64,000 nucleotides of DNA from positions 43,937 to 107,936 of the IMG/VR virus record IMGVR_UViG_3300022833_000005; one strand, written 5' to 3'. Position numbers and translations under genes: made by a program. Positions 1-64,000 of this stretch are shown here, one piece after another. Within the stretch, counting starts at the first letter, position 1, and every line of letters begins with the position of its first letter. The notes below the pieces were generated by a model. That model was given only the letters and a program-made list of their open reading frames with translations, was not told the origin of the DNA and made no database searches. The DNA comes from a virus.

Positions 1-2
1 CT

Positions 3-3000
3 ATGCCTAATTATTATACTGCTCAAGAAAGTAATGCTAATTGGTATTCACCTAAGTACTGGGCAACTGGTAACTTTCTATGGGATGGTGTAGTTAAAAA
101 TATGGGATTTGCAGCAGGAGCCTATTTTACTGGAGGTGTTTATACATCTGCATTAAAGGCTTTGCCTTATGCTTCTAGATTATTCTCTGTAGGAAAAGCA
201 GCAGAAACTTTAGCAGCAACTGAGGCTGGATTAGCTGGTACTAATAATGTGGCAAACGCTTATGGTAAAATAAGAAAATTATCTGATACGTTTTTAAAAG
301 ACTACAAATCACTTAATCTTGGTGGTAGAGTTTTAGTTGCTGGTTTATCTACAACAGGTGAAGCTGGTATAGAAGCTTTACATAGTAGTAATGAATTTAG
401 ACAAAAATTAATTGATAAACACATTGAACAATTTGGTGTTACACCAGTGGGAGATGATTTGGAAGCAATTGATATAGCTACAGAAGGAGCTGGTAATGCT
501 ACGTTCTTTACAAATGTTGCATTGTTAACTGCAACCAATTACATTCAATTTCCTAAAATACTAGGAAGTTCTTATAAAGCAGAAAAAGGAATAATCAATG
601 GACTAGTTAGAGAGATAGATGACATTGCATATAATGCAGGTAAGTTTACAAGTGTAGTTTCTAAGTATCCAAAACTTTCTAAACTAAATAAGATTAGACC
701 TTATACATTTTCTATATCAGAAGCATTTGAAGAGGTGAGTCAATACTCTGCAACTGTAGGTACACAAGATTATTATAATAAAAAATATAACGGTGAGGCA
801 ACTAGTTGGATGGAGTCAATTGGTGTTGGTATTACAACAGGTGCGTTTAGTGATGAAGGTGCTAAGAATGCTCTTATAGGTGGTTTATCAGGAGCTCTAA
901 TGTTAGGTAGAGGTAAGTATAAACAAAGTAAAGCAAAAACAGCTAATACAGCTAAGGCTATCGAACTTCTTAATAAAACATCACTTTCTGATTTTACAAA
1001 AGAAACTATAAACTCTGTAAATAGAGGAACTGTTCTTCAACAAGATAGAGAAGCAGCTCTTAAGATTGGCGACATTCTTAATAGTAAAAATATAGAAGCT
1101 GATTATATTATTAATTATCTTACTCCTAGAATTAAGTATGGTAGATTTGATTTAGTAAAAGCTGACATTACAGAATATCGTAACCTTGCTGCCACTGAAG
1201 AAGGGTTTGCACAATTACAATCTGAAGGAAAAGCTCTTGAATCAGATACTAAAGAAGCATATATAGCTAGACTTGATAGATTTGAAGAAACTGCAAATAA
1301 TACTAATTCTTTATGGCAATCACTTAACTTACGTTATAGTGGACAACTAGGTGAAGATGGGAAACCTACCTACACAAGTGACGTAATGAATAAGATGTTA
1401 TATGCAGCTGCTAAAGTTGCAGACTTTGATGTTAGGATACCAGAACTATCTGGCCCATTAGCCTCAGCAGGAATTGATACTATAGGTATAGTGCAATCCC
1501 TAATTGATGGAAATGTTGAAGCTTTTAATGAAGCAATCGTATCTATTAAAGGTATGGACATTCTTGCTGATGAAAAAGAAATACTTGCTACTCAATTAGA
1601 AGATCTTTCTGAAATAGCATTAGAAAGAAAAGATTTTATAAAAGCATATGAGGATATTAAAAACAACCCTAAAGAATATGCAGAAGCTCCATTAAGTGGA
1701 ACTACTGGAGAAGCTGCTACACACTCTTCAGAAACTATTAAAGTTAAGACTAAACAAGGTGAAATAGAAGTTGAATTAGGAACTGAATACTTTGTTGGGA
1801 AAGGTGTGGATTATTCAAAAGATCCATTAGATACTCCTGTAACTATTTCTCAATTTGTAGTAGAAGGTGTAAATGAAGATGGCACTCTTAAAATAAAAAC
1901 TCAAGATGGGAATATAAAAGATGTATCACCAGATGTTCTTGAGAATTTTAAAATAGGAAAAGTTTCTACATTAGAAAATAATAAAACTGCTAACTTTTTC
2001 TACAATAATAGAAATGATATCTTTGAATTTAACTTTGGTAAAAACTTTGGAGGTAGAAGAAGAGGTAGACTTGAGTATCAAGATGGTAAACTTTACTTTG
2101 TATATTTAACTCCTAAAGGAAAGGTTGCAAAAAAAGAACTTAATAACTCTCATTTTATTCCACAAAAGGATTTTAAAATGCCAAGGGTATCTAAAGTGGG
2201 GAATGTAAACAGTCCACAACAACAGGAAGCTAGAGAACAATTTTTATCACCTGCTGAGGTAGCTGCACAAAAAGCTACACTTGCTAAAAATAGAGATGCT
2301 CGTCTTGAGGTTCTTTCACAGCTTGGTCAAGAAGCTACAGAAAGCCTTGAAGAAATAAATAAGAACTTAGAAAAACAAACTAGTGAATTAAATAAAGTTA
2401 AAGAAGATTTAGAAAATATAGAGAAAATGAAAGTGGCTGGTCTTAATGGTCCAAAAATTAAATTAAACTTCTCTAAAGCAACTAAAGTATTTACACAAGC
2501 TTTAAATAAACTTACTAAATTACAAAATATTATTGAAGCTGATATAGCTGACCTTAATAATCAAAAAGAAGAACTAGAACTTAACATAGCTTATTTCCAA
2601 GATTTTACAAATGAGATAAGTGATTTACCAGAAGATAGTGATGAATTTTTACAAGAACTTAAAGACCAAGTGAGTCTATTAGTTGATAATGGTAAAAATT
2701 TAAATAATGCATTGTCTGCAGCAAATAAATTAGCTAAGGGTGTGGATAAGGCTATTAAGGATGTCACTAAGTTATTTAGAAAAACATTAAAGGGTGCATA
2801 CATTGTTGACCAAGACTATTCACAATATTTAAGTGAGTTATTAGATTTAGTAGCTGCAGGTGAAAACTTAGCAGTAAACTGGCCACTTCTAAAAATAGAA
2901 ATGGCAAACTTTGCTCTTACTAGTGATCTCTCTAAAGATGCTACAGTAAATGATAATTCATTAATTAATGCAATTGATTCTGTAAAAAAATTAACTAAAG

Positions 3001-6000
3001 ACTTAGCTGATATGAGAGCTGAGTACAAAGCTAGAAAAATTATTACAGATAGGTTTCAAAAGATAATGAATGAGTATAAAGCTCAAGTTAGTCAGGAAGA
3101 AAAACTTACTAATAATAATAAATTAGTCAATCAATTATTATCTACTGCTGATAATGGTCCTGTAATTGATTCATCTAACTCAGTGGCATTTGAAGCTGAG
3201 TCTAAAAAATCAAATGAAATAATACCTAGAGCAACAGTACCTGTAGATGAGGATAAAGCACATCAAGTTAGAGCTAATTTATTTGGATTAAATCTAAATT
3301 CATTTTCTAACAGAGATAGTATACGTGGTATATTTGTTACAGCTAATACACAAGATCAACTATTACCTGGTGTAATAGAAAGAATGCTAGATAATAATGC
3401 AGAACTTATTGAAAAGTTCAAGGATGGTATGATTATCATGGTAATGATTGATGAAAGTGGGGCTCTTGTAGGTGTTGATGGAAAACCTATACCTAAAGAA
3501 TCAATCCTTTTAGATAATGCAATTTATCAAACAATGCCTTCACAAAGTTTAACTAGTGGTGGAATGTTTAGAGAATCTACAACTCAAGAAGTTAAAGATA
3601 GTGTTATTGAACAATATAAAGCTTGGCAAAAAGAAACATTAAGTCAAACCACATTAGGTATACCTCAAGAAATAGATGCCTCTTTTGGGTCAACTGAATC
3701 TAATCAAAATAATACAACATCTGCACAAGATGCAGGATTAATTACAGAAGATGATTTAGAAATACAAGATTTAATTTATATTCCTACAACAAACAAGGCT
3801 GCATCTAAAGGTACAGTTGCTTTCAATTCTCCATTTGGAAGTGTGTTTTTAGAACTCCCTAATGGATATGTAAAACTTAAGAATAGAATACATACAAAGG
3901 CTGAAGCTACTGCAATATATGATTCAGTGCTACAACTAGCTAAAAATATGTTAGATGTTTCTAGTGGAGGTATCAACAGTGATAGCTCTGTAAGAATTTT
4001 AAGTTTTTTAAGAGGTGTTGTATATTGGGGAATTCCAAAAGATCAACAAGGTAATAGAAAAGAAACTGGAAACAATAGTGTATTTTTTGAAAAAGATAAA
4101 GCTACTGGTTCATTAATGTTAGTATTGTCAAAGGATGGTACTACTTTTAAATTTACACCAAGTCAATTAGAAAAAAATAAAGTATTGATTATTAATAAGT
4201 TAGAACAGATGTATAATAATGCAACTGGATCTAAATCAAAAGATATAAATAAGAAGTTTGAACAAATAATATCTATATCTATAGATGGAGAATTTAAATC
4301 TGTAACCTGGTTAAATTATCAATCATACTTATTATCAAATAAAAACCCTGATGGTTCTCAAAGAGAAGGGTATCAAGTACCATTGTCTACAACAATCAAT
4401 CCTGAAGAAGAAGGTAAGGTAAATAGAAAAGGTATATACTTTTATACTACTAATACTGCTGATGATTTTATTATCCCAGAACCTAAAGCAGTAGTTAAAC
4501 CTATAGTTCCAAAAGTTCTATTACCTAAAGGGGCACCAACAGTTGCTTCAACTGATACAGAATTTGAATTTACAGTGGGTGGAGCACCTACTGGAAAATG
4601 GAAATTAGATGGAGTTTCAGTGAACACATATGTTTCTCCAGATGGAAAACAAATAATGTTTACAGCTTCAGCTGATACTAATATGGATAATTACACTGAA
4701 ACAATTTCAATATTGAAAGGTGGTGATTTAGATGCTGTTATCAAAACAATAACAGATGCAGGAAAAGACTTTAAACAGATACTAAAACAAACAGTATATA
4801 ACGCTATTGCATCAGAACTTACTGTTGATGCATCACAGGCAGCATATATAGAAGCTATAACACCTGCTCCTGAAGTAATTGCTCAAGATTCTGAATTTGA
4901 GTTTACAGTTGTTGAACAATCTGCACAAGATCAAATAGATGCACTTGAAGATCAGATTAATAACATGATGTCTGATATTAATTCAGAAGATCTTCGTATT
5001 GCTATTGAATCAGAAGCTGATAGAATTAAACCAGAAAATTGGAATAAGGTTGAAGCTTTCTTAAAGAAAAACTTTCCAAATCTTCCTGTATATAGAGTGA
5101 AGAATATTATTCAAGCTACTAATGGAAGACAAGCTTGGGGTATGTTTAAGGATGGAGCTATTTATGTATATGAAAATGCAGAAACTGGTACAGCTTATCA
5201 TGAAGTGTTTGAGGCTGTTTGGAAAATGTTTACAGATGTTAAAGAACAAGGTTCTGTAATTAATGAATTTAAATCTAGACAAGGAACCTTTGTAGATAGA
5301 CCTACAGGGAAAACAATTAAATACTCTGATGCTACTGCTGCTGAAATAAAAGAAGAACTTGCTGAAGAATTTAGAGATTATATACAAGATAAAAAGATTC
5401 CAGGTAAATCAAAAGGTGGATCATTTATTTCTAGGCTATTTGCAGATCTTAAAAACTTTATTTCAAAATTTCTTTTGGGTAAAGATGCACAGTCTAAAAC
5501 TGAAGAGTTATTTTCTAAAATAGGAAATGGCTATTATAAAAAACATATGCCATATGCTACAAAGCTATCTATGGCTAAAGAAGGAATAATAAGTATTGAT
5601 GATGCATTTGCTACATCTGAATCTGAATTTAGATTAAAAACTCTAAGTGATAGACAAAGTGCAGATGTTAATGATGAAATGACCTTTCTTCTTATAAATA
5701 GTTTGATTAAAACAGATAGAAGTTTATTTAATATACCAAGTCTTTCATCAACAGAAGTTTATGATAACTTAAAGGTGGGTGTTCTAACAACTATTAGAAA
5801 AAAAGAAATAGCAATTAATAAGTTACTTAAAAATGGAACTGATCTTCCTGTAGGTACTTTGTTATCTATGGTTGAGCAAAATCAACAATTAGAAAGAGAT
5901 GTTGTTTCTGACTGGACAAGACTTGTAGAAAGACATAAAGAATATATTAGATCTTTTGAAATTACATTTGATGAAGCTGATAATGTTCAATTAGGTGAAG

Positions 6001-9000
6001 AAAATAAAATTAAAGAAAGTAATAAATTTGATGCAACAAAAATAGATAGTTTTAAAAAATCAAATGTTGCTATTAGATTATTATTAGCATCAAATCCAAC
6101 ATATAGTGAAAATGGTAAACCTGTTTTATCATCAATAAACGGTAGGAAGTTAATGCCTGTAAGTAAAACATTTATAACTTTAATGAACAGACTTCATAAG
6201 TCTACTAGTATAGAAGATATGATGTCTAAGTTGGGTAGTATGGCAATGGAAGATCCTGCATATAAAACTCTTTACAAGCGTATAACTAAAACAGATGCTA
6301 CACCTGGTGCAGTAGATTTAAGTAAAATAGATACTACATATGGAGCATCTTTACTTTCTGGAATGTGGAAAACATTTAAGAAACAAAATCCAGATGTTAA
6401 GAATGTATTTATTTTTGATAATGGGGAAGTAGCTGTAGGTGATGCTGCTCTTTCTAGTGCAGCTAATCAATTAAGATCTGAATATATTAATTCTATTGCT
6501 ACATTAGCTAAAGCTGGAAAAGGTTTCTTTACATACGATGTTAAACAAAATGCATACTTTGTAAGTAAGAAAAAGTTAGGAGCTGCTCCTACTAATACAT
6601 ATACAGAAATGGTAAGCTTTCTTGCACAGATGGGTATTCCATTTACTGTAGCAGAAGTTAAAAGATTAAAAGGTTCTAATCAAAGAGTATTTTTTAATGC
6701 TGTAAATGGTATTAAAAGAAGTCTTGCAATATCTGGTAAGATTACAAGTCTTTCTAAAAAAACATTAGATATAAATAAAAGATTATTAGAATTAGGTATT
6801 TTAAAAACAGCAATTGCTAACCCAGAATTTAGTAGTACATATTTTAATGTAAGTGGTGAGCGTACACAATCATTCATAGGAACTAATGCCGCTTCTGACT
6901 TACACAATGCACTATCATCTATACAAAACTTAAGTGAATTAGCAGGAACTCAATATGAATATATATTAACAGATAGTTTCTCAAAAGGTTCTAATATAAT
7001 AAATAGAATGTTTACTTCATCTGGACAACGTAAACCTGATATTGATTTATTTAATGTTGCATATGCTGGTGGTACAATAAATGAGGCTAAAGGTCAACAA
7101 AAATCATCTGCTAATCTTACATTTACACAAAGACTTGCTCAAGAATTAAATATGAACTTAAGTGGTCAATATTTAAACTTGATACCAGGAGATGCTTCTA
7201 TTGAATGGATGTTAAATATGGGTAACCCTATTCATGCAAATGATTTTAGTAGAGGTTTTACAGATGTGCATGATATATTTAAAGGGTATTTTTTATCTGA
7301 ATTTGAATTATCTAAAGAAGATAGATCGATAGCTAATGTAAAGAATAGAGAAACTAAAGATTTACGTTTCTTCAAAGGTATACTGGGAGATAGCTTACAT
7401 GCTGATGTAATTACAACAGAAGGTACAGCAGAAGAGGTGTATATTATGTTTGAAACTAAAATTAAAGAAGCTACTGAGCAATTTATAAAAAAAGATGTAG
7501 GTAGATATATAAAATATTTACAGGCGTATGGTGTATTATCTAATATCGATGGGACATATACATTTAAAAATGTAGACCTTGCTGCAGACATGGATGCAAA
7601 TCAAATGATTAGACAGCTTACAGCTATCAATGTTAATTATATGATTGCTAACATTGAAATGCATAAGTTACTATACTCTGACCCGTATCAATATAAAGAT
7701 GAACTTAAACGTACAAAGAGTTTTAACTCTCCTCGTCAGGCAATTGTAAGTAATTCACCTAAGATGAATGTTGCATTTAATAATGTATGGAATGAAGGAT
7801 TTAAAAAAGGAGACGTTGGTTATACTAATTTTACACAAGATTATTTTCGTACAACTACTCATAAAGATGTAATAGGTATTGTAGATTTACCTGGTTATGG
7901 TTCATATGAAGAAACTGATGGTGGTGGTATAATATCACAGAAATCATATCGTGAGTTTAGAATTAGAGCTAGTGATTGGAATGAGAATGAAGAGTTGCAA
8001 TACAGGTATGATGTAGCTTTTGAAAAACGTGATAAAAAAATAAAGTTAAGTAAATCTGAAATTGAAATTCTTAAAAATAAAAATCCTGCAATTAAAAGTG
8101 CTTATACATCACTTAAGCCTATTGTGTCAGGATCTAAACTTGGTAAAGATGGGAACTCTTCTAAATTCAATAATGTTGTATTAGATAAGTATGCACTATA
8201 CCCTCTATCTTATAGAATCTTAAAAGAACTTAATGCTGATTCAAATGCATTAAAGTTATATAATAAGATGCAAAATGAAGATGTTGATTATATTGTATTT
8301 GACTCTGGTAGAAAAGTAGGTGCTGAAACATCACATGATACATATAATAAAGATGGATCATTTAATGATGGTGAATATATAGATATAGTTAATATACCAT
8401 TTTCAATAATGAGCTTACAATCTGAAGTTCCATCTAAAGGATCGGCATTAGTTACTAGAGGATCTCAAGTGACAAAGTTGATTACCATGGATTACATGGA
8501 TAATGGAGTTCCTTCTGATTTCTTTTCTGGTAAAGAAATTAGTGCTAGATATAAAGCTTGGCATAAATTAACTGAGAAAGATAAAAAACAAAGATCTCCT
8601 TTATATAAAGAGATAGTTCACAATCAAGAATTATTAGTAGAATTAACCAATGAAGGATTTAGCACAATGCTTGTCCGTCTAGGTATTATTGAAAAAGATG
8701 GAGAGTATATTGTAGAAGATTTTTCAGAAGCTACTAAAACATTACGTGATGAATTATTTAAAAGAGAAATTAATGATAACATAAGTGACGCACTAACTGG
8801 ATTTTTAGATGGTAAGTCTGTATTAGAAGCTACTCCAGCGTATCAACAAATTAAAAATATACTATATTCAATTGTAGATAAACAAATTGTTTCTCCAAAA
8901 ATATCAGGAGGATTAAAAGTACAAATACCTTCTGCACTACTTGAATCAACTCGTACAGAAGAAACTACAATTAATGGGAAGAAAGGTTACACATCTGATG

Positions 9001-12000
9001 TTCTTAAATTTTATGAGGATAAAGATGGAGAAAGGGTAATGGAGATAATGGTTGGACGATGGTTTAAAAGCCCAAAGTCTGATGCTGAATTATTAGAATA
9101 TTTTAATAATACAAAAGAAGGTCAAAAAATATTATCTGGATTAGCTTTCCGTATACCAACACAAAAACAAAATTCTATTGATGCAATTAGAATTAAACAA
9201 TTTTTACCAGAGGAGTTTGGTGATAATGTTGTTGTTCCTGCTGGAATAGTTGCTAAGGTGGGATCAGATTTTGATATTGATAAATTATCTATTTACTTAA
9301 AGAATGTCTTTATGAATAAAGGTGATTTAAAACTTGTACCATTCTTTGGGTTTGGTCAACAAGCTAAAGATAAATTTGCTGCTATATTTGATCAAGGAGG
9401 TTTATTTACTAAAGAACAAAAACGTCAATTAGATTCTCTTGGTGCATTGAAAGCTTTTGAAGTGGAAGGATTGTTTGATACAGAAGAAGGAGAAACTTTT
9501 AAAGATTTACTTGGCCAGATGGGTATAGTTGATCAAGAAGACACACTGGTTACTTTTGTAAATGAGATGTCTGAAATAGGAGTAAAGGATGCAGTGGTAA
9601 ATAGATTATATAAACAATCTTTAGAGAATGAATTTATTCAATCATCTGAGAATTTAGTAACTCATCCATCAAACTTTCAGAGATTAATTACACCTAATTC
9701 TGCGGAGCAACTAAAAGCTCTTGGTAAATTTATTGCTGAAAAAACTACAGGTGGTACTTTTGATTATACTGATGTGTCAAACATGTTAGATAGAAGGTTC
9801 ATGGCTAGGCTTAGACATTCATTTGTTATAGGTAAACAAGCAATTGGTATTGCTGCAGTAAATCAAACTAATCATTCTTTAAATCAAAGATCTGCTGTAT
9901 ATGTAGATAAAGATAGAATGTCTAATGTTTCCATAGAAGATGCTGCATGGTTAACGGTAGGTAATGGTGATGTTAATTTTGAAAAATTTAATACAATTAA
10001 TATAGATGGAAGAAACCTTCCGTCATTATCAGGTGTAACTAATTCAGATGGTCAATTGATATCTGATATACTTGGTCAATTTATTGATGGTTATGTAGAT
10101 ATATCTAAAGGTCCTTGGATTATGGAACTTGGTGCTAAACCAAATGTTGCTGCCACATTTATGTTTTTAACAAAAATAGGAGTGCCAATTGATACAGTTT
10201 CATATTTCATGAATCAACCTATAATTCGTGAATACTTACAAGCAATTGAGAATAAAGGATATTCTTATTTGTTTATCCAGGATATAGTTAATGAAACATT
10301 AGAAGAGTATGATAATAGAGACACATCTGTTATAGAAAGAATCCCTACTAAAACTCTACTTAGAGGTAATGTAGGTAAAGAATCTTTTACTGCTAAAGAA
10401 AAGAACGAACAACAATTTATGTTATTAGAGTTCTTGAAGTATGCTAAAATGGCTAGTCAGTTATTTGAAGTTACACAAGGAACAAACTTTGATACATCAA
10501 ACTTTAATGATCCTTATTTAATATTTAAAAAAGGTGTACAGTTAGAAAGAGCAAAAAATACAATAATATCTTCAGTTGATGAAATTCTTGAAAATTCTTT
10601 TATAGGAAACTTAGCTGGTAAATTAAACCAGAGTAGAGATGCAATGGCTAATTTTCTAGTATCAGATAGAGGTACAGTGAGAGAGATTATACAAAAAGTT
10701 TTATTACCATACACAGGTGGAAATATAAATAATAAAAAGTTTGTAGGTATAGCAAGAAAAGTAGTCAATGATTTATTTGATTATGTTGTACAAACAGACC
10801 AGAATTTTAATTTAGCTTTACAAAAAATGTTATTGAGTGACAAAGGTGTTGCTTCTCAATTAGTTACATTTCTTAATCAAGTTAAGAAAAATCCAAGACA
10901 TCCTTTATTTCACAATCATGTAATTAATTTACTTGAAGTGAGAGCTCCCATTAGAGGTGGTGATTCTCTTCCTACTAATATAACTCTTAAGAATACTGAC
11001 AATAAAGTGTATGATCAAAATAGTATCATATATGGATTTCGTGAATTAAAAGAAGCATTAGAAGGTCAAAGTGATTTATATGATAATATAGTTACATTAT
11101 CTATATTACAATCAGGATTAGGTAATTCACCTATATCTTTTACATCACTTCTTCCTTATGAAGACTTTGAAAAAATATACAATAAATCCTTGTCTAAGAT
11201 TGAGAATATTCCTAACTTGAACGAATTTTACACCATTGGTGTATTTGAGAGAAATAATTGGAGTAAAAGTGATATAGTCCCTAGTACCAGTCTGTTTTCA
11301 AAGTTTGATGATAGGAAACAAAAGTTTGTTTATCCTAGTATAGAATACCTTCCGTCAAATGTAAAAGCTGCTATAACTAAGGGTACTGTTCCACAAATTG
11401 CAACCCAATCAGTATCGAGTGGTCAAGTTAATGATGATTACAAAGTGATGAGTTGGAGTAAGGATATTTCAAAATCAGCAAAAGCTGAAATGCGTAAAGC
11501 TGGAGATTATTCTTATATCAATAAAGGTTTGTTTAAAAAAGTATATCAATTAGATGGTACACCTTTAATTCATTCGTATGAAGATACCAAAGGTTTATTA
11601 AGGGAATACTTTGTATATAAAATGATAAATGCTTGGGGAGATAGTTTTAGAGCTCAAGAGTTTTATACAGAAGCTAAAGAGTCTGTTATTGATAATGGGT
11701 TTATAAAAGTGCCAAATGAAGTTTCAGATGCTACAGTTGTAAGTTTATATTCAAAAGAGAAACAAAAAAAAGTTACTAAATCTAATAGTATAACAGTTGA
11801 TCAAGCTAATAGTATAAATAATTTAAAAGATATAGAGCCTGCGTATAATCAATTTTCAAATTTTGATATACAATATGCAATTAATAGGCTAATACCTAAT
11901 AGTGAAAATAAAAATGTATTGTTTCATGGAACTGGTTTTGAAAATAAAATAACTTCTTTCAAGAAAAATAAGATAGGTATCTTTGCAAGTGACTTTACTA

Positions 12001-12437
12001 CTGCTGGAGAATATGCAAATTGGGATTCTACAAATAGAGTTAAGGATAACAATGATTCTTTAAGTAAACCACAAGTGATACCTGTTATTTTTAATTTACA
12101 GAATTCAGTTAAATTAGATAGTAAACCTTATGAAGATATTGCTAATGTGTCTAGTTCAAATAGTATAATTTCTACAAACACAATAGATCCAATAAATGGT
12201 GGTACGCAATATATAGTTAAAGATCCTTCTCAAATAATAATATTAAATTCTGCAACAACAATAAGTAAGATAGCAGATATAATTAATAAGAAAAATAAAG
12301 TATCTTTACCTGCTTATAAAACTATTTCATTACGAGATAAAAAAACTTACAACGCTGAAGATGTAAATGCTAAAATGCTAGAAGCAATGGGATACAGCCC
12401 AGAGCATGCAGGTGCACTTCTTAAAAAATTATGTTAA
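3..12437 (+). CDS. Giant polyvalent virion protein with crAss-like RNA polymerase core (5' end possibly cut by window edge)
   Basis: This 4144-aa frame is open to the left edge, so the ATG at base 3 may be internal. Residues about 770-1100 are rich in Leu/Lys/Glu heptads (coiled coil). Near residue 1732 is AYHEVFEAVW, a zincin-like helix in which the second His of HExxH is Glu. Residues about 3050-3095 read RIPTQKQNS...VVPAG...GSDFDIDKL. DFDID is the kind of metal-binding Asp triad reported for the phage phi14:2 virion RNA polymerase and resembles the beta-prime DFDGD motif. Near residue 3974, VLFHGTGFENKI...GIFASDFTTAGEYA followed by a YIVKDPSQI segment looks like a polyvalent ADP-ribosyltransferase-type domain. 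I infer a protein packaged in the virion, ejected with DNA, and transcribing early genes. The polymerase call rests on motif and context; the other domains are less certain. The next gene starts 2 bp downstream. Confidence 0.72.
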   Translation: MPNYYTAQESNANWYSPKYWATGNFLWDGVVKNMGFAAGAYFTGGVYTSALKALPYASRLFSVGKAAETLAATEAGLAGTNNVANAYGKIRKLSDTFLKDYKSLNLGGRVLVAGLSTTGEAGIEALHSSNEFRQKLIDKHIEQFGVTPVGDDLEAIDIATEGAGNATFFTNVALLTATNYIQFPKILGSSYKAEKGIINGLVREIDDIAYNAGKFTSVVSKYPKLSKLNKIRPYTFSISEAFEEVSQYSATVGTQDYYNKKYNGEATSWMESIGVGITTGAFSDEGAKNALIGGLSGALMLGRGKYKQSKAKTANTAKAIELLNKTSLSDFTKETINSVNRGTVLQQDREAALKIGDILNSKNIEADYIINYLTPRIKYGRFDLVKADITEYRNLAATEEGFAQLQSEGKALESDTKEAYIARLDRFEETANNTNSLWQSLNLRYSGQLGEDGKPTYTSDVMNKMLYAAAKVADFDVRIPELSGPLASAGIDTIGIVQSLIDGNVEAFNEAIVSIKGMDILADEKEILATQLEDLSEIALERKDFIKAYEDIKNNPKEYAEAPLSGTTGEAATHSSETIKVKTKQGEIEVELGTEYFVGKGVDYSKDPLDTPVTISQFVVEGVNEDGTLKIKTQDGNIKDVSPDVLENFKIGKVSTLENNKTANFFYNNRNDIFEFNFGKNFGGRRRGRLEYQDGKLYFVYLTPKGKVAKKELNNSHFIPQKDFKMPRVSKVGNVNSPQQQEAREQFLSPAEVAAQKATLAKNRDARLEVLSQLGQEATESLEEINKNLEKQTSELNKVKEDLENIEKMKVAGLNGPKIKLNFSKATKVFTQALNKLTKLQNIIEADIADLNNQKEELELNIAYFQDFTNEISDLPEDSDEFLQELKDQVSLLVDNGKNLNNALSAANKLAKGVDKAIKDVTKLFRKTLKGAYIVDQDYSQYLSELLDLVAAGENLAVNWPLLKIEMANFALTSDLSKDATVNDNSLINAIDSVKKLTKDLADMRAEYKARKIITDRFQKIMNEYKAQVSQEEKLTNNNKLVNQLLSTADNGPVIDSSNSVAFEAESKKSNEIIPRATVPVDEDKAHQVRANLFGLNLNSFSNRDSIRGIFVTANTQDQLLPGVIERMLDNNAELIEKFKDGMIIMVMIDESGALVGVDGKPIPKESILLDNAIYQTMPSQSLTSGGMFRESTTQEVKDSVIEQYKAWQKETLSQTTLGIPQEIDASFGSTESNQNNTTSAQDAGLITEDDLEIQDLIYIPTTNKAASKGTVAFNSPFGSVFLELPNGYVKLKNRIHTKAEATAIYDSVLQLAKNMLDVSSGGINSDSSVRILSFLRGVVYWGIPKDQQGNRKETGNNSVFFEKDKATGSLMLVLSKDGTTFKFTPSQLEKNKVLIINKLEQMYNNATGSKSKDINKKFEQIISISIDGEFKSVTWLNYQSYLLSNKNPDGSQREGYQVPLSTTINPEEEGKVNRKGIYFYTTNTADDFIIPEPKAVVKPIVPKVLLPKGAPTVASTDTEFEFTVGGAPTGKWKLDGVSVNTYVSPDGKQIMFTASADTNMDNYTETISILKGGDLDAVIKTITDAGKDFKQILKQTVYNAIASELTVDASQAAYIEAITPAPEVIAQDSEFEFTVVEQSAQDQIDALEDQINNMMSDINSEDLRIAIESEADRIKPENWNKVEAFLKKNFPNLPVYRVKNIIQATNGRQAWGMFKDGAIYVYENAETGTAYHEVFEAVWKMFTDVKEQGSVINEFKSRQGTFVDRPTGKTIKYSDATAAEIKEELAEEFRDYIQDKKIPGKSKGGSFISRLFADLKNFISKFLLGKDAQSKTEELFSKIGNGYYKKHMPYATKLSMAKEGIISIDDAFATSESEFRLKTLSDRQSADVNDEMTFLLINSLIKTDRSLFNIPSLSSTEVYDNLKVGVLTTIRKKEIAINKLLKNGTDLPVGTLLSMVEQNQQLERDVVSDWTRLVERHKEYIRSFEITFDEADNVQLGEENKIKESNKFDATKIDSFKKSNVAIRLLLASNPTYSENGKPVLSSINGRKLMPVSKTFITLMNRLHKSTSIEDMMSKLGSMAMEDPAYKTLYKRITKTDATPGAVDLSKIDTTYGASLLSGMWKTFKKQNPDVKNVFIFDNGEVAVGDAALSSAANQLRSEYINSIATLAKAGKGFFTYDVKQNAYFVSKKKLGAAPTNTYTEMVSFLAQMGIPFTVAEVKRLKGSNQRVFFNAVNGIKRSLAISGKITSLSKKTLDINKRLLELGILKTAIANPEFSSTYFNVSGERTQSFIGTNAASDLHNALSSIQNLSELAGTQYEYILTDSFSKGSNIINRMFTSSGQRKPDIDLFNVAYAGGTINEAKGQQKSSANLTFTQRLAQELNMNLSGQYLNLIPGDASIEWMLNMGNPIHANDFSRGFTDVHDIFKGYFLSEFELSKEDRSIANVKNRETKDLRFFKGILGDSLHADVITTEGTAEEVYIMFETKIKEATEQFIKKDVGRYIKYLQAYGVLSNIDGTYTFKNVDLAADMDANQMIRQLTAINVNYMIANIEMHKLLYSDPYQYKDELKRTKSFNSPRQAIVSNSPKMNVAFNNVWNEGFKKGDVGYTNFTQDYFRTTTHKDVIGIVDLPGYGSYEETDGGGIISQKSYREFRIRASDWNENEELQYRYDVAFEKRDKKIKLSKSEIEILKNKNPAIKSAYTSLKPIVSGSKLGKDGNSSKFNNVVLDKYALYPLSYRILKELNADSNALKLYNKMQNEDVDYIVFDSGRKVGAETSHDTYNKDGSFNDGEYIDIVNIPFSIMSLQSEVPSKGSALVTRGSQVTKLITMDYMDNGVPSDFFSGKEISARYKAWHKLTEKDKKQRSPLYKEIVHNQELLVELTNEGFSTMLVRLGIIEKDGEYIVEDFSEATKTLRDELFKREINDNISDALTGFLDGKSVLEATPAYQQIKNILYSIVDKQIVSPKISGGLKVQIPSALLESTRTEETTINGKKGYTSDVLKFYEDKDGERVMEIMVGRWFKSPKSDAELLEYFNNTKEGQKILSGLAFRIPTQKQNSIDAIRIKQFLPEEFGDNVVVPAGIVAKVGSDFDIDKLSIYLKNVFMNKGDLKLVPFFGFGQQAKDKFAAIFDQGGLFTKEQKRQLDSLGALKAFEVEGLFDTEEGETFKDLLGQMGIVDQEDTLVTFVNEMSEIGVKDAVVNRLYKQSLENEFIQSSENLVTHPSNFQRLITPNSAEQLKALGKFIAEKTTGGTFDYTDVSNMLDRRFMARLRHSFVIGKQAIGIAAVNQTNHSLNQRSAVYVDKDRMSNVSIEDAAWLTVGNGDVNFEKFNTINIDGRNLPSLSGVTNSDGQLISDILGQFIDGYVDISKGPWIMELGAKPNVAATFMFLTKIGVPIDTVSYFMNQPIIREYLQAIENKGYSYLFIQDIVNETLEEYDNRDTSVIERIPTKTLLRGNVGKESFTAKEKNEQQFMLLEFLKYAKMASQLFEVTQGTNFDTSNFNDPYLIFKKGVQLERAKNTIISSVDEILENSFIGNLAGKLNQSRDAMANFLVSDRGTVREIIQKVLLPYTGGNINNKKFVGIARKVVNDLFDYVVQTDQNFNLALQKMLLSDKGVASQLVTFLNQVKKNPRHPLFHNHVINLLEVRAPIRGGDSLPTNITLKNTDNKVYDQNSIIYGFRELKEALEGQSDLYDNIVTLSILQSGLGNSPISFTSLLPYEDFEKIYNKSLSKIENIPNLNEFYTIGVFERNNWSKSDIVPSTSLFSKFDDRKQKFVYPSIEYLPSNVKAAITKGTVPQIATQSVSSGQVNDDYKVMSWSKDISKSAKAEMRKAGDYSYINKGLFKKVYQLDGTPLIHSYEDTKGLLREYFVYKMINAWGDSFRAQEFYTEAKESVIDNGFIKVPNEVSDATVVSLYSKEKQKKVTKSNSITVDQANSINNLKDIEPAYNQFSNFDIQYAINRLIPNSENKNVLFHGTGFENKITSFKKNKIGIFASDFTTAGEYANWDSTNRVKDNNDSLSKPQVIPVIFNLQNSVKLDSKPYEDIANVSSSNSIISTNTIDPINGGTQYIVKDPSQIIILNSATTISKIADIINKKNKVSLPAYKTISLRDKKTYNAEDVNAKMLEAMGYSPEHAGALLKKLC

Positions 12438-12438
12438 T

Positions 12439-15400
12439 ATGGCTACATGTCCAAATAAAAATTTAGAGTCTTGGAAATTACTTATATCATCAAGAGGTGA
12501 TGATATGGCTTATTACCTATGGGATAAATACGATGGTGAAGTTCCTAATGCTGAGATGACTCCTGCTATTGTAAAGTTTAATTTAAAAGCATTAGATATT
12601 CTTAATTCTGATAAAGCTATACAAGTTTTTGAAAAAGGTAAGAAGAATGGTTGGGATATTAATAAGATCTTAACAGAGCTTCAAGTACCTAAAGAGCAAA
12701 AGCAGATTATACTATCTAAAAATATATCAACTAGAGAGGAAATCATAACATCTCTATTAGCTGAAAATAGTTTTACTGTTGAGGTTAATGTAGGAGTAGA
12801 TGGGAATAAGTTTAAAAGTGATGTGTCACCTGAAAATATAAAAAGTATTAGTTTAGAAGAATACAATTCTATAAAAGTAGAAGAGATTGAAAACGGAACT
12901 AATAAATTAAAACCTGTTAAAAATGGAATGTACTTTAAAAATAAAAAAGGAGATACTTTTTTTGAACCAACAGTTGTAGAAAATAGTTCTTTTTACCGAG
13001 ATTTAACAGTTCCAGGTGGTGCTAATTATACAGAAAATGAAATATCTACACCTGCTATTACACCTAATATTAAAAGTCATGCACAATTTAGTACAGATAA
13101 TGGTATAGGGTGGTTTAGAAGTGATGAACAACTTAATGATTTAACAGATGAAACTAAATTTAGACCTGTTTATTCTTTAGATAAAATAGTTAGTTATATA
13201 GAAATTTCAACAGGATTAGAATATAATAAAAATAGTAAAAAACAAAATACACGTAGAATTTTAGAAGTACAATCTGATTTATTTCAGAAAGGTAGAGATA
13301 AAAAATCTTTAGTAAATAGTATGCCAGAAAAAGGAAACTATAAAATGTTTAAATATGGTGATTTTAATTATTTTACTGTAGATAATAAATTTTTTAAACA
13401 ACCTTTAGAAGATAAAAATGATCCCTATGGTGTACCTAAAGAAATTGAAATTAATAAATCTGAATATGATTTAGTAGTAAACAAAGAAATTAAAGAAAAC
13501 AATTTTCTTCAACTACTAAACAAAAAAGGTAATTGGGTAAACTTCTTTATACAATCTATAGTACAAGATAGTGTTAAAAAAGGTTATGAGAAAGTATTAT
13601 TTCCTACAGGTGAAACTGCTGCTAAGGTGGAAGGGCATCAAACTTTAGTTGAAGATATTGCTAAATGGGATAAAATTATAAATAAAGATTACAAAACTTG
13701 GAAATTAGAAGCTATAGATAATAATTTAGATGAAATTAACGAAAATGTTTGGAAAGGTAATATTATATATGCTAAAAATAAAAAAGAAGAATTAAAAACA
13801 CAAGGTATAGAAAAACTTAAACCTATTGAAGCTTTTTATACCAATACAGTTACTAATATACTTAATAAGTTATATGATGTAAATGAAATAACTGATGAGC
13901 ATGGTAACACTTGGAATGAAGTGACATTAGATCAAAGTTCTGTACAAGGGCAAAATATCTTATTACAAAAAGAAAACCAATCTTCAAATAAAACTAAAGC
14001 ATCTCAAGAAATTTTAAGTAAAGTTAAATTAATTATTAAGAGAATGGGAATAGATATTCAAACAATGATTGAATATTCTAAAAATAATCCTAATGTTGAT
14101 GTAACAAATGTTAATGGTTTAGCTGATTTAATTAATGGTATCATTGCTATATCTGAAGGTAAAGAAGACATTGCTCTTACAGAAGAGATGGTTCATATTG
14201 CTACAGCAATAATAGAGCAGAAAAATCCAAAATTGATTACAGAAATGATATCTAAAGTGGATAGGTTTAAAGTGTATAAAGAAACCTTTGAACAATATAA
14301 AGACATAGCTGCATATCAATTACCTAATGGTAAGCCAAACATTCGTAAAATAAAAAAAGAAGCTGTAGATAAACTTATAGCTGATCTTATTATTAATGAT
14401 GGTCAATCTTTTTCAGAACTTACAGAAGAAGAAAACAGATCTATCATAAGAAGAATGTGGGATGCAATTACAGATTGGTTTAGAGGACAACATAAAGCTA
14501 GTAATATAGATTTATTTCAAGAAAGTGCTACTAGAATTATACTAGGTAATTTTGAAGGGAATGTATTAGATTTAACTAGTAAAGAAGTTTACTATCAAGC
14601 TACAGATGCTCAGAAAAAATTACAACAAAAAATAATAGAGACCAGAGAAAGCTTAAGAAAAATAGAATCTAAAGAACCTATCAATCCTTTATTAATGGAT
14701 GAAGAAGGTGCTACTAGTTACTATGAAGTGTTAGTTGATGGTGAATATCAAAGAGTTACTAAGAGGGTAACTGATAGAGTTAAAGCTTGGTACACACAAA
14801 GGTTTGGAAAAAATAAAGATTGGACTGCTCAAGAAAAAAGAGATAATGAAGTTAAACGACAATTAGGAGTTGATTTTCATAATTATTTTGAGGAGATACA
14901 TGATAGATTTTTCAATACTGATGGTACAAGAAGAGAAAACTTTGGCCCACGTCCTAATATTCAAGATGCTACTAAAGATGCAGTGTATACTAAACTAGAA
15001 AAGTATTATGTAGATTTAATTTCTCAATTTTCTAGAGATGGAAAAAATCCATTAGTGTTTTCTGAAGTGATGGTGTATGATCCTAAACTTAAAGAGGCAG
15101 GTACAATTGATCTTCTTATCGTAGATCAAGATGGTACATCTCATATATATGATTGGAAGTTTATGAGTGTTGCCCAGGGTGCTGAAGATGTTGCTTGGTA
15201 TAAACAAGGAGCATATAATGTACAACTTGGTAGATACAAAGACATATTAAGATCAGCTTATGGTGTAAAACAAATAGGAAAGAATAGAGCTGTTCCTATT
15301 ATAATGGATTTACAAAGAGAAAATCCAAAAGACTTAAAAACTAATTTAAAAATTAAAGGAATTAAAATTGGTTCTGTAAACCCTAAAGAGATTCAAGATC

Positions 15401-18400
15401 TTAAACTTGTTCCAGTATCAGAAGAATCAGAATCTACAGGAATTAAAAAATTAGATGAGTTACTAGTAAAACTAAATGGTGTATATAAACAAATTACTAA
15501 AGATAAACCAATCACTGAAGAAGATAAAACTTTTAAAAGAGAGCGTTTAAATATTCTTAAGAAAGCTATTCGTACAGCACAGAGTACATTAAATATTGCT
15601 CCATTAGTTGATGTAATTAGAGTGATGAGGAAAGAAGGAGAGAATATAATTTCTGAATATAAAACTACATATGAAGGAAGACCTGCTACATCAGAAGATT
15701 TTAACGATGAGCAACTATCAGATTTTGCAGATAATATAAGAGAGTATGGTGATTTAGCTTCAGTGTTTCAAGATATAAACATTGACTTAAAGGATTTAAT
15801 TGAAGAAAAAGAAATTCTTGATTTAATACGTGCTGAGGCAGAAGCAATTAAAATATCCCTATATGAAATTAAAGAAATAGCTGGGGAATTTGCAGATAAA
15901 TTTATTGGTGAGAAAAATCTTGTGACTGGTTTAACTAAACCTGAAAAAGTAGTAAAAGGTTTAAGTTCTTTATTTAGAGGATTATCAGATTTACCACTAG
16001 CATCATTAAAACTTTTATACAAACTTGCTAATCGTGCAATGGGCTTTGCTAATGAAGATGCATTACAAGAAGTGAATGACCTTCTCGCAATAAGAGATAA
16101 ACTAAAAGCTAGAGGTGGAGATTTAAGAAAAACTGTACAGCAAATTTATCAAAAATCTAGTGAAGGTGGATTAGTAAATAAATTAATATACAGATATAAA
16201 AGAGAATTCTTCCAAGAGGTTGATGCAAATGCTGAAGAGGGAAGAAGAAGTAGACAGTGGTTAAAAGATAATGTTGATTTAAAAGGATATTCAATTGAAG
16301 CTTCTAAAATATTAAAAGAAAGACTTTCAAAAATTAATAAAACTTATGATGACGGTGAATTAAAAGAAAAACTTTTATTAGATGAAATGAGAAAGTGGGA
16401 TGTTTCTCGAAAAGATTTTAATGGTTTTAATAATTATGTAATCAAAAGACACCCTTTATTAAAATGGGAATCTACTGAATATATTAATCTTGCAAAAGAT
16501 CCAGAGTTATTTGAATTATATAATTATATAACTAAGATAAATAAAAAAGCACAGTCTGTAGGATATATAGAAAATAAAGTGCAATCTACATTTTTACCAT
16601 TTGTAAGAAAGACTATGGCTGAAAGTTTAGCTTGGGATTTTAGTTTAAGTTCAATAAGTAATTTTAGTGATAACTTATCAGTAAGAACTTCAGATGTAGG
16701 ATATGGGAATATTAATGAAGTTACTGGAGAGGTAGAAAATAGTATACCAAAATATTACACTTCAGATTTTACCAAGGGAGAAGATGGTGTAAATGATTAT
16801 TCTGATGTAAGTGAAGATATATTTAAGAACATGATAATGTACATTAACCATATGGAGAAGTACAAATACATGTCTGAAATAGAAGGTCAAATAAAATTAG
16901 TTCGTTCAATAGAAACATTCAAAGATCATTTACAAACTTCAAAATTTAGTAAGGTTGTAATGGATAGTAATGGTAAACCTATTATTGAAAAAGGAAATGC
17001 TGACAATGTAAAAATATTTGATTCATTTTTACAAACTGTTATATATGGTCAAAAATACACTGCTGATAATACAGATATTGCATTAGGTGATGGTTTACTT
17101 ACTAGTATTAAAAAAGGTATCAATTCTGTTGCAGGTAAAGAAGTATATAAAATTGGGGATAAACCTGGAAGTCTATCTCTAATTAAAACTATTGATGCGA
17201 TGAATAGGGCCTTTCAATTAAAGACTTTAGGATTTGAATTTATATCAGGTGCTGTAAATATATTTGGTGGTAACATACAAGTTGCTACTCAGGCAGGAAA
17301 CTACTTTAAAGCAAGAGAGTTTGCTAAAAATGAAATGATGTTAGTTGGTAATCGATTTAAGAACGATGATGAACGAAGTATGTTTATTCAACTTATTGAT
17401 AAATTCATGCCATTAAAAGATGATCCTACTTATGAGAAGATGAAAGCTGCAGGAATGTCTAAACTTACTCAGCAAAACTTTTCTGATATGTTATTTGTAT
17501 TCTTTAGAGAACCTGAACAACATTTAGAAAAAACAATATTCTACACATTGTTAGATAATATGATGGTTGAAGATGGTAAGGTTGTTAGTATTAGGGAGTT
17601 TGTAAAGAATAAATATAAAGATAGGTATAGTTCTGCAAGTAATTTTAGAGATTCTAAACAATCTATAGATGCAGAAATAGAGTCACTTAAAAAAACAAGA
17701 TCTATAAATTCTACTAAAAAATTAGTAGATGGTGAATTAGTTATACCAGGATTAGATTTAAGTAATAGAGAAGAGTTACAGCGTCTAACTAATTTATCAA
17801 GAAGTATTTCTAGAAATGCTACAGGTAACATGACAGATTTTGATACTAGTAGAATGAACATGAGTGTTTGGACTAGATCTATGATGGTGTTTAAAGGTTG
17901 GATTCCTAAACTTTTAGATACTAGATTTGGAGAATTTAGAAAGATAGCTGATGATTTCTCTGTAGAAATTGGAGAAGATGGAATGACTACTGGAGATAAA
18001 TATGATGTTGGTAGAGTTAGGTTATTTGGATCCTTTTTAAGTTTAAATATTGCTAAAACAGTTAAAGAAATAAATGATGTACTTATTGTAAATGATTCTG
18101 GTATTCTTAAATTAGATGAAATGTATGCACAATATGCACAATCTTATTTTGAAAGAACAGGTGATGAGTTACAAATGACTGCAGAAGATTTCAATGACTT
18201 AATAAGAAACAATTTACGTAATCAACTTAAAGAACTTGCAATTCTTATGTCATTATTTGGAGCCACCTTAGCTTTAGGGTTTATGGAACCAGAAGATGAT
18301 GAAGATAAAGCACATAAAAACTTTTATAGATTTGCACAAAGAGTTGTAGATAAATTTACAAGTGAATTGATGTTCTTCTATAATCCTATAGAAATGAAAA

Positions 18401-18663
18401 ACATCCTAGATGGGGGAATATTCCCTGCCATAGGATTAATAACAGATGTAGGAAGATTTACAGATCATTTCTTTATGGAGACTACAGGATTAGATTGGTC
18501 AAACACAGATCTTACAGCAGTTGAAGTGAGAAAAAAAGCTCAACCAATAAAGAATTTAATGAAAATGCTTCCTGTAAGTAAATCATTAGTTACATATCTT
18601 GCTATATCCAACTCTAAATTTGCTAAAGAGTTTGATGTAACTATTCAGAAACAAAGTAGATAA
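12439..18663 (+). CDS. Giant polyvalent virion/ejection protein with ELQSD-like and PD-(D/E)XK nuclease-like domains
   Basis: I chose the ATG at 12439, right after the upstream TAA (TAATATG), over an earlier in-frame ATG at 12406 that overlaps the previous gene. It gives MATCPNKNLESWKLL. The protein is about 2074 aa. Residues about 271-490 contain RRILEVQSDLFQKGR, then a FYTNTVTNIL/EHGNTWNEV segment, like the ELQSDWHQ domain common in phage polyvalent proteins. Residues about 810-960 hold HNYFEEIH, SEVMVYDP, AGTIDLLIVDQDG, IYDWKF and YNVQLGRYKDIL, the order expected for a RecB/Cas4-type PD-(D/E)XK nuclease. Residues about 1929-1949 are hydrophobic (AILMSLFGATLALGF). Position behind the RNA polymerase-like giant suggests a co-packaged, co-ejected partner. 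The nuclease fold is fairly convincing; its substrate is unknown. Confidence 0.68.
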   Translation: MATCPNKNLESWKLLISSRGDDMAYYLWDKYDGEVPNAEMTPAIVKFNLKALDILNSDKAIQVFEKGKKNGWDINKILTELQVPKEQKQIILSKNISTREEIITSLLAENSFTVEVNVGVDGNKFKSDVSPENIKSISLEEYNSIKVEEIENGTNKLKPVKNGMYFKNKKGDTFFEPTVVENSSFYRDLTVPGGANYTENEISTPAITPNIKSHAQFSTDNGIGWFRSDEQLNDLTDETKFRPVYSLDKIVSYIEISTGLEYNKNSKKQNTRRILEVQSDLFQKGRDKKSLVNSMPEKGNYKMFKYGDFNYFTVDNKFFKQPLEDKNDPYGVPKEIEINKSEYDLVVNKEIKENNFLQLLNKKGNWVNFFIQSIVQDSVKKGYEKVLFPTGETAAKVEGHQTLVEDIAKWDKIINKDYKTWKLEAIDNNLDEINENVWKGNIIYAKNKKEELKTQGIEKLKPIEAFYTNTVTNILNKLYDVNEITDEHGNTWNEVTLDQSSVQGQNILLQKENQSSNKTKASQEILSKVKLIIKRMGIDIQTMIEYSKNNPNVDVTNVNGLADLINGIIAISEGKEDIALTEEMVHIATAIIEQKNPKLITEMISKVDRFKVYKETFEQYKDIAAYQLPNGKPNIRKIKKEAVDKLIADLIINDGQSFSELTEEENRSIIRRMWDAITDWFRGQHKASNIDLFQESATRIILGNFEGNVLDLTSKEVYYQATDAQKKLQQKIIETRESLRKIESKEPINPLLMDEEGATSYYEVLVDGEYQRVTKRVTDRVKAWYTQRFGKNKDWTAQEKRDNEVKRQLGVDFHNYFEEIHDRFFNTDGTRRENFGPRPNIQDATKDAVYTKLEKYYVDLISQFSRDGKNPLVFSEVMVYDPKLKEAGTIDLLIVDQDGTSHIYDWKFMSVAQGAEDVAWYKQGAYNVQLGRYKDILRSAYGVKQIGKNRAVPIIMDLQRENPKDLKTNLKIKGIKIGSVNPKEIQDLKLVPVSEESESTGIKKLDELLVKLNGVYKQITKDKPITEEDKTFKRERLNILKKAIRTAQSTLNIAPLVDVIRVMRKEGENIISEYKTTYEGRPATSEDFNDEQLSDFADNIREYGDLASVFQDINIDLKDLIEEKEILDLIRAEAEAIKISLYEIKEIAGEFADKFIGEKNLVTGLTKPEKVVKGLSSLFRGLSDLPLASLKLLYKLANRAMGFANEDALQEVNDLLAIRDKLKARGGDLRKTVQQIYQKSSEGGLVNKLIYRYKREFFQEVDANAEEGRRSRQWLKDNVDLKGYSIEASKILKERLSKINKTYDDGELKEKLLLDEMRKWDVSRKDFNGFNNYVIKRHPLLKWESTEYINLAKDPELFELYNYITKINKKAQSVGYIENKVQSTFLPFVRKTMAESLAWDFSLSSISNFSDNLSVRTSDVGYGNINEVTGEVENSIPKYYTSDFTKGEDGVNDYSDVSEDIFKNMIMYINHMEKYKYMSEIEGQIKLVRSIETFKDHLQTSKFSKVVMDSNGKPIIEKGNADNVKIFDSFLQTVIYGQKYTADNTDIALGDGLLTSIKKGINSVAGKEVYKIGDKPGSLSLIKTIDAMNRAFQLKTLGFEFISGAVNIFGGNIQVATQAGNYFKAREFAKNEMMLVGNRFKNDDERSMFIQLIDKFMPLKDDPTYEKMKAAGMSKLTQQNFSDMLFVFFREPEQHLEKTIFYTLLDNMMVEDGKVVSIREFVKNKYKDRYSSASNFRDSKQSIDAEIESLKKTRSINSTKKLVDGELVIPGLDLSNREELQRLTNLSRSISRNATGNMTDFDTSRMNMSVWTRSMMVFKGWIPKLLDTRFGEFRKIADDFSVEIGEDGMTTGDKYDVGRVRLFGSFLSLNIAKTVKEINDVLIVNDSGILKLDEMYAQYAQSYFERTGDELQMTAEDFNDLIRNNLRNQLKELAILMSLFGATLALGFMEPEDDEDKAHKNFYRFAQRVVDKFTSELMFFYNPIEMKNILDGGIFPAIGLITDVGRFTDHFFMETTGLDWSNTDLTAVEVRKKAQPIKNLMKMLPVSKSLVTYLAISNSKFAKEFDVTIQKQSR

Positions 18664-18704
18664 TAGGTTTAATGCTATATTATAATCCTATATTTCTTAT
18701 AATA

Positions 18705-18736
18705 TTTGTAAAATACATATATAAAACATAAATTTG
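18705..18736 (+). promoter_or_regulatory. Bacteroidetes-type promoter for the fibre operon
   Basis: TTTG at 18705-18708, a 20-nt spacer, then TAAATTTG at 18729-18736. This is a full match to the Bacteroidetes sigma-ABfr consensus TTTG-N19-21-TAnnTTTG. The expected start of transcription falls at about 18741-18743, on top of the ATG at 18742, so the mRNA may be almost leaderless. Confidence 0.7.
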
Positions 18737-18741
18737 TACAC

Positions 18742-19140
18742 ATGAGAACAGCTGAAATTTGCCCAACTTGTGCCACATTCCAAAATGCTGAATGCATTAT
18801 TTACAATGGCCCATACCTTTCTAATATTATTGTAAACCCTTTAGATAGTTTACAAACTATATTAATTGCAATTAATAATAACTTAATTCCTTTAACAGGA
18901 ATAACTGCAACACCTCCAGCAGGTGTACCTGCAACTTTTGTAGGTCAGTTATATTTAAGTCCAAATAGTCCATTAGTATATTATGCATCCACTTCGGGTA
19001 CTGCTGATGATTTTGAGGTATTAATAACTGCACCAAAAACAGGAGTTCCTCAATTTTCAAATAATGCAGCTGCTGTATTTGCAGGTTTAATTCCTGGACA
19101 AATATATAGAACAGCAGACTTTCTTAAAATAGTTTATTAG
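18742..19140 (+). CDS. Small virion-associated protein related to the fibre N-terminus
   Basis: A 132-aa protein with a Cys-containing N-terminus (EICPTCATFQNAECIIYNGPYL). Its pattern C-I-I-Y-N-G-P-Y-L...LDSLQTILIAINNNL is matched in the next gene by C-V-F-Y-E-G-P-N-L...VEEALKNIDALL. I infer a shared attachment or base module, so this protein is probably a short tail or fibre component, perhaps a paralogue without the shaft. Function of the rest (a Pro/Ala/Gly-rich beta-type segment) is not recognised. First gene after the promoter at 18705-18736; 24 bp before the fibre. Confidence 0.55.
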   Translation: MRTAEICPTCATFQNAECIIYNGPYLSNIIVNPLDSLQTILIAINNNLIPLTGITATPPAGVPATFVGQLYLSPNSPLVYYASTSGTADDFEVLITAPKTGVPQFSNNAAAVFAGLIPGQIYRTADFLKIVY

Positions 19141-19164
19141 AGAAATAACAAAATTCAATATTAT

Positions 19165-22100
19165 ATGAACAAATTAGTTTGTGCAGCAAATCCTTGCCCA
19201 ATTATACTTAGTAGTGCATGTGTCTTTTACGAAGGCCCTAATTTATTATGTGCTAATATTTTAACAAATCAAACTGTTGAAGAAGCTCTTAAGAATATTG
19301 ATGCTCTCTTGTGTGCTGGTAAAGGTTTAGATGGTTCATCTGGTACATCTGGTACATCTGGTACAAGTGGCACAACTGGTACCAGTGGAACGTCTGCTAC
19401 ATCAGGAACATCAGGTACAAGTGGTACAAGCGGAACATCAGGTACAAGTGGTACAACAGGTACATCAGGTAGTAGTGGAACATCAGCTACAAGTGGAACA
19501 TCAGGTACGTCAGGTACTAGTGGTACATCAGGTACATCTGGTACAACAGGTACAAGTGGTACAACAGGTACAAGCGGTACTTCTGCTACTAGTGGTACAA
19601 GTGGAACAACAGGTACATCAGGTACATCTGGTACAACAGGTACGAGTGGTACAACAGGTACAAGCGGTACTTCTGCTACTAGTGGTACAAGTGCTACATC
19701 TGGCACTAGTGGTAGCTCTGGATATGATGGAGATAAATATAAAACAACATCTACTGATTCATTTTTATTATGCAATCCAGGATGTTTAACAGTTGATCTA
19801 GGATTAGCATTCACTCCTGGTCAGTCTATTGTTGTAGCTCATGATATAAATAATTATCAAGAATGTACAATAATAACATACAACTCTGCTAATGGAGAAT
19901 TATGTTTTACAGAACCAATAACTTGTGTAGGAAGTGGTACATATAGTGAATGGTATATAAATTTAGATGGATCAACCGGTGGTGATGGGTCTTCTGGTAC
20001 TAGTGGTACTAGTGGAACAACAGGTACTAGTGGTACGTCTGGTACAAGTGGTACTAGTGGTACATCAGGTACAACAGGTACAAGTGGTACAAGTGGTACA
20101 TCTGGTACAAGTGGTACGACAGGTACATCTGGTACGACAGGTACAAGCGGAACATCTGCTACCAGTGGAACAACAGGTACAAGTGGTACAACAGGTACAA
20201 GTGGTAGTAGTGGCACAACAGGTACAAGTGGTACAAGTAGTACATCAGGTAGCAGTGGTACAGTTGGTACATCTGGTACATCTGGTACATCAGCTACATC
20301 TGGTACAAGTGGTACATCAGGTAGTAGTGGTACAACTGGTACTAGTGGTACAACAGGTACAACAGGTACATCTGGTACAAGTGGATTAAATGGTTCGTCT
20401 GGAGCAGCAATAGCAAATTGGTATGCAAGTTTTTCTGATAGCACTACTCAATCTCTTTCAGCATCAAATGTTTCAACAGCAATTACATTTAATACAATAG
20501 AATTAAACAATGGAGTTGCCTTAGATTTTAATCAAGAAATAAGATATCCACATGCAGGAATATATGAAGTAGGTTATTCTTTACAACTAAAGCAATCTGG
20601 AAGTGAAACTTCGTATTCTAGCGTTGATGTATTTTTAAGAAAAAATGGTAATGACATTATAAGGAAAGATAGATTAATTGATATTGAACCAGGAGGTAGG
20701 GTTAATTTACCTTTTGCTTCATTTATATTGAATTTAGAAGCAAATGATTATTTAGAATTAATGTTTGCTTCTACTAATCCAAATATTCAAATTTCAGCAG
20801 TTGCAAGTTCATCTTCTCCTTATACTAAACCTGCTGCACCTTCAGTTATATTTATTACAAAACAAATAGGAGTGTCCGTAGGATCAACTTCTGGAATATC
20901 AGGTACAACAGGTACAAGTGGTACAAGTGGTACATCTGGTACAAGTGGCACAACTGGTACAAGTGGCACAACTGGTACATCTGGTACAAGTGGTACAAGT
21001 GGTACAAGTGGTACTTCAGGACTTCTTGGATCCGCAGCAGTTCCTTTAGTTATTACTGGTACTAATATTTCTATCAATCAATCTAGCTCAATTGCTAATG
21101 GTTTTTTAAGCTCAACAGATTGGAACAATTTTAATAATAAAGCAAACACAGCTTCTCCTACATTTACAGGAACAGTTGGCGGTATAACAAAAGAAATGGT
21201 AGGACTTGGAAACGTAGACAATTTGCCAAGTCTTTTTATAGAAAACGCAACTGGAGGTAGCCAATCAACACAAAGAGTTGGAGCGGGTACTGCAACAGGA
21301 AGTCAATCTACTATAAGTGGTGGTGAAAATAATAATTCAAGTGGCGATTATTCAACAGTTGGTGGTGGTCGTACTAATATTTCGAGTGGTAATTATTCAA
21401 CAGTTGGTGGTGGTCGTATTAATACTTCGAGTAGTTTTTATTCAACACTTAGCGGTGGTCTTAGTAATATTTCGAGTGCTAATTATTCAACAGTTGGTGG
21501 TGGTCAGACTAGTACTGCGAGTGGTTTTTATTCAACAGTTAGCGGTGGTTATATGAATGTTGCAAGTAACACTAACTCTACAGTAAGTGGAGGGGTTAGC
21601 AATACAGCAAGTGGTGGTTATTCAACAATAAGCGGTGGTAAATCTAATACAGCATCAGCTGGTCTTTCTTCAATACTAGGTGGTGCCTATAACAACACAT
21701 CAACATTTGTTAACTCACACATTATAGGTAGTAATATAATAGCATCTGTAGCAAATACTACTTTCGTTGAAGACTTATCTATTAAGAATATTCCAATTGG
21801 CTCAACTTTAGAGGTTGGAGCAAACAATGTCTTGATAGCGGGTTCAGCGGGTGGAGCAAGTCTTTTTGAAGAAAACGCAACAGGAGGAGTTGGTTCAACA
21901 CAAAGAGTTGGTTCGGGTACAGCATCAGGTAATACTTCAACAGTTAGTGGTGGAGATACTAACATAGCATCAGGTGATAGCTCAACAGTTGGTGGTGGTA
22001 TAGCGAACACAGCATCAGATAATAAATCTACAGTTGGTGGTGGAAGTAATAATCAAGCTACGGGTAGTTATTCTACAATTGGTGGTGGTAAGAACAACGC

Positions 22101-22710
22101 AGCTAGTGCATTCAGTAGTTTTATGGGTACTACTAAGGGTTCTACGGTAAGTGGAGGTGGAAATAATACCGCAGGTGGTGTCGGGGGTAATTCGGGCTAT
22201 GAAACAATTGGCGGTGGACATCATAATATAGCAAGTGGGGATGTGTCTACCATTAGTGGTGGAGATACTAACATAGCATCAGGTGATAGCTCAACAGTTG
22301 GTGGTGGTTGGAATAACACAACAAGTACTCGATTTACAGTAATAGCTGGTGGTGGTATAAATACTGCAAGTGCTCCTTACGGAGTAGTAAGTGGAGGTAA
22401 GGACAATATAGTAAGTGGTAATCATTCTACAATAAGCGGTGGTCGTAATAATACTGCGAGTAGTTTTTATTCAACAGTTGGTGGTGGTTTTAGTAATATT
22501 TCGAGTGCTAATTATTCTTCAATAACGGGTGGAAAATTAAACAACACATCAACATTTGCTAACTCACACATTATAGGTAGTAATATAACTTCTAACAGAA
22601 TAAATACTACATTTGTACAGAATTTATCAATTACAACTATTCCAACAGCAAGTGCGGGATTACCTTCGGGTTCAGTTTGGAGTAACGGAGGGGTTTTAAA
22701 TATAGTATAA
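19165..22710 (+). CDS. Collagen-like tail fibre with C1q-like domain and YadA-like beta-roll tip
   Basis: 1181 aa. Residues 1-55 form a Cys-rich base similar to the upstream protein. Shaft blocks of GTSG/GTTG tripeptide-like repeats lie at about 56-185, 271-412 and 573-622. Between them are a beta-domain (about 190-270) and a C1q/TNF-like jelly roll (about 414-568: WYASFSDSTTQSL...GIYEVGYSLQL...VFLRKNG). Then comes a typical fibre trimerisation stretch (LSSTDWNNFNNKA...PTFTGTVGGITKEMVGLGNVDN, about 640-690). Residues about 700-1172 are YSTVGGG/YSTISGG repeats like the head of YadA-type trimeric adhesins, arranged as two homologous halves each ending in NSHIIGSNI...TTFV. The role is receptor binding at the virion tip; the trimer is inferred from the family. 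The Ser/Thr-rich shaft is a plausible acceptor for the modifying enzymes encoded just downstream. Confidence 0.85.
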   Translation: MNKLVCAANPCPIILSSACVFYEGPNLLCANILTNQTVEEALKNIDALLCAGKGLDGSSGTSGTSGTSGTTGTSGTSATSGTSGTSGTSGTSGTSGTTGTSGSSGTSATSGTSGTSGTSGTSGTSGTTGTSGTTGTSGTSATSGTSGTTGTSGTSGTTGTSGTTGTSGTSATSGTSATSGTSGSSGYDGDKYKTTSTDSFLLCNPGCLTVDLGLAFTPGQSIVVAHDINNYQECTIITYNSANGELCFTEPITCVGSGTYSEWYINLDGSTGGDGSSGTSGTSGTTGTSGTSGTSGTSGTSGTTGTSGTSGTSGTSGTTGTSGTTGTSGTSATSGTTGTSGTTGTSGSSGTTGTSGTSSTSGSSGTVGTSGTSGTSATSGTSGTSGSSGTTGTSGTTGTTGTSGTSGLNGSSGAAIANWYASFSDSTTQSLSASNVSTAITFNTIELNNGVALDFNQEIRYPHAGIYEVGYSLQLKQSGSETSYSSVDVFLRKNGNDIIRKDRLIDIEPGGRVNLPFASFILNLEANDYLELMFASTNPNIQISAVASSSSPYTKPAAPSVIFITKQIGVSVGSTSGISGTTGTSGTSGTSGTSGTTGTSGTTGTSGTSGTSGTSGTSGLLGSAAVPLVITGTNISINQSSSIANGFLSSTDWNNFNNKANTASPTFTGTVGGITKEMVGLGNVDNLPSLFIENATGGSQSTQRVGAGTATGSQSTISGGENNNSSGDYSTVGGGRTNISSGNYSTVGGGRINTSSSFYSTLSGGLSNISSANYSTVGGGQTSTASGFYSTVSGGYMNVASNTNSTVSGGVSNTASGGYSTISGGKSNTASAGLSSILGGAYNNTSTFVNSHIIGSNIIASVANTTFVEDLSIKNIPIGSTLEVGANNVLIAGSAGGASLFEENATGGVGSTQRVGSGTASGNTSTVSGGDTNIASGDSSTVGGGIANTASDNKSTVGGGSNNQATGSYSTIGGGKNNAASAFSSFMGTTKGSTVSGGGNNTAGGVGGNSGYETIGGGHHNIASGDVSTISGGDTNIASGDSSTVGGGWNNTTSTRFTVIAGGGINTASAPYGVVSGGKDNIVSGNHSTISGGRNNTASSFYSTVGGGFSNISSANYSSITGGKLNNTSTFANSHIIGSNITSNRINTTFVQNLSITTIPTASAGLPSGSVWSNGGVLNIV
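19333..19716 (+). repeat. First block of GTSG-coding 9-nt-type tandem repeats
   Basis: Imperfect repeats of the form ggtacatct / ggtacaagt / ggtacaaca encode Gly-Thr-Ser and Gly-Thr-Thr triplets in the fibre shaft. Serine codons alternate between TCN and AGY, so the DNA is less repetitive than the protein. Confidence 0.85.
19990..20385 (+). repeat. Second block of GTSG-coding repeats
   Basis: Same triplet repeat type as the first block, encoding the second collagen-like shaft segment between the inserted beta-domain and the C1q-like domain. Good substrate for slippage or recombination between phage fibre genes. Confidence 0.85.
20899..21019 (+). repeat. Third, short block of GTSG-coding repeats
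   Basis: About 120 bp of the same repeat, encoding a short neck between the C1q-like domain and the trimerisation/tip region. Confidence 0.8.
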
Positions 22711-22735
22711 TAATAATAATAAATAAACAGAAAAG

Positions 22736-23050
22736 ATGGAAAACAATTTTACAGTTCATATTTTTGGGTACGGAGAAACTCAATATATAACAAAAGACGT
22801 TAATTTTAAAACATTAACAACAGATTTAACAAAGGTTCAGCCTTTAATTGATGCAATTTGGGCAGAAAAACCCGAAGACGTAACGGGCGGAGATGAATAT
22901 CACGCAGTAAACATATTTAATTACAACAACAAAAATTGGCAAGGAAAAGGAAAAGAAAATGCTTCTTTTTATATTAGAGAAAATGATAACTTAGTGGATT
23001 TAATTGATGCTTTAATTACAGAGATTAAATACTTAGTTCCAAGTAAATAA
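22736..23050 (+). CDS. Hypothetical protein downstream of the fibre
   Basis: 104 aa, acidic, no membrane segment or motif I recognise (starts MENNFTVHIFGYGETQYI). It sits 25 bp after the fibre gene and before a terminator, so it is co-transcribed with the fibre; small genes in this position are often fibre chaperones or tip proteins, but nothing in the sequence proves that. Codons include gacgta, acgggcgg and cacgca, richer in CG than the giant genes to the left. Confidence 0.6.
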   Translation: MENNFTVHIFGYGETQYITKDVNFKTLTTDLTKVQPLIDAIWAEKPEDVTGGDEYHAVNIFNYNNKNWQGKGKENASFYIRENDNLVDLIDALITEIKYLVPSK

Positions 23051-23072
23051 AACAATTCATTGATATAATAAG

Positions 23073-23104
23073 AGCGATAATATAGTTAATATTTATCGCT
23101 TTTA
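23073..23104 (+). terminator. Rho-independent terminator after the fibre operon
   Basis: Perfect 8-bp stem AGCGATAA (23073-23080) / TTATCGCT (23093-23100) with a 12-nt loop, followed by TTTTA. It closes the transcript from the promoter at 18705-18736. Confidence 0.65.
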
Positions 23105-23107
23105 CTA

Positions 23108-23115
23108 TATATTTG
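23108..23115 (+). promoter_or_regulatory. Possible -7 promoter element of the sulfation cassette
   Basis: TATATTTG matches TAnnTTTG and lies between the terminator and the ATG at 23132. The expected TTTG 19-21 nt upstream is not there (GTTA instead), so this is a partial match only. Confidence 0.35.
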
Positions 23116-23131
23116 TTAAAAACAAGAAACA

Positions 23132-23950
23132 ATGAATAAAAAAATCTTTTACAATTCTTCTTTGCCAAGGGCGGGTTCGACTTTAATATCTAATATTATT
23201 GCTCAAAACCCTAACTTTTATTGCACTCCAACTTCGGGTGTTTCTGATTATCTTTTAGGCAATAGAGCGACTTTTATTAATTCCCAACCTATTAAGGCAC
23301 AAAATAAAGAAAATATGGAAAAATCATTCTTTAATTATGCTAAATTTGGTATTCAAGGGTATTTTAGTGAATTAACTGACAAGCAGTTAATACTTGACAA
23401 AAGTAGAGATTGGGCGATTAATTATAGGTTGTTAGATGAAATCTATGCAAATCCTAAAATTATTTGTATGGTTAGAGATGTTAGGGCAATCTATTCTTCT
23501 ATGGAGAAAAACTTTAGAAAAAATCCTCACAAAGAAAATCATATACAAAATGTATCACAGTTAGTTGGAACTACTTTAGACAAAAGAGTTGATATTTGGG
23601 CAGATGGTTTACCCGTAGGTGTTGCAATGGATAGGTTAAAAGATATTTTTCAACAAGGGCTAGATAAACATATTTTATTTATTCGCTATGAAGATTTAAT
23701 GTCAAACCCAAAAGAAACAATGAATAGGGTGTATGACTATTTTCTTATTGATAGATTTGAACATTCATTTGATAAAATAGAACAATTAACACAAGAAGAT
23801 GATGGCGTTCACGGAATATATGGCGACCATAAATTAAGGCAAAAATTTAATATGTTACCAAATGATTTTGAAGAAATTTTAGGAATAGAATTATCTGAAA
23901 AAATTAAAAATACTTATCAGTGGTTTTTTAATAAATTCTACACGCTATGA
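23132..23950 (+). CDS. Sulfotransferase-like protein
   Basis: 272 aa. The N-terminus FYNSSLPRAGSTLISNII is the 5'-phosphosulfate-binding loop of PAPS-dependent sulfotransferases (the usual P-R-x-G-S-T pattern). Residues about 110-130 (ICMVRDVRAIYSSME) match the 3'-phosphate-binding R-D-P/V-R...S strand, and later IRYEDLMSNPKETMNRVYDYF is the typical C-terminal family signature. It should transfer a sulfuryl group from PAPS to a sugar or Tyr/Ser acceptor. It is followed with a 4-nt overlap (ATGA) by an APS kinase that would supply PAPS. The acceptor is unknown; fibre glycans or protein are the obvious candidates by position. Confidence 0.8.
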   Translation: MNKKIFYNSSLPRAGSTLISNIIAQNPNFYCTPTSGVSDYLLGNRATFINSQPIKAQNKENMEKSFFNYAKFGIQGYFSELTDKQLILDKSRDWAINYRLLDEIYANPKIICMVRDVRAIYSSMEKNFRKNPHKENHIQNVSQLVGTTLDKRVDIWADGLPVGVAMDRLKDIFQQGLDKHILFIRYEDLMSNPKETMNRVYDYFLIDRFEHSFDKIEQLTQEDDGVHGIYGDHKLRQKFNMLPNDFEEILGIELSEKIKNTYQWFFNKFYTL

Positions 23951-24396
23951 TATATTGGTTCACAGGGCAACCATCCCACGGAAAAACAGTTTTAGCAAAT
24001 TTGTTAAAAGATATATTTAAGGACAAAAAAGTGTTTCACGTTGACGGAGATGATTTAAGAGCCTTAACTTTGAATAAGGACTATTCCAAACAAGGTAGGT
24101 TAGATAATGTAAGAGGTGCGCAAAAAATAGCCCATTATCTACACAACGAAGGTTGTACGGTGGTGGTTTCATTAGTTTCTCCTTACAGAGAGCAAAGAGA
24201 ACAGTTAAAGAGTGTTTTAGGGGAAAACATTATTGAAATATTTATACACACAACAGAAGCAAGAGAAAGAGATTGTTATAGGGTTGAAGACTATGAAAAA
24301 CCGTTAGAAAACTTTATTGATATTGATACGACTTTTGATACACCCGAACAATCACTTAAAAAAATAATAGAAAAATGTCAGATAGAAAATATTTAG
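23947..24396 (+). CDS. cysC: Adenylylsulfate (APS) kinase
   Basis: 149 aa. Walker A GQPSHGKT at residues 7-14, then HVDGDDLR (about 31-38) and DYSKQGRLDNVRGAQKIAHYL, equivalent to the DGDNVR and dRxxNIRR motifs of CysC, and VVVSLVSPYREQRE. It phosphorylates APS with ATP to make PAPS, the sulfate donor. A little shorter than typical bacterial CysC (about 180-200 aa). Overlaps the sulfotransferase by 4 nt and the next gene by 22 nt, so the three are translated together. Confidence 0.85.
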   Translation: MIYWFTGQPSHGKTVLANLLKDIFKDKKVFHVDGDDLRALTLNKDYSKQGRLDNVRGAQKIAHYLHNEGCTVVVSLVSPYREQREQLKSVLGENIIEIFIHTTEARERDCYRVEDYEKPLENFIDIDTTFDTPEQSLKKIIEKCQIENI

Positions 24397-24779
24397 TCCA
24401 ATCCGCAACTCAGTCTTCATTTAGTGAAGTAAAATTCTCTATGTATATTGGAAGATGGCAACCTTTTCACACAGGTCATAGATGGTTAATCGACCAAAGA
24501 TTAGACGAGGGAAAAAATATCTTAATTTGTATTAGAGATATAGCACCCGATGAAAAGAATCCTTGGACAGCAGAAGAGGTTACATTGAACTTAAATAAAG
24601 TATTAAAGGATTTAATTGAAGAGGGTCGTGTTAAAATTATAACTATTCCCGACATAGAATCTATTAATATTGGTAGGGGTGTTGGATATGATATTATAGA
24701 ACACTTACCACCTAATGAAATTAAAGAAGTATCAGCTACTAAAATTAGAAATCAAATGAAAAAAGATGGTAAATTATAA
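24375..24779 (+). CDS. Cytidylyltransferase-like nucleotidyltransferase
   Basis: 134 aa. YIGRWQPFHTGHRWLID is the HxGH nucleotidyltransferase loop in the G-R-F/W-Q-P-F-H form of NMN adenylyltransferases, and EVSATKIRNQMK near the C-terminus is the matching IS-x-T-x-I-R phosphate-binding motif. The family transfers AMP or CMP. Sitting between APS kinase and DUF2061 it may provide APS (an ATP-sulfurylase-like job) or activate another group; the motif form favours the NadM-like family, so the substrate is open. Confidence 0.72.
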   Translation: MSDRKYLVQSATQSSFSEVKFSMYIGRWQPFHTGHRWLIDQRLDEGKNILICIRDIAPDEKNPWTAEEVTLNLNKVLKDLIEEGRVKIITIPDIESINIGRGVGYDIIEHLPPNEIKEVSATKIRNQMKKDGKL

Positions 24780-24975
24780 AAGGCATTTAGGCAAAACTAT
24801 TTCTTGGAGAATTATAGGCACTTTAGATACTATTATTTTATCAGGATTAATAACGGGAGATTTTATGATTGGCTTATCTATTGGAGGTGTAGAAGTCTTT
24901 ACAAAAATGATATTATACTTTTTCCACGAAAGAGCTTGGTATAAATACTCTAAATTTGGATTAGATAAAAAATAA
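24766..24975 (+). CDS. DUF2061 membrane protein
   Basis: 69 aa. Pattern KRHLGKTISWRIIGTLDTIILSGLITG...GLSIGGVEVFTKMILYFFHERAW is the DUF2061 family, with two hydrophobic segments (about 16-32 and 34-53). DUF2061 proteins are, as I recall, recurrent neighbours or fusion partners of APS kinases. Start overlaps the previous gene by 14 nt. Its job is unknown; a membrane anchor or transport role in the sulfation cassette is inference. Confidence 0.8.
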   Translation: MVNYKRHLGKTISWRIIGTLDTIILSGLITGDFMIGLSIGGVEVFTKMILYFFHERAWYKYSKFGLDKK

Positions 24976-25010
24976 ATTACAAAATACCAAAGAGGTTTAA
25001 TAGCATTATA

Positions 25011-28000
25011 TCAAAATCTAAACCATTTTTCTGAAATTAATAAATTAATTTTTTCTATTACTTGAACTGATTTAATACTCCTATGGCATTCAAAATGTCT
25101 AGGAGTATTTTTATGTTCAGGGCACCAATTCCAATCTCCCTTATCGAATGTATGTTCAGTTTTATTCCAACAACTGTTACATACAGATAAATCTTTTACT
25201 CTATAGCATTTAAATTCATGACTTTCTTCAGTGAAGTTTGATATCATAATAACTTCTTTATCTAAGGCCCAAGCTAACCAACTCAATCCTGAAGACAATC
25301 CTATAAAGAATTCACTTTGTGTGATCCATTCTATAGTGCTTTCTAATGATTTATTCTGAAGAGGTTCACAATTATCAAAAGGATTATCTTCTAATGAAAC
25401 ATTCTTAATAATATAGCCTTCTTTGTGCAAGTAATTAATTACATCTTGCCATCCTTCTCTGGTCCAATATTTACATCCTGCTGTACTATTTGTAGCTATT
25501 GTAACTAGTTTATAGTGTGCTTTATTTCCTGATTTATATATTTTTGGTTTTATTTCTACATAACTCAATCCTAATATATTTGTAGCTGTTTTTTGTAATG
25601 GTATTGTATTTGGTAATTCAGGTTCTTTATTAGTATTATAGAACCATCCTATTTTATACATTGCATATAAATTAGGTGCAACCTCTCCAGGTTTAATAAA
25701 TTCTAATTCAGGATATTCATTTTCAAATAAGAAATTTTTATAAGTGCTAACAATCATCTTACATTTATGCTTTTTACGAAACTCTTCAACATAGGGTATC
25801 CATGCAATTGTATCTCCTAAAGAAGAGCTATCAAAAGCTATGTAAACACGTTCATTTTCTAAATTAAATTCTTTAGTATATACAACCTTTCCATCTTCTG
25901 TCTTTATTATTGTTTTCCAGGCAGTATAATATTCTCTATCAAGTCTTATCCAAGAATTAACACCTATTGTGTTATTATATATAAGTTTTTCACCATCATA
26001 CATTTCAACAGTAAATTTTTTATTAGATGTACCTTTTATTTCTAAATACGGTTTACCTACAAAATGTTGTATAACATAAAAGTCTTCTTTAATTTTATTT
26101 TGCATCACATCAATATTTAATACTCTGTTATATAAACTTTTATGATTGCCTCCAAATGTAATATTTGTATTATTACTAGGAACTTCATAGACATCTTTAC
26201 TATCTAATGCTTTTTTTAATTGATCATCTATGTTTGATAATCCAACATTTTCAATTGCATGTATGTACTTTGTAAACATATTTCCATACTGAGGTAAGTT
26301 GCGTGCAATTATTGGAAGATTATAAGATATAGCTTCTCTCAACACTAGAGGATTGCATTCCCAAGTGCTATTAAACATAAATACATCTGCAGCTAACATA
26401 AATAAATGTGTATCTGATCTTTCTCCCCATATGTGTACATTAGAAGGTACATCTTTCATAATTGGTTCCCAATATTCACTAAAGTTTACTGCTTGATTAC
26501 CTACAAAATGAAAATCTACATTTGGAAAGCTTCTTGCTAGTTCTACACCTTCTCCCTGATTTTTTCCTTTAGTCCACAGTCCTATATTTACTACATGTTT
26601 TCTATTATTATCAAAACCTAATTCATATTTTGCTTCAACTTTTGATTTTAGATTATTTACAACAGGTTCTATTGGAAATTCAATTACGTCTTTGTAAGAA
26701 GGTGTATCTTTAAATGTTTTTAAATGATAAGAAGTGCAAAAAGCATAAGCTTCTGGATGATATTTTTTTTCTGTATCTGGAGAAAAAGATATGTTATGAC
26801 ATGTTTCTATAATTTTCCATGTTCTATCGTTTGCATACAATAAGTTAAGTACTTCTGCTGATCCATTTCCTAAGTGTTCAGACATTTCATCTATGTGTAC
26901 AATATCAATTTTGTTATTTCTTATAATATCAATGAGTTCTGTTTTATCTTCTCCTAATGTATAGATGTTTTTTACTATTTCTCTTATTTGATTTTTCTGT
27001 ACAACATACTCGTCACTGTAATTAGCCCACTCTACTACATAAATATTAAATCCAACTAATGATTTTATTCTTCTAAGTAAGAATTCAGGCATACCACCTG
27101 TAGATAAATGTGGAGCAATGAATAAAACTTTTTTTGAAAGTTGGTTTATTGTGTCTTGCATTATACTAATGTCTTTTTCTCCATGAAAAGCTAATAGATG
27201 TTCTTCTTTTGCAGGTGTGGCAACCCATTCTGATATATGATTTACCTCACCCGTAAATTTAAAACTACTTACATCTACTTTACCCTTATAGTTTATATAC
27301 ATTAGAGGAAGTCCTATGTGGATATTATGTTTCCACAATAACACATTCATTATAGTTTCTTCGTGATAAGGGGCATACAATTGTGGGTTTTTCACTATAG
27401 CTGGATGACTGCACATCCAAGACCATTCATCAATAAAATTACGAGAATTCTGACCAGCTACAAAGTAACCACTTTGTCTATACTTATTTCTAACTGATTG
27501 ATCTACATTAAAAAGTTTACATGCAGCATGTTCTAAACTTTCATGTAAATCATCTCTAGTTTCTACTCCACCACGACCATTAATAAATAAATAATCATAT
27601 ACACCTTCTACAAAGTATGGATGTGTAGCTTCATTAGGTAGATAATCAAATATAGTATCTATATATTTAGTTACTACAGTGTCTGAATCTATATAAGCTA
27701 TTGTCAAAGCATGCTTATCTAAAGCATCTGCAACAATTAAAGGTCTTTGTATTAGTAATTTATAAATCTGAGAGTTATTTCTATCTAAATAGTTATTTTT
27801 TTCTATGTGTACACCTTCTAAATTCCATTCAATTGTTTTGTATGCACCTTTTATTTTTATATCAGAGTTTATCATATACACTATTACAGGTATATTGCTA
27901 ACATTATTGATACTTTTTACAGCCATTGTTACTATTTCACTATAAGATGCATTTGCATATAATATGTATGATTTTTCCAATTTCATATGTATATACGTAT

Positions 28001-28487
28001 AATACCCATAATACTCGTTAGAGAAAATACATTTAAGTTTTGGATAACGTTCTGTCATTACATCTGGTGTAAGATCAAGTTGATGGTGAGTTTCGTGTAT
28101 ATTCCCTTCATGCTCTCCCTGCTCCATTTCATAAGGAATAGCAACTAAACAGTCTTTACCTAATTCAATAATTTTATCAATTAATTCTATAGCTTGATCT
28201 TTATGTAAATGTTCTAAAACATCTCCTAGAATAATAAAATCATAGTCTACTATAGAGAACTCAAGTATGTCTTTACAATATACATTATCATACTTTTTGA
28301 TTAACCCATATTTATAGATGTAAGGACTATATATCTCCACTGCATCTATATTATAGCTTTCTGATTCTAATAAATCTGCGTAAGTTCCTATACCAGGACC
28401 TACATCTAATAGTCTTTTATGAGTTGGGACATTGTCTTGAAACCACTGTTTTACTTCAGTTTTAAATAAATAAAAGCTAATAGGCAT
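25011..28487 (-). CDS. Four-domain methyltransferase / glycosyltransferase / autotransporter-heptosyltransferase-like fusion
   Basis: I chose the ATG at 28487 (1158 aa); a TTG at 28508 lies inside a promoter-like element. Residues about 1-165: class I SAM methyltransferase (LLDVGPGIGTYADLL at 26-40, then ILGDVLEHL). About 180-440: GT-A glycosyltransferase with YIDSDTVV (DxD near 266) and a late HEETIMNVLLW. About 450-740: GT4-like GT-B domain (FIAPHLSTGGMPEFLLRR, NIGLWTKGKNQGEGVELA, MFNSTWECNPLVLREA). About 760-870: beta-rich linker. About 880-1158: GT9/heptosyltransferase-like domain ending in a cysteine cluster, CNSCWNKTEHTFDKGDW, then WCPEHKN and FECHRSI, which I recognise as the Fe-binding signature of autotransporter heptosyltransferases (TibC/AAH). 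Those enzymes O-glycosylate Ser in adhesin repeats. Convergent with the fibre/sulfation genes. Acceptor and sugars are unknown. Confidence 0.8.
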   Translation of the reverse strand: MPISFYLFKTEVKQWFQDNVPTHKRLLDVGPGIGTYADLLESESYNIDAVEIYSPYIYKYGLIKKYDNVYCKDILEFSIVDYDFIILGDVLEHLHKDQAIELIDKIIELGKDCLVAIPYEMEQGEHEGNIHETHHQLDLTPDVMTERYPKLKCIFSNEYYGYYTYIHMKLEKSYILYANASYSEIVTMAVKSINNVSNIPVIVYMINSDIKIKGAYKTIEWNLEGVHIEKNNYLDRNNSQIYKLLIQRPLIVADALDKHALTIAYIDSDTVVTKYIDTIFDYLPNEATHPYFVEGVYDYLFINGRGGVETRDDLHESLEHAACKLFNVDQSVRNKYRQSGYFVAGQNSRNFIDEWSWMCSHPAIVKNPQLYAPYHEETIMNVLLWKHNIHIGLPLMYINYKGKVDVSSFKFTGEVNHISEWVATPAKEEHLLAFHGEKDISIMQDTINQLSKKVLFIAPHLSTGGMPEFLLRRIKSLVGFNIYVVEWANYSDEYVVQKNQIREIVKNIYTLGEDKTELIDIIRNNKIDIVHIDEMSEHLGNGSAEVLNLLYANDRTWKIIETCHNISFSPDTEKKYHPEAYAFCTSYHLKTFKDTPSYKDVIEFPIEPVVNNLKSKVEAKYELGFDNNRKHVVNIGLWTKGKNQGEGVELARSFPNVDFHFVGNQAVNFSEYWEPIMKDVPSNVHIWGERSDTHLFMLAADVFMFNSTWECNPLVLREAISYNLPIIARNLPQYGNMFTKYIHAIENVGLSNIDDQLKKALDSKDVYEVPSNNTNITFGGNHKSLYNRVLNIDVMQNKIKEDFYVIQHFVGKPYLEIKGTSNKKFTVEMYDGEKLIYNNTIGVNSWIRLDREYYTAWKTIIKTEDGKVVYTKEFNLENERVYIAFDSSSLGDTIAWIPYVEEFRKKHKCKMIVSTYKNFLFENEYPELEFIKPGEVAPNLYAMYKIGWFYNTNKEPELPNTIPLQKTATNILGLSYVEIKPKIYKSGNKAHYKLVTIATNSTAGCKYWTREGWQDVINYLHKEGYIIKNVSLEDNPFDNCEPLQNKSLESTIEWITQSEFFIGLSSGLSWLAWALDKEVIMISNFTEESHEFKCYRVKDLSVCNSCWNKTEHTFDKGDWNWCPEHKNTPRHFECHRSIKSVQVIEKINLLISEKWFRF

Positions 28488-28505
28488 AATCTTTGATTTT
28501 AAATA

Positions 28506-28513
28506 CAAATGTA
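28506..28513 (-). promoter_or_regulatory. Possible -7 promoter element of the methyl/glycosyltransferase fusion
   Basis: Minus-strand TACATTTG matches TAnnTTTG just before the ATG at 28487, giving a leader of about 13 nt. No TTTG is present at the expected -33 distance, so support is partial. It overlaps the alternative TTG start, arguing against that start. Confidence 0.35.
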
Positions 28514-28591
28514 GATAAAAATAATTACATGTTTATGCTATATTATGTCAATATTTTAATATAATGATGTTCATCTTATAATTAGAAGTGT

Positions 28592-28599
28592 TATATTTG
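28592..28599 (+). promoter_or_regulatory. Possible -7 promoter element of the lysis operon
   Basis: TATATTTG in the 210-bp divergent gap, 100 nt before the ATG at 28699. The -33 position reads TGTT rather than TTTG, so this is a weak candidate. The rest of the gap shows only A/T-rich sequence and a small hairpin around CTTAT...ATAAG near 28640-28660. Confidence 0.3.
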
Positions 28600-28698
28600 T
28601 TACATATATTATGTATCATCAAGCAAATTGCGTTACTTATAGATTCTGTAGATAAGCATAAAGTTTGAACATATCATCTTAAAATACTCAATGTTAAC

Positions 28699-29019
28699 AT
28701 GAGCAATCCTACATTTCAACAACAAATAAAATCAGAGTTACACAGTATGGACCAACGTTTACACGAATTGGAAGAAAAAATGACTTCTATAGATACAAAA
28801 TTAACTCAAGTTGTGGAGGCGATATTGGGTAATGCTTTAACAAAAACAGGAGGTTTTGTTAGTGATATTGATGAACTTAAACAAAAAATAAAACTTTTAG
28901 AAGCTCAAATTGCAAAACAAGAAGAGTTTAAAAAGAAATTTTCATGGACAGTTGGGTTAATCACAATAGCAGCTCTTATTATACAATATATAACTAATGT
29001 TTATCCTAAAATTAAATAA
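28699..29019 (+). CDS. Coiled-coil protein with C-terminal membrane segment (holin or antiholin candidate)
   Basis: 106 aa. Residues 5-45 and 55-75 have heptad patterns (MDQRLHELEEKMTSIDTKL; DELKQKIKLLEAQIAKQEE). Residues about 81-100 (WTVGLITIAALIIQYITNV) form one transmembrane helix near the C-terminus. It opens a run of five tightly packed genes that includes an amidase, so a role in holin function or its control is likely, but the family is not recognised. Confidence 0.6.
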   Translation: MSNPTFQQQIKSELHSMDQRLHELEEKMTSIDTKLTQVVEAILGNALTKTGGFVSDIDELKQKIKLLEAQIAKQEEFKKKFSWTVGLITIAALIIQYITNVYPKIK

Positions 29020-29020
29020 T

Positions 29021-29215
29021 ATGAGCACAAAAGAAAAAATAGACATATATTTGAAGAATTGGATTAGTAAAAAACTCCTAGCTTTTATAATTGCATGCTT
29101 TGCTTTATTTTCAGGATCTTTAACTTCTGGTGATTGGGTAATAATTGCAACAGTTTATATTTCTATACAAGGAGCAACAGATATTGTTGAACGACTTATG
29201 GTTGCTAGAAAATAA
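29021..29215 (+). CDS. Small membrane protein, holin candidate
   Basis: 64 aa from the ATG at 29021 (1 nt after the upstream stop, TAATATG); a longer frame would begin inside the previous gene. Two hydrophobic stretches (about 13-28 LLAFIIACFALFSGS and 33-48 WVIIATVYISIQGATD) with charged ends are the shape of a small holin. The next gene is the endolysin, starting 1 nt after its stop. Assignment is from size, topology and position only. Confidence 0.6.
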   Translation: MSTKEKIDIYLKNWISKKLLAFIIACFALFSGSLTSGDWVIIATVYISIQGATDIVERLMVARK

Positions 29216-29216
29216 A

Positions 29217-29654
29217 ATGAGGGAAATAAATAAAATAATAATTCATTGTACAGCTACTCCTGAAGGAAGACATACTACTGTTGAAGATATCCGTAGGTGG
29301 CATGTTAATGAGAGAGGTTGGAGTGATATTGGATACCACTATGTAGTTTATTTAGATGGATCAGTACATAAAGGAAGACCTATTATTAGATCTGGAGTTC
29401 ATACTAAAGGTTATAATAGAAATTCAATAGGTATTACATACGTTGGGGGTATTGATAAAGATACTTTTAAACCAAAAGATACAAGAACCTGTGAACAAAA
29501 AGAGGCTTTACACAAGTTACTTATGGAATTAATGTGCACTTATGAAAAGGCTACATTACATGGTCATAATGAATTTGCTAGTAAAGCTTGTCCAAGTTTT
29601 ATTGTAGCTGATGAATACAAAGATGTAATCAATTTTTATAATGATGATGTTTAA
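29217..29654 (+). CDS. Endolysin: N-acetylmuramoyl-L-alanine amidase (T7-lysozyme/PGRP type)
   Basis: 145 aa from the ATG at 29217, chosen because an upstream in-frame ATG at 29145 overlaps the holin candidate by 71 bp. IIIHCTATPEGRHTTVEDI carries the first Zn His; WSDIGYHYVVYLDGSVHKGRP is the conserved core with the catalytic Tyr region; LHGHNEFASKACPSF carries the second His and the Cys Zn ligand. It cleaves the amide bond between MurNAc and L-Ala in the host wall. No signal peptide, so it needs a holin. Confidence 0.9.
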   Translation: MREINKIIIHCTATPEGRHTTVEDIRRWHVNERGWSDIGYHYVVYLDGSVHKGRPIIRSGVHTKGYNRNSIGITYVGGIDKDTFKPKDTRTCEQKEALHKLLMELMCTYEKATLHGHNEFASKACPSFIVADEYKDVINFYNDDV

Positions 29655-29958
29655 AATATTAAAAAATCAGTGGTTCGGAATCCTAATCATTTTTATACTA
29701 CTTTGGATGCAGTGTAAAACAGATAAATCTATAATCTTATACAAAGAACAAGTAGAAACTCTAAAAGAAAAAATTAAAGAGTATCAGGAAAAAGATAAAG
29801 TGCTAAATTTAAAAATAGATAGTTTATCTAATTTAGAAGTTGCTGTGGTGGAAAGAATAAAAACCATCAAACAAAAAGAATATGTACAAATTAAAATGGT
29901 TGATATTTTGCCTACTAGTAAGCTTCAAAAGTTTTTCACAGGCAGATATCCAGATTAA
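29641..29958 (+). CDS. Inner-membrane spanin-like protein (Rz-like)
   Basis: 105 aa. N-terminal membrane anchor (about 11-24, FGILIIFILLWMQC) followed by a long Lys/Glu-rich coiled coil (about 33-85), the architecture of an i-spanin. Starts 14 nt inside the amidase gene (ATGATGATG start), and its 3' end overlaps the next gene by 77 nt in another frame, as in Rz/Rz1 pairs. Predicted to sit in the inner membrane and span the periplasm. Confidence 0.65.
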   Translation: MMMFKILKNQWFGILIIFILLWMQCKTDKSIILYKEQVETLKEKIKEYQEKDKVLNLKIDSLSNLEVAVVERIKTIKQKEYVQIKMVDILPTSKLQKFFTGRYPD

Positions 29959-30361
29959 GAAAGATTCAGTTGTTACATTATCTGAAAGTCAAGCTAGGAG
30001 AGTTATTAAAGATCTAATACGATATGAAGCTCTTATACTTGTTTCTTCTGAATTAGAAGACCGTATATCTATTTTAGTAAAAAAAGAAAATGTATTTGTA
30101 CAAAAAATCATAGTTAAAGATTCTATAATATCTATACAACAACAGTATATTGATATACAAGATAAGGTAATAAATACAAAAAAACCTTTAAGATTTAATG
30201 GTTTTATAGGAATTCAAACACAACAGATATCTATAGAAAATCCTATATTGTATTTTCAAACTGAAGTGGAATTTAGAAAATTTAACATTGGTGCTAGAGT
30301 ATTTGTTAAACCAGATAGCTTTGCAGGATACGGATTAATAATTGAATATAAAATATTTTAA
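29882..30361 (+). CDS. Exported outer-membrane-type protein overlapping the i-spanin gene (o-spanin candidate)
   Basis: 159 aa with a clear signal peptide (MYKLKWLIFCLLVSFKSFSQA, cleavage about residue 21), a middle helical region, and a C-terminus of alternating strands (NGFIGIQTQ, EFRKFNIGARVFV, GYGLIIEYKIF) ending in Phe, which is typical of outer-membrane beta proteins. There is no lipobox Cys, so it is not a classic Rz1 lipoprotein. The embedded position points to a partner of the upstream anchor in outer-membrane disruption. Confidence 0.6.
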   Translation: MYKLKWLIFCLLVSFKSFSQADIQIKKDSVVTLSESQARRVIKDLIRYEALILVSSELEDRISILVKKENVFVQKIIVKDSIISIQQQYIDIQDKVINTKKPLRFNGFIGIQTQQISIENPILYFQTEVEFRKFNIGARVFVKPDSFAGYGLIIEYKIF

Positions 30362-30362
30362 T

Positions 30363-30524
30363 ATGAGAAATTTAGAAATTGTAGATTGGAAAATAGTAAT
30401 AGCTTTTCATTGGCCTCACCATAGATTTGCTTTAGGTTGGGATTTTATAAATCCTAACAAAGAGTTTAATTACACCACTATCAATTTATATTTATTGATA
30501 GCAACTGTAACAATAGATTTCTAA
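30363..30524 (+). CDS. Small hypothetical protein
   Basis: 53 aa from the ATG at 30363, directly after the previous stop (TAATATG). Rich in Trp/His/Phe (FHWPHHRFALGWDF) with a hydrophobic C-terminus (NLYLLIATVTIDF). No family recognised; last gene of the lysis run. Confidence 0.55.
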   Translation: MRNLEIVDWKIVIAFHWPHHRFALGWDFINPNKEFNYTTINLYLLIATVTIDF

Positions 30525-30602
30525 TTAAATTAATTAGCTTAAGTTTAATTATTCTAGTTATTTTAATTTTATTATAAGTTAAAATAGTGTTGAGAATATT
30601 CA

Positions 30603-30610
30603 TACTTTTG
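30603..30610 (+). promoter_or_regulatory. Possible -7 promoter element before small poly-Thr protein
   Basis: TACTTTTG matches TAnnTTTG, 25 nt before the ATG at 30636. The -33 region reads AGTTA, so only the -7 half is convincing. It lies in a 111-bp A/T-rich gap. Confidence 0.35.
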
Positions 30611-30635
30611 TAATATATACTAAAAATAAAATAAA

Positions 30636-30770
30636 ATGGCTGTACCTTCTAAACAAATAAGTTGGGGAGCAACAGAAAACTTGTTATGGAATATTTCTAA
30701 ACAATTAGAAAGATTAATACAAGTAACTGGAACCCCAGCAACAACAACAACTACTACAACAGTAGTATAG
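30636..30770 (+). CDS. Tiny protein with poly-Thr tail
   Basis: 44 aa: a short amphipathic helix (ENLLWNISKQLERLIQ) followed by GTPA and seven Thr then Val-Val. The stop is TAG. The Thr tail recurs in another small gene at 31851-32030. Both flank a glycosyltransferase gene. Poly-Thr tails could be O-glycan acceptors or flexible tags; function unknown. Confidence 0.6.
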   Translation: MAVPSKQISWGATENLLWNISKQLERLIQVTGTPATTTTTTTVV

Positions 30771-30776
30771 TAACTA

Positions 30777-30791
30777 GTCGCAAATTGCGAC
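30777..30791 (+). repeat. Short GC-containing inverted repeat
   Basis: GTCGCA-AAT-TGCGAC, a 6-bp perfect stem with 3-nt loop in an otherwise AT-only gap, 22 bp before the glycosyltransferase ATG. Could be an operator or an mRNA hairpin; no U-tract follows, so not a terminator. Confidence 0.4.
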
Positions 30792-30812
30792 CACAAAACC
30801 ACCAACTACATA

Positions 30813-31832
30813 ATGAAAGACTTAAAATTTATTTGTGCACAGCCAGATGATATATACTATACATGGCAAGTACATCTTTGGTTAGAAAGTTTAAAAGAGA
30901 TAGGTCAAATAAAGAATGCTATAGTTCTAGTATTTATACCTGCATATAGACCATTCAGTGACAAATGGCAAAAGATTCAAGATCTTTATCCTGATGCTGA
31001 ATTTAACTTTTATAAAGATGAAGAGAATGAAGTGGGTAAACTACTTTCAATATACATTCCTATACTTAGACCTTGGTTACTTTGTAAGTATTTCAAAGAA
31101 AATCCAGCAATGTCTGATAAAGCTGTATTTTATTGTGATAGTGATATTTTATTTACAGACAAATTTAATATAGAACAATTTATAGAAGATGAAGTTTGTT
31201 ATTTATCTGATACAAATAGCTATATAAATGCTAATTATTTTGATAGTAAAGTGAATCAGGTGTTACCTGAAAAACTTGAAGAGTATAAAAATAAAGATGT
31301 TCTTTCTGAAATAGCAAATATTATAGGAATAACTAGAAAGATTTGTGAAGATCATAATGATCATTCTGGAGGAGCTCAGTATCTTCTTAAGAATATAGAT
31401 CATACATTTTGGAGTAAAGTGATGAATGATTGTATTCTAATAAGAACATATTTACAACAAGTAAATAGAGAATTCTTTAAAACTGAAAACGATGGATACC
31501 AATCATGGTGTGCAGATATGTGGGCAGTTCTTTGGAATTTATGGATGAGAGAGCAAGAAACTAAAGTGGTTCCTGAATTAGCATTTGCATGGGGTCCAGA
31601 TCCTATAGTTAAACTAGATACACATACTATATATCACAATGCTGGTATTATAGGAACAGAACAACAAGGAATGCCCTGTTTTTACAAAGGTAAATATCAT
31701 TCTGGAATAGATCCTACAAAGGACCCTCATTTAGATGTAGTCTTGAATGATGAAAAAACTAAAAATTATTGCACTTGGTATTATGCCAAAGCATTAGATA
31801 ATATAAAAAATAAATATAACCTTAATTACTAA
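30813..31832 (+). CDS. Glycosyltransferase-like protein (GT-A type, DxD)
   Basis: 339 aa. Starts KFICAQPDDIYYTWQVHLWLESL, a nucleotide-sugar-type first strand, with AVFYCDSDILFTDKF (Asp-Ser-Asp) at about 108-122, the expected metal-binding DxD of GT-A enzymes. A later WCADMWAVLWNLW and YHNAGI are like the product-side region of glycogenin/GT8-like enzymes. Likely adds a sugar to a phage or host-envelope acceptor. It lies between two genes for poly-Thr-tailed proteins, which might be the acceptors (inference). Confidence 0.65.
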   Translation: MKDLKFICAQPDDIYYTWQVHLWLESLKEIGQIKNAIVLVFIPAYRPFSDKWQKIQDLYPDAEFNFYKDEENEVGKLLSIYIPILRPWLLCKYFKENPAMSDKAVFYCDSDILFTDKFNIEQFIEDEVCYLSDTNSYINANYFDSKVNQVLPEKLEEYKNKDVLSEIANIIGITRKICEDHNDHSGGAQYLLKNIDHTFWSKVMNDCILIRTYLQQVNREFFKTENDGYQSWCADMWAVLWNLWMREQETKVVPELAFAWGPDPIVKLDTHTIYHNAGIIGTEQQGMPCFYKGKYHSGIDPTKDPHLDVVLNDEKTKNYCTWYYAKALDNIKNKYNLNY

Positions 31833-31850
31833 CCCTTTAATTATAAACAA

Positions 31851-32030
31851 ATGGGAAGCCCAATTGACAAACGTCCATTAAAAGCTTTTGTTAGATTCGA
31901 TGGATCTGGCAGAGTAGTACCAAGTAGCTTAGTTCTACGAAGAAATAAACCTAAAGTAGGAAAATGGCAAGAAATTGTAGCATATGAATGTTGCAATCCT
32001 ACCACTACTACAACTACCACTACAGTGTAA
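31851..32030 (+). CDS. Small protein with Cys-Cys and poly-Thr tail
   Basis: 59 aa, basic (RPLKAFVRFDGSGRVVPSSLVLRRNKPKVGKW), ending YECCNP, eight Thr and Val. The Thr tail is the same type as in the 44-aa protein at 30636. A reading frame below usual length cut-offs, but the codon pattern and TAA stop fit its neighbours. Likely a small virion protein; not proven. Confidence 0.6.
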   Translation: MGSPIDKRPLKAFVRFDGSGRVVPSSLVLRRNKPKVGKWQEIVAYECCNPTTTTTTTTV

Positions 32031-32044
32031 TGAATAAATAATAT

Positions 32045-32080
32045 AGTAAAGGGTCAAGAGTTAATTCTTTTGATCCTACT
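32045..32080 (+). repeat. Strong intergenic hairpin
   Basis: GGGTCAAGAG (32051-32060) pairs with CTTTTGATCC (32067-32076) around a TTAATT loop with two G-U pairs, extended by AGTA/TACT across a 2-nt bulge. No U-tract follows in either direction, so this is an mRNA structure or processing site rather than a terminator. Confidence 0.5.
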
Positions 32081-32106
32081 GTATTATAACTAACAATAAC
32101 TATTAC

Positions 32107-32394
32107 ATGCAAATAAGTAGAAAGTTTTTTCCTGAAATAATATTAGAGAATGAAAAAACATACTTTGCACACTTAGAAGGTGTAATTAGTTCTGTTGATG
32201 AATATTCTACATTGCAAATAACAAAAAGTGTAAATTCTTATATATTTAGATTAGCACCAAGTGTTCCAAAATATAATAATTTGTTATTAGAAGAAATTTT
32301 CAAATTGCATAAATTATTCAGAATACACCTAGATGTATCTAAAAGCATTAAGTCTACAGGAACTATAGTATTTAGGATAAATTTGGAAGATTAG
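32107..32394 (+). CDS. Hypothetical protein
   Basis: 95 aa, no motif recognised; mixed alpha/beta pattern (EILLENEKTYFAHLEGVISSV...GTIVFRINLED). The -33 element of the next promoter is inside its 3' end. Confidence 0.5.
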   Translation: MQISRKFFPEIILENEKTYFAHLEGVISSVDEYSTLQITKSVNSYIFRLAPSVPKYNNLLLEEIFKLHKLFRIHLDVSKSIKSTGTIVFRINLED

Positions 32395-32414
32395 TAAATA
32401 TTTTCATATCTTTG
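32382..32414 (+). promoter_or_regulatory. Bacteroidetes-type promoter for the small basic protein operon
   Basis: TTTG at 32382-32385, 21-nt spacer, TATCTTTG at 32407-32414: a full consensus match. Transcription should begin near 32420, giving a leader of about 25 nt to the ATG at 32446, which is preceded by AATAATT. Confidence 0.7.
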
Positions 32415-32445
32415 TTGAAATATAAACTAATAAATTAAAATAATT

Positions 32446-32706
32446 ATGGCACATTACGATTCTCAAAAAAGGTACACTTGGACTCCTGAAGACAAGTTTG
32501 AAATTACAGGACAAGAATTTGGACTAATTCTTAATACAGTTAGATCTTATTTAGCATCAGAAGATGCAGCACGTTTTCAACTAATGCAACAAACTAATCA
32601 AGTAATTGAAAAGATTATGAAAGCTGGTGTTGAAAATGATGTTATTAAAGAAGCAGTTGATGAAGTACAAGAACCTGTAAAGAATTCAATGGAGGTGGTA
32701 AATTAA
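32446..32706 (+). CDS. Small helical protein
   Basis: 86 aa, acidic and mostly helical (EITGQEFGLILNTVRSYLASEDAARFQLMQQTNQVIEKIM). No family recognised. First gene after a consensus promoter and followed by four basic proteins, so it may be produced in quantity with them. Confidence 0.6.
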   Translation: MAHYDSQKRYTWTPEDKFEITGQEFGLILNTVRSYLASEDAARFQLMQQTNQVIEKIMKAGVENDVIKEAVDEVQEPVKNSMEVVN

Positions 32707-32715
32707 AACATTTAA

Positions 32716-32874
32716 ATGTCAGCAAAAAAAATGATAAAACGTGCAGATGGGTCCTACAGCAAACGAGGTTTGTGGGACAACATCCGTGCAAACAAAGGTT
32801 CTGGTAAAAAACCTACTAAATCAATGTTGGCACAAGAAAAAAAGATTAAATCTAAAACTAGTAAAAAGAAATAA
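32716..32874 (+). CDS. Lys-rich tiny protein 1
   Basis: 52 aa (MSAKKMIKRADGSYSKRGLW...), with about one third Lys/Arg and a SKKK end. Too small for normal gene calling, but it fits exactly between neighbours and shares the basic KKK-ending style of the next three genes. Nucleic-acid binding or virion packing is an inference from charge. Confidence 0.6.
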   Translation: MSAKKMIKRADGSYSKRGLWDNIRANKGSGKKPTKSMLAQEKKIKSKTSKKK

Positions 32875-32876
32875 TT

Positions 32877-32999
32877 ATGGCTGCAACATTCAAACCACAT
32901 AAAATGTATAGTAAATCTGGAGCTGTTAAAATGGCTAATACCATGAAAGATCATTTAGATTTAAAAAAGAAAGGTTGGGGCCACACTAAAAAGAAATAA
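32877..32999 (+). CDS. Lys-rich tiny protein 2
   Basis: 40 aa (MAATFKPHKMYSKSGAVKMA..., ending TKKK). Start is preceded by AATT after the upstream TAA, the leader style of this genome. Basic, no other motif. Confidence 0.55.
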   Translation: MAATFKPHKMYSKSGAVKMANTMKDHLDLKKKGWGHTKKK

Positions 33000-33028
33000 A
33001 TCTTACACTTAATAAAAATTGAACGTCC

Positions 33029-33283
33029 ATGGCTACACCACGCAAGGGAAAAGCGAAAGTAAAAATAACTTCAGCAGGAAAGAAGGTTAGTTACGGTCAA
33101 GCAGGAAATGCTAAAGGTGGTGGATCAAGAGTTAAACCAGGTACTTCTAAAGGTGATAGTTATTGTGCTAGAAGTTTAGGTATTAAGAAAGGTTTATCAA
33201 AAAGTAAGCAAAACGACCCTAATACTCCAAACAACTTATCTCGTAAAAGATGGAAGTGTTCAGGAGCTAAATCTAAAAAATAA
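33029..33283 (+). CDS. Basic Gly/Lys/Ser-rich protein
   Basis: 84 aa, predicted pI very high (KGKAKVKITSAGKK...GNAKGGGSRVKPGTSKGDSYCARSLGIKKG...RKRWKCSGAKSKK). Looks like a small DNA-binding or virion-core protein. Family resemblance to other phage basic proteins is only impressionistic. Confidence 0.6.
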   Translation: MATPRKGKAKVKITSAGKKVSYGQAGNAKGGGSRVKPGTSKGDSYCARSLGIKKGLSKSKQNDPNTPNNLSRKRWKCSGAKSKK

Positions 33284-33299
33284 CAAAAAAAGTAAAATT

Positions 33300-33482
33300 A
33301 TGAAAGCAATGAAAGTAAAAAAAGCTATGTCTGGTAAAAAAATGACATACAAATCAGGTGGATCCTTAGGAATGAAATCAGTAAAATCTGGATTTGACAA
33401 AAACAAATCAATTACAAGAGCAGATATTATTGCAGCTTCTAAGAAAAAAGCTAAAATGGGTGGCAAAGTGAAAAAGAAATAA
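33300..33482 (+). CDS. Lys/Met-rich tiny protein
   Basis: 60 aa (MKAMKVKKAMSGKKMTYKSGG..., ending KVKKK). Last of the four basic genes; its stop is 2 nt before the convergent glycosyltransferase stop. Same likely role as its neighbours. Confidence 0.6.
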   Translation: MKAMKVKKAMSGKKMTYKSGGSLGMKSVKSGFDKNKSITRADIIAASKKKAKMGGKVKKK

Positions 33483-33484
33483 GT

Positions 33485-34129
33485 TTACATTTGCTTTAAT
33501 TTATTACCCCAAGTAGAAATACCACTTGCGTGATCTAAATAGTATTGCCATTCTTCTGGTATAGATGTTACATCTAAATACCAGGGTGTATGTTTAATAC
33601 AATAAGGTTTATCAAGTCTAATAGCATCATAAGAAAATACTGAGTGTGGTTTGTAGAGAGCAAATGTAGTATCTACATGAGCTTCCCAACCATACTCATT
33701 TTCTTTTTCCCAATATTTTGATTCATGGGTATGTGCTTGTATTCCTATTTCAGTATTAGGTAAGTCTTCTATATCTAATGAAAACCCTATTTTAAATGCA
33801 CCTGATTTATCTAAAACATTTATCATAACATCCAACCAATCTGAAGGTACATTATCATATGTACAATCTGGATCTGCTACAATAAACATACCTTCTCTTA
33901 AGTGATCAATTGATGCATCCCATGCAACATAAGGTCCACTGTTGTTTTTTGAATAATGAACAATTTCAGGTATTGTCTTATACCATTCTAATAAAGGAGG
34001 ATAAGTAGAAGATTGATCCAATATATGGATTTCTTCCACCCTAACCTCTTTTCTTAAAAATTCTATAGTAGCTTTAAGTGTAGTTAATAGATTTCTATTT
34101 ACTATTATTGCTTTTACTAACATACACAT
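33485..34129 (-). CDS. Glycosyltransferase-like protein (GT2 type)
   Basis: 214 aa. VKAIIVNRNLLTTLKATIEFL is a GT2-like first strand, ILDQSSTYPPLLEWY the sugar-nucleotide region, and FIVADPDCTYD (about 80-90) the DxD-type motif (D-P-D). Later HVDTTFALY and KHTPWYLD are like phage GT2 paralogues. Start overlaps the upstream glycosyltransferase by 35 nt, so the two are coupled. A nearby alternative ATG is two codons in. Confidence 0.65.
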   Translation of the reverse strand: MCMLVKAIIVNRNLLTTLKATIEFLRKEVRVEEIHILDQSSTYPPLLEWYKTIPEIVHYSKNNSGPYVAWDASIDHLREGMFIVADPDCTYDNVPSDWLDVMINVLDKSGAFKIGFSLDIEDLPNTEIGIQAHTHESKYWEKENEYGWEAHVDTTFALYKPHSVFSYDAIRLDKPYCIKHTPWYLDVTSIPEEWQYYLDHASGISTWGNKLKQM

Positions 34130-34865
34130 CTAACATTTTTTGATAATCTTTTTGCCAAGCAGGAACTAAATCAATATCTCCTGTAGGTATTTTACCTGCT
34201 AATCTTAATCCTTCTATGTGTGCTGAATGTCTTTGTATGATGTTTGGTTTAATTTCATCATCTGTACCTTGGCCAGATTGATGATAACCTCTACCACCCC
34301 ACATATAAAACCAAGAAGCTTCTGAATCAGGCATTTTAGCATCAATAACAAATTGTCTACCTAAAGCATGAATTCTACTAGTAAGTGTTGTATCACCCCC
34401 AGCGTTCTCCAGAGGGCTTTTCCCGATCTCTTCCCAAACTTTCTTACTATATACTATTCCTGAATTACCAATGCCTGTAATGTTAGTAATTGATGGTTCG
34501 TTATAGAAAATACCTGTTTCCCAATGAATAATATTAGTGTCAGCTTTCCAAAATTTAGCAACATTAGATAAATGATTAGATAAAGCTACATCATCATCAT
34601 CCCAAACAGCAATAAGTCCATCTTTACATCTTTCAATAGCATAGTTTTCTTTTTCACCTATTGTTTTAAATGTTTCATTAAGATTATATATCTTTACTTG
34701 AGGATGATCAAATACTAATTTTTGTTGTGGGTAATCATTTACTATAATTAACTCACATCTATCTTTAGGATAATCTTGTATTAGAAAACTATGTAGGGCT
34801 TCCACTAATGTGTCAACCCTTCCATATGTTATACATTTACAAGATATAAATGGTAAAATTTGCAT
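34095..34865 (-). CDS. Family 2 glycosyltransferase
   Basis: 256 aa. FISCKCITYGRVDTLVEALHSFLIQDYP is the classic GT2 N-terminus, ELIIVNDYPQ the second strand, and LIAVWDDDDVALSNHL (about 92-107) the DxD motif. SGIVYSKKVWEEIG and the later GGDTTLTSR fit the acceptor half. Its ATG shares bases with the stop of the GroES-like gene (TAATG). Confidence 0.8.
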   Translation of the reverse strand: MQILPFISCKCITYGRVDTLVEALHSFLIQDYPKDRCELIIVNDYPQQKLVFDHPQVKIYNLNETFKTIGEKENYAIERCKDGLIAVWDDDDVALSNHLSNVAKFWKADTNIIHWETGIFYNEPSITNITGIGNSGIVYSKKVWEEIGKSPLENAGGDTTLTSRIHALGRQFVIDAKMPDSEASWFYMWGGRGYHQSGQGTDDEIKPNIIQRHSAHIEGLRLAGKIPTGDIDLVPAWQKDYQKMLDVYVSKSNNSK

Positions 34866-35176
34866 TACCAGATATGTATTATATCAAAAGGAGATAAAAG
34901 TAAAACATCTTTATCAGGAGTTAATGGAATTAACATTGCTTCTTTTAATTTAGATGGATCTACTAGTACTATATCTCCTGGTTTACAGAAATTTACTGAA
35001 TTTCCAACATCAAAAACTGTAAGTTTAGACATCTTCTTTAACATTTCTCTCTGTAAATCTTCTTTTGTAGCTGAATCAACTATAATTTTACTTTTTTCAT
35101 CTTTTTTAGGAACACTAACATAAATTCTGTTTCCTATAAGTTCTTTGTACGGTTTTTTAATTTCCATTTTCTTCAA
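34865..35176 (-). CDS. GroES-like co-chaperonin
   Basis: 103 aa. Pattern ELIGNRIYVSVPKKDEKSKIIVDS at the N-terminus, a middle mobile-loop-like region, VFDVGNSVNFCKPGDIVLVDP, and the final LLLSPFDIIHIW follow the GroES layout (DRV.V.p...G.. , VvavG....vk.GD.Vl, yl.v.e.DI.av). Phage GroES analogues such as T4 gp31 help the host GroEL fold capsid protein. No strict family motif is invariant here, so moderate confidence. An ATG three codons in is an alternative start. Confidence 0.55.
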   Translation of the reverse strand: MKKMEIKKPYKELIGNRIYVSVPKKDEKSKIIVDSATKEDLQREMLKKMSKLTVFDVGNSVNFCKPGDIVLVDPSKLKEAMLIPLTPDKDVLLLSPFDIIHIW

Positions 35177-35468
35177 TGTTTGTTAATTTATTAAATCGTT
35201 TTACGTCTTCTCCATGTAAATATGCTTCAGTTTGAAAGATCTCTGTTTTTTTTCTGATACCAATAACTTTATTTGTCTTAGTGTTGATATTAGGTACTTC
35301 TTGAGTACGTTCATGCATGTCATCTAATAGTATTACTAATGTATCATCATTCATTTGTACACTTCTGATAACCTTATTTAGATTAATACTATCTGTGTAT
35401 TCTTTGTATTCTACAGGATCTGTATCTTGTATTTCTTCTTTACGTGTGTAAAAAAATTGGTTTCTCAT
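35157..35468 (-). CDS. Hypothetical protein upstream of the GroES-like gene
   Basis: 103 aa, charged, no motif recognised (MRNQFFYTRKEEIQDTDPVEYKEYTDSI...). Overlaps the GroES-like gene by 20 nt, which suggests co-translation. 18 bp after the thioredoxin gene. Confidence 0.55.
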   Translation of the reverse strand: MRNQFFYTRKEEIQDTDPVEYKEYTDSINLNKVIRSVQMNDDTLVILLDDMHERTQEVPNINTKTNKVIGIRKKTEIFQTEAYLHGEDVKRFNKLTNIEENGN

Positions 35469-35486
35469 AATTATTAATATTTAATG

Positions 35487-35756
35487 TTAGTCGTTTTCCC
35501 AAAGTTCTTTGGAGTTTTGTATTTCTTTTATTAATGATTTGTATTGTTTTTTAGTTAATAAACCTGCTTGCCTGTGAACTATTTTATCATTCACTTTAAA
35601 TATTATAATAGGTATATTCCTTATATTATATTCTACAGCTAATTTAGGTTGTAAGTCTATGTCAATATTTGTTATTCCTTCTATTCCTTCTAATGCTTGA
35701 CTTAACATTCTACACGGTCCACACCAGGTAGCACTAAATTTTAATACTTCAATCAT
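35487..35756 (-). CDS. Thioredoxin-like protein
   Basis: 89 aa. FSATWCGPCRMLSQAL carries the canonical WCGPC active site at residues 11-15, and NIRNIPIIIF holds the cis-Pro. Short version of the roughly 105-aa family. It lies in the same strand cluster as ribonucleotide reductase, for which it can be the electron donor. Start overlaps the upstream gene by 4 nt. Confidence 0.88.
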   Translation of the reverse strand: MIEVLKFSATWCGPCRMLSQALEGIEGITNIDIDLQPKLAVEYNIRNIPIIIFKVNDKIVHRQAGLLTKKQYKSLIKEIQNSKELWEND

Positions 35757-36163
35757 TCTAATTTATGTTTATTTAATAAATATTTACGTATATCATTGAT
35801 TTTTTGATATCTATATATATCAGCTTCTACATTTGCATGCTCATTAATTGTCAAAAGTATAATATTTTCTTCATCCATCCTACCTTCTGGATACTTATTT
35901 TTTGGTAGTATGTGATGAAAATATGAGCTCAAAGCTTCAGTACCTAAAAAATCACCACTAATTTCAGAAACATGAGATCTTTCTCCCCAAATCTTTTTAA
36001 ATAATATGTGATTTTTATTTGGTTGGGATTTACCAACATTAGCCTTGAATTTCTTAGCTAATGCTGGTGATTGTAATCCTCTTGTACTAAGTAATTGTTT
36101 TCTAGGTTTATGTAAAAAACAATATTCAGAATCTGCAGTTTTACCACAAGTTAAACATTTCAT
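35753..36163 (-). CDS. HNH-type endonuclease-like protein with N-terminal zinc ribbon
   Basis: 136 aa. CLTCGKTADSEYCFLH at the N-terminus is a compact Zn-binding site. SYFHHILPKN...DEENIILLTINEHANVEAD (about 85-120) has the H-H, N and H spacing of an HNH/His-Me-finger nuclease core. The second half of the metal site is less clear than in the HNH gene at 45519. It sits between recA and thioredoxin with 4-nt overlaps on both sides, so it belongs to the operon rather than being a freestanding homing gene. Confidence 0.6.
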   Translation of the reverse strand: MKCLTCGKTADSEYCFLHKPRKQLLSTRGLQSPALAKKFKANVGKSQPNKNHILFKKIWGERSHVSEISGDFLGTEALSSYFHHILPKNKYPEGRMDEENIILLTINEHANVEADIYRYQKINDIRKYLLNKHKLE

Positions 36164-37281
36164 TCAGATGCGTCAACAATTAATTCCTTATAATGAAGTC
36201 CATCATTACCATTTTGACCAATAATATTCATACGATTATCATCATCCTCATCAATTTCTATAGGTGGTGGTACCTCTTCTACAACTTCTTCTATACCTTT
36301 GATTGCATTTATTATTTTACGTTTAATTGCATCAAAGAAATCTGGTTCTTCAAGAATCATTTGTTTAAATTCTTCTAAGTCATATTTGATATCATCAAAT
36401 GTATATGTTTTACCATATTTACGACCTAATTCAAATTCATGTAATAATTGAAGTGCTTCACCAACTCTATCTATACCTATTCCATATATAATTTCAAAAT
36501 CTACTTTTTTATATGGTGGTGTCATTTTGTTTTTAGTACATCTAACTTTAGTTATGTTACCATAAACCTCTTGACCTTCTTTAGCTAAACTTCTACTTAT
36601 TTCTATTCTAACATCTGAATAGAATTTTAAAGCATGACCTCCTTGAGTTGTAGTAGGGTTACCAAACATTACACCAATCTTTTCTCTATACTGAGATATA
36701 ACAATTATGCATGTGTTTGTATTATGTGCTATACTTTTTAGCTTTGGATAAGCACTACTATTTAATCTAGCTTTCTTACCAATTGCATAATCTCCCACTT
36801 CACCATCTAATACAGCTTTAGGGATTAATGAACTATCTGAATCTATAACAATTAGATCTACTTCACCACTAGTCATAAGTTCTACAGCAATATTAAATCC
36901 TTCTTCACCACAGGATGGTTGAGCTATTAGCATACTTGATGTATCAACACCTAGTTGTTCAAAATAGTTTTTATCTACAGCATGTTCACCGTCTATATAA
37001 ACCACTTTACCACCACTGGCTTGACAACTAGCTACAGCATGTCCACACACTGTAGATTTACCTGTACCTTCCCAACCCATAAGTTCATACATTTTTCCTT
37101 TTACAAAACCACCAACTCCTAATGCAATCCAGTCAAACCCAATGGATCCTGTACTAATTACATCATAATCTCCTCCTGTTTTGTCACCTAATGATAATAC
37201 AGTACCATTACCATATTGTTTGTTTAATCTGTCTAATGCATCTTGAAACTTGTTTCCAGTTTCCACTTGTTTTTTTGCCAT
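36160..37281 (-). CDS. recA: RecA-like recombinase
   Basis: 373 aa. GWEGTGKST (Walker A, about 68-76), LIVIDSDSSLIPK (Walker B) and TTTQGGHALKFYSDVRIEI, which is the RecA L2 loop and following strand, place it in the RecA family rather than UvsX. Acidic C-terminal tail with VVEEVPPPIEIDEDDD. It forms filaments on ssDNA and drives strand exchange for repair and replication. Preceded by an unusual long leader (37282-37440) with a promoter and an internal terminator-like hairpin. Confidence 0.9.
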   Translation of the reverse strand: MAKKQVETGNKFQDALDRLNKQYGNGTVLSLGDKTGGDYDVISTGSIGFDWIALGVGGFVKGKMYELMGWEGTGKSTVCGHAVASCQASGGKVVYIDGEHAVDKNYFEQLGVDTSSMLIAQPSCGEEGFNIAVELMTSGEVDLIVIDSDSSLIPKAVLDGEVGDYAIGKKARLNSSAYPKLKSIAHNTNTCIIVISQYREKIGVMFGNPTTTQGGHALKFYSDVRIEISRSLAKEGQEVYGNITKVRCTKNKMTPPYKKVDFEIIYGIGIDRVGEALQLLHEFELGRKYGKTYTFDDIKYDLEEFKQMILEEPDFFDAIKRKIINAIKGIEEVVEEVPPPIEIDEDDDNRMNIIGQNGNDGLHYKELIVDASE

Positions 37282-37310
37282 TTTCTGTTGTTTTAATTAT
37301 TAGTAAATAT

Positions 37311-37407
37311 ACAATATTTCAGTCTGTTTTTTTAATTTTAAAGCATAAAAAAAGACCCTAGATTACTCTAAGGCCTTTTACAATTAAAAACAGAACAGAA
37401 ATATTGT
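37311..37407 (-). ncRNA. Long hairpin in the recA leader, enclosing a terminator
   Basis: On the + strand, ACAATATTTC...CTGTTTTT (37311-37331) is complementary to AAAAACAG...GAAATATTGT (37386-37407): 10 bp plus 8 bp with a small internal loop, and further pairing of AATT inside. The loop contains the complete terminator hairpin at 37351-37378. A consensus promoter lies just upstream (37446-37476). Either a small RNA of about 90 nt is made, or this is an attenuator of recA. Confidence 0.5.
37345..37378 (-). terminator. Rho-independent terminator between nrdA and recA
   Basis: Minus strand AAAGGCCTTAGA-GTAA-TCTAGGGTCTTT forms a 12-bp stem (two G-U pairs) with a 4-nt loop, followed by a U-run (37347-37353 are A on the + strand). 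It ends the ribonucleotide reductase transcript but also lies downstream of the recA-proximal promoter. Confidence 0.75.
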
Positions 37408-37445
37408 AAATTCAAACAAGGTAATAACTTTCGTTATTCATTGTT

Positions 37446-37476
37446 CAAATGTAGATAATGTAAAACAAACATCAAA
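37446..37476 (-). promoter_or_regulatory. Bacteroidetes-type promoter upstream of recA
   Basis: Minus-strand TTTG (37476-37473), 19-nt spacer, TACATTTG (37453-37446): full consensus match. The RNA would begin near 37440 with AAUAAC-GAAA-GUUAUU, a 6-bp stem capped by a GAAA tetraloop, then run into the terminator hairpin 60 nt later. Confidence 0.65.
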
Positions 37477-37523
37477 ATAATTATCAATGTTTGTTTTATC
37501 TTTTTTAATTAAATTACTTATTT

Positions 37524-39152
37524 TTATCCTTCACAACTTGAACATTCTAAAATATTTCTTGCAAAATCTTGAGCTGAACTCTTACTAAATTGGTAATATA
37601 AGGTTTTAACTCCTTCTTCATGTGCATATAAATATAATGAATTAATGTCTTTAGCAGATACAGATGGGTCAATCATTAAATTTAAACTTTGAGATTGATC
37701 TATAAACTTTTGTCTCTGAGCTGCTTGTAACACTATTTCTTTAGGAGATATCTCAACAAATGACTTAAACACCTCTTTAGTAGGAAAATCTAAATGTTGG
37801 ACTGATCCATCTTTTTGTAATATACTTTTCCAAATAGTAGAAGTATTTAAACCATATTTTTCTAATTCCTCTTGTAAATAAGGATTTTTATAAGCAGTTT
37901 TTATCTTAGCTAAATCTTTAATAAAGTAATTAGATTTGATTGGTTCAATACCCATAGATGTAGCACCTAGTATAAATGAACTTGACTTAGTAGGAGCAAT
38001 AGCAATAAGAGTGGTATTAGCATACCCATCTCTTAATGACCTCACTTCTCTATGATCATGTAACCATTTAGACCCTCTTTCAGTCTTTTCTTTTAGTGTA
38101 GTAAATATCTCATGATTTAATCCTTTAGCTTGCAATGAGTCAAACTCAATAAGCTTAGATTGAAATAATGAATGATACCCAAGAACACCAACACCAATTG
38201 CTCTATGTCTTTCAGCAAATCTATATGCTCTTTTCATTCCTGGCATGTGTTCAGATTTTAAAATAAATTCATCCATCACAGCATTTAAGAATAATGTATA
38301 TGTTTCTATTGCATCAGTGTCTTTAATTTCATCCCAGTGTAACAGGTTGATAGATCCTAAACAACAAACAAATGAATGATATGTATCTGTAGGTAATTGT
38401 ATTTCAGAACATAGATTAGAAGCAGTTATCTCTAAACCTAACTCTTTATAAGGAGAAGTATCATTATTAGAATTATCCTTAAACATTATATAAGGAAAAC
38501 CAAACTCACTTCTTCTTTGAATCACCTTGGCCCATATCTTACGTTTAATTTTATCACCTTTTTTCATTTCAGCTATCCATTTATCAGTAACTGTAACACC
38601 ATATTGTAAGTTTTGTATTGGATTACCTTCTGTGCCCATATCTAGAAAATCTAGAATATCTGCATGTTCTAATGGTAAATATACAGCACACGCTCCTCTT
38701 CTTGCTTCAGATTGTTTACACACATCTACAACAGTATCATATATATTAGCATAATGAATGGGCCCATCTGCGTGACCACCTGTTGAAATCTTTGTACCTC
38801 TAGGTCTAATGTTACCTAAATAAGCAGAAGTTCCTCCACCATATTTAGACATCATTCCTATTTCACGTCCTGCATTTAATATGCTATCTAATGAATCATC
38901 AACATTACTTCCATAACAACTGATTGGTAATCCCTTTGCTTTACCAAAGTTAATCCAAACAGGAGTAGATAAAGAATAGAAACCACGTGACATGTAGTCT
39001 TCAAACTTTAAAGCAAAACCATCTATCTTTAAATACTTTTCTGCTATAGTAGCAATGTCTTTAATTCTTTGTTCAGGTGATTCAGTTATATATCCTCTTG
39101 ACAAGAATTTACGACTATCATCATTTAGCCAATAATATTTTTTGTATTCCAT
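37524..39152 (-). CDS. nrdA: Class I ribonucleotide reductase, large subunit
   Basis: 542 aa. Redox Cys near GLPISCYGSN, the active-site loop NLCSEIQLPT (Asn, Cys, Glu) and VCCLGSINL (second redox Cys) are all present. The C-terminal radical-transfer pair is in TLYYQFSK and the swinging-tail cysteines are CSSC in the last five residues. It reduces ribonucleoside diphosphates to deoxy forms. Compared with the roughly 760 aa of the E. coli enzyme it starts almost directly at the catalytic region and lacks the N-terminal ATP-cone, so dATP feedback is probably lost. Followed by a terminator. Confidence 0.92.
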   Translation of the reverse strand: MEYKKYYWLNDDSRKFLSRGYITESPEQRIKDIATIAEKYLKIDGFALKFEDYMSRGFYSLSTPVWINFGKAKGLPISCYGSNVDDSLDSILNAGREIGMMSKYGGGTSAYLGNIRPRGTKISTGGHADGPIHYANIYDTVVDVCKQSEARRGACAVYLPLEHADILDFLDMGTEGNPIQNLQYGVTVTDKWIAEMKKGDKIKRKIWAKVIQRRSEFGFPYIMFKDNSNNDTSPYKELGLEITASNLCSEIQLPTDTYHSFVCCLGSINLLHWDEIKDTDAIETYTLFLNAVMDEFILKSEHMPGMKRAYRFAERHRAIGVGVLGYHSLFQSKLIEFDSLQAKGLNHEIFTTLKEKTERGSKWLHDHREVRSLRDGYANTTLIAIAPTKSSSFILGATSMGIEPIKSNYFIKDLAKIKTAYKNPYLQEELEKYGLNTSTIWKSILQKDGSVQHLDFPTKEVFKSFVEISPKEIVLQAAQRQKFIDQSQSLNLMIDPSVSAKDINSLYLYAHEEGVKTLYYQFSKSSAQDFARNILECSSCEG

Positions 39153-39161
39153 AATGTTAAT

Positions 39162-40142
39162 TTAAAATAAGTCATCAGCTGTGATGCTTTTGTTTTTCTT
39201 GTTATAATCCACTTGTTTTTTATAAAAGAAATCACCTTCTTTTGTTGCAGTGATTTCTATATTGAACCATTCAGTCTGTTCTAATAATTCATGGTTCACA
39301 TCAAATATGGTTTCCATTCCAATTTTAGTAAGTGAATTATTAAATCTATCTCTAATAAAGTGTTGAATAGTTTCTTTAGATAGAAAGCTTAATTCCCCTT
39401 TTTCAAAAATCCAATCTAATATATCACATTCAGCTACGTAAGCTTTCATGCATGCAGAATAAATTAAGTCTTCAAATTCTTTATCAAACCATTCTGGGTT
39501 CTCTTTCTTAATAATGTTAATTATCTCTGCTCCAAAGTTACCATGAATTTCCTCTTCTTTAGATGTTGCCTCTACAACATTAGAAATTCCTTTAAAAAGG
39601 TTTAATTCCTTATTGAAAGACATCATTATAAGAAATTGACTAAACAAGCTTACATGCTCTATAAATAGAGAAAATAGCAATACAGATTTTGTATACATCT
39701 TATCATCTCTACTTCTTGTACCATCTAGGTACTTCTTTAAATATTTTATTCTACCAGCAATAGCAGGTACATCAACTACAGTTTCAAATTCTTTTTCAAG
39801 TCCAAGTATTCTTAATAATTGTGCATATGCATCTTTATGTCTTACTTCAGATTCTGCAAATGTCATTCCAACATCCCCAACTTCTGTAATAGGCATACGT
39901 TTATACATATCAGCCCAGAAAGTTTTAACACTAACTTCTATTTGAGCAATTGAAAGCATTGTCTTTTTAATAACATCTCTTTCTTTAGGCGTAATAGTAA
40001 CTTTAAAATCTTGAATGTCCTCTGTAAAATTAAATTCTGTGTGTATCCAATATGAATGTCTTATTGCATTTTTATATGCTAATAATTGTGGATATTCATA
40101 AGGTAAAATATTTACTCTTGGTTTAAATATGTTTTTGCTCAT
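39162..40142 (-). CDS. nrdB: Class I ribonucleotide reductase, small subunit
   Basis: 326 aa. Ferritin-like helices with SIAQIEVSVKTFW, FAESEVRHKDAYAQLL (Glu, His and the nearby radical-type Tyr) and EEEIHGNFGAEI (Glu...His), the di-iron ligands of R2. It makes the tyrosyl radical used by NrdA, which follows 9 bp downstream. Start overlaps the upstream 114-aa gene by 4 nt (ATGA). Confidence 0.92.
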   Translation of the reverse strand: MSKNIFKPRVNILPYEYPQLLAYKNAIRHSYWIHTEFNFTEDIQDFKVTITPKERDVIKKTMLSIAQIEVSVKTFWADMYKRMPITEVGDVGMTFAESEVRHKDAYAQLLRILGLEKEFETVVDVPAIAGRIKYLKKYLDGTRSRDDKMYTKSVLLFSLFIEHVSLFSQFLIMMSFNKELNLFKGISNVVEATSKEEEIHGNFGAEIINIIKKENPEWFDKEFEDLIYSACMKAYVAECDILDWIFEKGELSFLSKETIQHFIRDRFNNSLTKIGMETIFDVNHELLEQTEWFNIEITATKEGDFFYKKQVDYNKKNKSITADDLF

Positions 40143-40483
40143 ACTTCTATAGTGTTTCCGTATTTATCTAAGTTTAAGGTTAATAATCGTTGTTCCACTT
40201 CAAATTCCACTTTTAAAATAAGAATAATATCTTTTTCTATCTGCTCATGTATAATTCTTCCTAACATAGGGCTAAATAAATAATCAAGATTTGTGTCCAT
40301 TCTAGGTATTCCATGAATAGTTGATATTTCTTTATATTTAAAACCTTCTATTTTTCTAAGATCTTTAAATATTTGATTCAAATATTGTACTACTGAGGGA
40401 ACTTCTATATTAAGACCATCTCCTGAATCTGATAGATCTAATAAATCTATATGAGCTTCGTTAAATTCTTTAGTTGTTTTCAT
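40139..40483 (-). CDS. Hypothetical protein coupled to nrdB
   Basis: 114 aa, no family recognised. N-terminus acidic, C-terminus beta-rich (LILKVEFEVEQRLLTLNLDKYGN), with a central GIPRMDTNLDYLFSPMLGRIIHEQI. Its size and shape resemble phage baseplate wedge-type (gp25-like) folds only vaguely. The ATG is preceded by AAATT; stop overlaps nrdB start. Confidence 0.5.
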   Translation of the reverse strand: MKTTKEFNEAHIDLLDLSDSGDGLNIEVPSVVQYLNQIFKDLRKIEGFKYKEISTIHGIPRMDTNLDYLFSPMLGRIIHEQIEKDIILILKVEFEVEQRLLTLNLDKYGNTIEV

Positions 40484-40486
40484 AAT

Positions 40487-40651
40487 TTAAGTTGTTGTTT
40501 GATACCAATAATCTAAAGTTAATGTACCTTCATGTTCTAAATTTAAAGGTTTGTTATTCTCTGAAATTTTGGTAATAATTAAATCAGCTTCTTCTGATGA
40601 TATATGATTTTGACTTAGCAAATCTACTATAATTTTTCCAATTGTTCTCAT
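40487..40651 (-). CDS. Tiny hypothetical protein
   Basis: 54 aa (MRTIGKIIVDLLSQNHISSEEADLIITKI...QTTT). Start overlaps the stop of the upstream gene as ATGA, 4 nt, supporting reality. The first half looks like a small helical pair (SSEEADLI), rest unknown. Confidence 0.6.
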   Translation of the reverse strand: MRTIGKIIVDLLSQNHISSEEADLIITKISENNKPLNLEHEGTLTLDYWYQTTT

Positions 40652-41055
40652 GGTTCAGGTTCTAATTCGTTAAGTTTTATAACTTCTTCAACTTCAGGAG
40701 TTAATTGTAACTCAAGCATTGAAAGGCCTTCTAACATTGCTAATTCTTCTATAACAATTCTTGGAAGCCATTCAGATTTTGCTCTAACATCATTCATTGT
40801 ATACTTAAATAAACCATCTTTAGATACAAATCCTATATATATATTACTTGCATCAAATAAATCTATTAAACTTCTAGGACTTCCATTAATTAAAATTTCT
40901 AATTGAGAATCATTTATACCTAAACTTAAAACAGCTTCTTTATAATGATCATCTTCTTCAAATCCTTCAAATGATTTTATCATTTTATTTAGAAACCATT
41001 CTCTCATGGCTTCTTTACCCAATGGGTATTTTTCTAATACTTTTTTTGCTTTCAT
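40648..41055 (-). CDS. Hypothetical protein
   Basis: 135 aa, acidic, mainly helical (MKAKKVLEKYPLGKEAMREWFLNKMIKSFEGFEEDDHY...LTPEVEEVIKLNE). No known motif. Overlaps both neighbours by 4 nt (ATGA). Confidence 0.6.
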   Translation of the reverse strand: MKAKKVLEKYPLGKEAMREWFLNKMIKSFEGFEEDDHYKEAVLSLGINDSQLEILINGSPRSLIDLFDASNIYIGFVSKDGLFKYTMNDVRAKSEWLPRIVIEELAMLEGLSMLELQLTPEVEEVIKLNELEPEP

Positions 41056-41297
41056 AATTTATTTCTTTCTAGTATATTAATTAATGTAATAACATCTTTA
41101 ATGTCTGTTATTGCAATATCTTCATTATAAAATATTTGAACATTCCAATTATCATTTTTATACTCATTATTAGCATTAGTCATTAAACACATGCTACCAA
41201 TATTATAAGTATAATAATAATAAGCCTCAGCTCCTGATTCTTCTATAGTTACATCAGTTCTATTAAATTTCAAGTCTATTAAATCCTGTTCTTTCAT
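41052..41297 (-). CDS. Hypothetical protein
   Basis: 81 aa from the ATG at 41297 (MKEQDLIDLKFNRTDV), preferred over a longer frame starting within the upstream gene. Contains AEAYYYYTYNIGSMCLMTN and ends ITLINILERNKL; resembles small phage proteins that pair with a ILEx C-terminal helix, function unknown. Confidence 0.6.
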   Translation of the reverse strand: MKEQDLIDLKFNRTDVTIEESGAEAYYYYTYNIGSMCLMTNANNEYKNDNWNVQIFYNEDIAITDIKDVITLINILERNKL

Positions 41298-41301
41298 TTT
41301 A

Positions 41302-41442
41302 TTATTTTTTACAAGTACATTTTTTTCCACAATCAGCATATTCTTGCATCCATTCTGCAATTTTACTATTCACATCAGCATACACTCCAAATGTTATAAA
41401 GTGTTCATTTTGTTTTTTGTCTAAAAATTCTTTTGCTGTCAT
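41302..41442 (-). CDS. Tiny hypothetical protein with C-terminal Cys cluster
   Basis: 46 aa (MTAKEFLDKKQNEHFITFGV..., ending ADCGKKCTCKK). The ATG has the AAATT leader common to this operon and the gene fills exactly the space between neighbours. The Cys-x3-Cys-x-Cys tail could bind metal. Confidence 0.6.
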   Translation of the reverse strand: MTAKEFLDKKQNEHFITFGVYADVNSKIAEWMQEYADCGKKCTCKK

Positions 41443-41449
41443 AATTTAT

Positions 41450-41674
41450 TTATTCTATTAAATCATCCATATTAATACCATATTCTTCCATTAGTTCACC
41501 TAATGCTTCTTTGTAGTTGCTTAAATTAAAAGCATCTTCATCATGTTTCCATTTCCTCCAAAAGTTATGTTTTAGTTCCCAAATGAAACTTGCCATGTCT
41601 GAAGATTTAACACATCTAAGGTGTGATTTTAAATCTTCTGGATTATCTAAATCAAATTCTAATATTGCTTTCAT
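41450..41674 (-). CDS. Hypothetical protein
   Basis: 74 aa (MKAILEFDLDNPEDLKSHLRCVKSSDMASFIWELKHNFWRKWKHDEDAF...). The pattern LEFDLDNPEDLxxHxRCxKSxDMAxFIWEL recalls a family of small phage proteins of unknown role. Overlaps the upstream gene by 4 nt. Confidence 0.65.
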   Translation of the reverse strand: MKAILEFDLDNPEDLKSHLRCVKSSDMASFIWELKHNFWRKWKHDEDAFNLSNYKEALGELMEEYGINMDDLIE

Positions 41675-41859
41675 AATTTATTTATTTCTTGTTTAACTTC
41701 TTGCCAATATTTAATTCCTTTAGGATATCCCTCACATTCTTCTAACATTAAGTCTACAAAAATTAAAGCACATTCTTTAACAAATCTTTTAGGTGTTGAA
41801 TATTCCAACGCATTATCAATTTTATCTAATAATTCTTTTACTTTGTCTTTTGCTTCCAT
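41671..41859 (-). CDS. Hypothetical protein
   Basis: 62 aa, helical (KDKVKELLDKIDNALEYS...YWQEVKQEINKL). No motif. ATG preceded by AAATT, stop overlaps the next start. Confidence 0.55.
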   Translation of the reverse strand: MEAKDKVKELLDKIDNALEYSTPKRFVKECALIFVDLMLEECEGYPKGIKYWQEVKQEINKL

Positions 41860-41862
41860 AAT

Positions 41863-42030
41863 TTAGTCTAAAAATATCTTTAATGTTTGACCATCATCCT
41901 GTACTGAGAAATCTAAATTATTAAAATGTCCTAGCTTTTTATATAAAGTTAATAAGCGTCCAACCGGTTTATCATTTTTAGCATGATTTATAATTTCTAA
42001 TCTATTTAATTTTTTTATATCTATTTTCAT
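41863..42030 (-). CDS. Tiny hypothetical protein
   Basis: 55 aa (MKIDIKKLNRLEIINHAKND...QTLKIFLD). Frame below normal length cut-offs, tightly packed 3 bp from the next gene. Function unknown. Confidence 0.55.
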   Translation of the reverse strand: MKIDIKKLNRLEIINHAKNDKPVGRLLTLYKKLGHFNNLDFSVQDDGQTLKIFLD

Positions 42031-42052
42031 AAGTTTATTTTATTAAGTATAT

Positions 42053-42069
42053 ACAAACTATTAGTTTGT
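42053..42069 (-). repeat. 17-bp perfect palindrome
   Basis: ACAAACTA-T-TAGTTTGT in the 51-bp gap between two tiny genes. No U-run follows. Could be an operator for a dimeric regulator or a hairpin that protects mRNA. Confidence 0.4.
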
Positions 42070-42081
42070 AAATTGAGTTAT

Positions 42082-42216
42082 TTAAGTAATAATTAATTCC
42101 CATTTTAACCAACCCACAATAAATTCATAATTACCATTAAGAAATTTATTATGAGTTATTTTTATAAAGGGAAAAATATAAACCTGTCCGTATACTAAAC
42201 TTGTTTCTATTTTCAT
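42082..42216 (-). CDS. Tiny hypothetical protein
   Basis: 44 aa (MKIETSLVYGQVYIFPFIKI...GWLKWELIIT). ATG preceded by AAATT. Mostly beta/hydrophobic residues. Assignment as a gene rests on the start context and codon pattern. Confidence 0.5.
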   Translation of the reverse strand: MKIETSLVYGQVYIFPFIKITHNKFLNGNYEFIVGWLKWELIIT

Positions 42217-42228
42217 AATTTATAAATA

Positions 42229-42489
42229 TTAAGTTAGAAGAGCTAATGCTTCGTATAAAACTTTTAAGGGAACCATTATATTATTTCCAGTTCTTGGATC
42301 TGTGATTAGAAAACCAAAACTCCCTTCTATTTTCGGGTTTTCAATTGTTTCTATCTCAATGCCAAATTCTTTACTTACATACATTATTGGGTTTAATTCT
42401 CTATACCCTTCCATAAAAGCAGTAGCTTCTTTTTCTTAAAATGGGTATTTTTCTTTTGCCATTGTGTTAAGTCTTTCTTTTGAAATCAT
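42229..42489 (-). pseudogene. Small gene interrupted by an in-frame TAA
   Basis: From an ATG at 42489 with the AAATT leader, the frame reads MISKERLNTMAKEKYPF, then TAA (42438-42436), then continues in the same frame EKEATAFMEGYRELN... to 42229, with a second ATG at 42414. The AKEKYPF...EKEATAFMEGY join is what one expects from the small phage family with a KYP...AF.eG pattern, so TAA probably replaces a sense codon such as TAT/TAC. Either a recent nonsense mutation, a sequencing error, or two separate peptides. Confidence 0.5.
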
Positions 42490-42851
42490 AATTTGTTATT
42501 TATTTGTTTAAGTTATTAGCACCATCTATAATAGCATACTCACACTGTCTAAAAAATAGAGCTTGTGCATAACTTCTATTATAAATGGTCACGAGATAAT
42601 ATCACGTTTTCACAACCTCTTTCAGAAGGTCTATTATCTCTTGCTGTAAACTCCTAAGTGTATTACTGAGAGGGTATAGTTTTCACACTAGTTCTATAAC
42701 TTCAAGCTTTTTATCCAACATATTACAATACAGTTGGTACATTTGATAGATTTAATATGTGTTACTAGGACACATTAGCGAGTAACTTAAAAGCTTATCC
42801 ATACTTATAATTTTATATTCTATCTTCTAATATTTTACGAGCTGGTCGGTT
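42490..42851 (-). ncRNA. 362-bp noncoding region with several long RNA-type stems
   Basis: No plausible gene in either strand. Stems readable as minus-strand RNA: GAGATAATA/TATTATCTC (42640-42632 with 42601-42593, 9 bp, enclosing an ACCTT/GAGGT hairpin); ATTTATAATAG/CTATTATAGAT (42586-42576 with 42534-42524, 11 bp, one pair being U-G only in the minus-strand RNA); GTTACT/AGTAAC competing with ATGTGT/ACACAT near 42760-42787; and a closing GATAGA/TCTATC around 42745-42826. I could not fit a tRNA. Leader or structured RNA of unknown kind. Confidence 0.45.
42745..42826 (-). repeat. Structured element, copy 1
   Basis: Minus strand begins AGATAGAATATAAAA and ends CATATTAAATCTATC, so the ends pair (GATAGA/TCTATC). 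The same two end sequences bracket a different interior at 43147-43259. The interior here has two mutually exclusive hairpins. Confidence 0.45.
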
Positions 42852-43082
42852 TCAGTTCTCTTTAAACCCTATAATATTTTTACTTTCTAAGGATATTGCT
42901 AAAATAGTTTTGTCATTTTCATCTTTTCCTATTTCAGTATTTAAAGTTAAGTTTTTACTTTTTAAAAAGCTTAAAACTTCAGTTAATTCACTGTTCATGT
43001 GATTAATAAATAAATCTTTAAAAATTAACTGATGTTTATGATTTTTCATCTCATCTGATGATATTAAAAGTACTAAAGCCAT
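42852..43082 (-). CDS. Hypothetical protein behind a candidate attenuator
   Basis: 76 aa (MALVLLISSDEMKNHKHQLIFKDLFINHMNSELTEVL...). No family recognised. It is preceded by the terminator at 43106-43143 and the structured leader to 43351, so its expression is probably controlled by read-through. Stop is TGA. Confidence 0.55.
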   Translation of the reverse strand: MALVLLISSDEMKNHKHQLIFKDLFINHMNSELTEVLSFLKSKNLTLNTEIGKDENDKTILAISLESKNIIGFKEN

Positions 43083-43105
43083 AATGTTTAAGTTTAAAAA
43101 TTAAT

Positions 43106-43143
43106 AAAAAACTACACTCATTTTTCAACCTGTTGAGTGTAGT
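43106..43143 (-). terminator. Terminator within the leader of the 42852-43082 gene
   Basis: Minus strand ACTACACTCA / TGAGTGTAGT (10 bp, 43143-43134 with 43120-43111) with a 13-nt loop, followed by a U-run (A on the + strand from 43106). It is 24 nt before the ATG at 43082, so it acts as an intrinsic attenuator or ends a noncoding RNA. Confidence 0.7.
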
Positions 43144-43351
43144 ATAATAGATTTAATATGTAGAGCTAACTGTTCAATGGGCCTTATTCAGGTAACCAAT
43201 TATAGTAGTTAGTCTTAAAAAGAGTCAATTCTCTGATACTACAATTTATATTCTATCTTTATTTAGTGATTATTTTTACTCAGACTATTACTTACGCTTT
43301 TACTCTGACTATTCTTCATCACTTGGTCATAGGTTTAACCATTTTAATTCT
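43144..43351 (-). promoter_or_regulatory. Structured leader with possible antiterminator
   Basis: Minus strand TGTAGTAT (43243-43236) can pair with ATACTACA (43145-43138), which overlaps the 5' arm of the terminator at 43134-43143, so the two helices exclude each other. Inside are AGAG/CTCT and CTAAC/GTTAG hairpins forming a possible three-way junction, plus a nested TGG/CCA and CCT/AGG stem. Upstream is a near-repeat of AATAGTC(A/T)GAGTAAAA. This is the layout of an attenuating riboswitch or protein-responsive leader; the ligand is unknown. Confidence 0.45.
43147..43259 (-). repeat. Structured element, copy 2
   Basis: Bracketed by the same ends as copy 1 (AGATAGAATATAAA at its minus-strand 5' end and CATATTAAATCTAT at its 3' end), with a different, longer interior. 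It immediately precedes the terminator. Confidence 0.45.
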
Positions 43352-43915
43352 TTAATATGGATATTTTAAAATTTCTTTTACATCTTCTATACAAAGAATT
43401 TCTTCTTCTTCATAATAACCTGACCATACTTCTTGATCATCTTCCCAATCAACACCCACTTTACTTTCCCAATATTCTATTAAGTCAGGAGATCTAGTGA
43501 ACACTCTATGTTGAAGAGATACTTCATCTCTATGTAAACCGTTCTTTTTAATCTTAATCACCTTTGGAAATAGTTTTTGAAAATCTTTAGAAGTTTTAGA
43601 ATATAAACCAGTTTTAACAATGTTAAAATCTTTTCTATATTTTGGATCTAATTTATAGATAATTACAACAAAACCTCCAGAATAATCATAGTCTTCTATA
43701 ATTTGTTCTGATCTTTCATATTCATTATCTATAAACTCTCTAAACTTTGGTATATCTGTAGGAAGAAACAAGAGATAAATAGCATCTTCATATTGAATAT
43801 CTCTATCTACATCTTTAATGTAAGCATTTACAAAATTATTTTCCCTAAGTTCCCCACTGGGTATCTTTAATGTAGGGACTGCAAATATACTAGTTATTGT
43901 TTTCTTTATGTTCAT
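43352..43915 (-). CDS. Hypothetical protein coupled to the 5'-exonuclease
   Basis: 187 aa, no family recognised (IYLLFLPTDIPKFREFIDNEYERSEQIIEDYDYSGGFVVIIYKLDPKYRKDF...). Acidic, C-terminus rich in Glu/Asp/Trp/Tyr. Its start lies 26 nt inside the exonuclease gene in another frame, indicating translational coupling and perhaps a replication role. Confidence 0.6.
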   Translation of the reverse strand: MNIKKTITSIFAVPTLKIPSGELRENNFVNAYIKDVDRDIQYEDAIYLLFLPTDIPKFREFIDNEYERSEQIIEDYDYSGGFVVIIYKLDPKYRKDFNIVKTGLYSKTSKDFQKLFPKVIKIKKNGLHRDEVSLQHRVFTRSPDLIEYWESKVGVDWEDDQEVWSGYYEEEEILCIEDVKEILKYPY

Positions 43916-44759
43916 CTATATCTAATATATTTAACTCTTTTTGAGTGTATAACTTTAAAATCTTATAATAAAGCCTAATTTGTTTCTTAGCCTCTATAAA
44001 ATCTCCTTTATTTGATTTCAAATAAGCTTGAAATACAGCTTTAGTAAATTGATAATCTGTCATATCTAAATGCATATTATCTTTACACCAAGCTTGTCCA
44101 ACTCTATAAGCTCCAGAAACTCCGTCTGAACTATCTCCAATTACTATTTGAGATGCAATTGCTAGTCTACTTTCTTTCTTAGATATATTTTTAAATTCAC
44201 CTAATATTTCACCATAGCTTCTATAGTTATAATAAGGAACATCAGGGCAATTATAAAATACATCTTTATCAATAGAGGATACTACACAATTACCTTCACT
44301 TAGAATCATAGCATCATAAACATAATCATCAGCTTCAGCTCCATGAGAAGGAATAGCTTCTAATTCTTCTAACATATAATCTTTAATAATAGGAAGCAGT
44401 GGACTTTTGATAGTTTTTGCCCTGTTAATTTTGTAATTTGGAAACACTTTATATCTAAAGTTATTCTTACCTGCTACAAAAATATATGTTTTCTGTATGT
44501 TAAACCATTCTTCTACATTATTTTGGATCTCTTGAAGTTTAGTTCTAGTTCTATATTTAGCTTCTTCTAATTGTTCAATCTCAGTAGGGAATTCTATTAA
44601 AGAATCTTCAGGGAAATATGTAGCAAAATACATAATACTATCTGCATCAATTATCAATACTCTTTTAGTATCATCAAATTTAACAGGAGCCCCTTTAACA
44701 GATTTAGTAATTATATCAGCTAATTCTACATTACCTTCTCGTTTTATACCAGCTATCAT
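43890..44759 (-). CDS. 5'-3' exonuclease / flap endonuclease-like protein
   Basis: 289 aa. LIIDADSIMYFA (first metal Asp), SHGAEADDYVYDAMI (E-A-D-D), VVSSIDKDVF (S-x-D-x-D) and IGDSSDGVSG (G-D-x-x-D-x-x) are the ordered acidic motifs of the PIN/FEN 5'-nuclease family (T4 RNase H, T7 gp6, Pol I 5'-exo). Expected to remove primers and process flaps. Longer N-terminal lead of about 30 residues than usual. Overlaps both neighbours. Confidence 0.85.
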   Translation of the reverse strand: MIAGIKREGNVELADIITKSVKGAPVKFDDTKRVLIIDADSIMYFATYFPEDSLIEFPTEIEQLEEAKYRTRTKLQEIQNNVEEWFNIQKTYIFVAGKNNFRYKVFPNYKINRAKTIKSPLLPIIKDYMLEELEAIPSHGAEADDYVYDAMILSEGNCVVSSIDKDVFYNCPDVPYYNYRSYGEILGEFKNISKKESRLAIASQIVIGDSSDGVSGAYRVGQAWCKDNMHLDMTDYQFTKAVFQAYLKSNKGDFIEAKKQIRLYYKILKLYTQKELNILDIDEHKENNN

Positions 44760-44998
44760 AATTGCTTTTTTTCAAGATGTTCGATTTCTGTTTGTAAATA
44801 GATTAAAGCTTTATTTAAATCTAATAATTTATCGTTGTTATCTTCTTTACCTGCATCAATAACATATTTAATTACACTTCCACTAGCAAAACGTACATTG
44901 AAGAGATGACATATATCAATCACTTCTAAATTCTTAGAGGAAGGTCTGTGATATTTTGGTTCAGTTAGATTTCTTATTGTTTTTATATCTAATTCCAT
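44756..44998 (-). CDS. DUF3310-like protein
   Basis: 80 aa. DICHLFNVRFASGSVIKYVIDAGKEDNNDKLLDLNKALIYL follows the DUF3310 pattern (d.i......l.f..GnviKYi.RaG.K....DL.KA..Yl), a small phage family often near replication or nucleotide genes. Biochemical role not known. Confidence 0.75.
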   Translation of the reverse strand: MELDIKTIRNLTEPKYHRPSSKNLEVIDICHLFNVRFASGSVIKYVIDAGKEDNNDKLLDLNKALIYLQTEIEHLEKKQL

Positions 44999-45016
44999 AA
45001 TTTAGGTTTTTAATAA

Positions 45017-45550
45017 TTAATATGATACTACAGCAAATATTTCCCATTCACCGTCTTTTTCAGTGGTTGAAGGTTTATACTTAATTTCAGCCACTTTAGC
45101 TTCTTGTTTAATAAGATGTTTCTCAATAACAATTGTAAGTTTAGCTTTTGGATTGTTTTCTACGTGAATCCTTGCCTTTCTTATTACCTCTGCTTGACTT
45201 TCATCTTTAATTGACATATAATGTTCAGTTTCATAACGACTGCTTTTAGCTACGTACATAGTAACCCACTTTCTTGCACCTTTATTAGGAAATCTATCAA
45301 CAGTAGTTTTAACTGTATTGGTGTTAACTTTTGGTTGTCTGATGCATTTTGCTATAGCACCACTACCTTTACTAAGGTCATCTGTATCATCATAACTTTT
45401 AGATGATACTTCTCTTACACTAGGACAATTGTTCCAACCACCACTGTAATAATCATTACCATGTTCTTGTCTATCTATTTCTTGTAATCTTTTGAAAGCT
45501 TCCTGTAGAGTTCTTCCACTAATTGTCTGTCTTTTTAATATTCCTCCCAT
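45017..45550 (-). CDS. Hypothetical protein
   Basis: 177 aa (MGGILKRQTISGRTLQEAFKRLQEIDRQEHGNDYYSGGWNNC...). The C-terminal half is a beta-rich repeat (KWVTMYVAKSSRYETEHYMS; EWEIFAVVSY). The motif HGxDYYSGGWNN looks like those small phage proteins adjacent to HNH genes, function unknown. Overlaps the HNH gene by 32 nt. Confidence 0.6.
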   Translation of the reverse strand: MGGILKRQTISGRTLQEAFKRLQEIDRQEHGNDYYSGGWNNCPSVREVSSKSYDDTDDLSKGSGAIAKCIRQPKVNTNTVKTTVDRFPNKGARKWVTMYVAKSSRYETEHYMSIKDESQAEVIRKARIHVENNPKAKLTIVIEKHLIKQEAKVAEIKYKPSTTEKDGEWEIFAVVSY

Positions 45551-45947
45551 TTTTAAGTTTTTTTAATTGTTTTTCTAAATTTGTTTTTTCATCATGACAT
45601 TTTGTACACAACACCTGTAAATTTTCTTGTTCACAAAACAATCTTTCAATAAAGCCTGGTAGATCTCCAGAAGAGTTTAAAGAACCTGCTGGTATTATGT
45701 GATCTACATTTATAAATTTGTCAGCAAAATACTCATTACAGCTGTTACATTTATATTCAAACTTTTGACGTTTATTTAATCCTTTGTACTTTCTTTTTAC
45801 AAGTTGTTTACATTCACTAATTGGTTTCCACCATCTACTTTTTTGTCTAAGTGCACTTCTAATCATAGACCAGAATGCTGATTCTGTCATTGTTCCAGCA
45901 TTTCTTACTTTAGGTGTTTTTGATTTTACTACTTTTTTTGGATTCAT
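45519..45947 (-). CDS. HNH endonuclease
   Basis: 142 aa. EYKCNSCNEYF (first CxxC), FINVDHIIPAG (DH of the beta-beta-alpha-metal core), ENLQVLCTKCHDEKT (N, CxxC, H) make a complete HNH site at about residues 65-125. Likely cuts DNA in packaging, replication or as a homing-type enzyme. It starts right after the rIIB-side terminator. Confidence 0.88.
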   Translation of the reverse strand: MNPKKVVKSKTPKVRNAGTMTESAFWSMIRSALRQKSRWWKPISECKQLVKRKYKGLNKRQKFEYKCNSCNEYFADKFINVDHIIPAGSLNSSGDLPGFIERLFCEQENLQVLCTKCHDEKTNLEKQLKKLKNGRNIKKTDN

Positions 45948-45960
45948 AATTTTATTAATT

Positions 45961-46000
45961 AAAAGAAGGTAACAAATTTAACGAAAAAAATGTTACCTTC
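45961..46000 (-). terminator. Terminator after the rIIB-like gene
   Basis: Perfect 10-bp stem GAAGGTAACA (45965-45974) / TGTTACCTTC (45991-46000), followed on the minus strand by TTTTAATTAAT. It separates the rIIA/rIIB-like pair from the HNH-led operon. Confidence 0.75.
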
Positions 46001-46010
46001 CTATTAATTA

Positions 46011-47504
46011 TTAATCCACAGAAACTACTCGTTTACTAATTTCCTTCTTCATATCTTCCAAACTACCAACTATTGCACGTATGTCTATTGTAGACACATT
46101 TGGTAAATTGAATTCATACTTAGAAGTCTCAGCTACAAATCCTTGTTGCACTTTAGCTTCAAGATCTTCAAGTTCACGAATAGCATAATCTTCATCTAAC
46201 TGAAGAGTATCAAATGCAACATCATGTAAAATAGATGTAGCTTCTGATCTTGGTACAGTCATGATTGGTAAATATTCATAACATCTACCTTTATGTTCTC
46301 CAATACCAACCACCTTCATAGGGTTAATAAGAACAAGAACAGATTGATCACCACATCCTACATAATGTATTTGATCTGCTGTAAAATGTAAACCTGCAGC
46401 AGCACAATCTTGTGTAGACCAATTACAATCTTCTTTAGGCATAGTTGTTACTTTTCCTACACGAATATCAAAAGTTTTAGTCCAATCATCTGTAAACCGG
46501 TTCTCTGCTCTATTTGGTAAGTCTAAATATAAATCAGTTAACATACCTATTTCTGAACCATGATCCACTTTAGTTTGTGAAGTCCATTCATATTCTTCCA
46601 CTTCACCTGTACCATCACAATTTTCACATAACATGTTTTCATCTTCATAATCATCATAATTAATACCTTCTCCTTCACAATCTTCACAATTTGTAGATGT
46701 ATGAATTTCTTCTGTAAATAGTTTATCAGCATGTACTAATTTATACTCACCTGGACTTGTTTCAAATACAGTGTAATCACTTGGGTTCTTTTTCCAAACA
46801 GCTTTCACTTTATTATAAGTGTTAGAAACAAAATGTACAAGCTCTGGACTTCCATGTAATGTTACAACATTACGTAAAGCTACAAAGAAACCTTGTTTAG
46901 TGATACGAAAACTATTATTCTTTAAGAATCTGTATAATTCATGAGCCACTTCAGCTCTAGGATTAAGAGCACACCACATAAAGAATCTTTTTAGTGATTG
47001 ATATGGTTCATGATCAATTAGATGAACACCTAAATCATTAGCTGCACTCACTTCATTAATTAACTCCTCCACTAATAATTGTGGAAGAGATCTAGAAATA
47101 CCTTTAAAATAAACTGAGGTACCTTCTACAATAAACTCTTCACTCTCTGAAAGAATTACTAAACCTTTCTTAAGTGCTTTTATTTTAGATTCTTCTCTTT
47201 GCTTCTCAGCAAGTTCTGAAACTACATTACTATTACTAACTATTCTATATAGTTCTGCAATAGTTGATGCTTCACAAGCTGCAGCAAAATCATCTTCTGT
47301 TGCATTTGGCTTTGTTATAATGGAGGCATCTTGTAAAACAATAGTCAATGTATCATTTACCATTTTAATGTTGGTAAAAGGTTGTTGACCTTTAGTTTGG
47401 TTATCTTCTTCATCAATAAGACTATTGATTCTTTTCTCGATAACTTTTTCAATTGAATGGTCTACTTTTTCTTTGAACCAATCTAAACTTAGAAATTTAC
47501 TCAT
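46011..47504 (-). CDS. rIIB-like protein with DnaJ-type zinc finger
   Basis: 497 aa. FRITKQGFFVALRNV, followed after an insertion by the CxDCAAAGLHFT and VLVLINPMKVVGI region, is the core I associate with T4 rIIB-like proteins. Inserted at about 270-300 is CEDCEGEGINYDD...CENCDGTGEVEE, two CxxCxGxG repeats as in the DnaJ zinc finger. It follows the rIIA-like gene by 49 bp as in rII pairs. Role in lysis timing or exclusion is by analogy only. Confidence 0.7.
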   Translation of the reverse strand: MSKFLSLDWFKEKVDHSIEKVIEKRINSLIDEEDNQTKGQQPFTNIKMVNDTLTIVLQDASIITKPNATEDDFAAACEASTIAELYRIVSNSNVVSELAEKQREESKIKALKKGLVILSESEEFIVEGTSVYFKGISRSLPQLLVEELINEVSAANDLGVHLIDHEPYQSLKRFFMWCALNPRAEVAHELYRFLKNNSFRITKQGFFVALRNVVTLHGSPELVHFVSNTYNKVKAVWKKNPSDYTVFETSPGEYKLVHADKLFTEEIHTSTNCEDCEGEGINYDDYEDENMLCENCDGTGEVEEYEWTSQTKVDHGSEIGMLTDLYLDLPNRAENRFTDDWTKTFDIRVGKVTTMPKEDCNWSTQDCAAAGLHFTADQIHYVGCGDQSVLVLINPMKVVGIGEHKGRCYEYLPIMTVPRSEATSILHDVAFDTLQLDEDYAIRELEDLEAKVQQGFVAETSKYEFNLPNVSTIDIRAIVGSLEDMKKEISKRVVSVD

Positions 47505-47553
47505 GTTTTTAATTTATTTAATTATTAATATTACTGTTTGTTTACTCGTTTTC

Positions 47554-49803
47554 TTATAATTCAACCTCTACAAAAGGAATATGACCTTTTAAATTATAAA
47601 ATTTCATCATATCAGATATTATTTTTTGTATTGATGATGAATTGTTATAATGTATCCTACTTATTAAAACATCTATGTAATAATGTTTACTTAGTATTGC
47701 TGAAACTTCAGTGTAAGTTCCCCAAATACTAGAATCCATTAAATATTTAGTTTTAGCTATCTCAAATATTTCTGCACATATAGTATAATTAACACCATTC
47801 TTTGGCATATATTTATTTTTATAAATATATAAATCTTTAAGATTAATAGTAAGTGCATCATGAATCTCTTTTATTTCATCTGGATCATTAAAAGCACTAG
47901 GATATTTACCTATTAAACTATTTATTGCATAACTTGTTGCTAATTGACTAAATATATCTGAACCACCTTCCATAAATTGTTCATATGATAATAAATTACT
48001 TAATTCTAAATCAGCTAAACCAAGTAATTCTCTATTTGAAACAGTAAATAATTTAACATTATTCCATTTAGCAACATTATATAACACATCCAATTTCATA
48101 AAATCATCATGACATACATAAATATGCATAGTATCAACATTATCTTCTATTGACTCAATGTTGATTTTACTTGCTACAAACTTACATTGTTTACCTTCCA
48201 CGTATCTTAATGAATCTTCTGCTATCTTACAACTAACATCTCCTGCTATTCTGGGTGCTCTGCCAGCAATAGTCACCTTGCTTTTAGATTGCATCAAAGC
48301 TTTTTTATCATCTAACCAATCTTGATCTATTTCAATATCATCTACAATAGGTAGAGGATTTATGAATTCATTAATCATCCATTGAAACTCTTTAATTACA
48401 TCTCTCCATTGGAATTTAGGAAACTTTTTTAATTCAAGAATTTGATGATATGTATCCATACCTGTACTATTTCTATGACCCAATTCATTAGATTTAACTT
48501 TCTTAATAAACTTTGTTCTATCTTTACAAATAGATCTAATGAATTGCTTTTTATTTCCTCTCATAGACTCATCAAATAAATAATAAGGTTCTCTAGGATC
48601 TTGTAATGAATCCCATCTTACATCTCTACCCCAATGATTACTTTTTATTTCATACATTCTATCATTATCTAATTTATAACGAATGCTATACTCATTAAGC
48701 AAATATCTAACATTACCTTGTTTACAGAATGCTTCAAGATTAATAAGATTCAATTCATCAATCGTAGGTTTCTTAATAGGAATTGTAGAAAATTGAAGTA
48801 TTTTACGTATATCAAATTCAGTATCTCCTATATTAATGTATCTACATTGCTCTGAGTAATAAGAAAGAGCTTCTTTTAAACCATTCCCTATTTCTATCTT
48901 TTCATTATATTTAAGAACACAGTAATTTGCTAATTCTCCAATTCTTTTTAACAAAGTATCTTTCGCAGCTCTTGTATATATTAAAGACTCTCTATTTGGT
49001 GTAGGAAATAAACCATCAGATAACTTAAATCTTAAACCTACAGGTAATTCAATTCTATCTACACCTAATTTACCAAAATCTATAGGATAATAAACATCAT
49101 CTAAACATACATGTAAATTTCTATCACTAGCTAATTCTGAAAATTGAAAGACATTAGATCTGTGTATAAGAAAATCATTATCTATACCATCTACATTAAA
49201 GAATACATTCTGAAAATATGCAAGTTGTTCTTTGATCTTATTAATAAAATCATATCTATCGTTCCAATTTACTGGTACAATAACTTTTACACCATTTGAT
49301 TCTTTTGTAGAAGCTGTGTGAAGAAGATCAATTGAATTTACTTCTTCTCCCTCATACATCATATACTTACGCTCTATTCCATCTTTTCTTGCAATGAAAT
49401 AGAAACTAGAAGTATAAGCTAATGGTGCTTTAAAACCTAAGCCCATCATTCCTAATTCTGTATCACTATCTCTTTTGGTAGATTTACCATATTTACTAAT
49501 AATGTTTCTAACATCATCATCGTCTAAACCAGTACCAAAATCCTCTACAGAGAATTCATAGTTATTAGCCTCATTGCGTACAAGAGATATAATAATAGGT
49601 TTGTCCACTTTTAATCTCCTATGACTATCCAGAGCATTACTTGCACACTCTCTAATAGTAGAACCTATTGAATCTGAATACAAATTCTTACTTAACATCT
49701 GCATTAATACTTGTGCAGAATCTAAGTCTAAGGACATTCCTATACTCTCGTTTTGTGTTCCTACTTGTAGAACATGTGATTGTTTTTGTTTTTCTAAAAT
49801 CAT
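47554..49803 (-). CDS. rIIA-like GHKL ATPase
   Basis: 749 aa. N-terminal ATP-binding fold: SIGSTIRECASNALDSHRR (E..N), VEDFGTGLDDDDVRNI (DxGxG) and ELGMMGLGFKAPLAY (GxGxK) at about 35-115, the GHKL motifs used by T4 rIIA and MutL/Hsp90-like proteins. The remainder is not recognised but the length matches rIIA (about 725). Paired with the rIIB-like gene; membrane-associated roles in T4 are known but here only inferred. Confidence 0.75.
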   Translation of the reverse strand: MILEKQKQSHVLQVGTQNESIGMSLDLDSAQVLMQMLSKNLYSDSIGSTIRECASNALDSHRRLKVDKPIIISLVRNEANNYEFSVEDFGTGLDDDDVRNIISKYGKSTKRDSDTELGMMGLGFKAPLAYTSSFYFIARKDGIERKYMMYEGEEVNSIDLLHTASTKESNGVKVIVPVNWNDRYDFINKIKEQLAYFQNVFFNVDGIDNDFLIHRSNVFQFSELASDRNLHVCLDDVYYPIDFGKLGVDRIELPVGLRFKLSDGLFPTPNRESLIYTRAAKDTLLKRIGELANYCVLKYNEKIEIGNGLKEALSYYSEQCRYINIGDTEFDIRKILQFSTIPIKKPTIDELNLINLEAFCKQGNVRYLLNEYSIRYKLDNDRMYEIKSNHWGRDVRWDSLQDPREPYYLFDESMRGNKKQFIRSICKDRTKFIKKVKSNELGHRNSTGMDTYHQILELKKFPKFQWRDVIKEFQWMINEFINPLPIVDDIEIDQDWLDDKKALMQSKSKVTIAGRAPRIAGDVSCKIAEDSLRYVEGKQCKFVASKINIESIEDNVDTMHIYVCHDDFMKLDVLYNVAKWNNVKLFTVSNRELLGLADLELSNLLSYEQFMEGGSDIFSQLATSYAINSLIGKYPSAFNDPDEIKEIHDALTINLKDLYIYKNKYMPKNGVNYTICAEIFEIAKTKYLMDSSIWGTYTEVSAILSKHYYIDVLISRIHYNNSSSIQKIISDMMKFYNLKGHIPFVEVEL

Positions 49804-49810
49804 TATTTAT

Positions 49811-50023
49811 TTATTTTAATTTTTTAATAAAATAGTTTGTTACTTCTGGTATATGCTTTTTATAATACGGTTGATTGTCCATACACCATTGTTTAACTTC
49901 TTCTTTTGTTTCAAATCGTTTATGCCAGGATGAACCTGACATAATCAATATGAATGATGGCTCTAAATCATCAATAAATGATTGAACTGTCCATCCTTCC
50001 CAAATGTGTTTATTTAAATTCAT
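49811..50023 (-). CDS. Small hypothetical protein
   Basis: 70 aa (MNLNKHIWEGWTVQSFIDDLEPSFILIMSGSSWHKRFETKEEVKQWC...). The WEGWTVxxFIxxLEPxxxxImxG pattern looks like a conserved small phage protein; no known function. Confidence 0.6.
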   Translation of the reverse strand: MNLNKHIWEGWTVQSFIDDLEPSFILIMSGSSWHKRFETKEEVKQWCMDNQPYYKKHIPEVTNYFIKKLK

Positions 50024-50045
50024 ATTTATCTATTTACTTATTTAT

Positions 50046-50330
50046 TTATTTTCTTTTTACTAACCAAATAGCTTTATATTCAAAATCAAATCTTACATTT
50101 GGTTTATTGTCTGTGTATGGAGATGTGCTATTAGGATGAAATTTTGTTGTATTTAGTCTATTACATATTGATGCAGACCATCCTGGTATCATTGTACCAT
50201 CATATCTTTTTACTTGTTTTTGTTTAGGAGGCCTTACAATTTGCATATAGTTAAGATCTACACCTCTTACAATAACTTCATCTCCCTCTAAAAGATCTTT
50301 CATTTCAATTAATCTGTTTACATTATTCAT
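50046..50330 (-). CDS. Small hypothetical protein with beta/SH3-like pattern
   Basis: 94 aa. MKDLLEGDEVIVRGVDLNYMQIVRPPKQKQ is a compact barrel-like segment with repeated basic PPK..K. The gene 50332-50661 next door has similar openings (LQKGDIIIANCSAELRCYRVMELPRI), suggesting the two are divergent paralogues. Confidence 0.6.
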   Translation of the reverse strand: MNNVNRLIEMKDLLEGDEVIVRGVDLNYMQIVRPPKQKQVKRYDGTMIPGWSASICNRLNTTKFHPNSTSPYTDNKPNVRFDFEYKAIWLVKRK

Positions 50331-50331
50331 A

Positions 50332-50661
50332 TCAATTTATTTTTATTATTTGTTTAAAATTAAGATCTACAGATATTACAGCTGCATCATCAGCAGGTAT
50401 CTTGAATTGAAACTCTTTCCATTTTCTTACATACGCTTTATTATTATAGCCTTTATTTGTGCTTGTTTTAAATTCTACATCCACTTGACATTTTACAGCA
50501 ACATATCTAACTGTTCCATTGTAATAAGTCTTTAGTTTACTAATTCTAGGTAATTCCATCACTCTGTAGCATCTTAACTCAGCACTACAATTTGCAATAA
50601 TTATATCACCTTTCTGTAACTTTGATTGATCTGTGATCAACATATCTTCTAATTGTCTCAT
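50332..50661 (-). CDS. Small hypothetical protein, possible paralogue of its neighbour
   Basis: 109 aa. LITDQSKLQKGDIIIANCSAELRCYRVMELPRISKLK is a small barrel-type pattern; the body is beta-rich and basic (YNNKAYVRKWKEFQFKIPAD). No family recognised. 1 bp from the next gene. Confidence 0.6.
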   Translation of the reverse strand: MRQLEDMLITDQSKLQKGDIIIANCSAELRCYRVMELPRISKLKTYYNGTVRYVAVKCQVDVEFKTSTNKGYNNKAYVRKWKEFQFKIPADDAAVISVDLNFKQIIKIN

Positions 50662-50671
50662 TGTTTTTAAA

Positions 50672-50893
50672 TTATTTAGGTTTATTTAAGTGCACAATAA
50701 ATTTATTTGTATCTGTATTATACTTTGGTGATACTGATACATGAATGCCATTATGAAGAATAGATAACCAACAGTAATGCTTTTTATCTTTTGCTCCAAT
50801 TGATACTTGGCCTTTTTTAACAACTGCAAGTATTGCACTCATTGCATCTTCATCTGTAATATCATTTCTAATATCAATTATTATTTTTCCCAT
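50672..50893 (-). CDS. Small hypothetical protein
   Basis: 73 aa (MGKIIIDIRNDITDEDAMSAILAVVKKGQVSIGAKDKKHYCWL...). It has the short alpha/beta pattern common among phage accessory proteins. Its ATG overlaps the stop of the upstream gene. Confidence 0.6.
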   Translation of the reverse strand: MGKIIIDIRNDITDEDAMSAILAVVKKGQVSIGAKDKKHYCWLSILHNGIHVSVSPKYNTDTNKFIVHLNKPK

Positions 50894-51183
50894 TATATTA
50901 TTTGTTTAGAACTATCTTCATCTACTTTGTATTTTGATTCCCAAACTGTTATGTCTTCCAATTTATTATCATCTTCTGCATCAAAGTTTATTCCTATACT
51001 AATAACATTTACATCTGTGAATTGTTCTATTTCTATCCATGAAGCTGAGTTATCACTAAATTTATCAGAATTAATTTCAACTTTATTACTAAAATTAGAA
51101 TCTTTCTGTAAAGAATTATATATTAATTCCTTTAAAGTTATTTGTTTTGCTTTAATCTTGTTACTACCTACATATATTTTCAT
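50893..51183 (-). CDS. Small hypothetical protein
   Basis: 96 aa, acidic (MKIYVGSNKIKAKQITLKELIYNSLQKDSNFSNKV...). No motif recognised. Confidence 0.55.
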   Translation of the reverse strand: MKIYVGSNKIKAKQITLKELIYNSLQKDSNFSNKVEINSDKFSDNSASWIEIEQFTDVNVISIGINFDAEDDNKLEDITVWESKYKVDEDSSKQII

Positions 51184-51190
51184 AAGTTAT

Positions 51191-51280
51191 TTAATCAAAA
51201 GGTTCATTATTTTTATTTAAGTTTATAGATATTACTGCAATAAACATTACAATAACAAAAAGTAGGATTAATTGGTCCAT
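51191..51280 (-). CDS. Very small single-pass membrane protein
   Basis: 29 aa (MDQLILLFVIVMFIAVISINLNKNNEPFD) in the gap between two genes. One membrane segment (residues 4-20) with polar end. Could be a real micro-protein; support is the fit to the gap and frame only. Confidence 0.4.
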   Translation of the reverse strand: MDQLILLFVIVMFIAVISINLNKNNEPFD

Positions 51281-51281
51281 A

Positions 51282-51638
51282 TCATTTGCTTTTTTTAATT
51301 CGATTTAAAATCATTGCTTTTTTTATTAGTAAATAAATCATATTATCATTAAACTTTTCAATAACTTTATCTTCAGAAGGTAGTATACCATCATCTATAT
51401 CATTAGTCATGTCATTTATAGACACCTCATGTTTTAAAAGAAAACCATCTAAGGCTTTCTCAGGTGTAATACCTCTCATTTTAGAACCTTGATTGAAATT
51501 ATGATATACATCATTATTTCTCACATACTCTTTACCTTTTACAAGAAGTAAATCTTTTAGTTCACCCAATGTATTATGGATTATTTTAAAAAAGTCTTCA
51601 TTTATTTGATCTTGTTTTGTTGCAATTTTCTTTACCAT
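51282..51638 (-). CDS. Conserved-looking phage protein (nucleotide-modification-associated type)
   Basis: 118 aa. LLLVKGKEYVRNNDVYHNFNQGSKMRGITPEKALDGFLLKHEVSINDM...EKFNDNMIYLLIKKAMI reminds me of DUF1599/Nmad1-like phage proteins, which share helices with MazG-type folds. No catalytic site can be proven; assignment is tentative. Confidence 0.55.
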   Translation of the reverse strand: MVKKIATKQDQINEDFFKIIHNTLGELKDLLLVKGKEYVRNNDVYHNFNQGSKMRGITPEKALDGFLLKHEVSINDMTNDIDDGILPSEDKVIEKFNDNMIYLLIKKAMILNRIKKSK

Positions 51639-51650
51639 GATTATTGTGTT

Positions 51651-52373
51651 TTAAAATGGAGTTTCAACATCTTTTAACCAAGATATACTATATCCATTAT
51701 TTTCATAAATTAATGTATCTATTTTCTCAAATACCCCTTCTGAATTCCATTCAACTCCTTTATAAGAAGCACTTGCTGGATGACTAACTTTGAAGACATG
51801 TGAAAATATCCCTGTATATCTTTTGTATTTATAAGCATCTGTACCTAAGAAAAGAACTGGCACCCCTAAAGGATTAAGCACTTCTTCAAATAAGTATTTT
51901 GTAAAAGATTCCCATACCTTTATGTGACTACCAGCTTTATTTTTTTCTGTGGTTAGTGCTACATTAAGCATAAGTACTCCTTGTTTTGCTAAATAAGTTA
52001 CATCAGGACTTGGATCATAACTTAAGTTGAGTCCTCTGTGAAACTCATTCTCAAAAGCTTTATATAAATTAATAAGAGAAGGTTGCATATATTCTGTAAT
52101 AGAACATCCCATTAATAATCCATCTGCCACTGGTAAATCATTTTTAAATGTATGATAAGGACATATGCCTACCATTACAAATTTCACTTCATCAAGAGGC
52201 GTTTCTTTAAAACATCTATAGACATTAGAAGAAAGAGGGGCAATTTCTTTACCCCTTTTACTTTCCTTTTTTAAGAATGCATATATTTCATCACATTCAT
52301 TACTTTCTATAAAAGGTCTTAATTTACTATGCCATGATGGGTGGAACATTAGTTTAAAGTTTTCCCATTTCAT
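51651..52373 (-). CDS. Uracil-DNA glycosylase-like protein lacking the catalytic Asp
   Basis: 240 aa. The family 1 UDG frame is clear: VKFVMVGICPYHTFKNDLPVADGLLMGCS aligns with GQDPYHGPGQAHGLCFS; YLAKQGVLMLNVALTTEKNKAGSH aligns with WA.QGVLLLN..LTV..g.a.SH; VFKVSHPASAS aligns with HPSPLS. But the water-activating Asp of GQDPYH is Cys here (GICPYH). Either activity is weak, the mechanism differs, or the protein binds uracil DNA without cutting. Placed among replication genes. Confidence 0.75.
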   Translation of the reverse strand: MKWENFKLMFHPSWHSKLRPFIESNECDEIYAFLKKESKRGKEIAPLSSNVYRCFKETPLDEVKFVMVGICPYHTFKNDLPVADGLLMGCSITEYMQPSLINLYKAFENEFHRGLNLSYDPSPDVTYLAKQGVLMLNVALTTEKNKAGSHIKVWESFTKYLFEEVLNPLGVPVLFLGTDAYKYKRYTGIFSHVFKVSHPASASYKGVEWNSEGVFEKIDTLIYENNGYSISWLKDVETPF

Positions 52374-52377
52374 ATTT

Positions 52378-52602
52378 TTAGTTTATACATACAACATTTC
52401 CCTTTGAAGGGTTGTTTATATTTGATTGAACTTTTATATATGAATTTTCTAATCCTTCACTCAACATTACAGTTGGTGAAAAATTAACTTTTTCATATGT
52501 GTTACCTTCAGCATCTTGAGCATATATCACTTCAAAATGCTCTATCTCTGGATTATGCTTCAGCATATCTATAAGAGTATTTACATAATTCCTAAGCGTC
52601 AT
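52378..52602 (-). CDS. Small hypothetical protein
   Basis: 74 aa from the ATG at 52602 (MTLRNYVNTLIDMLKHNPEIEHFEVIYAQDAEGNTYEKVNF...). A TTG three codons upstream would lengthen it. The EVIYAQDAEGNxYxxV pattern is seen in small phage replication-region proteins; role unknown. Confidence 0.6.
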   Translation of the reverse strand: MTLRNYVNTLIDMLKHNPEIEHFEVIYAQDAEGNTYEKVNFSPTVMLSEGLENSYIKVQSNINNPSKGNVVCIN

Positions 52603-53380
52603 GGAGCTCAAATAAATCTAATTGATTAACAGTTGATATATCCATAGTCATTTCGGTATGCATAACATTAGCTGCTTTAGTAAAGAAACTATGTGCATCT
52701 GAATGATTATTTAACCAATGTCTTGCATTAGGATTTGTTTTCATTGCGTAAGTTGTATAATTATATAACTCCCATAAACTACCACTAGCTCCATAATCAT
52801 GTGTTGGATTAGTTAGTTCTCTTTTAATAATGTTCAATTGAGTAGAAGTAATAAATTTATCTTCTATGAACATTCTACCAATAAGTTCTGCTCTAACAGT
52901 ATCACTTATCTCATAAGATTTCAATTGATCTCTATCATGTTGCATTCTTGCAAAAGCATCTCCTGATTTCTTAATGTATTCAGTGATTGCATTAGGTGCA
53001 AAAGTTTGAATTTCTCCAACATGCTTCTTTTTAAATGCACCATAATCTCCTGATACCATTCCATTTTGACAGATAAATATTTGAGTTCCAATAGCAAACT
53101 TTAATGTCAGTTGCTTATTGTAACTATTCTGCCAACCAATCTGTAACTGCATTTCAGCATCTTTAACATTACTAATAGTATATCTACCATTAGCAATCTC
53201 TCCACCTTGAGTGGTCATATACTTTTCAGTTTCTAATTTAAAGCCTGATTGGTGTATACTTTCTAATGTAAGTTCCATCAACTCTTGATGACTTACAGGT
53301 TTATAAGTTTTAGTTTGAGCTGGTAATGCTGCAGATAGCATAATTTCCTTTGTTGACATAACGTCATGTAATAATTCCAT
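52592..53380 (-). CDS. DUF932-like phage protein
   Basis: 262 aa. AALPAQTKTYKPVSHQELMELTLESI, then GDYGAFKKKHVG and IEDKFITSTQLNIIKREL, and NYTTYAMK, resemble the DUF932/DUF945 family of phage proteins with unknown role, often near recombination genes. QNGMVSG in the middle is the typical CxNG-MV segment. Overlaps the next gene by 11 nt. Confidence 0.6.
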   Translation of the reverse strand: MELLHDVMSTKEIMLSAALPAQTKTYKPVSHQELMELTLESIHQSGFKLETEKYMTTQGGEIANGRYTISNVKDAEMQLQIGWQNSYNKQLTLKFAIGTQIFICQNGMVSGDYGAFKKKHVGEIQTFAPNAITEYIKKSGDAFARMQHDRDQLKSYEISDTVRAELIGRMFIEDKFITSTQLNIIKRELTNPTHDYGASGSLWELYNYTTYAMKTNPNARHWLNNHSDAHSFFTKAANVMHTEMTMDISTVNQLDLFELHDA

Positions 53381-53382
53381 AT

Positions 53383-53568
53383 TTATTTAATTTTAAGTGA
53401 TACTTGTTTTCCTAAATGATTTGTTAAAATTTTCTGAAGTTCATTAATTTTAATGAATTGTTCTTCTGATCTATCTTCGTATAAAAAGACTATATTCTCT
53501 AATATATCTTCTTCAAGTCTATCTAATTCTGTATTTGAAAGTTTACTATTATTAATCATTTTAATCAT
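53383..53568 (-). CDS. Small hypothetical coiled protein
   Basis: 61 aa, helical and charged (NTELDRLEEDILENIVFLYEDRSEEQFIKINELQKILTNHLG). Start overlaps the primase stop by 4 nt, or lies 3 codons in. Confidence 0.55.
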   Translation of the reverse strand: MIKMINNSKLSNTELDRLEEDILENIVFLYEDRSEEQFIKINELQKILTNHLGKQVSLKIK

Positions 53569-54578
53569 TTTAATATGTTTTTATTTATTAAATATTCTTC
53601 TATCACTTTAAGCCCGTGATTTTTAGCAAGATCAGCCCAATCATTAATACCTTCCTTTAGGTACATCTTAGGCACATTGCAATAATCAAATCCGTATTTA
53701 TCTGTAATCTTTCTACTATTTGCTACACCTGTTTCATCTGAATCAAATGATAATATTTGTTTTTTAGAATTCTCTCTAAGAAAAGTTACATTTTCTTCTG
53801 AGAAACATCCCATACCTTCATTCTGTACAGCACAAGAGTTTGGATATATCTTTTTCATCACCATATAATCCTTTTTGGATTTGTTAATGAAAGCGGTATC
53901 ACAATTTGTGATATCAAGTTTACCATCCATAGCTGTAATTGGAACATTATTAGGAACCCATTTATATCTCTTTTCTTTAGCAAAAGGTCTATATATCTTC
54001 CAATGTCCATCATACAAGTATCCAAACTTTAAGTCATTGTCATTTAAAACAAACTTCTTTTTGTTTAAATATAATTCACTAATTGAAAATATATTATTTT
54101 CTTTTAGGTCATCTATATCTTGATAATACCCATTCCAATAAGCTAATTCTTCATGTGTGAACTTTCTGGTCTTAACTTGTATAAAAGAATAATCTTTGAT
54201 AATTGCTTTTGGTTGTACCCAATCTTTAATTATCTCCTTATATTCTACATTATTCTTTCCAGAACCAATTCCAAGATTAAAATCATTATCAATCTTAATA
54301 AGCACATCTATAAACACAGTTATGTTAAACAAATCTTTTACAAATTGAAAACAATCACCTCGTTTACTCGTATCTCCAAAATCAATATAATTAAGAGAGT
54401 CACCTTCTTTATTACTAATTACAAATGAAGGACTTCTCTCATTTCTAAAAGGTGATAATGTTGGAACACCTATTGACCAATCATTGTTAGGCATATAAAA
54501 CTTAAATACATCATATTCAGATATTTTTAACAGTATGCTTTTTATATTTACATCTGTTTTTATTTTTCCTCTAATCAT
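53565..54578 (-). CDS. DNA primase-like protein (DnaG/Toprim type, degenerate zinc ribbon)
   Basis: 337 aa. The N-terminal half follows the DnaG zinc-domain layout (TLSPFRNERSPSFVISNKEG...YIDFGDTSKRGDCFQFVKDLF) but the Cys/His ligands of CHC2 are absent. The C-terminal half is a Toprim-like fold: TAFINKSKKDYMVMKKI, then ILSFDSDETGVANSRKI (D-x-D). It should make primers on ssDNA for the nearby polymerase and helicase. The partial start is the ATG after the terminator at 54590-54618. Confidence 0.78.
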   Translation of the reverse strand: MIRGKIKTDVNIKSILLKISEYDVFKFYMPNNDWSIGVPTLSPFRNERSPSFVISNKEGDSLNYIDFGDTSKRGDCFQFVKDLFNITVFIDVLIKIDNDFNLGIGSGKNNVEYKEIIKDWVQPKAIIKDYSFIQVKTRKFTHEELAYWNGYYQDIDDLKENNIFSISELYLNKKKFVLNDNDLKFGYLYDGHWKIYRPFAKEKRYKWVPNNVPITAMDGKLDITNCDTAFINKSKKDYMVMKKIYPNSCAVQNEGMGCFSEENVTFLRENSKKQILSFDSDETGVANSRKITDKYGFDYCNVPKMYLKEGINDWADLAKNHGLKVIEEYLINKNILK

Positions 54579-54589
54579 AGTTTTATAAA

Positions 54590-54618
54590 TAAAAAACCCT
54601 CAACATTTCTGAAGAGGG
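54590..54618 (-). terminator. Terminator after the SSB-like gene
   Basis: Minus strand CCCTC...GAGGG with a 2-bp inner CA/TG and GAAA loop, followed by TTTTTTATTT (A-run 54591-54596 on the + strand). Lies between the SSB-like gene and the primase. Confidence 0.7.
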
Positions 54619-54642
54619 CTTTTGATTAAACAATATTAACTT

Positions 54643-55524
54643 TTAGTAATCTGAACCTTCTTCTGAAATATAATCATCAGAAGCTACAAGATTGTCTCCT
54701 GGGTTATAGTTTTCAATTTCTTTAAGAATATAATAATCCTTACATCCATATTCACCTGTAACACGCACTGCAAATTTTTCATGAGGTTTAAGATCACGAG
54801 GTTTTCTATTACGTAAACTCTTTAATGTTCTCTCATCAGTATAATCAACCAATCTGAATTGCTTCATTGTATAACCAGCTAAAAATCCTTTATTATAGAT
54901 TCCTTGATATTCTTTAGATTCACCATCACGCTCTCTAACAACAACAGTTGCTAATGCTACAACAGTATTACACCATTCACCATCAACTTGATCTTTCAAT
55001 TGTTTTACATTACCTCTCATCAACTTCCCCCAATCTAATTGTAGTTCTGTTGTAGCATGTCTGTAATCTAATTTACCTAACCATGTTCTCATGAAATCAT
55101 AAAGTTCCTCTTCACCAATAAATGCAACACGGAAGTCACGATCTTTTGTAAACCATTCCCATAAATCACTTTCATCAGCAGCCCATCCAGTCATACCTAC
55201 ACTATTAAGGTATTGCTTTTTAGTACCATCTCTATTTTCTCTTTCACGATCTTCAAGAAAGAAACTCACTTTAAAATTCTCAAGCTTTTTAACTTCTTGA
55301 AGCCATATATCTATACGCAAGTAATTATTTCCATCTTTCGTCACTCCTAAATATTCAACAGCTTTACTTTCTGGTTTAAGTTCTATATTAAGAACCTCAG
55401 AATATTCTTCTGCTGTTGGATTAATAGCAATAATGTTTGCTTCAAATAATCCTACTTTCTTTTCATAATTACTGTCTGCACCATTTCCTGGTGTATCTCT
55501 TTTTACTCCTCCAATTGTACTCAT
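54643..55524 (-). CDS. Single-stranded DNA-binding-like protein
   Basis: 293 aa. Beta-rich with Trp/Tyr/Phe spread through the central part (YLRIDIWLQEV, FKVSFFLEDRER, GWAADESDLWEWF, GIYNKGFLAGYTM) and a strongly acidic tail ending SDDYISEEGSDY, the arrangement of phage SSBs (T7 gp2.5, T4 gp32). No strict motif exists for this family; context (between a recombinase-type ATPase and primase) supports it. It would protect ssDNA at forks. Confidence 0.6.
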   Translation of the reverse strand: MSTIGGVKRDTPGNGADSNYEKKVGLFEANIIAINPTAEEYSEVLNIELKPESKAVEYLGVTKDGNNYLRIDIWLQEVKKLENFKVSFFLEDRERENRDGTKKQYLNSVGMTGWAADESDLWEWFTKDRDFRVAFIGEEELYDFMRTWLGKLDYRHATTELQLDWGKLMRGNVKQLKDQVDGEWCNTVVALATVVVRERDGESKEYQGIYNKGFLAGYTMKQFRLVDYTDERTLKSLRNRKPRDLKPHEKFAVRVTGEYGCKDYYILKEIENYNPGDNLVASDDYISEEGSDY

Positions 55525-55543
55525 ATCTTATTGTTTTTATTTA

Positions 55544-56212
55544 TTAATTATAATATTCAATTATACTATCTCTTACTAACTGTAAATTATTTGGTATTTT
55601 AGTTGTGGCAAACATTCCATCAGGACTTTTACCTGGCCTCTTTCTATATCTATTAGTAAGGAAGCTGTATGTAACACCATCTTTTTTCTCTTCTACATCA
55701 GTATAGAGACAAACAGTAAGAAGACCTTCTAATAACACTTGATTATCAATAAGTTTTCCTGCAGTTTTAATTTTGTATCCTATAATTTCCCCGCTATCTT
55801 CAATAGTTTCTGGGTGAGAAAAATAAAAGATTACTAAATCATCTCTTAATGTTCTAGCTGTTCTAAATAGATCAACCATGTCTTTAGCCATTACACTAAA
55901 TTTTGTAAAGCCAGTTTCTGTTGCTTTATCTACCATTCTAAATCCCATTAAGTAATTGCTATCTTCAATAACAATAGATTTAATGTGAGTAGCCTGTTTT
56001 GAAATAGTCTTCAATAGTTGTGTAACATCCGTTGGATCATCTACTTCTTTGTAATTCTTGTTCTCTGTGTTGTAAAGTTTACTTGATCCTTTAAAGGGTA
56101 ATTCTTTTTTAGCAACATTGATAATGTACGTTTCTTTTGGATCTAAATGTTTAATAGCAGTTGATTTACCCGTCCCAGTTTCACCAACAATTCCAATTAG
56201 TTTTGAACTCAT
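55544..56212 (-). CDS. Sak4-like P-loop ATPase
   Basis: 222 aa. GIVGETGTGKSTAIKHL (Walker A at 8-17), IKSIVIEDSNYL (Walker B), LVIFYFSHPE and FLTNRYRKRP are the pattern of phage Sak4-type single-RecA-fold ATPases that load or assist annealing proteins. Adjacent to the SSB-like gene fits a recombination role. Confidence 0.75.
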   Translation of the reverse strand: MSSKLIGIVGETGTGKSTAIKHLDPKETYIINVAKKELPFKGSSKLYNTENKNYKEVDDPTDVTQLLKTISKQATHIKSIVIEDSNYLMGFRMVDKATETGFTKFSVMAKDMVDLFRTARTLRDDLVIFYFSHPETIEDSGEIIGYKIKTAGKLIDNQVLLEGLLTVCLYTDVEEKKDGVTYSFLTNRYRKRPGKSPDGMFATTKIPNNLQLVRDSIIEYYN

Positions 56213-56258
56213 TTTTATTTATTTATTTATTAATATTAACTTTACAAATATACGACTT

Positions 56259-57338
56259 TTATACGTATTTTATTTTAGATTCATCAAAGAATTCAAGAGC
56301 TTTATTAAGCCACTTTGCTTCAACTGATTCATCTGTTGATATGATATAGATATCTGCTTTTTTGTCAGGAGTATTATATTCCATAGCCATACATCTATTT
56401 ATCTTTTGTGCTAGATTCTCTCCATTACTATCAAAGTAATTTATAATAACCTTATTTAGAGGTTTATATGTCACACCCGTATTACCAATTTTAACAACAG
56501 CCATGTGATTACCTTCTCCTTCAGCAAACTTTTGAAAAGATTCTTTATCTTTAGATTTACTATGATGGGAAGGAATACCAAGTGCATCTGCAACTTTAGT
56601 AGTACCACAAAACACTAAAACTCTTTCGTTTGAATGAGCATTCAGAATTCTTTTTGTTTCATTAAGCTTAGATAGGCTATTTTGTATAATTCTCATTCTA
56701 GCAAGTCTCATGAACATTGAATTACCACCACCATACATCATCTTATTAATGACATAAGAAATAGCTTTAAACTGTTGTTTTTCAGTCTTTTTACCTTTCT
56801 TATATTCTTGCAATGTTATGTTATCTAATGGCACCCGAATAACAGTTATCTTATAATCAACAATAACTCCTTCTTCAATTGCTTTTTTTATTGGATATTC
56901 AGCAACAACTTCTAAACCAAGGTCCTCACTAAGTGTTTTCTTAGTCCAATTAGACAATGTACCAGTTAAACCTAGTATAGTGTCATTTTGTGAAAATAAG
57001 TCCACACAAGAGCCTATTTGAGCTTCTGATAATAAATGTATTTCATCTATTATTACAATATCAAATTCTATGTTAGTAAATTTCTTAATAGAGAGATGAG
57101 TTGTATATGAAATATTATCATTTACATAACCCATTTCACTGAAATCTTCTTCCCAAGCCTCTTTAATATTCTTATCTGGATATGCAATTAATATATTGCA
57201 ATTAGGTTTCATTTGATTTAGTATGTTGATAGCTGTTCTTATCTTTCCAAACCTAGGACATAGATTAAGAATTCCATACTTTCCATGATTAATCCAAGTT
57301 TCTGCAAACTCAGCTTGTCTTTTATCTCTTAATGTCAT
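56259..57338 (-). CDS. Superfamily 2 DNA helicase
   Basis: 359 aa. NLCPRFGKIRTAI (motif I, with FGKIR in place of GxGKT), CNILIAYPDKNIKEAWEEDF (Ia), IVIIDEIHLL (DEIH, motif II), LGLTGTLSN (motif III), LVFCGTTKVAD (IV), then ITKIG.TGVTY and INRCMAME (VI, with Arg). Complete helicase core, probably a fork-remodelling or recombination helicase like UvsW. Confidence 0.82.
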   Translation of the reverse strand: MTLRDKRQAEFAETWINHGKYGILNLCPRFGKIRTAINILNQMKPNCNILIAYPDKNIKEAWEEDFSEMGYVNDNISYTTHLSIKKFTNIEFDIVIIDEIHLLSEAQIGSCVDLFSQNDTILGLTGTLSNWTKKTLSEDLGLEVVAEYPIKKAIEEGVIVDYKITVIRVPLDNITLQEYKKGKKTEKQQFKAISYVINKMMYGGGNSMFMRLARMRIIQNSLSKLNETKRILNAHSNERVLVFCGTTKVADALGIPSHHSKSKDKESFQKFAEGEGNHMAVVKIGNTGVTYKPLNKVIINYFDSNGENLAQKINRCMAMEYNTPDKKADIYIISTDESVEAKWLNKALEFFDESKIKYV

Positions 57339-57342
57339 ACGT

Positions 57343-58407
57343 TTATGTTATAAAAAATGATTTATTTACTACTGCATCATATTCACCATCAGTTATGTCT
57401 CTCTTTCTAGGAAGTTCTTTAAACATTCCTATTTGTCCTAAGAAAGCAAGACCCACTCTAATGTCATCTTCACCATAACTATTTTTAATTACTCTAAGGC
57501 TTCTAAAATATTTACCACCATAATCATCTTTTAGTCTAGTTAAATCATAACCTGAAGGATCTGCTACATTATATCTTATAGGATCAAATAAGGCCATAAC
57601 TACATCACTATCATTCTGAGTGGATGAACTATCTGCAAAATCTTCTAGTTGAGGTTCTACATCTCCATTCTTTATCCTTGTAGGATTAGAAATAGATCTA
57701 TTGAACTGACTTACCACTACAGGAGAATATCCATAGAAATCTCTAGCATAACGTAATTCATCACTCATCTTATCAATTGTTTGCTTTTTAGTAGGTTGGT
57801 CTTTAGTTGTTTTCAATAACCCAATGTGATCTAATACAACTAATGTGATCTCACATGGATCGTTTGGTATATATATCTTGTTGTATTTATCTTGTTGAAT
57901 TATCTCTCCACGTTCTAAAGCATAAGTTTTTAACTCTTTAGCAATACCTACTGGATTTTCTGGACCATCAATGATTATCACCATCTCTTCTAGCTTATTC
58001 ATATAATCTTTGTAACTAAGAAATAGTTCATATTCTTCTTCATTCATCTTATCAGTCCAACCTAATAATTTATTAACAGGGATGATAATACCATGATCTA
58101 AGAATATTTTTCTAGAAGTCCATTTAGCAAGTTTATAAGTTCTACTACGTTCCATAGATCTATACCACACTTTCACTTTAATACCTGATGCTATACCTTC
58201 AGGTGATAAAGCCCAATCAACAGGATTAAGAACAAATGCATCATCTATAAAACTAGTCTTACCAGAACCTGTTAGACCACCCACAAGATAATACATAGAC
58301 TTTCTAATACCTACATAACGGTTTAGTCTATTAAATCCCATAGGTATTCCACCATTCTTTCCTGATAATCCTTTATCCACTTCATCTTTTAATAACTGAA
58401 AACTCAT
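57343..58407 (-). CDS. DnaB-like replicative helicase
   Basis: 354 aa. GGIPMGFNRLNRYVGIRKSMYYLVGGLTGSGKTSFIDDAF (Walker A in a RecA-like DnaB fold), WYRSMERSRTYKLAKW, LVVLDHIGLLK (Walker B/DHI), SPVVVSQFNRSI (DnaB motif 3), ADSSSTQNDSDVVMALF (motif H4-like). The N-terminal DnaB domain is missing, as in many phage versions. It unwinds DNA ahead of the family B polymerase. Its start shares a base with the stop of the preceding micro-gene. Confidence 0.85.
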   Translation of the reverse strand: MSFQLLKDEVDKGLSGKNGGIPMGFNRLNRYVGIRKSMYYLVGGLTGSGKTSFIDDAFVLNPVDWALSPEGIASGIKVKVWYRSMERSRTYKLAKWTSRKIFLDHGIIIPVNKLLGWTDKMNEEEYELFLSYKDYMNKLEEMVIIIDGPENPVGIAKELKTYALERGEIIQQDKYNKIYIPNDPCEITLVVLDHIGLLKTTKDQPTKKQTIDKMSDELRYARDFYGYSPVVVSQFNRSISNPTRIKNGDVEPQLEDFADSSSTQNDSDVVMALFDPIRYNVADPSGYDLTRLKDDYGGKYFRSLRVIKNSYGEDDIRVGLAFLGQIGMFKELPRKRDITDGEYDAVVNKSFFIT

Positions 58408-58529
58408 TAATAAGTACGGTTATTAAAATTATCTTTATCATCTGGCCATATCTTTGTACCAAAGAATATAAATATTCTTGCTACTAATATCCAAAGTGCA
58501 ATTTTAGCAATCCAATATAAAACTATCAT
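58407..58529 (-). CDS. Tiny membrane protein
   Basis: 40 aa (MIVLYWIAKIALWILVARIFIFFGTKIWPDDKDNFNN...). One membrane segment, then a charged end. ATGA overlap with the upstream gene and TAATG overlap with the helicase gene support it. Confidence 0.55.
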   Translation of the reverse strand: MIVLYWIAKIALWILVARIFIFFGTKIWPDDKDNFNNRTY

Positions 58530-58699
58530 AATTTCTCGTTTTTAGTTATTTGTAATTCTTTTAATTCTCGTAATTCTTGTAATTCTTGTAATTCTCGTAA
58601 TCTATCAAATGAATTATTCATGCGATCATTATCTGCATAATATTCATTTTTAATTTTCTTCATCCACTCATTGAATCCTTCTTCTTTAGTTTGTATCAT
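58526..58699 (-). CDS. Small coiled-coil protein from 9-nt repeats
   Basis: 57 aa with LRELQELQELRELKELQ (about 34-50), made by 9-nt repeats in the DNA, hence a short leucine-zipper-like helix. Start is ATG at 58699, stop TGA. Possibly a dimerisation adaptor at the fork; no family known. Confidence 0.6.
   Translation of the reverse strand: MIQTKEEGFNEWMKKIKNEYYADNDRMNNSFDRLRELQELQELRELKELQITKNEKL
58554..58598 (-). repeat. Five 9-nt repeats encoding a coiled coil
   Basis: Units of aattctt(g/t)t and aattctcgt, five in a row on the + strand, encode (R/Q/K)-E-L in the minus-strand gene. Slippage-prone. Confidence 0.8.
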
Positions 58700-58841
58700 G
58701 ATTTTTTTCTTTTTTTAATAAAGCTATTTCACGTGCAATTGTTCTTACAGATATACCTAATGCTTTTGCTGCATCTAGTTTCTTTGGGAACTTGTGTAAT
58801 GCTTTCCTTATTAATCGATTTCTTTCTAATGCTATAGTCAT
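58686..58841 (-). CDS. Fis-like helix-turn-helix protein
   Basis: 51 aa. IRKALHKFPKKLDAAKALGISVRTIAREIALLKK is a textbook Fis/HTH_8 pattern (A-L...AA-x-x-L-G-I-S-x-R-T-x-x-R-x-I). As a very small DNA-binding protein it may bend or regulate DNA at the replication module. Overlaps the coiled-coil gene by 14 nt. Confidence 0.75.
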   Translation of the reverse strand: MTIALERNRLIRKALHKFPKKLDAAKALGISVRTIAREIALLKKEKNHDTN

Positions 58842-58842
58842 A

Positions 58843-59100
58843 TTAAAGGCTTTTATTATTGGTCAGTTTGTATTTACGAATTAAGTCCTTTAAACTAATA
58901 GTTTCGCCTGTATAGTTTTGAGTTAATGTTATTCCGTGTTTACAAAAGTTTGTCATAAAATCTTCAAAAGGTACTATTTCTTTTATAGAAAATGCTTCTT
59001 TTGTAGCTTTTATAGTATCATTTAACAATATATTAGACTTACCTAAACCCTCCCAACCATATTTATTTTCTAGTATTTCTAAAACTTTCTTCTTATTCAT
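58843..59100 (-). CDS. Hypothetical protein
   Basis: 85 aa from the ATG at 59100 (MNKKKVLEILENKYGWEGLGKSNILLND...); another ATG 10 codons upstream would start it at 59130. No family recognised. The 115-bp upstream gap has the inverted repeat ATTGAT...ATCAAT and repeats of AATGTATGA. Confidence 0.6.
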   Translation of the reverse strand: MNKKKVLEILENKYGWEGLGKSNILLNDTIKATKEAFSIKEIVPFEDFMTNFCKHGITLTQNYTGETISLKDLIRKYKLTNNKSL

Positions 59101-59215
59101 TTTGTATGTTATTTCAATCAAATTATACATTATTGATTATAATATCAATCAATGTATGACAAACGATGCATTAACCTTGTTTTTAAGTGTTAATGTATGA
59201 TTTATACTACATTAA

Positions 59216-59842
59216 TTATATATCTGTTGAACCTCGTGACACTTTTCCTTTTTTAGGTTTATCTTTATCTTGTTCCATTAATTCTATAAACCCTTCAAAG
59301 GTTCTCTGGTTTAGATAAGTAATAGATCCCTGCATAAAACTTAAACAATTCTTTCTCTCGTGATAAGACTTTTCTATTTTTTGTACCACTTCATAAGTAA
59401 GAGCTTCTATAAGTTGTTTTGCTGTGTAATCACCTTCATCAAGAATTGCTTTAAATTTCCTTTTACATTCATCTTTTCCTCTGCGTAAGGATCTAGTACC
59501 TTTAAATACTACACCTTCCACTTCAAATGAATCTGTTCCAGGATATTCTTTCCACCATTCTTCAAAATCAGTTGATGTTGGTTTACGTTTTATTATTTTA
59601 ATTTCCTTCTCATCATTAATAAACTTTAACAAGTCTTTACCTGGTATTGTAAGTCTATCTTCACTAGTTATAAGTCCTTTCCTTATCAAAGTTTGATAGA
59701 GGGCAGAGATTTTCATACTATTCTCATACATAGGAGTAATATCATGCTCTTCCTCTATCAACTTTAATAAATAAATTATGTCTAGATTATAACTTTTTTT
59801 GATGAGTTCCTCGAATACTGCGGGTGATATATGCATTCTCAT
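59216..59842 (-). CDS. Replisome organizer / helicase-loader-like protein
   Basis: 208 aa. N-terminal winged-helix-like part (FEELIKKSYNLDIIYLLKLIEEEHDITP, ALYQTLIRKGLI), a linker, and a C-terminal F-E-E-W-W-K-E-Y-P...SLRRGKDECKRKFKAIL...LSFMQGSITYLNQRTFEGF segment, similar to the domain shared by DnaT-like and phage replisome-organizer proteins that hand helicase to origins. Located immediately upstream in transcription of the Fis-like, coiled-coil and DnaB-like genes. Overlaps the upstream gene by 56 nt. Confidence 0.6.
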   Translation of the reverse strand: MRMHISPAVFEELIKKSYNLDIIYLLKLIEEEHDITPMYENSMKISALYQTLIRKGLITSEDRLTIPGKDLLKFINDEKEIKIIKRKPTSTDFEEWWKEYPGTDSFEVEGVVFKGTRSLRRGKDECKRKFKAILDEGDYTAKQLIEALTYEVVQKIEKSYHERKNCLSFMQGSITYLNQRTFEGFIELMEQDKDKPKKGKVSRGSTDI

Positions 59843-60002
59843 CTTTTACTGGTGTTTGAACTATTATTGTTGCAGGTTTTTTGTTGTGTGTATGTTCCCA
59901 TTCTTGCCATTCTAGATTCATTATATAATCTCGTTCACCAGAATACATTTCATCAGTAGCATAAGCTGCATGCTCCCAATCTTCGTTGATTAACTTAGAC
60001 AT
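59787..60002 (-). CDS. Small hypothetical protein
   Basis: 71 aa, acidic/basic mix (MSKLINEDWEHAAYATDEMYSGERDYIMNLEWQEWEHTHNKKPATIIVQTPV). Overlaps genes on both sides by 8 and 56 nt; the 56-nt overlap is unusual. No motif recognised. Confidence 0.6.
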   Translation of the reverse strand: MSKLINEDWEHAAYATDEMYSGERDYIMNLEWQEWEHTHNKKPATIIVQTPVKDENAYITRSIRGTHQKKL

Positions 60003-60222
60003 TTTTAGCTTTGTTTTTACTTCCTACTGGTCTACCTTTCTTCTTTTTTAATACAGGTTTGTTTTTAGATCCTTTAGGTCTACCTCTTTTCTTTTTTAGT
60101 TTAGGTTTAGTAAGCTCTGGCCAAATTTCTTCTTCAGTTTTAGCTGAATTTAATAAATACACTGTAAAAGATACTAGTAAAATAGCAATTCCTGCTATGA
60201 TGAATACTGTTGTTGAGTTCAT
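59995..60222 (-). CDS. Membrane-anchored AT-hook protein
   Basis: 75 aa. One N-terminal transmembrane helix (about 5-24, TVFIIAGIAILLVSFTVYLL) then two AT-hooks in tandem, KKRGRPKGSKNKP and KKGRPVGSKNKA. AT-hooks bind the minor groove of AT-rich DNA. It may tether the phage genome to the membrane during replication. Sits beside the replisome organizer and polymerase. Confidence 0.72.
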   Translation of the reverse strand: MNSTTVFIIAGIAILLVSFTVYLLNSAKTEEEIWPELTKPKLKKKRGRPKGSKNKPVLKKKKGRPVGSKNKAKNV

Positions 60223-60255
60223 AATTTCTGTTTTTATTTATTTATTAATTATTAA

Positions 60256-60519
60256 TTATTCTTTTATTCTTAATCCATATTGCAAATTAAACCAATCAAA
60301 TGTTTGTTTTGCTTTATTTGTATTAAATTTAAACACTTTCTTCAATGTTTTAAGAGCATACTTTCTAAATTCAGAATGTTGCTCTTGTGTCATTGTCCAA
60401 TTGAAATACCATTTATCATCATCTAATGTTTCTACTAAACGCTTTCCTACCATATCTAATTGATATTCAATTAAATGACGAGTTATACTACTTCTATTAA
60501 TTGCTGCTTTTTTCTTCAT
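60256..60519 (-). CDS. Hypothetical protein next to DNA polymerase
   Basis: 87 aa, basic (KKKAAINRSSITRHLIEYQLDMVGKRLVETLDDDKWYFNWTMTQEQHSEFRKYALKTL...FDWFNLQYGLRI). The ITxHxIEYQL...DDxWYFNWTMTxEQ pattern resembles proteins conserved next to crAss-like polymerases, unknown function. Confidence 0.65.
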   Translation of the reverse strand: MKKKAAINRSSITRHLIEYQLDMVGKRLVETLDDDKWYFNWTMTQEQHSEFRKYALKTLKKVFKFNTNKAKQTFDWFNLQYGLRIKE

Positions 60520-60522
60520 TTA

Positions 60523-62484
60523 TTAAAATAAGTTTAGTTGATTAGGTATAACGGTATTTCTTCTACTCTTACCCTTAGTTAAGATTTTAACAATTGTATT
60601 CTCTGCTTTACTAATGTAATATGCATAGTTTACATTTTCCACTGGAGAGTTTTTAGGTAAATGATTACACACATGGCATAACCAAGTTCCTGCTTCCACT
60701 TGACTTCTCTTAGCAGCTTTACTGTGACATTCTTCAGTTTTAATCTTATAAACTTTTTCACCAGCAATAGATACAAAATATCTAATCAACTTGTTGTACT
60801 CAGTTATAACATTAGTAACTGGATCTACGCCCTCATAACGAAAATCTCTAGATGCTTTCTTTCTAATGCAGAAATCAAACAAATTCTTGTGATTCTCAAT
60901 TGTTTCCTTAACAGGTATACCATGAACATAATAGGCCTCAAGAGCAATTGGAACAATTCTAGCTGATTTATTTTTATGTAATTCAAAATCAGTTAAAAAA
61001 TCTCCTTTCTTCTTGATGTAACCATCAGGCATGATAGCTAAATAATCATTAACACTAGAAAATATAATCTTTGTATAGTCTGTTCTTTCCAGTATATACT
61101 GTGTCAGCTCAGACCACTGCTCATTTATTTCATGCATCTTAGGAATTAAGTCTTTTCTCACTTTAATCGTTACACCGTCTGTGTTTGCAGAGATCACATT
61201 AATACCACTCAATTCATATTTTTCAATAAGCATCATTAAACTAAGCTCACCAGTTATTGTGGTGAACATAGTTAATTGCCTATCATATATCCATGAGTTC
61301 ATATCAGATGACTTACCATACACAGAGTTAACTGCAAGCTTAAGTGCTCCTACAATTCCACTGATTCTTTTGTCCCCTTTAGCAAGAGATTTAAGCTCAA
61401 GTCTTTTATCAAACATTTGCTTATACCCTCTTAGAAACTCTTTCCCTAAATGAGCAGGAAATCTTCCACTGTTAATGATAATAGCAGGGTAATAACTTGC
61501 TACATCCCAATCAATAATTTCATATTCATCATCTTCTTCAAATATTTCTGGTGAGTTCTCAGTATGTAAACCACCTTTCATGAATGAATAAACATTATTA
61601 TGAAAATGAATATGTTCTTTGAAATCATCATGTAACCCAAGCTTTAAAGCTTTGATCTTTTTAAGAAAGTCTTTTAGCTGGTCAGTTTCAAACTTTACAT
61701 AACTAGCAATACATTTCTTAACATCTATCGTTTTCCTAAAGAAACCTTTTCTTGGGAGCTCTCTAATGCTAATACCTTTCTCTTCACAATAATATTTCTT
61801 GATTATTTCATCACCTATTTTACTATCTGAATAGTTAAGACACTCAATACCAAACTCTTCTTGAATATCACTCCTCAATTGAATTTGATTGTTGCCTCTA
61901 TATAGAGGATGTAATGTATCACCCAAAGTAATCTTATAGAATTCATATGTAGCATCTACATCATTAAAACAGTATTGTAATGATAAAAATACTTCGTCCT
62001 TAGTCATATTTGTTTTAGTGTGATGTATAGGCATTTCCTCTATATCTTCTAAATCCATTTCAAACTCTAATCTCTTCAGGCTAACCCTTCTGTTCTTATT
62101 ATCATAGTGATGAATCTTAAACAAATCTATCTGTTTAAAAGATAATTCATATTCTCTATATTCTGGAAAGATGTCAAAATTAGCATCATGTATTACATCA
62201 CTAGCTTTCTGAGCTATTTTTGCACAAATCTCTAGTCCTGAAATAGCATGCCACTCATCATGATTTCTTATAATCCACTCAACTACTTGTGCATCAAATC
62301 TTAGATTATTATATCCTACCCAATAGCTATCAGGATTTACTTCTATGTATTTAAGAAAAGCATCCAATTGATTCTGCCACTTACTAACAATAAAACTCTT
62401 AGGAGTCTTATCAGGCTTCATACAAACAACTATAAAGCATTCCTGCATAGTTTCTATATCATATATAATTACATCTTCAGTCAT
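60523..62484 (-). CDS. Family B DNA polymerase
   Basis: 653 aa. 3'-5' exonuclease: IYDIETM at residue 7 (Exo I), YNNLRFDAQVVEW (Exo II), CFNDVDATYEFY (Exo III). Polymerase: DWDVASYYPAIIINSG (motif A, about 328), KLAVNSVYGKSSD (motif B, about 380), SANTDGVTIKV (motif C, about 433, reading N-T-D where the family usually has D-T-D). At 653 aa it is shorter than most PolB. Chief replicase of the module. Confidence 0.92.
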   Translation of the reverse strand: MTEDVIIYDIETMQECFIVVCMKPDKTPKSFIVSKWQNQLDAFLKYIEVNPDSYWVGYNNLRFDAQVVEWIIRNHDEWHAISGLEICAKIAQKASDVIHDANFDIFPEYREYELSFKQIDLFKIHHYDNKNRRVSLKRLEFEMDLEDIEEMPIHHTKTNMTKDEVFLSLQYCFNDVDATYEFYKITLGDTLHPLYRGNNQIQLRSDIQEEFGIECLNYSDSKIGDEIIKKYYCEEKGISIRELPRKGFFRKTIDVKKCIASYVKFETDQLKDFLKKIKALKLGLHDDFKEHIHFHNNVYSFMKGGLHTENSPEIFEEDDEYEIIDWDVASYYPAIIINSGRFPAHLGKEFLRGYKQMFDKRLELKSLAKGDKRISGIVGALKLAVNSVYGKSSDMNSWIYDRQLTMFTTITGELSLMMLIEKYELSGINVISANTDGVTIKVRKDLIPKMHEINEQWSELTQYILERTDYTKIIFSSVNDYLAIMPDGYIKKKGDFLTDFELHKNKSARIVPIALEAYYVHGIPVKETIENHKNLFDFCIRKKASRDFRYEGVDPVTNVITEYNKLIRYFVSIAGEKVYKIKTEECHSKAAKRSQVEAGTWLCHVCNHLPKNSPVENVNYAYYISKAENTIVKILTKGKSRRNTVIPNQLNLF

Positions 62485-62680
62485 CTTTTTTAGTTTTTAT
62501 GTGTTCTTTCCAATCATAATACAATGCTATCAATACTATAAAATTCATTCCAAATGAAGCAATGATTTCATGAATATCTTTATATATATTAATGGATAGG
62601 TGTACATGTCCTACCATCCAAAAAGGAATAGCAAGATTGGAACCTATCCATCTAATTAAAAAGATTATAAACTTGGTCAT
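62477..62680 (-). CDS. Small membrane protein
   Basis: 67 aa, at least two hydrophobic segments (FIIFLIRWIGSNLAIPFWMVG; IIASFGMNFIVLIALYY) with a basic tail. Overlaps the polymerase start by 8 nt. Unknown role. Confidence 0.6.
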   Translation of the reverse strand: MTKFIIFLIRWIGSNLAIPFWMVGHVHLSINIYKDIHEIIASFGMNFIVLIALYYDWKEHIKTKKDD

Positions 62681-62721
62681 GGGAGATTGTAAAATTAACG
62701 AATTAAGTTAACATTTCCAAA

Positions 62722-63288
62722 TTAATATATCTGGAAACCTCCACATTCTTTTAAGAAATCTATAAAGTTATTAATTAACCACAGTGGTGCTGAATGCATT
62801 GGATAAACTAATTTTCCATCATCAATAACTATCTTTGTAAACATTACAGTTCCTATTGGATATTCAAGATTTAATTTCTGTTGCAATTCATCATTCATTA
62901 TAGTATCTCCTACAATACGCCAACCACCACAGTTAACATAAACAATATCATCATCCTCTATTAGATTCTCTTCTTGCCCTATTATATAATCTAATGCACT
63001 AGCTAATAAGTCACAATCAAATTGATTTTTAAGACCTCCACCATCATTATGATGCCAAGAGTCTGTATTAAATGTAAGACCTGCGTTTTCTATAGCTGTA
63101 TTACATAAGATTATTATCGGTCTCCACCCCCACCAATTACAGCCAAAGTAATATCCTGGGTTTTCTGCCTCCCAAGCATCTGAAATAAGAAAATATTCTT
63201 GTCTTTCAGTATCATTCATTACTGCCCAATCACCTTCTGGTATAGGACTCTTCATTTTAGGATGTATTCCTGATATATCTACTCCCAT
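62722..63288 (-). CDS. Hypothetical phage protein (MGVDISG type)
   Basis: 188 aa. MGVDISGIHPK...FGCNWWGWRPIIILC...SWHHNDGGGL... CGGWRI is rich in Trp/Gly and recalls a family of conserved phage proteins starting MGVDISG. No catalytic inference possible. Confidence 0.65.
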   Translation of the reverse strand: MGVDISGIHPKMKSPIPEGDWAVMNDTERQEYFLISDAWEAENPGYYFGCNWWGWRPIIILCNTAIENAGLTFNTDSWHHNDGGGLKNQFDCDLLASALDYIIGQEENLIEDDDIVYVNCGGWRIVGDTIMNDELQQKLNLEYPIGTVMFTKIVIDDGKLVYPMHSAPLWLINNFIDFLKECGGFQIY

Positions 63289-63310
63289 TTTTATTTGTTT
63301 TAATATTAAT

Positions 63311-63940
63311 TTAATTTAGATTTTTTATAAACTCTAGTGCTTCTTCTTCAGTGTTGAAATGTTCATATAGATCAAGATTTAGATTTTCTGGTATATTATA
63401 AGGCCCTATAACTTCCCACAAGTTTGGTTGTTCATAAATACTTATTGTATTATCTAACATCACTTTAACATAATATTCTGGTAATACAATATCTTTATCA
63501 TCTTGTAAGAATCTAAACATTGCCCAATCTTCACCTGACTCATTATGTTTTGATGTTACAGGTTCTATTTGTCCTTTTTCAAGTTGTTCTCCATCAACAA
63601 ACATTTCAAGTATACCATCAAACTCTCTCATTATGAAATTGAATTCTTCTAAATCCAAAGGTATTAACTTTGTAGAAGTTCCTCCTGGATCAAACCAACC
63701 TATTTCTTCTGGTGTAATTAGTATCTTACCATCCTCATCTATAATGAAAGGTCTAACTGGATATCCATGATTATCAATAAGATCATTTTGGTCTATAAAT
63801 GTCAATTGATTTTTATCTAATCTAAAGAGTTCAATCAATTCTTTTTCAGTGCCCATATTTAAATGGTTCATAAACATCATACCCACTTGTAATTCTTCAG
63901 GTGCATAATGATGATATGCTAATTGTACAGCTATCCACAT
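63311..63940 (-). CDS. Hypothetical protein
   Basis: 209 aa, acidic (MWIAVQLAYHHYAPEELQVGMMFMNHLNMG...). No motif recognised. Stop 22 bp before the start of the next gene; its own start overlaps a stop at 63940-63942. Confidence 0.55.
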   Translation of the reverse strand: MWIAVQLAYHHYAPEELQVGMMFMNHLNMGTEKELIELFRLDKNQLTFIDQNDLIDNHGYPVRPFIIDEDGKILITPEEIGWFDPGGTSTKLIPLDLEEFNFIMREFDGILEMFVDGEQLEKGQIEPVTSKHNESGEDWAMFRFLQDDKDIVLPEYYVKVMLDNTISIYEQPNLWEVIGPYNIPENLNLDLYEHFNTEEEALEFIKNLN

Positions 63941-64000
63941 TAGTCTTGTGTATCTACTATTATATTACCATTACGATAATGTTTCACTATACTTCCAGTT
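63940..64000 (-). CDS. C-terminal fragment of a gene entering from the right edge
   Basis: Frame ending TGSIVKHYRNGNIIVDTQD then TAA, whose last bases are shared with the next ATG (TAATG). Only about 19 codons are in the window, so its identity cannot be given. Confidence 0.45.
   Translation of the reverse strand, partial: TGSIVKHYRNGNIIVDTQD

Follow-up and report, generated by a model that had tools for sequence, protein, structure and literature searches.

A four-domain phage protein with a BAHT-type glycosyltransferase module and its inferred acceptor, a Ser/Thr-rich tail fibre

Analysis of a 64,000-nucleotide stretch from a virus of aquatic bacteria (IMG/VR record IMGVR_UViG_3300022833_000005, positions 43,937 to 107,936; below called the window) led to a gene for a polypeptide of 1158 amino acids (P0001) in which a methyltransferase is joined to three glycosyltransferase (GT) domains. 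In our assessment P0001 is probably a modular protein O-glycosyltransferase which decorates the phage's own tail fibre, an assignment that has no biochemistry behind it. Since the bacterial autotransporter heptosyltransferase (BAHT) family, to which its C-terminal part belongs, glycosylates bacterial adhesins, and since the gene adjoins a Ser/Thr-rich fibre gene in many relatives, the viruses probably cover their own fibres in sugars and possibly in sulfate.

Domain architecture of P0001 and its relatives

The open reading frame starts with an ATG at 28487 and stops at 25011; translation could alternatively begin at a TTG at 28508, and neither start is preceded by a Shine-Dalgarno sequence. 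P0001 has no transmembrane-type segment (maximum KD19 1.28), and no PHROG family exists for the fusion. The initial annotation had read the protein as a SAM methyltransferase, a DxD GT-A enzyme, a GT4-like GT-B enzyme and a GT9-like end; domain, profile and fold matches confirm all four parts in this order.

25011..28487, minus strand: fusion protein P0001, 1158 amino acids (methyltransferase, GT-A, GT4, BAHT)
27993..28487, minus strand: domain 1, SAM methyltransferase, residues 1-165 (Methyltransf_23)
27132..28001, minus strand: domain 2, GT-A fold glycosyltransferase of retaining type, residues 163-452, DxD D267/D269 (profile search of the isolated domain, fold, DxD conservation)
26118..27131, minus strand: domain 3, GT4-like GT-B glycosyltransferase, about residues 453-790 (Glycos_transf_1; fold matches to MshA, PimB and BshA)
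25014..26090, minus strand: domain 4, BAHT-type protein O-glycosyltransferase with N-terminal beta-barrel, residues 800-1158 (TIGR04414, TibC fold, residue map)
25335..25337, minus strand: T1051, at the position of the adenine-contacting Arg286 of TibC (residue map, family alignment)
25086..25181, minus strand: the four cysteines of the iron finger, C1103, C1106, C1122 and C1134 (alignment with Cys339, Cys342, Cys358 and Cys370 of TibC)

Pfam searches recover the first and third domains as annotated: Methyltransf_23, a class I methyltransferase family, matches residues 21-109 with 32.6 bits (cut-off 27), and Glycos_transf_1/GT4 matches residues 622-763. An AlphaFold model of the full protein reached a pLDDT of 84.5; its pTM is as low as 0.51, which leaves the mutual placement of the domains undetermined.

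No Pfam match was obtained for the GT-A region when the whole of P0001 was searched. The isolated domain matches GT8 weakly (E=0.0015, below the cut-off; best family member 5.6e-6), and a profile of the region revealed no relative by sequence among solved structures, the domain being placed only through fold comparison. Because the top 50 PDB matches of the full model were almost only BAHT and GT-B structures, the GT-A domain was folded separately. The resulting AlphaFold model (pLDDT 90.9) matches GT6 structures (ABO, alpha-1,3-galactosyltransferase) and GT24 structures with E values of about 3e-8. The DxD motif (D267, D269) is invariant across 31 relatives and, together with the fold matches, upholds the earlier GT-A call; judged from its predicted structure and the weak GT8 match, domain 2 is a GT-A enzyme resembling GT6, GT8 and GT24.

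Scanning IMG/VR with P0001 yielded 163 relatives, the best 80 of which were kept; together with the window these form 46 clusters at 85% identity, or 55 when other searches are included. The BAHT domain is present in every relative kept, in a search seeded with P0001 itself, whereas in many loci one or several of the other domains are missing. It is preceded by the methyltransferase, GT-A and GT4 domains, by GT-A and GT4, by another region and GT4, by another region alone, or by nothing, in which case it is a standalone protein of 383 amino acids. Elsewhere, GT-A, GT4 and BAHT are encoded by individual genes next to one another (for example in L060, L076 and L080), and finding the same set both fused and separate points to a shared pathway. 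Other BAHT loci harbor genes for a carbamoyltransferase, a 2OG-Fe(II) oxygenase, a radical SAM protein, FkbM and a NeuD-type acetyltransferase.

Relationship of the C-terminal domain to TibC

The C-terminal part of P0001 is almost certainly a BAHT-type protein glycosyltransferase. The NCBIfam profile TIGR04414 (hepto_Aah_TibC) covers residues 824-1148 with 268 bits, above the curated cut-off of 200 (E=1.2e-79), and no other family matches as well, which agrees with the TibC/AAH-like domain suggested initially. Sequence comparison with TibC (PDB 4rap/4rb4) gave E=4e-45 (phmmer). In a Foldseek comparison with 4rap (E=7e-27, TMt about 0.82, 377 columns) the entire TibC chain is matched, the N-terminal beta-barrel included; the barrel strands occupy residues 803-873 of the P0001 model. 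A WaaC-type LPS enzyme was also considered and was rejected at 22 bits, against 268 for TIGR04414.

Functional residues of TibC, with roles taken from the structure paper (PMC4358343), were mapped on P0001 by the phmmer alignment. The catalytic Asp110 corresponds to D892, Thr226 and Lys230 of the phosphate-binding donor site to T1002 and K1006, and the sugar-contacting Trp305 to W1070, all invariant in 55 phage sequences. The cysteine cluster that had been noticed in the domain aligns one-to-one with the iron-binding cysteines of TibC, a correspondence that rests on alignment and not on metal-site geometry, and is invariant in all 55 sequences from phages and 74 from bacteria. TibC loses all or most of its activity when the matching Asp, Lys, Trp or Cys residues are mutated (PMC4358343). 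By sequence, the phage enzymes thus are a related subfamily of the BAHT proteins that appears catalytically intact.

The kinship proposed in the initial annotation holds for the family, the catalytic residues and the four cysteines; it does not extend to a plain TibC or AAH enzyme, since Arg286 and the thumb are missing. Arg286 of TibC contacts adenine and confers ADP specificity (PMC4358343). Its position is occupied by Arg in 74 of 74 bacterial BAHTs, whereas the phage enzymes have Thr in 45 and Arg in one of 55. The beta-hairpin thumb segment (residues 244-284 in TibC), of which the tip residues are required both for the dodecamer and for activity (PMC4358343), has a median length of 31 residues in phages and 41 in bacteria (40-41 in all bacterial sequences), which makes the phage thumb about 10 residues shorter. 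With both features missing in P0001, neither the dodecamer nor the ADP-heptose donor can be transferred from TibC: the phage BAHTs, by prediction, probably do not assemble into a TibC-type ring, and ADP-heptose specificity cannot safely be assigned to them from these residues. The position that determines stereoselectivity (Pro300 in TibC) is Ser in most phage BAHTs, as in AAH. In a quick maximum-likelihood tree the autotransporter-type BAHTs form one group and 46 phage enzymes another (SH-aLRT 100 for each); the deeper order is unresolved, with long branches on several rows.

Linkage of BAHT genes to Ser/Thr-rich repeat genes

The repeat-rich fibre gene that was reported to adjoin P0001 is present on the opposite strand, separated from it by a cassette of four genes.

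18742..19140, plus strand: small protein ahead of the fibre (in related phages, relatives of it also adjoin the fibre in the same position)
19165..22710, plus strand: tail fibre, probable acceptor, 1181 amino acids, with (G-T-S)n collagen-like and YadA-head-like repeats (PF01391, PHROG matches)
23132..23950, plus strand: sulfotransferase (PF13469), candidate for modifying the glycan on the fibre (profile match; recurs in relatives)
23947..24396, plus strand: APS kinase (PF01583), which would supply PAPS (profile match; recurs in relatives)
24375..24779, plus strand: nucleotidyltransferase of the CTP_transf_like / NMN adenylyltransferase type, same cassette (profile match)
24766..24975, plus strand: membrane-type protein of 69 amino acids, conserved in the cassette (recurs in relatives)

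The fibre matches PF01391 with 117 bits as well as PHROG families of collagen-like minor tail and tail fiber proteins. In its GXY repeats, X is Thr (85%) or Ser, and Y is Ser (71%) or Thr (23%).

The protein search gave 31 independent BAHT clusters in which 5 kb or more of downstream sequence is available; 25 of them contain a Ser/Thr-rich repeat ORF (at least 42 Ser plus Thr in 100 residues), the median distance being 1.3 kb. The repeat gene usually is convergent with the BAHT gene and lies downstream of it, in nearly all clusters. The repeats are collagen-like, (G-[TS]-S)n, or TP-rich; mucin-like TP-rich repeats occur instead or additionally in six loci (L007, L024, L025, L035, L037 and L047). 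A nearby repeat gene is lacking at the BAHT loci L019, L023, L028, L032, L053 and L054. For comparison, the surroundings of the neighbouring amidase gene were inspected in 80 control loci; one of these, L210, has Ser/Thr-collagen repeats and is the sole locus with a BAHT. When only the 40 amidase-anchored controls that span 10 kb or more are counted, a Ser/Thr-rich repeat ORF is present in 2, and one of the two is the single BAHT-bearing control.

A blind set of 25 contigs (44-165 kb), chosen by ribonucleotide reductase, contained an over-cut-off BAHT in two contigs and the repeat in the same two (Fisher p=0.003, without phylogenetic correction); in a third contig a divergent BAHT stays below the cut-off, and the repeat is absent. 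In the reverse direction, 36 contigs were picked solely for the repeat, and 17 of these have a BAHT, a few of them also belonging to the BAHT set. As about half of the repeat contigs, many of these being fragments, are without BAHT and their repeats have the same letter make-up as those accompanied by one, the repeat does not need the enzyme. A tuning of the repeat letters to this enzyme was considered and dropped, the composition being no different with or without BAHT.

In 80 contigs from bacterial genomes, GXY Ser/Thr repeat genes lie beside six of six phage-like BAHTs and beside none of 74 autotransporter-type BAHTs; by a looser measure of Ser/Thr content, a Ser/Thr-rich ORF is also found at 4 of the 74. 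At least L316 and L319 are apparent phage contigs binned with bacteria. A PHROG 2 search, used as a phage marker on the genomes of the six phage-like loci, was relied on only loosely. L318 is apparently cellular; there, a gene for a lipoprotein-like (GTSGTTGTSG)n protein of 112 amino acids precedes a standalone BAHT by about 108 bases. Among cultured phages, Microcystis phage Mel-JY01 (PP395634) has a BAHT fusion of 1226 amino acids, annotated as FkbM, and a nearby ORF with 149 GXY triplets, which its record annotates mostly on the wrong strand. Since the pair thus exists in a cultured phage, the question is directly testable.

A gene for a protein of 2085 amino acids ahead of the fibre is common to eleven loci. 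All four contigs of 111-115 kb that share it contain a BAHT; three show the Ser/Thr fibre at this place, and the fourth is cut before it there and has the fibre around its BAHT (L003). The shorter loci mostly end inside the fibre. In L298 the 2085-residue gene is followed directly by a holin-like gene, and both the Ser/Thr fibre and the BAHT are absent. This is consistent with fibre and BAHT moving together, although only eleven loci are available; because of this number, and because most loci end inside the fibre, co-loss is supported and not proven.

Proposed function and comparison with known systems

That the Ser/Thr-rich fibre is the acceptor of P0001 we infer as likely; no glycan has been seen on any such fibre. 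The initial suggestion that the enzyme decorates the fibre has gained the backing of comparative genomics, while glycosylation itself remains an inference. P0001 would act in the cytoplasm as a phage-made modular protein-glycosylation enzyme. Its BAHT module most likely places the first sugar, plausibly a heptose, in O-linkage on Ser or Thr of the G-[TS]-S repeats (elsewhere TP-rich repeats) before or during fibre assembly; the GT4 and GT-A modules could then extend this sugar, the methyltransferase might cap the glycan, and the sulfotransferase together with the APS kinase would add sulfate. Of this scheme, observation covers the domains, the conservation of the catalytic and Cys residues, the constancy of the BAHT module behind changing partners and its linkage to genes with Ser/Thr-rich repeats; which protein accepts the sugar, in what sequence the steps occur, which sugar is donated and what sulfation does are inferred. 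The TP-rich repeats contain mainly Thr, which counts against the fibre as acceptor: TibC modifies Ser, not Thr (PMC4358343).

For heptose as the donor of P0001 we see an even chance; it has not been demonstrated, and the loss of Arg286 leaves the donor nucleotide open. Beside the BAHT of L028 lie genes for a kinase like HldE1, a nucleotidyltransferase like HldE2 and an epimerase like HldD, all scoring below the equivalog cut-off. Matches to rfaE_dom_II occur in 9 of 46 BAHT contigs, a profile that also hits other nucleotidyltransferases, in control genomes too. GmhA scores over its cut-off in the huge phage LR756504, which has a standalone BAHT. No match to these heptose-synthesis families (rfaE_dom_II, GmhA) was found in the window's own record.

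The cassette between fibre and enzyme, which the initial annotation did not include, comprises the sulfotransferase, the APS kinase, the nucleotidyltransferase and the 69-residue protein, which we take to be DUF2061-like, and it suggests sulfation. Sulfotransferase and APS kinase genes are present in 7 of 46 BAHT clusters, compared with none of 80 controls. Whether the glycan of this phage is sulfated is nevertheless a tentative matter, possible and somewhat doubtful.

P0001 could instead remodel the LPS or capsule of the host during infection and so block superinfection, a role commonly put forward for the glycosyltransferases of phages. Such a role has been given to the glycosyltransferases of a pelagimyophage host-recognition cluster (PMC7029224) and to the heptosyltransferase of a huge wastewater phage (PMC10747093), and the carbamoyl- and acetyltransferase genes of related islands also occur in O-antigen loci. 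We regard this as unlikely: the best-matching family is a protein O-heptosyltransferase with an iron finger, far ahead of WaaC/F (268 versus 22 bits), the BAHT gene tracks a gene for a Ser/Thr-rich virion repeat, and the cellular BAHT of L318 stands beside a secreted-type G-T-S repeat protein. It is rather improbable, too, that the linkage is indirect, with fibre and GT genes merely sharing a hypervariable island and having no enzyme-substrate relation. The near one-to-one correlation in the blind contigs and at all six phage-like BAHTs from bacterial-genome contigs, the specific convergent and downstream arrangement in nearly all clusters, and the joint absence of both genes from L298 speak against it, even though such islands hold both kinds of genes (PMC7029224) and half of the repeat contigs are without BAHT.

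A plain TibC/AAH enzyme that heptosylates a host autotransporter adhesin during infection would likewise score over the TIGR04414 cut-off and keep the catalytic and Cys residues. This explanation is hardly tenable, as the autotransporter-type BAHTs group in a clade of their own (SH-aLRT 100) and all have Arg286 and a thumb segment of 40-41 residues, the phage enzymes having neither, one Arg excepted, and as no autotransporter gene occurs in the neighbourhood examined.

Fibre decoration would provide a concrete protein substrate for a class of phage glycosyltransferases otherwise explained by O-antigen/LPS or DNA modification, and it suggests a function other than sulfur metabolism for phage cysC-type and sulfotransferase genes. 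As a speculative generalization, which we put forward with reservation, many aquatic phages may carry proteoglycan-like fibres with Ser/Thr- or TP-rich stalks whose O-glycans are built by fusion enzymes working as an assembly line. In such enzymes the first sugar would be anchored by a BAHT-derived module that has changed its donor specificity and does not form the TibC-type ring, and the glycan would then be methylated, sulfated or carbamoylated by cassettes usually dismissed as auxiliary metabolic genes. If the fibres are glycosylated, views of receptor binding, stability and the prediction of host range from fibre sequence alone need revision, and the modular enzymes would lend themselves to use as tools for the glycosylation of collagen-like repeats. 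The literature available offered nothing on point for phage BAHTs, fibre heptosylation or phage cysC with a sulfotransferase, and none of the accessible papers on phage glycosyltransferases describes the pairing of BAHT and repeat fibre.

P0001 resembles TibC and AAH in the fold of the whole domain, the N-terminal beta-barrel, the catalytic Asp, the Thr/Lys/Trp donor site and the four-cysteine iron finger. Unlike these enzymes it is fused behind a methyltransferase and two other glycosyltransferases, has Thr in place of Arg286 and a thumb about 10 residues shorter, and is partnered by a Ser/Thr repeat fibre instead of an autotransporter. A glycosylated collagen-like protein is known from spores of Bacillus anthracis, where the Thr-rich GXY repeats of BclA carry O-glycan; BclA differs from the phage fibre in being cellular, in its GPT repeats, and in the enzymes and sugars involved.

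Like the window, the pelagimyophage clusters come from aquatic phages and have glycosyltransferases within a variable fibre island; their genomes also contain collagen and YadA repeats and rfaE (PMC7029224). Those glycosyltransferases were read as modifying the host O-chain, and neither a heptosyltransferase nor fibre glycosylation was described (PMC7029224). In the parts of the literature available, phage glycosyltransferases are ascribed to the host surface (O-antigen, LPS; PMC7029224, PMC10747093) or to DNA modification, the cited exception being the capsid and tail tube of mycobacteriophages. There, according to the passages of PMC12619734 and PMC11256854 that cite Freeman et al. 2023, the C-termini of capsid and tail-tube proteins are glycosylated. 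As far as these passages go, that system corresponds to the P0001 case in having glycans on virion proteins and phage-encoded glycosyltransferases as their proposed makers; its targets are the capsid and tail-tube C-termini, whereas here the target likely is a collagen-like fibre and the anchoring module a BAHT.

Large ORFs and possible sulfation cassette of the window

The following features were located before the fibre region or belong to the putative sulfation cassette:

3-12437 (+), 4144-aa ORF
12406-18663 (+), 2085-aa protein, immediately 5' of the fibre region
23132-24975 (+), recurring cassette of sulfotransferase, APS kinase, small nucleotidyltransferase and a 69-aa protein

A convincing family match was not found for the 4144-aa ORF; the central part of the 2085-aa protein weakly matched PDDEXK nucleases. 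The role of phage cysC-type genes may be virion sulfation, not sulfur metabolism.

Repeat genes and BAHT genes of other loci

TP-rich mucin-like repeats (TPTQTPTNTPT) occur in fibre-size genes near and upstream of the autotransporter-heptosyltransferase-type (BAHT) gene at loci L007, L024, L025, L035, L037 and L047. The 173-kb contig of locus L127 harbors two different BAHT genes, each scoring above the curated TIGR04414 cut-off (200 bits). Two further features were recorded:

L024:12453-14738 (-), 761-aa protein with Hint/intein domains, same island as the L024 BAHT gene
L205:2-3052 (PP395634.1, +), long ORF with 149 GXY triplets, cultured Microcystis phage Mel-JY01

The Hint/intein gene adjoins carbamoyltransferase and 2OG-Fe(II) oxygenase genes. 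The Mel-JY01 ORF is mostly annotated in the record as two hypothetical proteins on the antisense strand.

A probable cellular form of the pair

L318:3596-5178, repeat gene and standalone BAHT gene, contig of an Arenicellales genome

Here GTSGTTGTSG repeats compose a 112-aa lipoprotein-like protein, and the BAHT gene lies ca. 108 bases further on; this is a minimal, apparently cellular form of the repeat gene and BAHT pair.
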